Shown one piece after another: positions 1 through 39,157 of a stretch of DNA of 39,157 nt (positions are counted from its first letter, which is position 1; each line of letters begins with the position of its first letter). The notes under the pieces were generated by a model, which saw only the letters and a program-made list of their open reading frames with translations, ran no database searches and had not been told where the DNA came from. Origin of the DNA: Clostridiaceae bacterium. GTDB lineage: Bacteria > Bacillota > Clostridia > Peptostreptococcales > Natronincolaceae. The position numbers and the translations under genes were made by a program. The stretch spans positions 1-39,157 of the forward strand of contig JAFIFG010000028.1 in NCBI GenBank assembly GCA_020832135.1. Reading direction: 5' to 3'.

Positions 1-1
1 T

Positions 2-922
2 TGGAATAATATATGTCTCTTAAGTAATATGGAGGAAGCTTTTATTAAAAGCCAAAGTACAAAATATAATTATTATCCCTTTGACTTCCAGTATTATGGT
101 TTAGGCAGACCCTATTCCATGACAGAAAAGGTCAAGGAGGATTTAAAGACGGATGAAATCAAAGGTGATATTATTGTTTCAACGGATTTAGATGTTTTTC
201 AAGATAGAAGTCTTGCAAAGCATTTTGAGGAGAGTTTTCAAAAAACATCTTCCTTATTACCTATTAATGAATTTGTTTTGAAAACCAATATTCCTAATAC
301 CAGTAATTATTTTCACCCCTTTATCACCATCCCACTTGTTATGGTGATAAATACAAAGTTGCTAAAAGAATCCGAAATACCTACAAGCTTTGAGGATCTG
401 CTTCATCCTAATTTTAAGGGCCGCTATGCCTTTGGTGGTGTCCATAACTCTGCTGGTCGGTCCCTCTTAAAGTCTCTATGGTATTTGTATGGCAGTAACG
501 CTGTAGAAAGTTTTCTATCAGGAGCAGTCATTACCTCCATGCCTGCCCAAGCATTTCAAAGGGTTATGACTGGACAGGTGCCAGTAGCCATCGTTCCTAC
601 TATTTTTGCCCTCCGTCGAGGAATTCAAGGGTTAAAAGCCTGCTGGCCAAGAGAAGGGGCAGTAGCTATACCTTCCTATGTAGCAGTTAAAAGTAAAGTG
701 GCTACTGAGGATTTCAAGTTATTCTTAGAAAGCATACTTGGGATAGACCATCAGATACAATTGAAAAATGCTGGGGATATCATTCCTTCCCATCCAGATG
801 CACCTATTTCCTCCTTTGCATTAGAAAATGACTGCAGTCTTCTTTATCCAAAATGGGAATTTTTTGATACATTTGACCATGAAATGTTTTATCATCTTTG
901 TAAAGACTATAGACCATTTTAG
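2..922 (+). CDS. ABC transporter solute-binding protein, 5'-truncated by window edge
   Basis: This is the C-terminal part of a type 2 periplasmic solute-binding protein of the Fe3+/spermidine-like (AfuA/PotD) class. The frame is open to the window edge, so the ATG at position 29 is probably internal and the signal peptide lies outside. Visible family features are the hinge region 'ITIPLVMVINTKLLKES', the 'FEDLLHPNFKGRYAFG' stretch typical of the second lobe, and a late segment 'GQVPVAIVPTIFALRRG' in which the protein samples bound solute. The solute cannot be read from the sequence. It ends before a strong hairpin terminator and converges on the BASS-type carrier. The upstream neighbours are not visible, so its permease partners are unknown. 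Confidence 0.7.
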   Translation, partial: WNNICLLSNMEEAFIKSQSTKYNYYPFDFQYYGLGRPYSMTEKVKEDLKTDEIKGDIIVSTDLDVFQDRSLAKHFEESFQKTSSLLPINEFVLKTNIPNTSNYFHPFITIPLVMVINTKLLKESEIPTSFEDLLHPNFKGRYAFGGVHNSAGRSLLKSLWYLYGSNAVESFLSGAVITSMPAQAFQRVMTGQVPVAIVPTIFALRRGIQGLKACWPREGAVAIPSYVAVKSKVATEDFKLFLESILGIDHQIQLKNAGDIIPSHPDAPISSFALENDCSLLYPKWEFFDTFDHEMFYHLCKDYRPF

Positions 923-962
923 TTAATTAATGTAACACTGCTTCACTAACTAAGATAAAATA

Positions 963-1003
963 AAACTCCCTTAAAATACACTTAGTGTAAATTAAGGGAG
1001 TTT
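963..1003. terminator. Bidirectional rho-independent terminator
   Basis: A perfect 12-bp stem AAACTCCCTTAA/TTAAGGGAGTTT encloses a second small stem TACAC/GTGTA. It lies between two convergent genes. Read on the minus strand it is followed by a T-rich tail, so it mainly serves the BASS-type carrier gene. The plus-strand tail is shorter. Confidence 0.85.
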
Positions 1004-1035
1004 AAAACACCCATTAGTTTCGAGATTTATGTAAG

Positions 1036-2010
1036 CTAAGCAACACTTGGCCACCATTTCTTAGCATGAGTCACAAGCATAAGCTGTGAGAAAACAAAGA
1101 GCATAGGTAATTCAATTAAGGATTCCACAGCTAAAACTAATGGAATAAGTGGTCTGTCAGGAAAAGTTGCCACAGCAATAGTTAAAGCTAATGGTGCATT
1201 TCGAGCTAATATAGTAAAAATCAAACTGGCTCCCTCTTGGTAAGAAAGCTTGAAAACTCTACCTATTAGTTGTCCTACAGAGAAATTAATGATGAAAAAT
1301 AGTGTTACTGGTATGATGAGCCTAATTACCAATCCTAGGTTTTCAATTAAAATAGTTCCTTGGGAAGCGAACATTGCCATAATGGCAAACATAAGGCATA
1401 AAGACTGAAATAAATCCATTTTTCCAAGGATATTCTCTTCAAACCACTTTTCGTCCTTTATGTAATAAATCATTTTCCTAATGAATACTGCAATGATAAA
1501 AGGCACTAATAGGACCCTAAAAAAACTCTCAAGAAAAACATAAGGTTGTATATCTACTACAGTCCCTGCAAAAAGGAAAATAGCGGCAGGCATGGATATA
1601 AATTGCATAAATAAATTCCACGGAAGAAAGGAAGTAGACAGTGCAATACTTCCACCAGCTATTGCTGTGAAAACCAAATACCAGTCGGTACAAGGGGTTA
1701 CCATATCCATAATCAAGGCAATAAAAACATCGGGGGCATCACGAAAAAAAAGAAAACTCAATCCAAAGGCTAATAAAGGTGTCCAAACAAAGTTAATAAG
1801 CAGACTTAACTTCAATACCTTGGCATTTTTAAACCCCTTCTTCAATCCTTCGATCGGTGTCTGGAGAAAAACCCCAAATAACATTACCATGAGAAAAGGC
1901 GTAATAAAATAGGTGGCTCCCCCAGCAATATTGTTAATCTGTCCTAAAGCAAGTCCTATCAACATAGCTATAATCATAAAAAGCCATTGAAATTTTTCAA
2001 AAAATTGCAT
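1036..2010 (-). CDS. Bile acid:sodium symporter / ACR3-like membrane carrier
   Basis: An integral membrane protein of about 324 residues and roughly ten hydrophobic segments, matching the BASS superfamily (PF01758), which includes ACR3 arsenite efflux carriers. Cys107 in 'MVTPCTDWYLVF' sits where ACR3 proteins carry their essential membrane cysteine, and a 'LARNAPLALTIA' segment matches the later conserved helix. I chose the ATG at 2010 because AGGGGTGGG lies just upstream. The longer form starting at 2028 has no ribosome site. It is a single-gene unit with its own promoter. No arsR or arsC gene is next to it, so arsenite is only one candidate substrate; organic anions or other metalloids are possible. 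Confidence 0.75.
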   Translation of the reverse strand: MQFFEKFQWLFMIIAMLIGLALGQINNIAGGATYFITPFLMVMLFGVFLQTPIEGLKKGFKNAKVLKLSLLINFVWTPLLAFGLSFLFFRDAPDVFIALIMDMVTPCTDWYLVFTAIAGGSIALSTSFLPWNLFMQFISMPAAIFLFAGTVVDIQPYVFLESFFRVLLVPFIIAVFIRKMIYYIKDEKWFEENILGKMDLFQSLCLMFAIMAMFASQGTILIENLGLVIRLIIPVTLFFIINFSVGQLIGRVFKLSYQEGASLIFTILARNAPLALTIAVATFPDRPLIPLVLAVESLIELPMLFVFSQLMLVTHAKKWWPSVA

Positions 2011-2118
2011 ATTTCCCACCCCTAACATAATATTTTTCTTTGCAGTAGAACTTTAGTATAGCTTTTGCCATTACTAAATAATTTGTAAATAAAGATAATA
2101 AAAATTAATCTCAATTAT

Positions 2119-2147
2119 ATACTATCAGCAAGGAATAGCATTGTCAA
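2119..2147 (-). promoter_or_regulatory. Sigma-A-type promoter of the BASS carrier gene
   Basis: TTGACA and TAGTAT are separated by 17 bp on the minus strand, about 110 bp upstream of the chosen start codon. The -35 box is perfect and the -10 box matches 4 of 6. Confidence 0.6.
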
Positions 2148-2200
2148 TAAATTAACATTCCAATAGTTAAAACCATGGAAATAGAAACAACCCAAACATA

Positions 2201-2228
2201 TTAGACCTCCCAAACATAGGAGGTCTAA
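2201..2228 (-). terminator. Hairpin at the end of the activase/ABC operon
   Basis: A perfect 10-bp stem TTAGACCTCC/GGAGGTCTAA with an 8-nt loop lies just past the stop of the permease gene. There is only a weak T tract on the minus strand, so it may act as a weak terminator or as an mRNA 3'-end stabiliser. Confidence 0.55.
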
Positions 2229-2234
2229 TAATGC

Positions 2235-2993
2235 TTAATTTTTATTTATAATTTTAAGACCTTGCTCTAAAATCCCAGCTAACATTATCGTTATTAGGGC
2301 CCATGCAAATACACCAGCGGTATTGAGGTTTACCCTTTCTATTTGAAAACTAGTACCCATTGACATTCTAGGTTGACTTAGAACTTCAGCTGCTATAATA
2401 ATCTTAAGGTTTAAACCCATGGCAGCCGCCATACCACTATTTAGATAGGATCTAATGGAGGGAATATATAAGTCCTTTAACCTATCTAATTTCTTAATAT
2501 CATAGATATCCATCATTTCAACTAATTTCACATCAACATTTCTTATCCCCTGCACTACATTTTCATAGAGCACTGGAAAGATTACTACAAAACCTACTAA
2601 AATAGGTGCTTTTTCTGATTGTAGCCATATAAGGGCCAATAGAATTATTGCCATCGTTGGTGCTGCTCTAATAATTAATACTAAAGGCCTTAGAAGATAG
2701 TAGCTAGGCTTATAAAAGCCCCCTACCATTCCTAAACTCACTCCTGCCGCTAGTGCTATAGCAAACCCTATTAAAGCTCTTTTCAAAGTATTCATTACAG
2801 ATACTATAAAATTAGGTGATTGGATGATTCTTATGATCTCCATAAAGGTGCTCTCAGGGGAAGGAATCAAAATCTCTTTATCTACTATCACGGATGCCAC
2901 CTTCCAAAGGAGCAATAGTATCATTACCGATAAAATTGTATAGAGTAATTCCTTTTCTTTTTTAGCCTTATTTTTCAAGATAGAAGCCTTCAT
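2235..2993 (-). CDS. ABC transporter permease, SsuC/TauC type
   Basis: A 252-residue inner-membrane permease with about six hydrophobic segments and the BPD_transp_1 fold. The central loop with 'VLYENVVQGIRNVD' and 'MMDIYDIKKLDRLKDLYIPS' is the conserved EAA-type ATPase docking segment of nitrate/sulfonate/taurine/pyrimidine-precursor transporters. Its start overlaps the end of the binding-protein gene by 26 nt. AGGAGGG lies 10 nt before the ATG, which supports the overlap and suggests translational coupling. It is the last gene of a four-gene unit. The substrate class (sulfonate, nitrate, thiamine precursor or other) cannot be decided from the permease. Confidence 0.85.
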   Translation of the reverse strand: MKASILKNKAKKEKELLYTILSVMILLLLWKVASVIVDKEILIPSPESTFMEIIRIIQSPNFIVSVMNTLKRALIGFAIALAAGVSLGMVGGFYKPSYYLLRPLVLIIRAAPTMAIILLALIWLQSEKAPILVGFVVIFPVLYENVVQGIRNVDVKLVEMMDIYDIKKLDRLKDLYIPSIRSYLNSGMAAAMGLNLKIIIAAEVLSQPRMSMGTSFQIERVNLNTAGVFAWALITIMLAGILEQGLKIINKN

Positions 2994-3987
2994 CTGGAAG
3001 CTTCCCTCCTACTGTTTCTGGTGCATACTCAAATAGAACCTTTAAGTATGCTTCAATTGCTTCTCTAGCATCCTTTGCACTCTGATATTGAATATTAGAT
3101 CTTTGTAGGCCATTTATTACAGCTCCCTTAGCTAGTCCAGTTTCAAGCTCTTCGCTGTATTCCCCTGCCTTTTCAGCATTTCCATGTAACCAGTTAATAC
3201 TCTCTTTATATTCCTGTAAGAACATTTCTACAAACTCTGGATTGTTTTCAATAAGCTCATTCTTAATAATTAATGAAGCTTGAGGATAACTTGAATTACT
3301 GTCATTTAATTTGCTCCATTCTTCCTGTAGGTCAAATAATATTACTGCATTCTCTTTTTTCATCATTACGTTTGAAAGTGCAGGTTCCGGAATAACGGCT
3401 ATATCACTCTTACCTGCTATAAAGGCCGGTGCCAACTCTGTCGCTCCCCCCATATAGGTTAAGGTTACATCCTCATCAGGATCTATGCCATGATTAGACA
3501 GAATATATCTTAGTACGATATCTGGAGTAAGACCTCTACCTAAGGTGTGTATTTCTTTTCCCCTTAAGTCTTCCCAACCATTTACCTCTTCATTTCCAAC
3601 AATATAAAGTACTCCCCATACACTAGATCCTACAAGCTTATAATCTACTCCCCTATTGTAAAGAGATGCAGCTAGGTTCGTAGGTACTACTGCAATATCA
3701 ACTTCTCCTGAAATGATTCTAGAGGCTAACAAGTCCGGTGATTGTACAGATTCATAGCTTATTTCTACATGCTCTCCAAAGGAAGGTTCCTCCTTGAACA
3801 TTCTTATCATACTTAATGTAGGTGCTCCTGCCGGTGCCGCCACTTTGACACTTATATTCTCTAATGCTTCTACTACTTCCTCTGATGCTTCTACTGTTTC
3901 TGGTTCATTATCCACCTTTGAGGTACAACCTGCTAGTACTACCAATGCCAAACTAAAAATTAAAATAATACTTATTACTTTTTTCAT
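2968..3987 (-). CDS. ABC transporter substrate-binding lipoprotein, SsuA/NMT1-like
   Basis: A 339-residue lipoprotein: the N-terminus has a positively charged start, a hydrophobic core and the lipobox 'LAGC' (Cys21), so it should be anchored outside the membrane. Later motifs 'ISGEVDIAVVPTNLAASLY' and 'PAFIAGKSDIAVIPEPALS' are the twin segments of the NMT1/SsuA family, whose members bind sulfonates, nitrate, thiamine precursors or similar small anions. It is cotranscribed with an ATPase and a permease of the same class and with the giant activase-like protein. The ligand could therefore be linked to that enzyme's reaction, but this is inference. Confidence 0.85.
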   Translation of the reverse strand: MKKVISIILIFSLALVVLAGCTSKVDNEPETVEASEEVVEALENISVKVAAPAGAPTLSMIRMFKEEPSFGEHVEISYESVQSPDLLASRIISGEVDIAVVPTNLAASLYNRGVDYKLVGSSVWGVLYIVGNEEVNGWEDLRGKEIHTLGRGLTPDIVLRYILSNHGIDPDEDVTLTYMGGATELAPAFIAGKSDIAVIPEPALSNVMMKKENAVILFDLQEEWSKLNDSNSSYPQASLIIKNELIENNPEFVEMFLQEYKESINWLHGNAEKAGEYSEELETGLAKGAVINGLQRSNIQYQSAKDAREAIEAYLKVLFEYAPETVGGKLPDEGFYLEK

Positions 3988-4015
3988 TATCCCACACTCC
4001 TTATTTTTTTAATAT

Positions 4016-4732
4016 TTAAGCACTCTTATAGGTACTTGTTTCTTTTTCCTTGGAAAGCATGTTTATTAGCTTTGTTCTTACATTTATTAATTCTCTATCC
4101 TCTAGGGATCTTTGTTTTTGTGGTACATCTATATTGACTGTAGCCTCTACCCTACAAGGATTTTTAGCAAGAACTACTATTTTATTTCCTAGCAATATAG
4201 CTTCATCTATTTCATGGGTAACAAAGACAACAGCATTATTCCATTTGTGCCATATATCAATTAGAGCTTCCACCATATTCATCCTCAAGTCATAATCTAA
4301 AGACTTAAAGGGTTCATCCATTAATAGTATCTCCGTCTGAAAATTAAAGGCCCTTGCTATTGAACACCGCTGCCTCATACCACCACTTAATTGATGGGGA
4401 TACTTATTTTCAAAATGAGTCAATCCCACCATATCAATAAGACTTTGTAATTGTGAGGATGAAGCTTTTTTATTTACCAACTGAATATTTTCATATGCCG
4501 TTTTCCAAGGTAATAGTCTATCCTCTTGGAATACATAACCTATCCTCTTTTTATGCTCCCTTAAAGTGCCTACATCAGGCTTTATAATTCCCGCCATAAT
4601 GTTAAGTAAGGTGGATTTACCGCATCCAGAAGGACCTAAGATGCAGGTTATCTCCTTATCCTTTACGGTTAGATGAAAATTTTGTAATACCTCTACCTCC
4701 TCAAAGCTTTTATAGACTCCCTCCAGTTTCAA
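4016..4732 (-). CDS. ABC transporter ATPase, SsuB/TauB/NrtD type
   Basis: A 238-residue ATPase with Walker A 'GPSGCGKST', Q loop 'FQEDRLLPW', signature 'LSGGMRQR', Walker B 'ILLMDEP' and switch His in 'VTHEIDEA'. The Q-loop neighbourhood is typical of the nitrate/sulfonate subfamily. I chose the TTG at 4732 as start: it follows the TAA of the upstream gene by one base and has an AAAGGGGGG ribosome site 6 nt away. The longer reading from 4786 runs inside the activase gene and adds a Lys/Arg-rich extension not expected for this family. The one-base spacing points to tight translational coupling. Confidence 0.85.
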   Translation of the reverse strand: MKLEGVYKSFEEVEVLQNFHLTVKDKEITCILGPSGCGKSTLLNIMAGIIKPDVGTLREHKKRIGYVFQEDRLLPWKTAYENIQLVNKKASSSQLQSLIDMVGLTHFENKYPHQLSGGMRQRCSIARAFNFQTEILLMDEPFKSLDYDLRMNMVEALIDIWHKWNNAVVFVTHEIDEAILLGNKIVVLAKNPCRVEATVNIDVPQKQRSLEDRELINVRTKLINMLSKEKETSTYKSA

Positions 4733-4733
4733 T

Positions 4734-7700
4734 TTAAGCCCCCCTTTTGCTACTGACTTCCTCTTTATCCTTTTCTTGAAGTGCATAATAGATAAAGGAA
4801 TCTATCTTGGATTTATCTATCTCATTCTCATTGCCATCAAAGGTCATATTTAGTACCGGTATACCAGAAGACTCCTCCCCCTGGGATAAGGTATTTAATA
4901 TAGTATTCGTATTTTCATACATAGAAGAAACAGTAATAACACCGTTTATATCTCCTAAGTCCCCTAAAGCCTTTGCATATCTATATCTACCATTTCCCCC
5001 AGTGTAAAGGTTTAAGTGTTTATCTGCCTTCTCCACAAACTCCTCTAGATTTTCTTCAAAGAGACTATCCTTTCCTAATATGTGATCTATAGCCTTCATA
5101 TAAGATGAAAATGCCATTAAAGCTTTGTGAGCTAAAGCCTCCTTCTTATTATTGTTTTGGGACAAATGATCTCTCCATAAGAACCACATATATTCACTCA
5201 GGGGAGTGTATAATAGTTCTACTCCTTCTTCCTCCATATCTTTGAAGGTATGATTATTCATAAAGTCATTGAATAAAACATTTACCTCCCCTATTACAGC
5301 TATTTTCTTACAAATATTGGATTGTTGCCTCTCTTTTTTGATTTCCTTAGCCATACTCTTTAAGTTATCTATAGCCAGTGCTTTATTTTCTATTAGATCC
5401 TGAATCTTTTTTAAGTATTTTCCCCTTTCCTTTCTTGCTGCAAAATTTATTAAATCCCCAGCCAAAAGGATCAAGCATATGTCTTCAGAAAGATTATTGT
5501 CCTTTATGATATCCTCCACAAAGGGAGATAGCATCTCTGCCTGTTGTAGATTTACACTATCTAATTTATCTCTAATCAACCTATGGTATTGTCCCCCCAC
5601 CTCTGAACCCTCAGAAGTAGGAATGATAAACCCATACTTTTCACCAGAATCCTTTAATTCCATAGATTTATTTAATACATCTCCTATAAGACCTGTTAAG
5701 GATAGGTACTCCTTAGATAATGTATATTTTCGTCCCAAATCTAAGGTCCTCTTGCTAGTAATAGGAAGCACACGTGCCTCATATCCTTTGGTCTGTAGGT
5801 AAGTGGCTAACATATGGGTGTAAGGATATATATGTGGTAAATATAGTACTGTTGTTTTATCTATTTCTTCTAACTTGGATTTAATGTTTGTAGCCTTATG
5901 AAGCACCTTATGGGAATACTGCTTCAGGGTTAAGACTTCACCCCTTTCAACCTTTTCGGATTTGAGGCTATTTACAAAAGCTTCTACTCTAGTTAATACA
6001 CCTACACTAGAAAAATGCTCATCCACCTCTATGTTTAAATAAGGCTTACCCTTCATTTCTTCTTTAAAATAGTGAGTTAATGCAGTATCTGGGCCACAGC
6101 CGTGGTTTGTTATATAAATGGGGTATAGGTTGGGATGTTGTTTAATAATCTGTGCTCCGGATAATATGTGCTGTCCAAATGGCCAATACATATTAGGATG
6201 CTCCTTCGAAGTATCGTGATCATGGGCAGGTAAATTAGATAGGGTTAAGACCTTATAGCCTAGCTTTTCTAATTTCTCTGGAATCCCCATATTTAATATA
6301 GGGTCAACGATGCCATAGCCCCTTGTTACAATAACGAAGGCTTTTTCATCCTTGCCTAATGCCTTTATTGTTTCTTCTCCAAGTTTCTCCACCTTTACTT
6401 CAAAGCTTTTTAGGCTTTTCATTCCCTTTGCCAAAGCGACAGTTGTCTGAAGTGAGTTTTTACCTAATGTTTCTCCTAGCTTCATTAAAGTTTTCATCAT
6501 ATATTTCTTTCCAAACTTAAAGGAAAGCTCTGGAGACAGTAATTCGATTCCTTTATCTTCTAATTCCATTGTTTTGCTGATAAGTTTTGGTACACATTGC
6601 ATGTATACACATCCATAATTTTGCCTTGTGGTTGATACTGGATGTGCCATGGTATAAAGACTTGGTAAGAATATATAGTCAACCTTCTTCTCTACCAGTT
6701 CTGCTACATGACCATTGATCAGCTTAATAGGATAGCAGGTTTCATCCATGGAGAATTCCTGGCTTGATTCTACAGTTTTTTCACTGCTACTATCCGATAA
6801 TAGGACGTTGAAGCCTAATTCTTTAAAGTAAGTGTTAAATAGTGGAAATAATTTATGTAGGAATAGCACTCGAGGAATACCTACGGTCTTTTTAGCAGGA
6901 TCTATATTACCTTTATATCCTTCTAAATAATGAGCTTCAATTTCTTCAAATATCTTTGTTTGCTTATTTGCTTTATTCTCTTCCTTCCCTTTAACTTCTT
7001 TAAAATCAAAATCCTCTTCTAAATCAAAGCCCTTGAAGGCTGAAACTGAATTTTCCATTCCATCTTTAGCTAAAATTGCAGCTCCATAGGCTCCGGTTAC
7101 ACTAAAGAATGCTGGAACCGCTAGCTTGTTGCCTAAAATAGCCCTAAAAGCATTAACCACCGCTTGGTTATAGGCAACACCGCCTTGGAAAAATACCTTT
7201 TTGCCAACTTCTTTTTTACCAACTACTTTGTTCAAGTAATTCTTTGCAATAGAATAGGCCAAACCTGCTGCTATGTCCTCTATCTTCCTATCACTACTTA
7301 GGCTAGCGGCAATATTGGTTTCTATAAATACGGTACATCGATCTCCTAAGTCAATAGGGTTTTCTGAAGAAATGGCTAAATCTCCAAATTCACCTATAGG
7401 TATATTAAGCTTTTTTGCTTGCTCTTCAATAAAGGATCCCGTTCCGGCAGCACAGATTTTATTCATTTCAAAATCTGAAACCACACCTTTCTCTAGCTTG
7501 ATGAACTTAGAATCCTGCCCTCCAATCTCTATGATGGTATCTATTTCTTCATCTAGGCTATAGGCGGCCTTTGCCTGGGCTGTTATTTCATCTATAATTA
7601 CATCTGCCCCCACAAAACTCCCCGCCATGTATCGACCTGAACCAGTAGCACCTACCCCTAAAATTTTGATATCCCTTCCAATATCTTCTTTTATCTCCAA

Positions 7701-8780
7701 CAGTCCTTTTCTTACTGCTGCAATAGGGTCACCTAGAGTTCTCAAATATTTAAATGCAACAACAGAGTGATCCTCATCCATCAGCACAACATTTGTGCTG
7801 GTGGAACCTACATCAAGGCCTATATAACCACTTATAGGTACTTGTGGGTCTAGTACTTTACAGCTATGCTTATGACTACTATCATTTTTTCCATACTGTG
7901 CTAATGCTGGAAATACAACAGTATCCTCTGGTGAGTCTAATGTTCCTTCCGTTTCTAGAATAATTGTTCTGAATTTATTTAAATCAATAGATAATCCATC
8001 CTTTAGCCCTATAATTGCTGCTCCTAATGCTGCAACATTACCACATTCGCCAGGTAGGATTATTTCATCATCTTTAAGCTTAAGCACATCCTTTAGGGCT
8101 TTTACAATAGACTTGTTGTTGGCAACTCCACCTGTAAGTAATACCGGTGTTTTGATTGGGTTTTTCTTTACTACATTAGCTCTATAATTTTTTACTAGGG
8201 CATAGGCTAGGCCAAGTAATATATTCTTTGCCTCTACTCCCTCCTGCTGATGATGGATAATATCTGTTTTAGCGAAAACACTACATCTGCCTGCTATCCT
8301 AGGTATAAAAGTAGCTTCTTCCGCAAGCTTAGAATAATCTTCAAGTTGAATTCCTAACCTTGACACCTGCTCCTCTAAAAAGGATCCCGTCCCTGCTGAG
8401 CAATTGGAGTTAATAGCAATCTTTATACTGGTATTGTCTCCCTCACCCATATTGGTTATATATTTTGCGCTTTGACCTCCGATTTCTACTACAGAATGAA
8501 TATCCCTATTAATACTCCTGCTTCCTTCCACCAAAGAAGTCACTTCATTGATCCAAGTAATCCCCTTTTTTTCTGAGATAAGCTTACTTCCCTGTCCCGT
8601 AGCTCCTCCATATATTACGTTACCTCCATATTTCCTTATTAACCGATTGATATATTGGTCAGTTTCTTCTTTGATCCTTCCTTTATGTAAAATATAAACT
8701 TGATCAATCACTTCAAGATTTTTGTTGAGTAATACAAATTTGATAGAAGCATATCCAATATCTATTCCTAAACTATACAA
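4734..8780 (-). CDS. Giant acyl-CoA dehydratase activase / HgdB-like fusion protein
   Basis: A protein of about 1348 residues joining two activase (BcrAD/BadFG/HgdC) ATPase domains to a DUF2229/HgdB-like region. Activases use ATP hydrolysis to drive low-potential electron transfer through a [4Fe-4S] cluster shared by a homodimer. Numbered from the TTG start, domain 1 (about 1-260) has phosphate loop 'GIDIGYASIK' and Cys127 and Cys166. Domain 2 (about 318-580) has 'GLDVGSTSTN' and Cys443 and Cys482. Each pair is 39 residues apart, as in HgdC, so both domains look cluster-competent. From about 632 on come 'GIPRVLFLHKLFP' (DUF2229), several Cys, and 'NHGCGPD' in the HgdB-like part. TTG at 8780 is chosen because AGGAGGT lies 6 nt before it; the ATG at 8801 puts that site inside the gene. 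The reduced substrate is unknown. Confidence 0.85.
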   Translation of the reverse strand: MYSLGIDIGYASIKFVLLNKNLEVIDQVYILHKGRIKEETDQYINRLIRKYGGNVIYGGATGQGSKLISEKKGITWINEVTSLVEGSRSINRDIHSVVEIGGQSAKYITNMGEGDNTSIKIAINSNCSAGTGSFLEEQVSRLGIQLEDYSKLAEEATFIPRIAGRCSVFAKTDIIHHQQEGVEAKNILLGLAYALVKNYRANVVKKNPIKTPVLLTGGVANNKSIVKALKDVLKLKDDEIILPGECGNVAALGAAIIGLKDGLSIDLNKFRTIILETEGTLDSPEDTVVFPALAQYGKNDSSHKHSCKVLDPQVPISGYIGLDVGSTSTNVVLMDEDHSVVAFKYLRTLGDPIAAVRKGLLEIKEDIGRDIKILGVGATGSGRYMAGSFVGADVIIDEITAQAKAAYSLDEEIDTIIEIGGQDSKFIKLEKGVVSDFEMNKICAAGTGSFIEEQAKKLNIPIGEFGDLAISSENPIDLGDRCTVFIETNIAASLSSDRKIEDIAAGLAYSIAKNYLNKVVGKKEVGKKVFFQGGVAYNQAVVNAFRAILGNKLAVPAFFSVTGAYGAAILAKDGMENSVSAFKGFDLEEDFDFKEVKGKEENKANKQTKIFEEIEAHYLEGYKGNIDPAKKTVGIPRVLFLHKLFPLFNTYFKELGFNVLLSDSSSEKTVESSQEFSMDETCYPIKLINGHVAELVEKKVDYIFLPSLYTMAHPVSTTRQNYGCVYMQCVPKLISKTMELEDKGIELLSPELSFKFGKKYMMKTLMKLGETLGKNSLQTTVALAKGMKSLKSFEVKVEKLGEETIKALGKDEKAFVIVTRGYGIVDPILNMGIPEKLEKLGYKVLTLSNLPAHDHDTSKEHPNMYWPFGQHILSGAQIIKQHPNLYPIYITNHGCGPDTALTHYFKEEMKGKPYLNIEVDEHFSSVGVLTRVEAFVNSLKSEKVERGEVLTLKQYSHKVLHKATNIKSKLEEIDKTTVLYLPHIYPYTHMLATYLQTKGYEARVLPITSKRTLDLGRKYTLSKEYLSLTGLIGDVLNKSMELKDSGEKYGFIIPTSEGSEVGGQYHRLIRDKLDSVNLQQAEMLSPFVEDIIKDNNLSEDICLILLAGDLINFAARKERGKYLKKIQDLIENKALAIDNLKSMAKEIKKERQQSNICKKIAVIGEVNVLFNDFMNNHTFKDMEEEGVELLYTPLSEYMWFLWRDHLSQNNNKKEALAHKALMAFSSYMKAIDHILGKDSLFEENLEEFVEKADKHLNLYTGGNGRYRYAKALGDLGDINGVITVSSMYENTNTILNTLSQGEESSGIPVLNMTFDGNENEIDKSKIDSFIYYALQEKDKEEVSSKRGA

Positions 8781-8860
8781 AACGTGACCTCCTTTTCTCA
8801 ATGCTTATTGTAGTCAAGGCTATTTCATTGGAAAAAATATATACTATTTCCTGCAGAAAG

Positions 8861-8890
8861 TTGACTTTGATAATCATTTTCATTTATACT
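8861..8890 (+). promoter_or_regulatory. Promoter of the Crp/Fnr gene with Fur box in its spacer
   Basis: TTGACT and TATACT are separated by 18 bp on the plus strand, giving a leader of about 95 nt before the Crp/Fnr start. A Fur-like site occupies the spacer, so a bound repressor would block RNA polymerase directly. Confidence 0.6.
8868..8882. promoter_or_regulatory. Fur-like operator between activase and Crp/Fnr genes
   Basis: TGATAATCATTTTCA matches the 7-1-7 Fur consensus TGATAATNATTATCA at all but one defined position. It lies 88 bp upstream of the divergent activase start, so it may control either or both directions. PerR or Zur boxes have related forms but fit less well. Confidence 0.6.
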
Positions 8891-8926
8891 ATATAGTGAT
8901 TATACAATTAAATCCGAAATAAGAAA

Positions 8927-8940
8927 GTATCTCAAGATAC
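8927..8940. promoter_or_regulatory. Inverted repeat in the Crp/Fnr leader
   Basis: GTATCT-CA-AGATAC, with perfect 6-bp arms, lies 50 bp before the Crp/Fnr start codon. It could be an autoregulatory operator for the encoded protein, but it is not a canonical CRP or FNR site. Confidence 0.35.
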
Positions 8941-8990
8941 ACTTTTTCATATTTGTTGTTTTTTCATATTTTAAAGGGAGGTCATATACT

Positions 8991-9671
8991 ATGGATAGCA
9001 CTATAAAACTGCTTAAACATTGTATTCTTTTTAAGCATCTATCTATAGAGGAGATAGAACAGTTGCTATGGGATATTACCTATAGCATAAAATTTTACAA
9101 TAAAAATGAAGTAGTCTTTTCACCACATCAACCTGCCGATACCTTAGGAGTTATCTTAGATGGAGGTGTAGATGTGCAAAAAATATTTGCCTCTGGAAAG
9201 GCAGTAACCGTTAATAGAAGGTTTCAGTATGAGATTATAGCGGAAGCTTCTATATTTGCCAATATAGATTGCTACCCTTCCACCATATCTACCTTTGAAA
9301 ATAGTCATATTTTTCTCATTAACAAAAGCAATCTTGTGAAATTGTTTTCTAAGGATGAAGGGATTATGTCTAAGTTTCTGGAGTCGGTTTCTAATAGGGT
9401 TTTGGCGCTAAACACCACCATTGAAATTCTTTCTCTAAATTCCGTTCCTAGCAAAATAGCTTATTTTTTATTGGTGGAGAGGAACAAACAAAATAGCAAT
9501 ACCATAAGGCTTAAGTTTAGTAAGAAATCATTAGCTGAACATCTAAATGTATCTAGACCAACCCTATCGAGGGAGCTTAAGCATATGCAATCTAAGGGGA
9601 TTATCTCCTTTGATAAAAAAACTATTGAAATACATAATTTAGAAAAACTCGAGGAGCTTTGTTCTGTATAA
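8991..9671 (+). CDS. Crp/Fnr-family transcriptional regulator
   Basis: A 226-residue cytoplasmic regulator. Residues about 8-125 form a cyclic-nucleotide-binding-like beta-barrel ('LFKHLSIEEIEQLL', 'LGVILDGGVDV'). Residues about 150-220 form a winged helix-turn-helix with recognition helix 'VSRPTLSRELKHMQ'. There is no N-terminal Cys cluster like that of FNR, and the effector is unknown. AAAGGGAGGT precedes the ATG. It is divergent from the activase/SsuABC operon, which makes that operon its most likely target, with a Fur-like box in its own promoter. The stop codon sits at the left end of a structured repeat copy. Confidence 0.85.
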   Translation: MDSTIKLLKHCILFKHLSIEEIEQLLWDITYSIKFYNKNEVVFSPHQPADTLGVILDGGVDVQKIFASGKAVTVNRRFQYEIIAEASIFANIDCYPSTISTFENSHIFLINKSNLVKLFSKDEGIMSKFLESVSNRVLALNTTIEILSLNSVPSKIAYFLLVERNKQNSNTIRLKFSKKSLAEHLNVSRPTLSRELKHMQSKGIISFDKKTIEIHNLEKLEELCSV

Positions 9672-9790
9672 AACAAGACTTAATTCAGAGGGAGTTTTAC
9701 CCCCTCTGAATTGTAGCCGAGTTTACTTCGAGGATGTAGTGCTTGATCTCCCACTTACGGAAGTGGGAGTCTTAGCAATAAACCGAAGGA
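9668..9790 (+). repeat. Structured repeat element, copy A (short form)
   Basis: One of three related copies in this window (the others are at 26152-26330 and 29445-29623). This 123-nt copy lacks the 56-nt side arm seen in the other two. As a result the AATTC/GAATT and AGAGGG/CCCTCT helices become one perfect 11-bp stem. It keeps the CTCCCACTT/AAGTGGGAG hairpin, the closing AAGACT/AGTCTT pairing and the terminal ACCGAAGGA. It lies in the 3' leader of the Crp/Fnr transcript, immediately before a terminator. The end hairpin resembles the right end of IS200/IS605 elements, and no transposase is present. Confidence 0.75.
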
Positions 9791-9797
9791 TAAATGG

Positions 9798-9840
9798 AAA
9801 AACAGCCCCATCTTTAATACATCAAGATGGGGCTGTTTTT
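9798..9840. terminator. Strong bidirectional terminator
   Basis: A 17-bp perfect stem containing CAGCCCCATCTT/AAGATGGGGCTG with a 9-nt loop and T tracts in both directions. It serves the Crp/Fnr gene from the left and the Cys-rich peptide gene from the right, whose stop codon touches it. Confidence 0.9.
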
Positions 9841-9959
9841 TAATTTATTTTATCACACCCGCACCTTCCTGCTTTATTACAGCTACACTCTGTACAGTTG
9901 CAAATTTTTTCTGTTTTTTCTTCAGTGTTCTTTTCAAAAGATTTTATAATCTCCTTCAT
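9840..9959 (-). CDS. Fur-controlled 39-residue Cys-rich peptide, putative metal binder
   Basis: A small cytoplasmic peptide with a charged N-terminal half (Lys/Glu-rich, residues 1-18) and a Cys-rich tail 'CNCTECSCNKAGRCGC' (residues 20-35). The pattern is CxC-x2-CxC-x5-CxC, which resembles metallothionein or metal-chaperone binding motifs. I do not recognise a named family. Support for a real gene is strong: a GAGGGGGT ribosome site, a perfect TTGACA-17-TATAAT promoter, a Fur box just after the -10, and a strong terminator right at the stop codon. It has no signal peptide or membrane segment. Fur control suggests it works when iron is short, perhaps buffering or delivering a transition metal. 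Confidence 0.75.
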   Translation of the reverse strand: MKEIIKSFEKNTEEKTEKICNCTECSCNKAGRCGCDKIN

Positions 9960-9990
9960 ACCCTACCCCCTCATTAATAATTTTTATATT

Positions 9991-10046
9991 GATAGTGATA
10001 CTCATTATCATATGTAAATTATACTATTTTCTGAAACTTATGTCAA
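9991..10046 (-). promoter_or_regulatory. Consensus promoter with Fur box for the Cys-rich peptide gene
   Basis: On the minus strand TTGACA and TATAAT are separated by exactly 17 bp, a perfect sigma-A promoter. Just downstream, GATAGTGATACTCATTATC matches the 19-bp Fur consensus at 17 positions, overlapping the expected transcription start. Repression by iron-loaded Fur is the natural reading. Confidence 0.8.
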
Positions 10047-10088
10047 TTATTATTTACTCTCTACTCCCTTGGAATTCACCTAGAGAAA

Positions 10089-10853
10089 CTATGAGAAAAC
10101 AAGTGATGATTCTAACAGTAGTTTTGTGTAGGGATGCTGAGCTTCTCTGACAATATTATTTTCTTCTAAAACCTCTACAATCTCCCCTGACTTCATTACA
10201 TATATTCTGTCACAAATATTCTCTGCAATTGCTAAATCATGGGTTATAAATATGCTTGAAAAATTAGATTTTTGTCTTAGTTCAAAAATTAGCTTTAGTA
10301 TCTGATTCTGAATAGAGACATCTAAGCAAGATGTAGCTTCATCAAAAATAATTATTTCTGGATTTATGCCAATACATCTAGCAATTACTACTCTTTGTAG
10401 CTGTCCACCACTTAATTCATTTGGATATCTGTTAAGATATTCCTTTGATAACCCTACGTTTTCCAAAAGGTCCCCCACATACTTTCTTGCTTCTTTTTTT
10501 CCCATTATTTTAAAGTTTACAAATGGTTCCATTAAATAATCGCCTATCTTCATTCTTGGGCTAAAGGTACTCAATGGATCTTGAAAAACCATTTGAACAT
10601 TTTTATAATAATCTTTAAGCTCTTTCCCTTTTAGTCTAGTGCTATTCCTGCCCTTAAAGAAAATATTTCCATTATCCACATAAGTTAAGTGACAAATGAT
10701 CCTTGCCAAGGTGCTTTTCCCACAGCCACTTTCTCCAACAATGCCTATACACTCACCTTTACCCAAGTGCATATTAACATTCTTTACAGCAGCAAAGGAT
10801 TGCTTATCATTATTTATAAAACTTTTGTTAATATTATTTAATTCAAGGATCAT
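10089..10853 (-). CDS. ABC transporter ATPase, DppF/NikE type
   Basis: A 254-residue ATPase of the dipeptide/oligopeptide/nickel family. It has Walker A 'GESGCGKST', Q loop 'MVFQDPLSTFSPRM', signature 'LSGGQLQR', Walker B 'IIIFDEA' and switch His in 'ITHDLA'. It is the second ATPase of a pair and the last gene of the operon, 4 nt after the first ATPase, with a GGGGTGG ribosome site. I see no clear terminator between it and the Cys-rich peptide promoter. Its metal or peptide specificity is set by the binding protein, not by this subunit. Confidence 0.88.
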   Translation of the reverse strand: MILELNNINKSFINNDKQSFAAVKNVNMHLGKGECIGIVGESGCGKSTLARIICHLTYVDNGNIFFKGRNSTRLKGKELKDYYKNVQMVFQDPLSTFSPRMKIGDYLMEPFVNFKIMGKKEARKYVGDLLENVGLSKEYLNRYPNELSGGQLQRVVIARCIGINPEIIIFDEATSCLDVSIQNQILKLIFELRQKSNFSSIFITHDLAIAENICDRIYVMKSGEIVEVLEENNIVREAQHPYTKLLLESSLVFS

Positions 10854-10857
10854 CTAT

Positions 10858-11652
10858 TTACCACCCCTCTGCTCCTTTTAATTTAGGCATTGCACCAAGA
10901 AGTTGTTTTGTATATTCTTTTCGAGGATCATTAAGTATCCTACTTGTAGCTGCAAATTCTTCAATCCTACCATTATTCATAACCATAATTTTGTCTGACA
11001 TATATGCAGCACACCCAATGTTATGTGTAACCATGATAATACTTGTGTTAAATTTATCCCTCAACTGAATTAACTCATTGGTAATTTGTAATTGCGTTGT
11101 AACATCTAAAGCACTGGTAGGTTCATCAGCGATAATTAGCTTGGGTTCCATTACCATTGCCATGGCAATAGCAACCCTTTGCTTCATTCCGCCACTTAGC
11201 TGAAAAGGGTAGGAATTCATAATTCTTTCTGTATCTAAAAGGTTCATCTTTTGCAAAGTTTCTTTAGCTTTTTCTTTTGCAATCTTTACTTCTACATTCT
11301 TATGATTCCTAATAGCTTCAATGATTTGCTTTTCAACCTTCATTATTGGATTAAGATAGGAGGATGGGTTTTGAAAAACCATTCCTATTTCCTTCCCCCT
11401 TAACTGCCTCCATTGTTCTTTATTAAAATGGCAAAGATCTTTGCCATCAAAAATGATTTCTCCACCTACTATACTAGCATGCTTTGGGAGTAGGTTAATA
11501 ATCGTCCTTATTAACGTAGTCTTACCACAACCACTTTCCCCAACAATGCCAATGATTTCTTTGTGTCCGACACTTATATTTATATTGTTAATTATATTTT
11601 CCTCACCGTCGTATTTGACGGTGAGGTTTTTAATTTCTAGCAATGTGCTCAT
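10858..11652 (-). CDS. ABC transporter ATPase, DppD/NikD type
   Basis: A 264-residue ATPase with Walker A 'GESGCGKTT', Q loop 'MVFQNPSSYLNPIM', signature 'LSGGMKQR', Walker B 'LIIADEP' and switch His in 'VTHNIG'. It starts 3 nt past the binding-protein stop, with only a weak ribosome site, so it probably depends on coupled translation. The C-terminal stretch after about residue 235 is short and has no Cys-rich cluster of the kind seen in some DppD/OppD proteins. Confidence 0.88.
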   Translation of the reverse strand: MSTLLEIKNLTVKYDGEENIINNINISVGHKEIIGIVGESGCGKTTLIRTIINLLPKHASIVGGEIIFDGKDLCHFNKEQWRQLRGKEIGMVFQNPSSYLNPIMKVEKQIIEAIRNHKNVEVKIAKEKAKETLQKMNLLDTERIMNSYPFQLSGGMKQRVAIAMAMVMEPKLIIADEPTSALDVTTQLQITNELIQLRDKFNTSIIMVTHNIGCAAYMSDKIMVMNNGRIEEFAATSRILNDPRKEYTKQLLGAMPKLKGAEGW

Positions 11653-11655
11653 TGA

Positions 11656-13215
11656 TTATTTAACCTGTACTCTTTCATCAATATAGTAAACTTCAGAGAT
11701 AAATCTATATATACCATCTACTTTTTTATTGGTAACAACTGTACCTTCTTGATAGTACAAGAATAAGGAAGCAACATCCTGCATTAGAAGTTCAGCACCG
11801 TCCATACCTAGTTGATCTCTACTTCCTTTATCAAATGTGATCCTTAACTCATCGTAAAGTCTGTCAAACTCAGGATTGCTATAGTTGCCAACATTTCCTG
11901 GACCATCCGTTCCATAGGAAGATAAAAAGTTCTCAGGATCAGCTGTAGGTGCTGAAGTCCATCTTTCCCATTTTAGATCATAATCACCATTTTTAGCCAT
12001 ATCAGAATAGTTTTCAACCTGTACTACTTCTACACCTATCCCAATATCTTTAAACTGTGATTGCATAGCAATACCAATATTATTAGCATCATTGCCATGA
12101 TTTGTTCTAGATATATATTTAAGTACAATATTTTCCCCTTGATATTCTCTTATTCCATCACCATTAGTATCTATAAAACCAGCTTCATCCAATAATTGAT
12201 TAGCCTTTTGAGGATCATACTTATAGAAGTCTTCTCCTTGATGGCCAAAAGAAAGCTCGTCAGTAAATGGTCCTTTTGCAGGAACACCATTTACTAACTC
12301 TCGAGCATAGGTTTCTTTGTCTATACCATAGGCTAAAGCTTGTCTAAATGCTAAATGCTGCATATAGGGCTTGTCCATATTAAACCTTAATAGGAAGATA
12401 CGTAAATTAGGTCCTTTATGCACCACAAATTCATCATTATTTTCAAAGAGGCTTAAGTCCCTTGCATTAATTTGTGTTGCCAAATCTATTTCTCCTGATT
12501 GCAAAGCCATTGTACGGACTGATCCATCTTGAATATATTTCACATTCACTATATCTACCGCCACTTCTCCACTCCAATGTTCATCATGCTTTTCTAATGT
12601 CAATCCAACATCTGGTGTAAAGCTTGTAACTTTAAAAGGTCCTGTAGCAATAGGTTGATATTTAAAGTTTGGATCTTCTGCAGCGGAAACATCTACAATA
12701 GTAAATACAGGATCTGCTAAATTATTAAGTAAGGTAGGATATGCATCCTCCGTTACTATGGTTAATTTGTGGCCATCTGCTTCCATAGATGTCAATGGAA
12801 ATTTTACGTCGTCTCTATTGGATATATCCAGAGCCCTTTCAATTGACTTTTTTACAGCTTCAGCATCTACAGCTTTACCATTATGAAATTTTACCCCCTC
12901 CCTAATATGGAAGATGATAGTCCTTTCATCAACAGTCTCCCAAGACTCTGCTATAACTGCTTTTAAATTCATATTTTCATCAAACTGAACTAAGTTTTCC
13001 CCTATTCCAGCCCGTGATAAAGTCCACCCATGCCAACCTTCTGTTGGCTCAATATTAGCATCTAACCAAAATAATGCCATGTTTAATACTTTGAGTTCAT
13101 TACCTTCTCCCAAAACAGCTTCCTGATTCGTTTCTGTTTCTACACTTTTACCACAACCAATAAGTATAAAGACCATTACAATAATAATAAAAAATGCCAA
13201 TAACTTTTTCACCAC
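11656..13215 (-). CDS. Substrate-binding lipoprotein, dipeptide/nickel/metallophore (Cnt-like) type
   Basis: A 519-residue lipoprotein with lipobox 'LIGC' (Cys21) and an SBP_bac_5 fold. The N-terminal stretch 'GWHGWTLSRAGIGENLVQFD' is of the kind found in nickel and opine-metallophore binding proteins such as CntA, rather than in OppA. The central 'LRFNMDKPYMQHLAFRQALAYGID' and late 'SSYGTDGPGNVGNYSNPEFD' are standard for the family. The start is GTG at 13215 with AGGGGG 6 nt upstream. Downstream of a Fur box and a ligase gene, it most likely binds a metal-chelator complex; a plain peptide ligand remains possible. Confidence 0.82.
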   Translation of the reverse strand: MVKKLLAFFIIIVMVFILIGCGKSVETETNQEAVLGEGNELKVLNMALFWLDANIEPTEGWHGWTLSRAGIGENLVQFDENMNLKAVIAESWETVDERTIIFHIREGVKFHNGKAVDAEAVKKSIERALDISNRDDVKFPLTSMEADGHKLTIVTEDAYPTLLNNLADPVFTIVDVSAAEDPNFKYQPIATGPFKVTSFTPDVGLTLEKHDEHWSGEVAVDIVNVKYIQDGSVRTMALQSGEIDLATQINARDLSLFENNDEFVVHKGPNLRIFLLRFNMDKPYMQHLAFRQALAYGIDKETYARELVNGVPAKGPFTDELSFGHQGEDFYKYDPQKANQLLDEAGFIDTNGDGIREYQGENIVLKYISRTNHGNDANNIGIAMQSQFKDIGIGVEVVQVENYSDMAKNGDYDLKWERWTSAPTADPENFLSSYGTDGPGNVGNYSNPEFDRLYDELRITFDKGSRDQLGMDGAELLMQDVASLFLYYQEGTVVTNKKVDGIYRFISEVYYIDERVQVK

Positions 13216-13237
13216 ATCTACCCCCTAATTTTTATAT

Positions 13238-14053
13238 TTAAATATGTTTTGGATCTAGTACGTCTCGCAATGTATCCCCCAAAACATTAAAAACACAAAC
13301 TACGATAAATATAGCCATCCCTGGGTATATTAATAGCCAAGGGGCTGTTTGCATATAAGCCCTGCCTTCATTCAACATATTCCCCCATTCTGGTGCAGGA
13401 GGTTGTACCCCTAATCCCAGAAAGGATAGGCCGGCAATAGCCAACATCATACTACCAATATCAATTGCTAACTGAACAACTAAGGGTGAAATAATATTAG
13501 GAAATATATAACGAGTTATTAGCTTTAATGGACTTCCACCAGCCATTCTCCCAGCATCTATATACTCCCTATTCTTAATACTCATTACTAAAACTCTTGA
13601 TAATCTAGCATATTTAGTCCACCAAATTAAGGATAATGCTAATACCGTATTAACAAGTCCCGGTCCCAACATCCCTACTACTGCGATGGCCAAAACCATA
13701 TCAGGAAAGGATAGGATAATATCAGTTATTCTCATAATTGCAGTATCTACCTTACCACCAATCATTCCAGCGATAGTTCCTATAATTAATCCAAATAAAA
13801 ATACCAATCCCAATAATAAGAAAGTGATGCTTAGGGTTGTTTTCGCCCCATATAGAATTCTAGAGTAGATACATCTCCCTACTTGATCCGTACCAAAGGG
13901 ATACTTATCAGTGGGTTCCCTTAGAACATTTTGAAAATCCGTAACTAGTGGATCATTGGGGGCAAACTTAGGAGCAATAAAGGAGAAAATGATAATTGAA
14001 AAAGCTAAACAAAGCATAAATAGAAAGAATATCCTTTTTATTTTTTTCATCAT
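13238..14053 (-). CDS. ABC transporter permease, DppC/NikC type
   Basis: A 271-residue membrane protein with an N-terminal anchor helix, then the 'FGTDQVGRCIYSRILYGAKTT' signature of DppC/NikC permeases. Five more hydrophobic segments follow, plus an EAA-type loop around 'GRMAGGSPLKLITRYIFPN'. The end 'FNVLGDTLRDVLDPKH' is family-typical. Its start overlaps the previous permease stop by 4 nt (ATGA), a common coupling arrangement, with AAAGGAAG upstream. Confidence 0.88.
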   Translation of the reverse strand: MMKKIKRIFFLFMLCLAFSIIIFSFIAPKFAPNDPLVTDFQNVLREPTDKYPFGTDQVGRCIYSRILYGAKTTLSITFLLLGLVFLFGLIIGTIAGMIGGKVDTAIMRITDIILSFPDMVLAIAVVGMLGPGLVNTVLALSLIWWTKYARLSRVLVMSIKNREYIDAGRMAGGSPLKLITRYIFPNIISPLVVQLAIDIGSMMLAIAGLSFLGLGVQPPAPEWGNMLNEGRAYMQTAPWLLIYPGMAIFIVVCVFNVLGDTLRDVLDPKHI

Positions 14054-14997
14054 TTGATCTTCCTTTCTGCACCTATTGTTACCCTTGGGTCAAGATATTG
14101 AGTAACTATTTCCACCACGAAGTTCAAAGCCACATAAACAATAGACATAAAAATAACATAACCTTGTAGTAATGGATAGTCTCGATATTCTATTGCTTCT
14201 AATGCCATAGAACCTAGTCCAGGCCAAAGAAAAACATTTTCAACAATTACAGTACCACTTAATAATGCAGCTATAGACATACCGAAAAGTGTGATGATAC
14301 CTATAATAGCATTAGGTAAAACGTGTTGAAATATAATCTTTATTTCCTTTGTTCCTCTTGCCCTGGCACCAAGTACATAATCTTGCGAGAGTTCTTCCAA
14401 TACGGAAGCTCGAATTTGTCTAGTATACCTACCAACTAAAGGAATAGTCAAGGTGATAGCTGGTAATAAAATACTCTTTAGTTCATTAGGATTGGTAATG
14501 GTAAAGTACCTCATCTTTACTACAAACCAATAGATTAATAGTAGTCCCAGCCAAAAAGAAGGAATAGATATGCCAAAGAAAGATAATAGCCGTATTATAT
14601 AGTCAAAAAATCTATTCTGATAAATAGCTGATAATATCCCTAAAAGCAAAGAAAAAAATACTAAAAAACATAAAGCAGTTATGGATAATTTAACGGTCAT
14701 TGGAATTCTTTGTGCTAAAACATCCATAACAGGCACCTTAGCTCTATAGGATATACCTAAATCCCCTTGAGATAGACCCTTTAACCATCTCCCATATTGA
14801 AGCATGAATGGATCATTTAAACCCATTTCCTCTCTAGTTCTTTCTAGCACCTCTTCTGTAGGAACAGTGTCATGGGCTGTTAAGAGGATCTCAGCAGCAT
14901 CCCCAGGACTAATGTATGTAAGTGTGAATGTTAAAAATGTTGCTCCCAATATAACTAAAAGTACTTGCAGAAACCTTCTAAAAATATATTTTTTCAA
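14050..14997 (-). CDS. ABC transporter permease, DppB/NikB type
   Basis: A membrane permease of about 315 residues with six hydrophobic segments. It has the DppB-type periplasmic loop ('GLNDPFMLQYGRWLKGLSQG', 'DLGISYRA'), the cytoplasmic loop 'LGARARGTKEIKIIFQHVLPN' and the end 'TQYLDPRV'. I prefer a TTG start at 14997, giving the usual N-terminus 'KKYIFRRFLQV', because GGAGG lies 8 nt before it. The GTG at 15024 gives nine extra charged residues and has no ribosome site. Confidence 0.85.
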   Translation of the reverse strand: MKKYIFRRFLQVLLVILGATFLTFTLTYISPGDAAEILLTAHDTVPTEEVLERTREEMGLNDPFMLQYGRWLKGLSQGDLGISYRAKVPVMDVLAQRIPMTVKLSITALCFLVFFSLLLGILSAIYQNRFFDYIIRLLSFFGISIPSFWLGLLLIYWFVVKMRYFTITNPNELKSILLPAITLTIPLVGRYTRQIRASVLEELSQDYVLGARARGTKEIKIIFQHVLPNAIIGIITLFGMSIAALLSGTVIVENVFLWPGLGSMALEAIEYRDYPLLQGYVIFMSIVYVALNFVVEIVTQYLDPRVTIGAERKIK

Positions 14998-15066
14998 TTT
15001 ACGTTCCTCCACTTTAACCCTCACTCATAATAGAGTTATTATTGCTATTTAATTATTAGATGCTTT

Positions 15067-15936
15067 TCAACAATTCTTTAAAATAGAGGATAATTTCTGG
15101 CTTAAGATTTTCAGCCCTAATATGTTTTGAGCTAAATAAAGATTCGGTTCAATAAGCTCTAATTCAAGTAAGAGAGGTTTTTTATCCTTGCCATACACAT
15201 AATCCACACGTGCATATAGGAGCTCTTCTTCCAATAAGCTAAGGGTTTCCTTTAAAAATAGTAAGTCTTGTTCTGTAGGAATAGTTTCTGTGTAGGTACC
15301 ACCCCAATGCTTATGAACTAAATAGCTTCCTCTAGCTGGTTTTTTTTTCATAGTAAAGACAGGTTGACCATCTATAACAACAGTTGATCGTTCACCTACT
15401 GTCTCAATTGATTCTATATAAGGTTGTATCATTACAGGCTTAGTTTTTAAAATCTTTTTTACAGCATCCTCAATTCCTTTAGTGTCATTAGAATTATATC
15501 TATAGGTATCTCTACCACTTGCACTAATGACAGGCTTGATAATAACTTGCTCACAATTAAAATCTATTATTTGTTTTTTAAAATCAAGTTCAGAGTCTAT
15601 GAAAATAGTTGGAACTATTAATGCTCCTTTTTCTTTTAAATTCTTAAGATAAAATTTACTGCTATTTTCTTTTATCGTCTTATATGGATTCAGCAGCAAA
15701 CATTTGCTTTGAATTAAATAAAGTTGCTTTAAAAATTCATTTAATCTCTGATCATAGTCCCAGCAAGATCGTATAATAGCAATTTTAAATAAAGAAAAAT
15801 CAATATTTTCATCATCCCACGCTACTATTTTGGCTGTATGCCCTTCTGCTGTAAGTTCATCCCTTAAAGCCATATCATCAATATGAGGTTCATTATAGTA
15901 TTTTTCACTAACTAAGATCGCAAAATCAATCATCAT
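15067..15936 (-). CDS. ATP-grasp ligase, DcsG-like family
   Basis: A 289-residue cytoplasmic enzyme of the ATP-grasp superfamily, in the group that includes DcsG of cycloserine biosynthesis. Visible signatures are 'IIRSCWDYDQRLNEFL' near residues 50-65, 'IIKPVISASGRDTYRY' (ATP-binding Lys region), 'MIQPYIESIETVGERS' and the metal-binding end 'LLLELELIEPNLYL' (Glu-rich, near residue 260). Such enzymes join a carboxylate to an amine or similar nucleophile using ATP. It is the first gene of a six-gene operon with a DppBCDF/Nik-like importer, 43 nt ahead of the GTG-15024 reading of the first permease, and has GGAGGT before the ATG. With a Fur promoter this suggests it makes or modifies a metal-chelating ligand. 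The actual substrate is unknown. Confidence 0.8.
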   Translation of the reverse strand: MMIDFAILVSEKYYNEPHIDDMALRDELTAEGHTAKIVAWDDENIDFSLFKIAIIRSCWDYDQRLNEFLKQLYLIQSKCLLLNPYKTIKENSSKFYLKNLKEKGALIVPTIFIDSELDFKKQIIDFNCEQVIIKPVISASGRDTYRYNSNDTKGIEDAVKKILKTKPVMIQPYIESIETVGERSTVVIDGQPVFTMKKKPARGSYLVHKHWGGTYTETIPTEQDLLFLKETLSLLEEELLYARVDYVYGKDKKPLLLELELIEPNLYLAQNILGLKILSQKLSSILKNC

Positions 15937-16024
15937 TTTTTACCTCCAAACTTTCATCATGCTATTAAATTATTGTAAATAAAATCAAGCTTCATTTATC
16001 TTAAAAGTTAATTCAGATTTAATG

Positions 16025-16077
16025 ATAATGAAATTCATTATTAATCGTATGGTAGCATAATGTTAATTTACTGTCAA
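16025..16077 (-). promoter_or_regulatory. Fur-box promoter of the ATP-grasp/transporter operon
   Basis: TTGACA and TACCAT are separated by 17 bp on the minus strand. Immediately downstream is a perfect palindrome ATAATGAA-A-TTCATTAT, which matches the 19-bp Fur consensus at 16 positions. The layout (-35, -10, then Fur box) is the same as at the Cys-rich peptide gene. Confidence 0.75.
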
Positions 16078-16179
16078 TATATTCCTTAACATTAATACTT
16101 TTTTGTATCGTTGATAGGATATAGGTTTTTTTCTAAGTTAATAATTTATCCTTTGCAATCTTATTTATGAGATATAAAA

Positions 16180-16214
16180 AATAAAAATCCGCCTCTATTT
16201 TGTATAAGAGACGG
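16180..16214 (-). terminator. Terminator at the end of the riboswitch leader
   Basis: On the minus strand a TCCGTCTCT/AGAGGCGGA stem (one G-U pair) with a short loop is followed by TTTTTATTTTTT. It overlaps the last codons and stop of the 31-codon leader ORF, so translation of that ORF would melt or block the hairpin. Confidence 0.8.
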
Positions 16215-16290
16215 AATTATTCGCTATATCACCATTACGGCTTAAACCAGCATTTAGTCTTATAACACTAATGATGGTTTGTCTAGCCAA
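16195..16290 (-). CDS. 31-codon leader ORF behind the cobalamin riboswitch
   Basis: A possible peptide starting with TTG, 'ARQTIISVIRLNAGLSRNGD' after the start residue, with AGGGGG 8 nt before the TTG. It is the only reading frame between the riboswitch and the terminator, and the terminator hairpin overlaps its 3' end. I recognise no family. It may be a true leader peptide that couples translation to termination, or the remnant of a gene once controlled by the riboswitch. The short length keeps confidence low. Confidence 0.4.
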   Translation of the reverse strand: MARQTIISVIRLNAGLSRNGDIANNSVSYTK

Positions 16291-16335
16291 CGAATACACC
16301 CCCTATCGCTCGTAGAGTATCACGTGTAAAAAAAA

Positions 16336-16495
16336 TAGGCAGGTCTTCTGGCTCAAGCATCATCATCTTTTCCACCTTCCCAGTTTCCCAGTGGTATATT
16401 AGAAAAGACTCTTCTTTTACAGCGGCGGGACCGCGTGGGATTTTCACCCAACTTCCATTTTAAAATAGAGGGGTTTCCTCTATTCACCTATTCTT
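16336..16495 (-). promoter_or_regulatory. Cobalamin (B12) riboswitch
   Basis: Read on the minus strand, the core contains 'GGTGAAAATCCCACGCGG' and 'CCCGCCGCTGT', and ends with 'GCTTGAGCCAGAAGACCTGC', the hallmark 3' segment of cobalamin riboswitches. A small TAGAGG/CCTCTA hairpin lies at its 5' side. It is transcribed away from csoR and towards the ATP-grasp operon. The ribosome site of the 31-codon ORF and a terminator follow, and the next full gene begins about 260 nt beyond that terminator's 5' side. Confidence 0.9.
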
Positions 16496-16522
16496 ACTTA
16501 TGAAATTTTTCACAAGTTTATT

Positions 16523-16551
16523 ATAATATAAAAAATCAGTTTTTAAAACAA
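16523..16551 (-). promoter_or_regulatory. Likely promoter of the riboswitch leader
   Basis: TTGTTT and TATTAT are separated by 17 bp on the minus strand, about 30 bp before the riboswitch 5' hairpin. The -10 matches 5 of 6 and the -35 matches 4 of 6. Confidence 0.5.
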
Positions 16552-16613
16552 ATTTTTTAATTTTTCGATGTTTTTTCTTAATGCTCCAATAGCTAATCAA
16601 ATACAAAATAGTG

Positions 16614-16669
16614 TTGACAAAATCTATGTAATTTGTTAAATTATACCCATACCCCTATAGGTATAATTT
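16614..16669 (+). promoter_or_regulatory. csoR promoter and CsoR-type operator
   Basis: TTGACA and TAAATT with a 17-bp spacer are followed by the inverted repeat AAATTATACC ... GGTATAATTT (10-bp perfect arms, 12-bp centre containing ATACCCCTATA). GC-rich centres flanked by AT arms of this kind are typical CsoR/RcnR-family operators. It overlaps the -10 box, consistent with autorepression. Confidence 0.75.
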
Positions 16670-16689
16670 AGCTTGAGGAGGATACTAAT

Positions 16690-16965
16690 ATGCGTCAATG
16701 TATGGATGTTAAAAAGACCCAATTAAGAATTAAAAAAATTCAAGGCCAACTTAGGGCCATTTCAGAAATGGTAGATAAGGATATACCTTGTGAGGATATC
16801 TTAATACAAATTAATGCGGCAAAAAGCGCTCTTCATAAGGTTGGGCAAGTTGTTTTAGAGGGGCATTTACAACACTGTGTTCGTGATGGAATAGAGCATG
16901 GTGATGCCGATAGAACCATTGCTGAATTTGCTAAAGCTGTAGAACATTTTTCTAGGATAAAGTAG
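16690..16965 (+). CDS. csoR: CsoR-family metal-sensing repressor
   Basis: A 91-residue all-helical DNA-binding protein of the DUF156 family. Cys34, His59 and Cys63 (spacing 25 and 4) reproduce the C-H-C triad of Cu(I) sensor CsoR; RcnR-type nickel/cobalt sensors have His as the last ligand. An extra Cys4 lies at the N-terminus. GAGGAGG precedes the ATG. Cu(I) or a related soft metal would release it from the operator just upstream and allow expression of the P-type ATPase gene 8 nt downstream. Confidence 0.85.
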   Translation: MRQCMDVKKTQLRIKKIQGQLRAISEMVDKDIPCEDILIQINAAKSALHKVGQVVLEGHLQHCVRDGIEHGDADRTIAEFAKAVEHFSRIK

Positions 16966-16973
16966 GTGATAAA

Positions 16974-18887
16974 ATGAAAAAGAGCATAGATTTTTTTAGG
17001 GATGAAGAAAAACGTACCATACTATTTTTAATCTTATCGGCTATATCATTAGTAATCAGCTTTTTTAATATCTGGAACTTAAAGTTTGACATGGCATGGG
17101 TAGCCATTATTCTCTGCGGTATCCCCATTATTAAAGGTGGATTCAAAGGACTTATTCAAGAGTTTGACATTAAAGCAGATGTTTTGGTCTCCATTGCACT
17201 TATTGCAGCAGTATTGATTGGTGAAAATTTTGCTGCAGGTGAAATTGCTCTTATCATGGCACTAGGGGCTCTATTGGAGGAACGTACTGTTGCAAAAGCC
17301 CGGACTGGCATTGAAAGGTTGATAAATCTTACTCCTCCTTCTGCTAGAATAGTCTGTGATGGAGAAGAAAGCATTATACCAGCTGAAAAGGTTCAGGTTA
17401 ATGATGTACTCCGGGTACTTCCAGGAGAAACCATCGCTGCTGATGGTGTTATTATTTCAGGACAAACTTCTATTGATCAATCGGTTATGACGGGTGAATC
17501 ACTGCCTGTTGATAAAGGTGCAGGAGATGAAGTTTCTAGTGGAACCGTGAACCAGTTCGGTACCTTTGATATGGCAGCCACCAAAGTAGGTGAAAATACC
17601 TCCCTACAGAGAATGATTCGGCTTGTAGAATCTGCTGATGCAAGTAAAGCTAAGATTGTTGGTTTGGCAGACAAATGGGCTACTTGGATCGTTGCCATTG
17701 CTCTTGTGTCTGCAGTAGGTACATGGATTATTACAGGCGAAATTATTCGTGCAGTTACTATTCTTGTTGTCTTTTGTCCTTGTGCTTTAGTCCTGGCTAC
17801 ACCAACTGCCATCATGGCTGGTATTGGTAATGCAACTAAATTTGGTATCCTTGTTCGTGAAGGAGATGCTTTAGAGAAACTGTCAAAAGTAACAAGAATT
17901 GCATTTGATAAAACTGGCACCCTTACCTACGGTAAACCAACAGTTGTAGCTGTGGAAAGCTTCGATAACACCATAAGCTCAGAAAGTCTATTAATCCTGA
18001 CAGCCTCGGCTGAACAACGTTCTGAACATCCACTAGGGAAAGCTATTGTTTCTCATTTTAGAAATACATCTACTATAGCTTTAGGCGAACCTCAAGGCTT
18101 TACCATGCTGGCTGGACGTGGTATTAAAGCAACTGTTGGAGATGATGTGATTTTTGCAGGAAACGTTGAATTGCTCACTGAAAATGCTATAACCATATCT
18201 CAAGATATACAAGAGAAAGCATCTACCTATATAAAGGATGGTTGTACTATTACCTATGTTGCTATTAATAACTGTAGTGTTGGTTTTGTAGCTTTATCGG
18301 ATACATTACGTGAAGATGCTACTGCCATGATTCATAAGCTTCATGCTATGAATGTAGAAAGTATTTTATTAACTGGAGATAATCCACAGGCAGCTTCTCA
18401 TATTGCTAATAACGTTGGTATTGTTAATGTTCATGCTGAATGCTTGCCAGAAGATAAGATGTCTGCAATTGAGGAATATCAAAATAAAAATGAGATGGTC
18501 TGCATGGTTGGTGATGGTATTAATGATGCACCTGCTCTGAAAAAAGCTTATGTAGGTGTTGCCATGGGTGGTATAGGTAGTGATATTGCTGTTGATGCAG
18601 CAGATATTGCTCTTGTCAGTGATGATATTAAATCGATCCCACACCTTGTAAGTCTATCCCAAAGAACAATGAAAACAATAAATTTGAACATCATTCTTTC
18701 TCTACTGCTTAACTTTGTGGCTATTATATTAGCCATGACAGGAATGTTAGGCCCGGTACTTGGTGCCTTAGTACATAATGTAGGCTCTGTTGCAGTAATT
18801 ATTAATTCTACATTTTTACTGAATTTTAAAAGTGATACCAATTACCCTACATTGGATTCCTACAAACCAGCTTATGCTGATGCATAG
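16974..18887 (+). CDS. P1B-type heavy-metal ATPase without N-terminal metal-binding domain
   Basis: A 637-residue membrane pump. Motifs in order: actuator loop 'TGES' (Thr173), metal-site 'CPC' (Cys268-Cys270) in the sixth membrane helix, phosphorylation site 'DKTGT' (Asp312), nucleotide-site His-Pro (352-353), hinge 'GDGINDAP' (from Gly513) and a last helix 'HNVGSVAVIINS' (His601). It has no N-terminal heavy-metal-associated (HMA) domain, only about 15 residues before the first helix. The last-helix motif is unlike the copper-pump (CopA) pattern, so copper specificity is not certain despite the CsoR partner; Cd, Zn, Co or Cu are all possible. It is coupled to csoR (8-nt gap) and ends at a bidirectional terminator. 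Confidence 0.88.
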   Translation: MKKSIDFFRDEEKRTILFLILSAISLVISFFNIWNLKFDMAWVAIILCGIPIIKGGFKGLIQEFDIKADVLVSIALIAAVLIGENFAAGEIALIMALGALLEERTVAKARTGIERLINLTPPSARIVCDGEESIIPAEKVQVNDVLRVLPGETIAADGVIISGQTSIDQSVMTGESLPVDKGAGDEVSSGTVNQFGTFDMAATKVGENTSLQRMIRLVESADASKAKIVGLADKWATWIVAIALVSAVGTWIITGEIIRAVTILVVFCPCALVLATPTAIMAGIGNATKFGILVREGDALEKLSKVTRIAFDKTGTLTYGKPTVVAVESFDNTISSESLLILTASAEQRSEHPLGKAIVSHFRNTSTIALGEPQGFTMLAGRGIKATVGDDVIFAGNVELLTENAITISQDIQEKASTYIKDGCTITYVAINNCSVGFVALSDTLREDATAMIHKLHAMNVESILLTGDNPQAASHIANNVGIVNVHAECLPEDKMSAIEEYQNKNEMVCMVGDGINDAPALKKAYVGVAMGGIGSDIAVDAADIALVSDDIKSIPHLVSLSQRTMKTINLNIILSLLLNFVAIILAMTGMLGPVLGALVHNVGSVAVIINSTFLLNFKSDTNYPTLDSYKPAYADA

Positions 18888-18902
18888 GATTAAAATATAA
18901 AT

Positions 18903-18958
18903 AACCACTCTGTTCTGTCAAGAATTTTTAAAACAATTCTAGTCAGAAGGAAGTGGTT
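18903..18958. terminator. Bidirectional terminator between convergent units
   Basis: An outer stem AACCACT/AGTGGTT encloses an inner stem AGAATT/AATTCT, with TTTTA on the plus side. It separates the metal ATPase from the oppositely oriented response-regulator gene. Confidence 0.7.
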
Positions 18959-18977
18959 TTATAGGTGTCTTCGTATC

Positions 18978-19730
18978 TTAAAGCTTATTAAACCTATTTC
19001 TATACTCCATAGGCGACATTCCATAGGTCTTTTTAAACACTCTACTAAAATAATGCTGTGATGTATAGCCTACCCTTATGGAGACATTGTACACAGTGAC
19101 TCTAGCATGATCATTTTCTAGAATTTCCTTTGCTTTATCTAATCTTATATCCGTTAGGTACTCTACAAAAGACTTTCCTAGCTCCTGTTTCATTAATTTA
19201 CTTATGTAGGATTTGTTTACATCAAATAACTGTGCTATATGGGACAAATCCAGCTGACTGTCATCAAAGTGATTATCTATATAATTTTTAACACATCTAA
19301 TAATAGATGAATATGCAGTACTTCTTTCAGCAATATCTTCTACCTCATCTGCGCCGGTACCGAAGGTCTCCATAATTTTTCTCAGAAGATTATTAAATTC
19401 ATTTTTAGAAACAGGTTTTAATAAGTAATCAAACACGTTAAGTTTTATAGCTTTATGGGCATACTGAAAATCATCATAACCAGTAATAATCACTACAATA
19501 CTATTGGGAGAAGTTTTTTTTACCTGACTAATAAAGTCAAGTCCATTCATTATTGGCATATTAATATCTACTAAAAGCAATTCTGGAGAAGTCTTTACAG
19601 TATACTCTAAAGCTTCTTTGCCATTCTTCGCTTCAGCAATCACCTGAAATTTATAAGGGCTTTCCTCTATCCACTGTTTAAGTCCTTTTCTAATTTTAGG
19701 CTCATCATCTGCAATAAGAACTTTAAACAT
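18978..19730 (-). CDS. AraC-type response regulator (YesN-like)
   Basis: A 250-residue two-component regulator. The receiver domain (about 1-120) has Asp8, Asp9, phosphoacceptor Asp55 and the 'LLKPVSK' lysine. The C-terminal part (about 145-250) holds two AraC-type helix-turn-helix motifs ending in 'RVFKKTYGMSPMEYRNRF'. It overlaps the histidine kinase gene by 8 nt and is the last gene of the nik/MATE operon. The most likely target is that operon itself, but no binding site was identified. Confidence 0.9.
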   Translation of the reverse strand: MFKVLIADDEPKIRKGLKQWIEESPYKFQVIAEAKNGKEALEYTVKTSPELLLVDINMPIMNGLDFISQVKKTSPNSIVVIITGYDDFQYAHKAIKLNVFDYLLKPVSKNEFNNLLRKIMETFGTGADEVEDIAERSTAYSSIIRCVKNYIDNHFDDSQLDLSHIAQLFDVNKSYISKLMKQELGKSFVEYLTDIRLDKAKEILENDHARVTVYNVSIRVGYTSQHYFSRVFKKTYGMSPMEYRNRFNKL

Positions 19731-21330
19731 AGTCCTCCTCCCCTCTTATCTTTGGTATTGTAATAGTAGCAGTAGTCCACCCGCTTTTAGATTGAAGCTC
19801 TAATCCATACTCTTCGCCATGCTCTAACTTTATCCTATGATTTACACTATACAGACCATATCCCTTAAGGATTTCCGTTTTGCTATCAGTCTTTAGAGCA
19901 TCATTTATTTCCTCTAGAATATCTAAAGGCATTTCTGAATTATTCATTATTTTCGCAACAATAGCCTCATCTTTATGGGCAATATAAATAGAAACTTTAC
20001 CGCCACTTTCTATTTTATTTACCCCATGTACCACGGCATTTTCTACTATAGGCTGTAGCAGAACCCTCATTACCTTATACTCTAACAGACTCTCGTCATA
20101 ATGAATGCTATAAGTTAATCGTTCCTCATACCTTGATTTTTGAATACTAAGATAACTATCAATATGCTCTAGTTCCTCATCAAGACTAATAAAGTTTTTT
20201 CCATTGCTAAGACCAATTCGAAAATAGGTCCCCAAAGAATCTATTAGACTTAACACTTCTTCTGTATTATCCTCCATGGCTACCCACTTAATGGTATCTA
20301 AAGTATTATAAAGGAAATGTGGTTTGATTTGCTCCTGCATGATTCTAAGTTTCATTTCCTTTTCTTGGTAACTAAGTTTTTCAAGCTTTTCTATCATATT
20401 ATTGAAGCCAGTAATAAGACTACCTATTTCGTCTCTTCTATTGCTTTTAAGCCTTACTGACCAGTCTCCATCCTCCACCTTTTTCATCAGTGCCTTTAAC
20501 TGATTGATGGGTTTAACAATGGAAGCAAAACTAATAACTAATAATGCAATTACAATAATCAGCAGTATTATTTGAAAAACCACGATATGTTTACGTATCT
20601 CCTGGTTAATTTCGTTTATATTCCCTTCAGGAATATAATAATTAAGAGACCAACCTCTAGCAGTTCTTATATCTGTTTCAAAAATTATAGGATTTTCTTC
20701 TAAAAAATTAGTAGAAAAAAATTTCTCATCTGTATGAATACTGTTGTTTTTTACTAATATCTCTCCAGTACCACCGTATATATTTATCCTAGAGGCTATC
20801 CTCATCAGTCCCTCCAATGGAACCTCTGCATAAATGAACTCAATCTCTCTATTTACTCCCCCTACCTTGTAAAGCATGACTACAATCTTTTCACCGTTTT
20901 TTTCCCTTGGTTCACTTACTTTAAAGCTTGCATTTTCCTTTAGGGCATTTTTATAATAATCTTCTCTATTAATATAATATCCAGTACCATCACAGCTTAG
21001 CTTATATCCACCAAACTTTACAATTCCCATATCAAAATAAATATCACTTTTTTCCTTATATACCGATTGAATATATTCCCTAGCCTTAAATTCATCCATA
21101 TCAGAATTTATGATAAATGACGACATCATTTGCAACTCTATTTTCCGCTGTTCCAACCAGTAGGATATTTGATTCCCTCTGGCATCAATAATTTGACTTG
21201 TAAGGTTTATATTAAGCAGGTTAACCCTTTGTTTTACTTTGCCATCTATACTATAAATAAATAGAGAAAATAATATAGAGAATGTTATACATATAGCTCC
21301 GATAATTTTTACTTTGATAGATATTTTCAT
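19723..21330 (-). CDS. Sensor histidine kinase (YesM-like)
   Basis: A 535-residue membrane kinase. It has a membrane helix near 8-28, an extracellular Cache-like sensor of about 220 residues, a second helix near 250-270, then a HAMP segment. The His_kinase domain has the phosphorylated His in 'QIKPHFLYNTLDTIKW', followed by an ATPase domain ('LLQPIVENAVVHGV'). AGGAGGT precedes the ATG. Kinases of this family usually sense sugars or small extracellular ligands. Placement behind an importer/exporter set suggests it senses a molecule moved by those transporters. Confidence 0.9.
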   Translation of the reverse strand: MKISIKVKIIGAICITFSILFSLFIYSIDGKVKQRVNLLNINLTSQIIDARGNQISYWLEQRKIELQMMSSFIINSDMDEFKAREYIQSVYKEKSDIYFDMGIVKFGGYKLSCDGTGYYINREDYYKNALKENASFKVSEPREKNGEKIVVMLYKVGGVNREIEFIYAEVPLEGLMRIASRINIYGGTGEILVKNNSIHTDEKFFSTNFLEENPIIFETDIRTARGWSLNYYIPEGNINEINQEIRKHIVVFQIILLIIVIALLVISFASIVKPINQLKALMKKVEDGDWSVRLKSNRRDEIGSLITGFNNMIEKLEKLSYQEKEMKLRIMQEQIKPHFLYNTLDTIKWVAMEDNTEEVLSLIDSLGTYFRIGLSNGKNFISLDEELEHIDSYLSIQKSRYEERLTYSIHYDESLLEYKVMRVLLQPIVENAVVHGVNKIESGGKVSIYIAHKDEAIVAKIMNNSEMPLDILEEINDALKTDSKTEILKGYGLYSVNHRIKLEHGEEYGLELQSKSGWTTATITIPKIRGEEDYV

Positions 21331-21374
21331 AGTACCTCCTGCTTTTGTAAAACCTTACCAATATTCTTTACATA

Positions 21375-22703
21375 CTATGTAGTAATAACTTGACTAGTCT
21401 CAAATACAAAGACTTCTTTCTTAAAGGTTGTAATATAGGATGCAAGAAAAACACTTCTTCCTAAACTAAAAACAATATAAGAAAACCATAGCCCATGGTT
21501 ACCCCAAAGAGGAATCATCACAAAATAAGTTATGAGAAATGCTCCAAGGGATAAAATCATTGAATTTCTTACGGGAGCAGTATAGGTAGCACCGGTAAAA
21601 ATTCCATAGTACACTAGCCCAATTCCGATAACAAATGGGTAAATCACCAACCATATGGAGTAAGCTAAACTTAGATTAATTATGCTTTCAATAACAGTAA
21701 AAATACTGATTATTTCACCTCTAAAAAAGTATATCACAAGTGACATGATGGCCGCTAACATAAAGGCTGTTTTGGTAGAAATAGTTAAAACTTCGTTATA
21801 TAGCTTTGTATTCTTTTCACCAACAGCTGTACCTACAAAGACACTGGAGGCATTGGCAAAACCATCAAAACAGTATGCAATAATATATTGTATTTGGAAT
21901 AAAACTGCATTAGCTGCCAACATTTCTGTTCCTAGAGAAGCTCCTTTTGCCACAAACATATTGGTTACTATAAGTAAGCATACTGTTCTAATCATAAGAT
22001 CTGTATTTACACCCATAATTTTTTTGAAGGCTGTTTTATCAAATAACTGATAAAAGTAATTTTTTATTGCCAATAGGTTTAAATTTACACTGATAAGATA
22101 GAATCCAATAACAAAGGCTGTTATTTGTGCTATCAAGGTTGCATAGGCAACTCCAGCTACACCCATCTTAAAATACATAACAAACACAATGTCTAATACA
22201 ATATTTAATACATTAGAAAAAATCTGTAAAAACATAGAAGCCTTTACCCTTTTCCTTCCCATAAGCCATCCGAGATTTACATAGTTCAGTAAAACAAAGG
22301 GTGCCCCCCAAATTAAAATATGAAAATAGGTGGATGCTTGACGGTACACCTCCATTTCAGGATTAATGAGCTTCATGGCAGTACGGAAAATAGGCACCTG
22401 GAACATCACAAAAATTAAACTTATTATAATAGCAATCATACTAGGTCTATACAATGCAAATAATCCATCCTTTTCATCCTTTGTCCCCAGGGCCTGGGCA
22501 GAATACCCTGATGTGCTTACCCTCAAAAATCCAAATAGCCAATAAAGTGTACTAAAAATCACTGTTCCCACTGCTACCCCACCTATATAGGCAGGGTCAC
22601 CGAGTCTACCTATAACAGCAGTATCTACTGCTCCTAATAGAGGTTGTGTTATGGTTGATATGGTAAAAGGTATGGCAAGTTTAAGATATTCTTTGTATTT
22701 CAT
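21375..22703 (-). CDS. MATE-family efflux transporter (DinF-like)
   Basis: A membrane protein of about 442 residues with some twelve hydrophobic segments in two MatE repeats. The N-terminus 'PFTISTITQPLLGAVDTAVI' is the conserved first-helix motif. I chose the ATG at 22703: AGGAGG lies 9 nt before it, within the longer 22721 reading. Its start overlaps the upstream ATPase gene by 23 nt, so it is tightly coupled to a nickel-type importer. Sodium- or proton-driven export of drugs or secreted metabolites is usual for the family. Here export of a metal chelator is an attractive but unproved role. Confidence 0.85.
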   Translation of the reverse strand: MKYKEYLKLAIPFTISTITQPLLGAVDTAVIGRLGDPAYIGGVAVGTVIFSTLYWLFGFLRVSTSGYSAQALGTKDEKDGLFALYRPSMIAIIISLIFVMFQVPIFRTAMKLINPEMEVYRQASTYFHILIWGAPFVLLNYVNLGWLMGRKRVKASMFLQIFSNVLNIVLDIVFVMYFKMGVAGVAYATLIAQITAFVIGFYLISVNLNLLAIKNYFYQLFDKTAFKKIMGVNTDLMIRTVCLLIVTNMFVAKGASLGTEMLAANAVLFQIQYIIAYCFDGFANASSVFVGTAVGEKNTKLYNEVLTISTKTAFMLAAIMSLVIYFFRGEIISIFTVIESIINLSLAYSIWLVIYPFVIGIGLVYYGIFTGATYTAPVRNSMILSLGAFLITYFVMIPLWGNHGLWFSYIVFSLGRSVFLASYITTFKKEVFVFETSQVITT

Positions 22704-23484
22704 AGATTTCTTCCTCCTCATTCATCATCATAGCAGCATGTAATAATGTCCTAGAGTATTCCTCTTTTACATTTTTTAAGTCATTCATGGTGTTAACCTC
22801 TTCGATGACAACACCCTCCTTGAAAAATAGAACTCGATCGCATATATAAGTAATTGCTGTTAAATCATGGGTAATAAAGATGTAGGATATACCCATTTGT
22901 TCTTTTAGATTGATAAGTAAATCCAATACCTGCACTTGAATAGATACATCTAAAGAACTTATGGCTTCATCAAGTACAATGAACTCAGGATTGGTGGCAA
23001 TGGCTCTAGCAATACATACCCTTTGTAATTGTCCCCCACTAAGTTCATGGGGATAACGATATAAATATTCTTCAGATAAACCTACTTTATCTAATAAATT
23101 GATTGCCTTTTTTATCCTATCCTTTTTCGTTAGTTTTTCAAAAGTCTTCATTGGCTCCGAGAGAATATCTATCACCTTAAACCTTGGGTTCACGGAAGAA
23201 CTATAGTCTTGAAAAACAACACTGGACTTCTTTTTTATAGAGCTGCTATTTGTTTTACTGATATCTATACCATCAAGATGTATACTGCCACTATCTGCCT
23301 TCTCCACTCCAATAATTAAACGACCTAAAGTACTTTTACCACTGCCGCTTTCACCAATGATACCAAGACACTCCCCTTCTTTAAGGTTGAAGGATACACC
23401 CTTTAAAATTTCATTTTTTCCCTTTTTTATTATATTAAAAGACTTTTTATAGCTTTTATAAATATCCTTTACTTCTAATAGCAT
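22681..23484 (-). CDS. nikE: Nickel/dipeptide ABC transporter ATPase, NikE type
   Basis: A 267-residue ATPase with Walker A 'GESGSGKST', Q loop 'VVFQDYSSSVNPRF', signature 'LSGGQLQR', Walker B 'FIVLDEA' and switch His in 'ITHDLT'. It overlaps the preceding ATPase gene by 29 nt, with GGGGGAGG before the ATG. The symbol rests on its place in an operon headed by a NikA-like protein. Confidence 0.82.
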   Translation of the reverse strand: MLLEVKDIYKSYKKSFNIIKKGKNEILKGVSFNLKEGECLGIIGESGSGKSTLGRLIIGVEKADSGSIHLDGIDISKTNSSSIKKKSSVVFQDYSSSVNPRFKVIDILSEPMKTFEKLTKKDRIKKAINLLDKVGLSEEYLYRYPHELSGGQLQRVCIARAIATNPEFIVLDEAISSLDVSIQVQVLDLLINLKEQMGISYIFITHDLTAITYICDRVLFFKEGVVIEEVNTMNDLKNVKEEYSRTLLHAAMMMNEEEEIYEIQRIS

Positions 23485-24307
23485 GTGCCTCCCCCTGTCC
23501 TACAGCCAGATGAAATCTATCCACCAACGCCTTTCTTGTATCAATTAAGTATCTGGTATGTTGATTTTTAGAATTCCTTAAAAGATATTGTGTCTCCCCC
23601 TGTTCTACAATTTCACCATCCTTCATCACTAGGACATCGTCGGCTATCCTAGCCACTGCTCCTAAATCATGAGATATAAAAATCATGGATGTATTATGGT
23701 TTTCTTTAATCCTTGTAAATTCCTCCATCACCTTCACTACATTGATGGCATCCACAGCAGTAGTTGGTTCATCAGCAATAATAATACTAGGTTTTAGTGC
23801 AAGTGCGATTCCTATCATAATCCTTTGGAGCATACCTCCACTCAATTGATGTGGATATTTTTTAAGGACATCCTTAGGGCAATGCATATACATATCCTCC
23901 AGTGCCTTTAAGGAAAGATTTAAAGCTTCTTTTTTGCTGACAGCAAGATTTTCAATGAAGGTCTCTATCATTTGCTCTTGTATGGGATAAAGGGGATCAA
24001 AGGCAGTCATAGGATTTTGTAATATCATAGAAATTTCCTTTCCTCTTATATGTCTAATCTTCCTTTTATCTGCCTTTAACAGATGGATGTCATTGAAAAT
24101 GACATCTCCCTTTACATCAAAGCTGTTATTCAAAAGCCCTAATATGGCTTTACAGGTCATACTCTTCCCACTACCGCTTTCCCCTACGATACCTAGACAT
24201 CGATTTTTCTTTAAGCCAAAGGAAATATCAGAAATAATATCTCGAGATGTAGTATGATCCTTGTGCTGTACTTTTAAATTATTTACCTTTAAGATTTCTG
24301 TAGCCAT
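23456..24307 (-). CDS. nikD: Nickel/dipeptide ABC transporter ATPase, NikD type
   Basis: A 283-residue ATPase with Walker A 'GESGSGKSM', where the final Ser/Thr of the usual GKS/T-T is Met. It also has Q loop 'MILQNPMTAFDPLY', signature 'LSGGMLQR', Walker B 'IIIADEP' and switch His in 'ISHDLG'. The GKSM variant is common in NikD/DppD proteins. AAGGAGGT lies before the ATG, only 1 nt beyond the end of the permease reading. Confidence 0.82.
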   Translation of the reverse strand: MATEILKVNNLKVQHKDHTTSRDIISDISFGLKKNRCLGIVGESGSGKSMTCKAILGLLNNSFDVKGDVIFNDIHLLKADKRKIRHIRGKEISMILQNPMTAFDPLYPIQEQMIETFIENLAVSKKEALNLSLKALEDMYMHCPKDVLKKYPHQLSGGMLQRIMIGIALALKPSIIIADEPTTAVDAINVVKVMEEFTRIKENHNTSMIFISHDLGAVARIADDVLVMKDGEIVEQGETQYLLRNSKNQHTRYLIDTRKALVDRFHLAVGQGEAHAIRSKGYL

Positions 24308-24308
24308 C

Positions 24309-25127
24309 TTATACCTCCTTAGGGTCCAATATATCCCTTAAACTATCTCCTAACATATTAAAAGAGGATACAAGTATTAAAATTGCTAAACCTGGAGCAA
24401 GCATTTGTGTTGGATGGGAAGTAATAACATTTTTCGCTTCACTAAGCATTGCCCCCCACTCTGCTGCCGGTGCTTGAACCCCAAGCCCTAGAAAGGAAAG
24501 GGTAGAAATACTAATGATAACCCAACCCGTATCCAAGGTAGCCAGCACAATGATCTCCGATAAAATATTGGGTAGCATATGTCTAGTAATAATAAATGAT
24601 TTCCTTGTACCTATGGTTTTAGCATATAAAATATAGTTTTTATTATTATATTTAATAACAGTAGACCTGATCATCCTAGCATACCATGCCCACTTAATAG
24701 CAATGCTTGCTATAATTACATTCCGTATCCCAACCCCCATCATACCCACCACTGCTAGGATCATTACCTGACTAGGGAAGGATAACATAATATCAACAAT
24801 TCTCATGATGACTTCATCCAAGAGTCCTCTAGCATATCCCGATATCATACCAATTGCTGTACCAATGACAATGGTACATAGCATAGTAAGTAGAGATAAA
24901 AACACAGTAGGTCTGATACCATAAATAAGTCTTGATAATATACAACGTCCAAGATGGTCCGTACCTAGAGGAAATTCCTGGCTCCCCTCGGCATATTTAC
25001 TTATAATACTTGTCTTATCTGGATCGTTTGGGGCAATCTCCTCAGCAAAAACTCCCACCATCATAGTGGTTAAAATAATGATTAAAGTTATTACAGCAAT
25101 TTTGTCTTTTATTAATTTTTTTAACAT
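24309..25127 (-). CDS. nikC: Nickel/dipeptide ABC transporter permease, NikC type
   Basis: A membrane permease of about 272 residues with the 'FPLGTDHLGRCILSRLIYG' signature of NikC/DppC, six hydrophobic segments and the end 'FNMLGDSLRDILDPKE'. I chose the ATG at 25127, which follows the upstream TAA by one base with GAGGGG nearby, over the GTG at 25142. Confidence 0.85.
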   Translation of the reverse strand: MLKKLIKDKIAVITLIIILTTMMVGVFAEEIAPNDPDKTSIISKYAEGSQEFPLGTDHLGRCILSRLIYGIRPTVFLSLLTMLCTIVIGTAIGMISGYARGLLDEVIMRIVDIMLSFPSQVMILAVVGMMGVGIRNVIIASIAIKWAWYARMIRSTVIKYNNKNYILYAKTIGTRKSFIITRHMLPNILSEIIVLATLDTGWVIISISTLSFLGLGVQAPAAEWGAMLSEAKNVITSHPTQMLAPGLAILILVSSFNMLGDSLRDILDPKEV

Positions 25128-25128
25128 A

Positions 25129-26064
25129 TTATATCCCCTCACGTAACCTTGGATCTAATTTATGGTGCAGAATATCAACACACAGGTTGCAGAAAATAAA
25201 TAGTATCCCCATCATAAGAATGTAAGCCTGAATGATTGGGTAATCCCTGTTGAAAATTGCGGTAATACACAACCTCCCTATCCCAGGCCAAGAAAAGATG
25301 TTTTCTATCACCACTGTACCGGAAACAAGCTGAACGATACTCATTCCTAAAGCAGTTACGGAGGATTGAAGAGAATTCTTAAGGACATGTTTTAAAATAA
25401 TGCTTCTGTTCTGAAGTCCTCTAACCTTTGCATAAAACACATAATTCTCCGTCATGTTTTCCAACATATTGTTTCTTATCAATCTAACATAGGTAGAGAT
25501 ATAAGTAAGACTTAAGGTAATAGCCGGCAGAATGATGGCCCCTGCCTCTCTATTTCCTCCAGTTGGTACAAGATCTAATTTCACTGAAAATAACCATATT
25601 AGCAGGATGCCAACCCAATAGTTAGGCATAGCTGTGCCGATAAATATAAATATTCTTACAATCCTATCAAAAACACTGTCTTTAAATACAGCACATAGTA
25701 CACCTACAGGAATACTTACCACCATTACAATGAACAAAGAAGCTGTAGCAAGCTCTAAAGTAGCAGGTAAACTTCTAGTAATTTCACCTAAAACTGTCCT
25801 ATCTTTATTTACATAGGAATTTCCAAAATCAAGGTGAAGTACGTCCCATAGCCAAGTAATATAGCGTTGAAAATAGGGTTTATTCAGTCCTAGCTCTTCC
25901 CTCATACCTTCTATAGCTTCCTCTGTAGGTATAATTTCATTTACCCTTAAGGCTACTTCCGCTGGATCCGCTGGAATAAGATTGATGAGAACAAAGGCGA
26001 CAAAGGACACTGCCAACATCATCGGTAAAGCCATCAACATTCTTTTTATGATATATTTTTTCAT
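25129..26064 (-). CDS. nikB: Nickel/dipeptide ABC transporter permease, NikB type
   Basis: A permease of about 311 residues with an N-terminal anchor, the DppB-type loop 'LGLNKPYFQRYITWLWDV', five further membrane segments and the end 'DILHHKLDPRL'. I chose the ATG at 26064 because AAGGAGGT lies just before it. The longer reading to 26127 adds a charged stretch unlike the family. The 258-nt gap back to nikA holds a structured repeat copy, so the operon continues through an inserted element. Confidence 0.85.
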   Translation of the reverse strand: MKKYIIKRMLMALPMMLAVSFVAFVLINLIPADPAEVALRVNEIIPTEEAIEGMREELGLNKPYFQRYITWLWDVLHLDFGNSYVNKDRTVLGEITRSLPATLELATASLFIVMVVSIPVGVLCAVFKDSVFDRIVRIFIFIGTAMPNYWVGILLIWLFSVKLDLVPTGGNREAGAIILPAITLSLTYISTYVRLIRNNMLENMTENYVFYAKVRGLQNRSIILKHVLKNSLQSSVTALGMSIVQLVSGTVVIENIFSWPGIGRLCITAIFNRDYPIIQAYILMMGILFIFCNLCVDILHHKLDPRLREGI

Positions 26065-26151
26065 CTTTACCTCCTTCATTCTTTTAGAATGTGCAAGATG
26101 GTCATAGATAGATTCATCCATGACCAAGTCTGCATTAAAACTTTTATTTTC

Positions 26152-26330
26152 TCCTTCGGTGTATTGCTAAGACTCCCACTTAAACTAGCGGGAGATCAAG
26201 CACTACATCCTCGAAGTAAATTCGACTACAATTTAGAGAGGGTAAAAAATCTCTCTAGATAAACAAACTAAGCGACTAACACAAAATTAAAAATTTTGGT
26301 TATCTGCTTATAAATTAAGTCTCATTTTAT
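26152..26330 (-). repeat. Structured repeat element, copy B (full form)
   Basis: A 179-nt copy of the element also found at 9668-9790 and 29445-29623, same length as copy C. Its left end overlaps the nikA stop codon: the TGA is part of the element's TGAGACTTAA start. Helices are kept by paired changes relative to copy C: AATTT/AAATT, AAGC/GCTT, CAAAATT/AATTTTG and AGAGAG/CTCTCT. It lies inside the transcript between nikA and nikB. Confidence 0.8.
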
Positions 26331-27959
26331 ATACATTCTATCAAGGGGTACTTCATATTGAGAAGGATTGAAGGTTACATTTTTTACCTTCTCATTATAT
26401 ACTGCTCTGTTTCTCTCAAAAGTTAACGGAACATAGATTGCTTCATTATGTAAATAGGTAAGAATATAATCATAGTACTCTTGTCTTTGTATTTCATCTG
26501 TGCTTGTAAAGGCCTTTAAGATGGTGTCATGAAGTTTATTGACTTCCGCCAAACCTTGCTGTGCTGCATAATCACCGTAAACAGCAGGCATTCTCATAGA
26601 TCCAAGGAAGGAATGAGGATCATACGGTGTTCCCCATGATATATTAAAGGTAATGCTAAAGTCTCCATTCTTCATTCTATCTCTATAGGCTTGTTCTTCT
26701 TCTCCAGTAATATTAAGTCTAAGACCAATATTTCTCATTTCATCCTGTAAATATTCAGATATAGTTCTTTCTGTTACACTATCAGCATTGTAATGCATTT
26801 GGATTTCCAGTGGCATACCATCTTTTTCACGGACCCCTGTGGCTTCATTCATTTTCCAACTGGCTTCCTCAAGAAGGTTATTGGCTTTCTCTAAAGAATA
26901 AATATATCCCTCTAGGTCCACATCACAATAAGGAACTGTACTTGCCATCAATCTATCTGCAGGTGCTTCTAGCCCGTAAAAGATTCCCTCAGATATTTCT
27001 TCTCTATTTACAGCTGCATTAAAAGCTTGCCTTACATTGACATCAGATAAAATGGTATCTGTTGAATTCATAATAAGCATTCTTGTAGCTAGTGGATCTG
27101 ACATACTTACTCCGAAGCCTTCCATTTCTGAAAACCTAAGGTAGGTTTCTGCATCAATCATATTTGTTCCAAATAGGATGTCAATCTCTCCTCTTTCTAG
27201 AGCAAGCGCTCTTATTTGATTGTCAGGAATAACTTTAGCAATAATTCTATTGATTTCTGGTTTTTCACCCCAGTAGGTTGGATTCACATCAAATACCGCA
27301 TATTCATCAATATGGTTTTCTGTAAGAACATATTTTCCTGTACCTATAAGTCCATCCACACCATCCTTCGTAGTACCATTAACAAAAGCATTAGGAGATA
27401 TAAATCTAAATGGTCTAGTTACTGCCAGCTCTGTAAGTAGAGGATAATATGGTTCTTTTAGCTTCATTTCAAAAGTATATTCATCAACAGCACTAAAACC
27501 ATCTAATAATCTAATACTTTCAAGCCAACCATGTCTATCATAGTTATCATAAACAGCTTGAATATTTGCTTCTACTGCATAGGCATCAAATTTATGTCCA
27601 TCTGAAAAAGTGACCCCTTGTCTTATGTGAAAGGTGTAGGTAAGTCCATCTTCAGATATATCCCAATCTTTTGCAAGCCAAGGCTGAATACCTTCATCCG
27701 TAATCATGACAAGACTTTCAAATAGTAAATTTTGTGCAAAAAGCTCTCCACCATAAAGATGAGGATTTAAATCTCTTATGTCTCTAAAATTAACATAGAT
27801 TAATTCATCTGTGTTAACTTCCTCTGTGGTGTTACCTGCATCGGCATTATTATCGCCCGAGGTAGTATTAGATGCTCCCCTGGTAGAACAACCCGCCAAT
27901 AAGGTTATGAGCAACATACTCATAATAAATAATTTGATGATTTTCTTTTTGAACAACAT
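26322..27959 (-). CDS. nikA: Nickel-binding-protein-like lipoprotein (NikA family)
   Basis: A lipoprotein of about 545 residues with lipobox 'LLAGC' (Cys24). Start ATG 27959 has AAGGGGG upstream; the reading from 28025 puts an unlikely extension before the signal peptide. The match to E. coli NikA extends over the whole length: 'DLNPHLYGGELFAQNLLFES', 'DRHGWLE', 'RPFRFISPNAF', 'SWGTPYDPHSFLGSMRMP'. The Arg, Trp and Arg positions that hold the nickel-chelator complex in NikA (Arg97, Trp100, Arg137, Trp398 by my recollection) are kept. The segment that carries metal-ligand His416 in E. coli reads 'MRMPAVYGDY', with no His. It may bind a metal through a chelator only. Confidence 0.85.
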   Translation of the reverse strand: MLFKKKIIKLFIMSMLLITLLAGCSTRGASNTTSGDNNADAGNTTEEVNTDELIYVNFRDIRDLNPHLYGGELFAQNLLFESLVMITDEGIQPWLAKDWDISEDGLTYTFHIRQGVTFSDGHKFDAYAVEANIQAVYDNYDRHGWLESIRLLDGFSAVDEYTFEMKLKEPYYPLLTELAVTRPFRFISPNAFVNGTTKDGVDGLIGTGKYVLTENHIDEYAVFDVNPTYWGEKPEINRIIAKVIPDNQIRALALERGEIDILFGTNMIDAETYLRFSEMEGFGVSMSDPLATRMLIMNSTDTILSDVNVRQAFNAAVNREEISEGIFYGLEAPADRLMASTVPYCDVDLEGYIYSLEKANNLLEEASWKMNEATGVREKDGMPLEIQMHYNADSVTERTISEYLQDEMRNIGLRLNITGEEEQAYRDRMKNGDFSITFNISWGTPYDPHSFLGSMRMPAVYGDYAAQQGLAEVNKLHDTILKAFTSTDEIQRQEYYDYILTYLHNEAIYVPLTFERNRAVYNEKVKNVTFNPSQYEVPLDRMYIK

Positions 27960-28027
27960 GTAAAATAACCCCCTTGTGTAATATGGCATATCCATATAAA
28001 GGATATTGCTGGTAAAACATTTCAAAT

Positions 28028-28059
28028 GATAATAATAATCATCTTCGTTTCTAATTATA
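28028..28059 (-). promoter_or_regulatory. Fur-box promoter of the nik/MATE operon
   Basis: On the minus strand a TATAAT -10 box is followed 7 nt later by a Fur-like site, GATAATAATAATCATCTTC on the plus strand, matching the 19-bp Fur consensus at 16 positions. I see no good -35 box. The position of the Fur site just after the -10 is the same as at the two other minus-strand Fur promoters in the window. Confidence 0.6.
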
Positions 28060-28125
28060 TACGAAATTAAAATTAGGGTCTATGCACAATTGGGTTATTT
28101 TTTGCACTTTTTGTATATACAAGAA

Positions 28126-28179
28126 AAAAGTTCTCACTTCTTGTATTTTCAACCTTTTATACAAGAAGCAAGAACTTTT
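28126..28179 (-). terminator. Terminator of the HD-GYP gene
   Basis: AAAAGTTCT ... CTTCTTGTAT pairs with ATACAAGAAG ... AGAACTTTT around a 12-nt loop: 19 bp broken by one 2-nt internal loop. On the minus strand a T tract follows. It separates the HD-GYP gene from the nik operon promoter. Confidence 0.85.
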
Positions 28180-28267
28180 ATCCTATTAAATAACCGTTAC
28201 TCAATGATTTTTTTATTCAAATAAATTGCATCTCTACTCTTATCTTTTCAGAACCATGAGTAACTCT

Positions 28268-29419
28268 CTAAAACATATCTTTGTCAATCAACATTAAGAA
28301 CTGATCCACTAAGTAGGGATCAAACTGCAACCCTTTACCTTTTTTAAATTCTTGAATGGCTTTTTCTATCGGTAGTTTCTTTCTATAGGATCTATCGCTA
28401 GTCATGGCATCCCAGGTGTCTATAATGCTAACAATTCTTGCTACTAAAGGGATTTCCTCACCCTTTAGTTTTTCAGGATAGCCTCTACCATCATATCTTT
28501 CATGATGATATTTAATGATATTTAAGACATCTCCCTCTAAATCCATCGGGGCTAATATATTCACTCCTTTTATGGGATGTTCTTTGATTATAGAAAATTC
28601 TTCCTCTGTTAAATTGCCAGGCTTATTTAAAATCGTATCCGAAACACCAATTTTACCAACATCATGCAATAGGGCTCCGTAATGCATAGTTTCTATCATA
28701 TTTTCTGGGAAACCAAGAATTCTAGAAAATTCTACAGTAATTTTAGCTACCCTAGAAGAATGATTTTGTGTATAAATATCTTTTGCATCAATAGCCGCTA
28801 TTAAGCTACCTACTGTTTTTAAATAAAACTCCTTTTTATTACGTTCAATATTTATTCTAATATTGTCTAATAGTAATGCCGCTTGATGAGAATAAACATG
28901 AAGGTTATTGATATCCTCCAATGAATAGGTACTAGAATGATTATCTGAATTATCATGCCGATGCATCAAAACAGCATAGCCAATGGTGTTTTCTCCTACT
29001 ATAAGAGGCATTATTATAAATGACTCCAATTTCTCATCTAACTTCTTAAATTTTGGAAACAATTTATTTTTCTTGTTTATTTCTATTATGTCATATAGTT
29101 GTTTTTTCGATATCAACTTATTTACTTTACTAAAGGCCTTTATTAAGTCTTTAGGTACATTGCCATTTATTTCTACTGCTTTTAATTTGCTGATACTATT
29201 GTCGGTTATGTATAGACATCCTGCTTCACTGTGGGTGATCTGCATAGCTAGATGTAATGTATTTTTTATCATAGCATTTAAATCATGGTCCTTCACCAAT
29301 ACATTCATCATCTCTACTAAAAAAGATTGTTCTTTTAATTTATTTTCCAATTCTTCTACTTTTCTTTGTAACATGTACACTTCTTGCTGTTGAACTGTTA
29401 CTGCTGAAATAGTCAACAC
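28268..29419 (-). CDS. GAF and HD-GYP domain protein, putative cyclic-di-GMP phosphodiesterase
   Basis: A 383-residue protein without membrane segments. Residues about 10-35 look like a coiled coil ('LQRKVEELENKLKEQ'). About 40-180 is a GAF-like sensor, and about 200-370 is an HD-GYP domain with 'HDVGKIGV' and 'HHERYDGRGYPEKLKG'. HD-GYP enzymes degrade cyclic di-GMP. The start is uncertain: GTG at 29419 and the next codon TTG both sit right at an AGGGGG site. A promoter about 280 bp upstream would place repeat copy C inside the 5' leader. Confidence 0.82.
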   Translation of the reverse strand: MLTISAVTVQQQEVYMLQRKVEELENKLKEQSFLVEMMNVLVKDHDLNAMIKNTLHLAMQITHSEAGCLYITDNSISKLKAVEINGNVPKDLIKAFSKVNKLISKKQLYDIIEINKKNKLFPKFKKLDEKLESFIIMPLIVGENTIGYAVLMHRHDNSDNHSSTYSLEDINNLHVYSHQAALLLDNIRINIERNKKEFYLKTVGSLIAAIDAKDIYTQNHSSRVAKITVEFSRILGFPENMIETMHYGALLHDVGKIGVSDTILNKPGNLTEEEFSIIKEHPIKGVNILAPMDLEGDVLNIIKYHHERYDGRGYPEKLKGEEIPLVARIVSIIDTWDAMTSDRSYRKKLPIEKAIQEFKKGKGLQFDPYLVDQFLMLIDKDMF

Positions 29420-29444
29420 CCCCTATTAAACTAGGCTATATTAA

Positions 29445-29623
29445 TCCTTCGGTGTATTGCTAAGACTCCCACTTCAGCAAGTGGGAGATCAAGCACTACA
29501 TCCTCGAAGTAAACTCGGCTACAATTCAGAGGGGGTAAAAACTCCCTCTAGATAAGCAAACTAAGTGACTAACACCAAATCAAAGATTTGGGTTATCTAC
29601 TTATGAATTAAGTCTCGTTTTAT
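29445..29623 (-). repeat. Structured repeat element, copy C (full form)
   Basis: A 179-nt full copy. Sense-strand structure: closing AGACT/AGTCT; AATTC/GAATT helix; side arm with TAAGT/ACTTA and CCAAATC-TTT-GATTTGG; AGAGGG/CCCTCT helix; CGAG/TTCG; end hairpin CTCCCACTT/AAGTGGGAG; terminal ACCGAAGGA. It lies 26 nt before the HD-GYP start, in the sense direction, downstream of the HD-GYP promoter. Confidence 0.8.
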
Positions 29624-29697
29624 CTTGGTATAGATATTGATGTAGTGTTATTGAGTGATGTTTCAACCATATATAAATGATAGATGTTTTCATCTAC

Positions 29698-29726
29698 ATA
29701 GTATATTCTTTTTCTATCATTGTCAA
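29698..29726 (-). promoter_or_regulatory. Promoter upstream of copy C and the HD-GYP gene
   Basis: TTGACA and TACTAT are separated by 17 bp on the minus strand. It predicts a leader of about 270 nt that includes repeat copy C. Confidence 0.6.
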
Positions 29727-30045
29727 CTTTTAAACAATGCCTTTTCATAGTAGAAAAGTTTCACTTTACTTCCTATAAAAGGTTATGTTCTATACTTCTT
29801 GTTCTTAAGTAAAAAATGTTATCCTTCTAATTTTGATAAGAAACATGAAATGATTCAAGGTATCTCATGGATTTTTACATATATTGGTGGACATTTAGAT
29901 TAGTGTTAAATATGTAAATTACTTGAGTTGTGCAATTTTTAAATATGATAAAATTTTCAACAAGTTATAGACATAAAAAACGGCATAAGTCCTACCACTT
30001 GTGTGAAAAAGGTCTCTACACCATCCACAAGGAGGATTTAAACTT

Positions 30046-30132
30046 ATGCCTATCACAAGTATTGACAACAATAGAGGTATTTAAAACTTCATAGAAGAGC
30101 TAAATATAAAGTTAGCTAAATCTCAGTCATAA
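30046..30132 (+). pseudogene. Insertion-sequence remnant (transposase start only)
   Basis: An ATG with a GGAGG ribosome site begins 'MPITSIDNNRGI', followed by an in-frame stop and then 'NFIEELNIKLAKSQS' in the same frame. The upstream stretch has terminal-type inverted repeats (GGCATAAGT/ACTTATGCC and ACTTGTG/CACAAGT). I read it as the left end of an insertion sequence cut off after about 28 codons. The family is not recognised, and the case is weak because so little is left. Confidence 0.35.
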
Positions 30133-30388
30133 CAATAGCAATTCCTATAAATACTGTTACAGGAGTCATTAAAACTGAAAAAACTGTACTAACAGCTGTA
30201 AGTACACCTATTTTCTGCATCTTTTAAATAGGTATAAATAGAATTAACCCTAAAAATGGTGTAAAAATAATAAATTTATGTCCTAATATAGAAAAGAAAC
30301 TCCCCATGATATAAAGTGCATAGCCTATTACCACAGTCAATGCTCCTACTATTCCTATCATTGCGATATCTTTCACTGTATATCTCAT
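30116..30388 (-). pseudogene. Broken ECF-transporter S-component-like gene
   Basis: The ATG at 30388 with a GGAGGGTG ribosome site opens a hydrophobic reading frame ('MRYTVKDIAMIGIVGALTVV', 'FIIFTPFLGLILFIPI') that looks like the first helices of an energy-coupling-factor S component. A TAA interrupts it after 54 codons. The same frame then continues with 'GVLTAVSTVFSVLMTPVTV' for 35 more codons and stops where the IS remnant begins. An S component should be about twice as long, so it is both interrupted and truncated. The former vitamin or metal substrate cannot be told. Confidence 0.6.
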
Positions 30389-30683
30389 TTACACCCTCCA
30401 TGAATACTTTATATATTAAATGACACTAGTTACTATAGGATGGCTTACCCTAATTTATAACATTATACATACCCATTATGAAAGCTTTATTTTTACCTAT
30501 AGAGGAAATAGCTTTCAACTTATTAAAAAATTCTTACTATAAAATTATCACATTCTTGTATCTCTTGAACATAAATACACAAAAATGAATCCGTTAAATA
30601 TATAGTTGTTTACCAAATGGCTACAATCCGTCAAAAGCAAGAATTGTTTATTTACATCATAATATGATCAAAAGTTAGATTAA

Positions 30684-30705
30684 GATTACCAAATGATGGG
30701 TAATC
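30684..30705. promoter_or_regulatory. Inverted repeat upstream of katG
   Basis: GATTACC and GGTAATC form perfect 7-bp arms around an 8-bp centre, about 105 bp before the katG start. It is a possible operator. It does not match the PerR consensus TTATAATNATTATAA, and no clear PerR box was found upstream of katG. Confidence 0.35.
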
Positions 30706-30768
30706 AAGTATAACATAAGAATAATTGTTGTCATCCAGTTTGTAAGTTTCTTACGACTAGAGCCATAA

Positions 30769-32991
<2,223 letters not shown>

Positions 32992-33101
32992 CGACTGCTA
33001 AGACCAATGCAGTAACAAAATCTAGAAACTTCGGAAGAAGGAGCACGTCTCATACAGATGTTTTTGCTTATTTTACTAACGGATGTGTTAGTGGAGGTAA
33101 A

Positions 33102-33135
33102 AAATTAGGCTTGGAGCCATTTCCAAGCCTAATTT
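33102..33135 (+). terminator. Terminator after katG
   Basis: A 13-bp stem containing AGGCTTGG/CCAAGCCT with an 8-nt loop is followed by a T run. It lies about 110 nt past the katG stop. Confidence 0.85.
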
Positions 33136-33137
33136 TT

Positions 33138-33558
33138 GAATGAAGAAAATCCTTTTTATACCTACCTTTTGAATTTAAAGTGTATTTTACTTCTTGTAAT
33201 GCTCTCATAAATATAATCTATCTTGCCTTATCTATATTTTTTTGTCAAAATTTATCTTCCTTCTTGCACTATTATCCCTAATTTTGAGAATTACCACAAT
33301 CATTCGGATATTAAAGCTATCTTATGTGCAGTACTTTCAATAACTGAGTTTGTATCTGCATAACCATAATATCTAACATACATTACAGCTTTACCTTTAC
33401 TCACGAAACGGTGTCCGAAAAACCGAGAATGGCACAAGTTGCTCACATCTAATAGATAATTAAATCTTTAACTCCTATGAAAAAAATATTATACTTAAAT
33501 AATGACAATATATTAATTCATGCTACAAATAAAAAAGAATAGATTGAGGGGGCTCTCC
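33138..33558. other. Intergenic stretch, no complete gene seen
   Basis: AT-rich sequence without a convincing complete gene. On the minus strand around 33317-33370 a short frame reads 'MYVRYYGYADTNSVIESTAH' and soon stops; it may be the tail of a decayed gene. No RNA gene was recognised. Confidence 0.4.
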
Positions 33559-34884
33559 ATGAGAAAAAAAGATATACTAGAGCTAAAAAGACGTTTTAAA
33601 AAAGATGATTGCACTTTTACTAAGGTGTGTGGTTGTTATGTTAATGGAGAAAAATATACTATTTTAAAATTTAGAGAAAGCTTTTTAAATTTAGATGATG
33701 ATGAATACTTTAAGTACTTAGAAATTGCGAAAAAAGTACTGTCTGGAACTATTGGGAATAATATTTTAGAACTTAACTTTCCAACAAATGAAGATTTTTC
33801 AAATGAAAGACAAATTTCTCTTATGCAGCTTAAAAACAGTCAATTAAAGGACGATACTCTCCTTGATAATTTTTATAAATTGATTATAGATAATTATGAT
33901 TGTACCGGAAACTTTGTAATACTTATTTTTCATGACGTTTATGATGTTATTACTAAAACTACTGATAATATTAAGATAGATGAATCTGAAGAAGTATATG
34001 AATATGTGTTATGTGCAATATGCCCTGTTTCACTTTCAGGTCCTGGTCTTGGGTACTTTGAAGAAGAAAACAAAATAAAAGCACGTATTAGAGATTGGGT
34101 GGTTGGTGCCCCAGTTCATGGTTTTATGTTTCCTGCTTTTATTGATCGTGGCTCAGATGTTAACACTATTATGTATTATACAAAAAATGCAAAAGATCCA
34201 CATCCTGAGTTGATGGAAAATGCCTTAGGTTGTTATTCAAAGCAGACTGCTACCATACAAAAAGAGAGGTTCCAATCAATTATTAAAGATTCCTTTAAGG
34301 CTGATGAAAAAAAAGCTGATAAAATTTTTATGGATATACAAGAAAATCTAAATACTATGATAGATGAATACAATTCTATACATGATAATATAGATTGTGA
34401 ACCTATAATCTTAACAAAGAAGGAGATACAAAACCTTTTAATAGAAAGTGACGTTCCTGAAGAAATTACTAACAAGATTGAAGAGACCTATGTAGAAAGC
34501 TTTGGTAATGATCTTCCTTTAGCAGAGAATTTAATTGACACAAAAGCACTTAAGGCAAATGAACAAAGAAAAAAGGAGGAAAATCTTCAGAAACAAGTAG
34601 AAATACTTGAAAATAAACTTGAGGAAGTTAAACAAGAAACTGCTACAGCTAATGAAATCCAAATATCTACAGAAGTGAATGATGATGATATGATTTCAGA
34701 AGAAGATTCAGAAGCTAATCTAGAAGATAATGAAGTTAATCCTCACTATGACGTTATCCTTCAAGTAAAACCTGAAAAAATACCCCAAATAAAATCTCAA
34801 ATCATCGATGGCAAAAAATGCATCGTTATTCCTATTAATGATGATGAACAAACTACAGTTAATGGCTTAGATGATATAATTTAA
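33559..34884 (+). CDS. DUF4317 family protein
   Basis: A protein of about 441 residues starting 'MRKKDILELKRRFKKDDCTF', which I recognise as the N-terminus of the DUF4317 family found in Clostridia; its function is unknown. It has no signal peptide or membrane segment. Residues about 345-385 are Lys/Glu/Gln-rich and probably a coiled coil, followed by an acidic linker and a short terminal domain ('GKKCIVIPINDDEQ'). I chose the ATG at 33559 because GAGGGGG lies 7 nt before it; the reading from 33520 has no ribosome site. It seems to stand alone between a terminator and a decayed region. Confidence 0.8.
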   Translation: MRKKDILELKRRFKKDDCTFTKVCGCYVNGEKYTILKFRESFLNLDDDEYFKYLEIAKKVLSGTIGNNILELNFPTNEDFSNERQISLMQLKNSQLKDDTLLDNFYKLIIDNYDCTGNFVILIFHDVYDVITKTTDNIKIDESEEVYEYVLCAICPVSLSGPGLGYFEEENKIKARIRDWVVGAPVHGFMFPAFIDRGSDVNTIMYYTKNAKDPHPELMENALGCYSKQTATIQKERFQSIIKDSFKADEKKADKIFMDIQENLNTMIDEYNSIHDNIDCEPIILTKKEIQNLLIESDVPEEITNKIEETYVESFGNDLPLAENLIDTKALKANEQRKKEENLQKQVEILENKLEEVKQETATANEIQISTEVNDDDMISEEDSEANLEDNEVNPHYDVILQVKPEKIPQIKSQIIDGKKCIVIPINDDEQTTVNGLDDII

Positions 34885-34925
34885 GTGATATCTATCAAAT
34901 GGTGTAGGAGGCGGAAGGAGTTACT

Positions 34926-35024
34926 ATGAAAAGTTTTGATAAAAGAGAGCTTATCTTAAAGGGCAACATAAAAAAACAATTTTATACAGACAATCTACAG
35001 GGTAGTAGATACCTACTGGGTTAG
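34926..35024 (+). CDS. Short ORF of 32 codons, possibly a truncated gene
   Basis: 'MKSFDKRELILKGNIKKQF' and 13 more residues follow a good AAGGAG ribosome site 41 nt after DUF4317. The charged N-terminus looks like the start of a longer protein, and the frame stops early near a GGGGCTA/TAGCCCC hairpin (35032-35051). It could be a gene fragment left by a deletion. No family is recognised. Confidence 0.3.
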   Translation: MKSFDKRELILKGNIKKQFYTDNLQGSRYLLG

Positions 35025-35051
35025 TAAGTTGGGGGCTAGCGAAGTAGCCCC

Positions 35052-35300
35052 TATGAAATTAATTTTGCCAGTAAAATATCAGGCCAGCTATTGACTTTTT
35101 CCTTTATTACCGCAATTATATTCAGTATTTTAGGTTTTGTTTCTGTGCCCTACGTAACTTGTCTAGGGGACCATAACTTTCTTTGAAACAGATCACTACA
35201 TTTATTCTTGATGCCCTTATAATCAAGGTCTCCTGCAATACCTTCTAATGTAGCATGCTCTTTTTTAGCTAATTTCATTATTTTACCCTGTGAAAGATGA
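35052..35300 (-). other. Degraded stretch downstream of the M-box terminator
   Basis: Two protein-like pieces appear on the minus strand in different frames ('MKLAKKEHATLEGIAGDLDY' and 'ETKPKILNIIAVIKEKVNSW'), both short and without partners. This is where an M-box-controlled magnesium transporter would be expected, and none is present. I see this as gene decay, not as a gene. Confidence 0.35.
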
Positions 35301-35325
35301 AAAAACGACCCCAAAGGAGCCGCTT
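35301..35325 (-). terminator. Terminator of the M-box leader
   Basis: On the minus strand CGGCTCC-TTT-GGGGTCG (two G-U pairs) is followed by TTTTTT. It lies about 80 nt past the M-box core and would be the expression platform that stops transcription when magnesium is plentiful. Confidence 0.6.
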
Positions 35326-35404
35326 TAATGTCAATGTACCTAATCAATAGATACGATCATTATACTTTAATTATCAACAGTTCTATTAACCAAGCAATTC
35401 TATA

Positions 35405-35565
35405 TCAACTCCTCGTTTGAACTTTAGCACTAAATGACGCAGATTCAAGTAATTGAATCTGCTACCTTAAGCAGGCCTTAATCCGATCATGCCTGTTCTA
35501 CCTATTGGCTTCTCTCGACATTTTTGGGCAATAGCCTGTGTTCATTTAGGAGCCTCTCCTAACAA
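35405..35565 (-). promoter_or_regulatory. M-box (ykoK leader) magnesium riboswitch
   Basis: Read on the minus strand it begins 'GTTAGGAGAGGCTCCTAAAT' and continues with 'ACACAGGCTATTGCCC', 'AAAAATGTCGAGAGAAGCC' and 'TAGTGCTAAAGTTC', the conserved blocks of the M-box RNA. These leaders normally control mgtE, corA or MgtA-type magnesium uptake genes. Here only a terminator and decayed sequence follow. Confidence 0.88.
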
Positions 35566-35701
35566 GTTATTTTATTTTTAATCCTTGTTCATTGTAAAAT
35601 CAATCTATTTCTTTGTCAAGAAAAAAATATTTATTACTTTAACTAATTTCTAATATTAATCCATTGCACACTTCTTTTACTTCAACTTCTTCCATCACAT
35701 G

Positions 35702-36553
35702 CTAAAAGCAATCTAGATTCTCCTTAACAAATTCTCTGAAGGTACGGGGCCTTATTCCTGTCAATTGAAAAAATTCATCCGTCACCATCTTAGCTGTCCC
35801 CATTCTTGTCATAAAGTAAAGAGCTACAGTTACATTAACATATGCCTTATCTAGGCCTCTTTTCTTGATGTAATAGCTCCTATACTTTAAATATCCAGGC
35901 TTTTTATATTGAATGTCTCTTCCAGTAATCTCACTTAGAATCCTGGCTACTTCATAGTAATTTAAGGATTCTGCTCCAGTAATCGTGTGGGCTGTATTTT
36001 TATATTTCTCACCTTCATGTAATAAAGTAGCTACGGCAAGACCAATATCTGCTGCATCTATAAAGCTTGTTTTACTTTTACCTGCTGGTACAAATATTTC
36101 ATTCTTTTCTTTAATTTCTACAGCATGAATTCCCGATAGATTTTGCATAAAAAAGCCTGGTCGCACGTGGGCATAGCCAAGCCCGATATTTTCAATATAC
36201 TTTTCTATTTTATGATGGGGAGGTATAGTATTTTTTTCAACCCCCATTAAAGATAAAAAGGAAACCAATTCTACCTTCTCAGCCTTCATTGCATCAATAA
36301 AGGGATACAAATCTTCAGGTTTTCCTAAGTGGGGAGGTCGCATAAGAAACACCCTATTTACTCCTCTTAAAGCCTGATTAAAGGTACTTTTATCCGTGAA
36401 ATCAAAAGTAACAGCCTCAACCTCATCTCCAAATAGTTTCTTTAATCTATCTGTATTTGTCCCGGCTGCCGCCACCTTTTCTCCTTTATTTAATAATTCC
36501 TTAATTACATAACTACCTACATTTCCCGATGCCCCCGTTACTAGTACCTTCAT
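35702..36553 (-). CDS. NmrA-like NAD(P)-binding oxidoreductase
   Basis: A 283-residue atypical short-chain dehydrogenase. The N-terminal Rossmann motif 'VLVTGASGNVGSYVIKEL' binds NAD(P). The later 'MQNLSGI' and 'SFIDAADIGLAVATLL' segments match the NmrA/quinone-oxidoreductase-2 group. It lacks the full catalytic Tyr-x3-Lys of classical enzymes at the expected place, which is usual for this group. It shares one base with the upstream MarR gene and is therefore cotranscribed; redox or quinone stress response is a reasonable guess. Confidence 0.8.
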   Translation of the reverse strand: MKVLVTGASGNVGSYVIKELLNKGEKVAAAGTNTDRLKKLFGDEVEAVTFDFTDKSTFNQALRGVNRVFLMRPPHLGKPEDLYPFIDAMKAEKVELVSFLSLMGVEKNTIPPHHKIEKYIENIGLGYAHVRPGFFMQNLSGIHAVEIKEKNEIFVPAGKSKTSFIDAADIGLAVATLLHEGEKYKNTAHTITGAESLNYYEVARILSEITGRDIQYKKPGYLKYRSYYIKKRGLDKAYVNVTVALYFMTRMGTAKMVTDEFFQLTGIRPRTFREFVKENLDCF

Positions 36554-36978
36554 TATTTTCTCTCCTCACTTAATATTTTGTTAGCCTTCTGTATTAACTG
36601 AATAAATACTTCAAAATCCTTATTCCCCATTTTTTCTTCCAAAAGTCCAATCGCTTTAAAGTACTCCTCATGTGCCGATACAACAAGCTTTTGACCCTTC
36701 TCCGTAATAGAAACTGTATAACTCCTTCCATCGGTAGCAGATGGTATCTTCACTAAGTAATGTTTTTTTATCAATGCATTGATCATAGTAGTTACGGAAG
36801 GCTTTGCAATTTGAAAAAAATTACTTATCATTAATGGTGTTACTTCTTCCTCCTGTTTTTGTATATAAATAAGAACTCCCATTTCACTAGATCTTATAGG
36901 TATGTCCCTTCTCGCATGCATTTGTAGTCTACAAAACATAGCCACTGTATCCGCTGCTGTTACAATATTCTCCTTCAT
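36553..36978 (-). CDS. MarR-family transcriptional regulator
   Basis: A 141-residue winged-helix repressor: 'MISNFFQIAKPSVTTMINAL' is the recognition region and 'ATDGRSYTVSITEKGQKLV' the wing with its Asp-Gly-Arg motif. AGGAGG precedes the ATG. A 39-bp inverted repeat lies 15 bp upstream of the start codon and should be its operator. Its stop overlaps the start of the NmrA-like gene by one base, so the pair forms an autoregulated unit. Confidence 0.88.
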   Translation of the reverse strand: MKENIVTAADTVAMFCRLQMHARRDIPIRSSEMGVLIYIQKQEEEVTPLMISNFFQIAKPSVTTMINALIKKHYLVKIPSATDGRSYTVSITEKGQKLVVSAHEEYFKAIGLLEEKMGNKDFEVFIQLIQKANKILSEERK

Positions 36979-36993
36979 AGAATACCTCCTTCA

Positions 36994-37032
36994 ATACAAT
37001 GTAGTTAGTTGTATTAACTAACTACATTGTAT
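36994..37032. promoter_or_regulatory. MarR operator: 39-bp inverted repeat
   Basis: Perfect 17-bp arms (starting ATACAATGTAG, ending CTACATTGTAT) flank a 5-bp centre. The inner parts contain TAGTTAGTT and AACTAACTA, the kind of direct contact repeats MarR dimers use. The position in the leader of the MarR gene suits autorepression. Confidence 0.8.
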
Positions 37033-37299
37033 CTTTAAAATATACCATTGTCAACCTTATATATTCATAAGGGCCATCAGTACAAATTAAAACTACTGGA
37101 TTTATCATTAATTACAACTCCTAATTATGCTAAAATATGGCTCCATATATAAAGTGTCAAAATAGAACACAGAGCCTAAAGTATGCATATTGTATATAGA
37201 CTAAAAATGTAAACAAAATAGCGGAATGAAAATGAAATGTTTTGTTTTGATTGTAGTTGCTGGTTAAATAAAGCAATAACTACTAGGGAGGGTTTATCT

Positions 37300-37878
37300 A
37301 TGTATAAACAACAATATATTCGAATTCCACAAACTTGTCCCCCTACATTTTTGGGACGATATACCGTTCAGCCAGGTGATACTTTTTTTACTATAGCTCA
37401 AATGTTTAGGGTAAGATTAGACACACTTATAGCAAGCAACCCACATATTCTCAATCCCAATATCATCTATCCTGGAGATATCCTTTGTGTCCCTGGCCTT
37501 ATACATTATCCTTGTTCTATAATTCTAAGACCTATAGTTGCTGTACCATTTGGAACAGGTGCAGTAACTTATGTAAACTTTGCTCCTAGAGGTGGGCAGG
37601 CGGTGAGCTTTATGGCAACATTACCGCAACCGTCAGTATTTGGTGATTTCGATATCTACTTAGGTGAAATTTATGTTTCCAATATTGGTGGATTTGGTAC
37701 CCAGTTGTTCCCAACCCCTGAAGATCCACCAACCTGGTCAGCACGAGTAGAGCTTCCTACCGTTGTATCGATTACACCAAATTCAAAGGTGATAATAAGA
37801 CCTTCTAATTCATTAACTGGGATATCTGGTGCGATTATTTTAGAAGCTATTATCCACAGTGGAAGTTGTCATTTATAA
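37300..37878 (+). CDS. LysM domain protein
   Basis: A 192-residue protein. Residues about 21-66 form one LysM domain ('YTVQPGDTFFTIAQMFRVRL', then 'NPNIIYPGDILCVPG'), which binds peptidoglycan or chitin-like sugars. The remaining 125 residues are beta-rich with no known domain. I see no signal peptide, as is often the case for LysM proteins of spores. I chose the ATG at 37300 because GGGAGGG lies before it; the frame from 37237 adds a Cys-rich stretch without a ribosome site. A spore-coat or cortex-binding role is a guess. Confidence 0.75.
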   Translation: MYKQQYIRIPQTCPPTFLGRYTVQPGDTFFTIAQMFRVRLDTLIASNPHILNPNIIYPGDILCVPGLIHYPCSIILRPIVAVPFGTGAVTYVNFAPRGGQAVSFMATLPQPSVFGDFDIYLGEIYVSNIGGFGTQLFPTPEDPPTWSARVELPTVVSITPNSKVIIRPSNSLTGISGAIILEAIIHSGSCHL

Positions 37879-37926
37879 AAGTATTAAAACCACAGTTATA
37901 AATAAAATTTAGTTAGTATATCCTCT

Positions 37927-38006
37927 GGACAAGGAAAGATACATCCCTTGTCCTAACTTTATTATTCTCAAAATAGTAAACTTAAAGGCCAATAGAAAAA
38001 TTGGCC
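37927..38006. terminator. Two hairpins between convergent genes
   Basis: GGACAAGG/CCTTGTCC (37927-37953) and GGCCAAT/ATTGGCC (37987-38006) lie between the LysM gene and the oppositely oriented YetF-type gene. The first probably ends the LysM transcript. The second has a T-rich tail on the minus strand. The rest of the gap shows nothing else. Confidence 0.55.
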
Positions 38007-38172
38007 AATCTATCCAGTGTCTTGTAACTATAGAAACATAATTATTGCTTTTGTTTTTGCTTAAAATAATTGTAACCTGCCTCTATTAGTGTTTTTGATA
38101 AAATGTAAATTACCTATCCTATAACCATTTATCAAATAAAGTACATCAACTTGAAGTTCATATGCTAAGGCT

Positions 38173-38871
38173 TTAAGTTGTCCTGTTACTTCGTGGAACT
38201 ACATGAATACCTTCATCTTGTTTCCAATCTGCATAGAAAACATCTTCTATATTTTTCACTCCCAACATATATACTTGACTAAGTAACCAGTTTTCGTCGA
38301 ACCCAATAGCATCTAGATTATCCTTTAAAATTTCTCCATCAAGTATTATTGTTATCGGAAGGTACATAGGCTTATAAAATAAATTTAAGTCTTCGGTAGT
38401 AGGATTATTATATTTTGATTTTTTTAATACACTAATATTTCCACTCTGTTCTAGAATAGCAAATTCAATTTCTCGTATTGAAAAGGCATCTTTTTGTCTC
38501 AAAAGGCTTAATAGCTCATTTATATCTAATTTTTCCCTCTTAATTACTTGAAAATCAATTTGACCATCTCTAATGATAACAGCTGGTTCTCCCTGTAAAA
38601 ATTTTCTTGTCCTTCTAAATTTTTGAGTTAATTTTTCAATAGTCAACATTAAAACTCCCCATAGCATTAATGCATAAATGATACTCCATATCCTAACTTT
38701 TTCATCATAAATTGCATTACCTAACAGTTCTCCCAATACAATAGCTGATATAAAATCAAAAGGAGTAATCTGATTTATTTGTGATTTTCCTGTAAGTTTT
38801 GTAACAGCGAACAAAGCGAAAAATCCAATTGTTAATTCTACTGTCAATTGGACAATTGGTGTGTCAAACAT
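38173..38871 (-). CDS. YetF-type (DUF421) membrane protein
   Basis: A 232-residue protein with three N-terminal hydrophobic segments (about 8-25, 38-55, 62-78). A cytoplasmic DUF421 domain follows ('GEPAVIIRDGQIDFQVIKRE', 'LLSLLRQKDAFSIREIEFAI'), as in B. subtilis YetF/YkjA and E. coli YcaP. The family's role is not settled; several members are linked to sporulation. AGGTG precedes the ATG. Confidence 0.82.
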   Translation of the reverse strand: MFDTPIVQLTVELTIGFFALFAVTKLTGKSQINQITPFDFISAIVLGELLGNAIYDEKVRIWSIIYALMLWGVLMLTIEKLTQKFRRTRKFLQGEPAVIIRDGQIDFQVIKREKLDINELLSLLRQKDAFSIREIEFAILEQSGNISVLKKSKYNNPTTEDLNLFYKPMYLPITIILDGEILKDNLDAIGFDENWLLSQVYMLGVKNIEDVFYADWKQDEGIHVVPRSNRTT

Positions 38872-39042
38872 ACTTTCACCTACTTATTTTTCTTGTATTT
38901 ACTTTTGCTAGTATAAATGTAATGTTTCTCTTTACACGAATATTTATTCTGGGAAATCTTCTATTCCTCCCTATCCCCTTTTAATTTTTTATATGTACTT
39001 TATATGTAAATTCTACAACTCGTTATTATAGACATATAAAAA

Positions 39043-39064
39043 GACGAGTGAAATTTCACTCGTC
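39043..39064 (-). terminator. Terminator of the gene at the right edge
   Basis: An 11-bp perfect palindrome with arms GACGAGTGAAA/TTTCACTCGTC is followed on the minus strand by TTTTTATATG. Confidence 0.85.
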
Positions 39065-39093
39065 ACTTTTACTGTTATAATTTGTTACTTACT

Positions 39094-39157
39094 CTAGTGC
39101 ATTATTTCACCATCATCTATTACAATCTGCGCTTCAAACACATATGCATTATTCATA
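39094..39157 (-). CDS. 3' end of an unidentified gene running off the window
   Basis: A minus-strand frame ends '...NNAYVFEAQIVIDDGEIMH' and TAG, 30 nt before a strong terminator in the same direction. The piece is too short to place in a family. A start at the ATG near the edge is possible, but a longer gene beyond the window is more likely. Confidence 0.4.
   Translation of the reverse strand, partial: MNNAYVFEAQIVIDDGEIMH

Follow-up and report, generated by a model that had tools for sequence, protein, structure and literature searches.

An ATP-grasp ligase and a Nik-type importer behind a cobalamin riboswitch and a Fur-like promoter: a possible cobalt-chelate scavenging unit in a Clostridiaceae bacterium

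The ligase-importer operon and its leader

Which cargo does a Nik/Opp-type importer take up when its operon begins with an ATP-grasp ligase, and does the ligase make that cargo? The question is raised by contig JAFIFG010000028.1 (GCA_020832135.1) of a Clostridiaceae bacterium (Natronincolaceae), an Alkaliphilus-like organism; the whole stretch analysed, 39,157 nt, is referred to here as the window. Six minus-strand genes (15936..10089) form the operon. The first (15067..15936) encodes a DcsG-like ATP-grasp C-N ligase of 289 aa (Pfam GSH-S_ATP, 32.1 bits, cut-off 23). It is followed by two BPD_transp_1 permeases, one NikB/Opp2B-like (14050..15024; Opp2B 364.8, above the cut-off of 350) and one NikC/Opp2C-like (13238..14053; Opp2C 322.1, above 300), by an Opp5A/NikA-like substrate-binding lipoprotein (SBP) of 519 aa (11656..13215; SBP_bac_5; Opp5A_nikA 345.7, below 600), and by two ABC_tran ATPases, NikD-like (10858..11652) and NikE/OppF-like (10089..10853), both under every curated cut-off. 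Judged from ORFs and profile searches, the five genes behind the ligase make up a complete Nik/Opp-family set. An earlier note on this DNA had described such an operon, and all six ORFs were confirmed, on the minus strand and in the families it had named. It had also remarked that no nicotianamine-synthase or opine-dehydrogenase gene is present, and profile searches found no protein resembling either enzyme among the window proteins scanned.

The SBP scores 125.6 bits against the CntA model and does not reach its cut-off of 800. Its closest PDB sequences are 3t66 and the group of SaNikA, a binder of Ni-histidine complexes; heme-binding protein A chains are also among the matches. An alignment of the SBP family shows no invariant His, the lipobox Cys as the sole invariant Cys, and many invariant Arg and Trp residues. 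This pattern would be expected if the ligand carries its own metal ligands. Importers of the SBP_bac_5 type also count peptides and heme among their cargo.

Two kinds of regulatory element stand 5' of this operon, all on the minus strand. A cobalamin riboswitch aptamer (RF00174; 16321..16506; 107.6 bits, E 3.4e-26, gathering 31.5) was found and refound in a second search, with a promoter-like site, TTTAAA-16-TATAAT (16520..16547), just 5' of it as a weak hit of a consensus scan. The earlier note had overlooked the aptamer. A hairpin with a T-rich run (16165..16225; -15 kcal/mol, z -3.56, 1 of 200 shuffles as stable) is the likely riboswitch terminator; it went unreported by a simple terminator scan. 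A proximal promoter, TTGACA-17-TACCAT with a TG before the second hexamer (16049..16077), lies directly 5' of a Fur-like box, AATAATGAATTTCATTATC (16024..16042), which agrees with the 19-base consensus at 16 positions, a match that mononucleotide shuffling of the 360 bases upstream did not reproduce in 200 trials; the Fur-like promoter that had been claimed before the ligase is borne out. The promoter scan is weak when taken alone (7 sites in the window against 4.8 expected), but the layout of this promoter recurs in relatives. At up to three mismatches, four listed matches to the Fur-like box (three sites) occur in the window against 0.11 expected, and the genome contains three FUR-family genes.

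The importer in related genomes

A cobalamin riboswitch precedes the first operon gene at all 11 orthologous importer loci, the window included, at 98-384 nt from the start codon as chosen in our analysis. The match is weak at one of them (L041; 43.7 bits, gathering 31.5); the sequence of this locus stops after the SBP and that of L036 stops 430 bases after the last ATPase, so that both operons are partly visible. A more distant importer (G003, SBP 40%) falls outside the 11 in the tree and was excluded; its stretch gave no cobalamin riboswitch match. In the 600 bases upstream of each of the other ten importer loci no Fur-like box of at least 15/19 was found. The best candidate there (14/19, L036) was equalled in 17 of 200 shuffles, and these boxes were rejected as too weak. 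The riboswitch at 11 of 11 loci, together with a Fur-like box of at least 15/19 at the window only, suggests that the metal of this importer is most likely cobalt. Late B12-synthesis genes are present in the genome as well, and so is a CbiM/CbiQ importer, separate and likewise linked to a riboswitch; the form of cobalt served by the Nik-type system may thus be a different one. A further riboswitch-linked protein, of the Peripla_BP_2 family, is a candidate for B12 uptake.

The ligase adjoins the importer in all three genomes found with both, among them that of Anaeromonas gelatinilytica, standing first, last or divergent. These account for three of the 11 importer loci; the other eight have no adjoining ligase, and it was absent from the six of those genomes that were searched whole (G574 and G1043 lay outside the search). 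Conversely, six of nine ligase genomes gave no importer match, and it follows that neither partner depends on the other. Mapped on the SBP tree, presence of the ligase takes two changes and shows no clustering (as few changes arise in 134 of 500 shuffles), which counts against the chelator reading proposed below. Other enzymes of amide chemistry, namely a GNAT acetyltransferase (4 of 11 loci) and a DoeB-like deacylase (2 of 11), occur where the ligase is absent, and this counts in favour of a chelator. The earlier note had seen ligase and importer as one iron-controlled unit and had suggested a genome search for such pairs behind Fur boxes. The tie between the two genes stood up in that comparison; iron as the general signal of the importer did not.

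The ligase and the MATE transporter

The ligase scores 146 bits against the NCBIfam DcsG model, whose equivalog cut-off is 360, and D-cycloserine synthetase was ruled out on this basis. The best PDB match of its AF2 model (pLDDT 92.3) is DcsG (6jil, TM 0.87 by query length), and further matches to GSH synthetase, ArgX/LysX and RimK point to an ATP-grasp C-N ligase fold. Residues K134, R243, D245, E258, E260 and N265 are invariant in an alignment of eight rows and are presumably the catalytic residues of the ATP-grasp core. The idea that the ligase is a graspetide macrocyclase for a peptide encoded close by was rejected as unsupported, since the Cys-rich small ORF at 9840..9959 stands behind its own, separate Fur-like promoter and its C.C..C.C motif recurs in none of the other short ORFs at the compared loci (650,690 bases, copies included).

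Nine ligase loci were available, among them L025, whose ligase is short of about 120 N-terminal residues and was kept outside the tree, and the metagenome assemblies L021 and L019, the latter with a masked stretch. The Fur promoter layout is common to three of the nine (the window, L017 and L020) and missing from the other six; from its promoter, the ligase looks like an iron-regulon gene. The ligase of L020 (Acidaminobacter) comes with a Fur box of the TGATAATCATTATC type. Its neighbour is a gene judged FeoB-like by eye, and an ABC pair lies nearby; for one subunit of this pair the top half-size PDB matches are 6p6i (YbtPQ) and IrtA. When chains of all sizes are considered, the same subunit is matched best by ABCB exporters of eukaryotes, among them the bile salt export pump, which counts against a chelator. 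The ligase family is rare: a phylum sample (1 of 398 genomes) contained only the window's own and a class sample (2 of 341) only this and G022, so that no new relatives were gained.

If a chelator were secreted, an exporter would be required somewhere, and a MATE transporter (21375..22721, minus strand; TIGR00797 matE 245.8, cut-off 147.4) is encoded in a separate operon, some 5.4 kb away from where the ligase begins. The riboswitch operon of the window has no exporter of its own, a further point against a chelator. The MATE gene is the end of a second Nik/Cnt-type importer cluster (22681..28025, minus strand), identified by profile searches and consisting of an SBP (26322-28025; TIGR02294 nickel_nikA 589.6, above the cut-off of 393; CntA 529.4, below 800), two permeases (25129-26127 and 24309-25142) and two ATPases (23456-24307 and 22681-23484). 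This cluster is preceded by a Fur-like box of 16/19 (28028..28046, plus strand); in five syntenic clusters the best boxes reach 14-16/19, with 0, 7, 0, 1 and 9 of 500 shuffles as good. A response regulator with an AraC-type HTH and a histidine kinase (18978..21330, minus strand) accompany the second importer and the MATE gene in all five.

At five of the 11 importer loci the operon behind the riboswitch starts with a MATE ortholog, which makes a metallophore-type system likelier than plain peptide uptake. To this extent the metallophore proposed in the earlier note is upheld, with cobalt as the most likely metal. Among 393 genomes of the order, a sample not chosen for the importer, there are at least 10 MATE orthologs (E <= 1e-110; a lower bound, as the 3-4 best candidates per genome were scored), and all 10 found sit in Nik/Cnt-type importer operons. 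The MATE-family gene behind the importer in L037 is unrelated (22.6% identical to that of the window). The best-scoring named model for the window MATE is DinF (296.6, below its cut-off of 409), and the protein may accordingly be a general drug or toxin exporter.

Proposed function, alternatives and known systems

We propose, at somewhat below an even chance, that the locus is a chelate-scavenging unit in which a cobalt chelator is exported and taken up again, coupled to iron in this organism, with the ligase making or tailoring the chelator. At low adenosylcobalamin the riboswitch would let transcription run through the terminator, and at low iron Fur would free the second promoter downstream of it. 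The ATP-grasp enzyme would couple a carboxylate to an amine, or tailor a compound of that kind; the product would be a small molecule that binds metal, and the MATE protein encoded in the adjacent cluster would export it. Outside the cell the chelator would bind Co(II), perhaps Fe or Ni, and the lipoprotein would catch the metal complex for import by the NikBCDE-like system. The genes, the riboswitch, the Fur-like promoter and the repeated pairing of the importer with riboswitch, MATE and ligase are read directly from sequence, whereas the metal, the chelated state of the cargo, the direction of MATE transport, the action of the regulators and the product of the ligase are inferences. The parts of this proposal differ in strength: the importer likely carries chelated cobalt, the chances that the ligase makes the chelator are about even, and the whole suggests that the host makes, secretes and recovers its own chelator for cobalt, perhaps also for iron.

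An importer of cobalt bound to a common metabolite such as histidine, under B12 control and with no chelator of its own, is an explanation we consider rather unlikely; the ligase would then be an enzyme of the iron regulon with a different role that has ended up as first gene of the operon. The loci and genomes in which riboswitch and importer, or ligase, occur without the other partner argue for it, as do the nickel SBPs, such as SaNikA, closest to the operon SBP and an earlier prediction that the NikABCDE of C. tetani and D. hafniense is B12-switched (as given in passages of PMC2667541). Against it stand the adjacency of ligase and importer, in three arrangements, wherever both were found, and the recurrence of MATE in the importer operon. 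Salvage of corrinoids or other tetrapyrroles, that is, import of cobinamide-like compounds or lower-ligand precursors whose amides the ligase, acetyltransferase or deacylase remodels inside the cell, strikes us as improbable. B12 riboswitches often guard corrinoid genes, the accessory enzymes share amide chemistry, and the PDB matches to heme-binding protein A would fit; a MATE transporter sits badly with it, the closest SBPs bind nickel, the promoter of the ligase is Fur-like here and its neighbours are iron-type elsewhere, and the Peripla_BP_2 protein is already at hand as a candidate for B12.

There is equally little to be expected of an iron siderophore made by the ligase, with the riboswitch a secondary link: the Fur promoter layout at three of nine ligase loci and the FeoB-like gene and YbtPQ/IrtA-matching ABC pair of L020 speak for it, and the B12 switch before all 11 importers, with a Fur-like box of at least 15/19 at the window locus alone, against it. 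Uptake of plain di- or oligopeptides beside an unrelated peptide-bond enzyme is the least credible of all. The importer does belong to the Opp/Dpp/Nik family, but its permeases exceed the curated cut-offs of the nickel-type Opp2B and Opp2C models and the riboswitch is constant.

The scavenging of a cobalt chelate may be part of a wider arrangement, which we put forward more tentatively: a Clostridial 'cobaltophore' pathway whose B12-riboswitch regulon would combine an amide-forming enzyme (ATP-grasp, or in other branches GNAT and deacylase) with export by a MATE protein and reuptake of the NikA type, the exporter and perhaps the chelator being shared with the Fur-controlled Nik/Cnt system, so that B12 status would govern chelator secretion. 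Metallophores are known for iron, zinc, nickel and copper, and others take several metals, cobalt sometimes among them. If true, the pathway would explain how some anaerobes get scarce cobalt, would have a riboswitch steer a secreted chelator, and would provide a few-enzyme route to a new metal chelator. Even on the importer alone, the riboswitch rule suggests that this Nik/Opp branch should be annotated as B12-linked and not as peptide or nickel uptake.

Several known systems share parts of this design. DcsG has the fold of the ligase, with 23-24% identity in the structural alignment, and no cycloserine genes were recognised in the window. CbiMNQO is likewise a B12-riboswitch-linked cobalt uptake system, but of the ECF type without a binding lipoprotein or chelator. 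The S. aureus NikA (Opp5A)/Opp2 importer is the branch nearest to the operon SBP, and the permeases exceed its Opp2B/Opp2C cut-offs; the present system differs from it in the SBP score (346 of 600), the B12 riboswitch and the ligase gene. Staphylopine- and pseudopaline-type systems (Cnt, Opp1) likewise join a biosynthetic enzyme, an exporter and a Nik/Opp-type importer, a comparison of working principle only, whereas here the exporter is a MATE protein, control is by a B12 riboswitch, the SBP is far from CntA (126 bits against 800) and the opine-type enzymes were not among the window proteins scanned. S. aureus Opp1 imports nickel and cobalt, according to a reference title in PMC11247825. The literature searches brought up no cobaltophore or secreted cobalt chelator under B12 control, and no ATP-grasp ligase in an opine-metallophore or Clostridial Fur-siderophore setting. 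A close parallel is a Nik-type importer behind a cobalamin riboswitch, the NikABCDE of C. tetani and D. hafniense, for which cobalt uptake was predicted (Rodionov 2006, via PMC2667541). The passages of PMC2667541 on these operons mention neither a ligase nor an exporter nor a Fur promoter, whereas here an ATP-grasp gene lies in the operon and MATE genes lie in orthologous operons. A B12-switched NikABCDE was predicted before; the exporter and the ligase are the new part.

Gene content and control of the operon

The six genes that the earlier note had described as an ATP-grasp ligase with a complete Nik-like importer were borne out, and lie contiguously on the minus strand from 15936 to 10089 of the window. 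The first encodes an ATP-grasp protein of 289 residues, whose Pfam match is GSH-S_ATP and whose score against the NCBIfam DcsG model (146 bits) does not reach the curated cut-off of 360. Its AlphaFold model is confident (pLDDT 92.3) and, among solved structures, matches DcsG best (TM 0.87); the next matches, which include glutathione synthetase, ArgX/LysX and RimK, are likewise all ATP-grasp ligases. Both permeases exceed the curated cut-offs of the nickel models Opp2B and Opp2C; the binding lipoprotein (SBP) is closest to the Opp5A/NikA model, yet scores 346 bits against a cut-off of 600, and the two NikD/NikE-like ATPases at the operon end fall under every curated cut-off shown. By sequence, the closest solved binding proteins are 3t66, which binds nickel, and those of the SaNikA group. 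The invariant residues of the SBP family include many Arg and Trp, zero His and, as sole Cys, that of the lipobox, a pattern that would be compatible with, but no proof of, a ligand bringing its own metal ligands.

A promoter-like site, TTGACA-17-TACCAT (16077..16049, minus), runs into a Fur-like box with 16/19 consensus matches (16042..16024, minus), in keeping with the Fur promoter first proposed for this operon; overlooked was a full cobalamin riboswitch further upstream (16506..16321, minus; 107.6 bits). This riboswitch is preceded by a promoter-like site and followed by a stable hairpin with a T-rich run (z -3.56), which a simple terminator scan did not report. Two inputs thus seem to converge on the operon, B12 control via read-through from the distal promoter and iron control via the proximal one. 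The genome carries 11 cobalamin riboswitches and three FUR-family genes.

Directly behind the operon (9840-9959, minus) lies an ORF of 39 residues, CNCTECSCNKAGRCGC, which is rich in Cys and resembles a metallothionein. It has a TTGACA/TATAAT promoter of its own and a Fur-like box of 17/19 (9991-10009); the Cys motif of this ORF is absent from all other short ORFs of the loci scanned. Genes for a CsoR-type repressor and a metal P-type ATPase (16690-18887, plus) diverge from the operon, and such a pair also adjoins the second Nik/Cnt cluster in two other genomes, G003 and G123. The window also contains an M-box magnesium riboswitch (35402-35573, minus; 126.4 bits).

Importer relatives and the MATE transporter

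Importer searches gave 10 genomes at E <= 1e-90 among 247 relatives and at least 10 at E <= 1e-150 among 393 genomes of the order, nine being shared. With Anaeromonas gelatinilytica added from the named collection and G003 (40% match) excluded, 11 orthologous importer loci were defined, whose SBPs are 56-70% identical to that of the window and form a supported clade. A cobalamin riboswitch lies ahead of the first gene in all 11, the match at locus L041 being weak (43.7 bits; gathering 31.5), and the gaps from aptamer to start codon, as chosen here, span 98-384 nt, the largest in the window. Of all clues to the metal, this shared riboswitch is the strongest, and it would point to cobalt. Matches to CobU, CobO, CobT and CbiX of late B12 synthesis, and a riboswitch-linked CbiM/CbiQ importer, are present in the same genome. 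Its contig C20 (locus L044) carries two more cobalamin-riboswitch Nik/Opp-type importers (riboswitches 9361-9539 and 17964-18141, minus), each operon with a SAM-methyltransferase gene; at about 11785 (minus) of L044, a 17/19 Fur-like box and TTGACA promoter precede a methyl-accepting chemotaxis gene adjoining a B12-switched importer. In L066, close to the G1043 importer locus, is a PYLIS_3 Rfam match (pyrrolysine insertion, mttB; 13196-13295, minus).

A MATE gene is the first behind the riboswitch in five of the 11 operons, its products being 52-63% identical to the window MATE (22721..21375). The latter ends a second Nik/Cnt-type operon, which has a Fur-like box ahead of it and an SBP scoring 590 bits, above the NikA cut-off of 393. 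When the 393 genomes of the order were searched with the MATE only, at least 10 qualified at E <= 1e-110, and the 10 orthologs found all lie inside Nik/Cnt-type importer operons, five of the second type and five of the riboswitch type; the former five clusters contain a histidine kinase and a regulator, with best Fur-like boxes of 14-16/19. Locus L037 has an unrelated MATE-family gene (22.6% identical) downstream of the importer. The riboswitch operons further include a GNAT acetyltransferase (4/11) and a DoeB-like deacylase (2/11); an extra GNAT of genome G093 is unplaced, at the start of a different contig, and one locus, L066, lacks MATE, GNAT and deacylase alike. We infer chelator export as a candidate role of the MATE. 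The named model that it matches best is DinF, with a score under the cut-off, and its six PDB matches are weak, among them barley HvAACT1, a citrate exporter. Away from the main importer locus of genome G015, locus L064 (6751-9069, minus) has a methyltransferase, a DoeB-like deacylase and a GNAT in a row, plus a short ORF that, judged by eye, resembles a permease.

Distribution and neighbours of the ligase

Ligase relatives are rare: they occur in 5 of 148 relatives, in 1 of 398 phylum-sample genomes and 2 of 341 class-sample genomes (the window's own genome being counted in both samples), and at five loci of the named collection, overall in nine distinct genomes. The importer is present in three of the nine, where ligase and importer are always neighbours, the ligase being first (window), last (L018) or divergent across the riboswitch (L024); the importer search gave no match in the remaining six. 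Whole-genome searches of six of the eight importer genomes without an adjoining ligase (G574 and G1043 fell outside them) gave no ligase match. The SBP tree shows no clustering of the loci with a linked ligase: the ligase label needs 2 changes, and 134 of the 500 shuffles needed no more.

The ligases of A. peptidifermentans (88% identical) and Acidaminobacter have the window-like layout, TTGACA-17-TAnnnT with a Fur-like box behind it that matches the consensus at 16/19 and 15/19, respectively. Five distinct sites in the loci scanned combine this promoter with a box of at least 15/19, three of them ahead of a ligase. No good box was found at the ligase in L018, L019, L021, L024 or truncated L025, and in L023 a 14/19 box lies on the side of a divergent MATE gene.

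Near the Acidaminobacter ligase (L020) are a gene that, judged by eye, is FeoB-like, and an ABC half-transporter pair. For the single subunit of the pair that was searched, eukaryotic ABCB exporters are the best PDB matches over all sizes; among half-size chains 6p6i, which we take to be YbtPQ, and IrtA rank above Sav1866. A similar pair accompanies the L021 ligase, with a related LCM-type methyltransferase (about 34% identity). Methyltransferase and ABC pair lie at 7752-12154 (minus) in L020 and at 7087-7905 (plus) and 10648-14318 (minus) in L021, and possibly represent a separate metallophore locus.

Proposed function and comparison with known systems

The MATE and the metal-complex-family importer travel together, the importer is B12-switched and amide-chemistry enzymes variably lie alongside. 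The simplest and most likely account would be a secreted cobalt chelator recovered as its metal complex: the chelator would be secreted and bind cobalt, and the complex would be re-imported, with the ligase as candidate maker, in the window genome, of a small amide or peptide-like product. Against a secreted chelator stand the importers without an adjoining ligase (8/11), the ligase genomes without an importer match (6/9) and a window riboswitch operon without an exporter of its own. Inheritance with rearrangement possibly explains the ligase-importer neighbourhood, but adjacency kept despite rearrangement speaks for a link between the two; alternatively, the ligase may belong to the iron regulon and have entered the operon through chance insertion. 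Corrinoid salvage is a less probable alternative to the secreted chelator.

The Opp1 (Cnt) system of S. aureus is reported to import nickel and cobalt, according to the title of a reference cited in PMC11247825. A riboswitch-controlled Nik importer is, as a prediction, an already known kind, because Zhang et al. 2009 (PMC2667541) mention an earlier prediction that a B12 riboswitch precedes NikABCDE in C. tetani and D. hafniense. Searches limited to open papers, with most hits judged from listings, turned up no Nik importer combined with a MATE transporter, an ATP-grasp ligase and double control by B12 and Fur.
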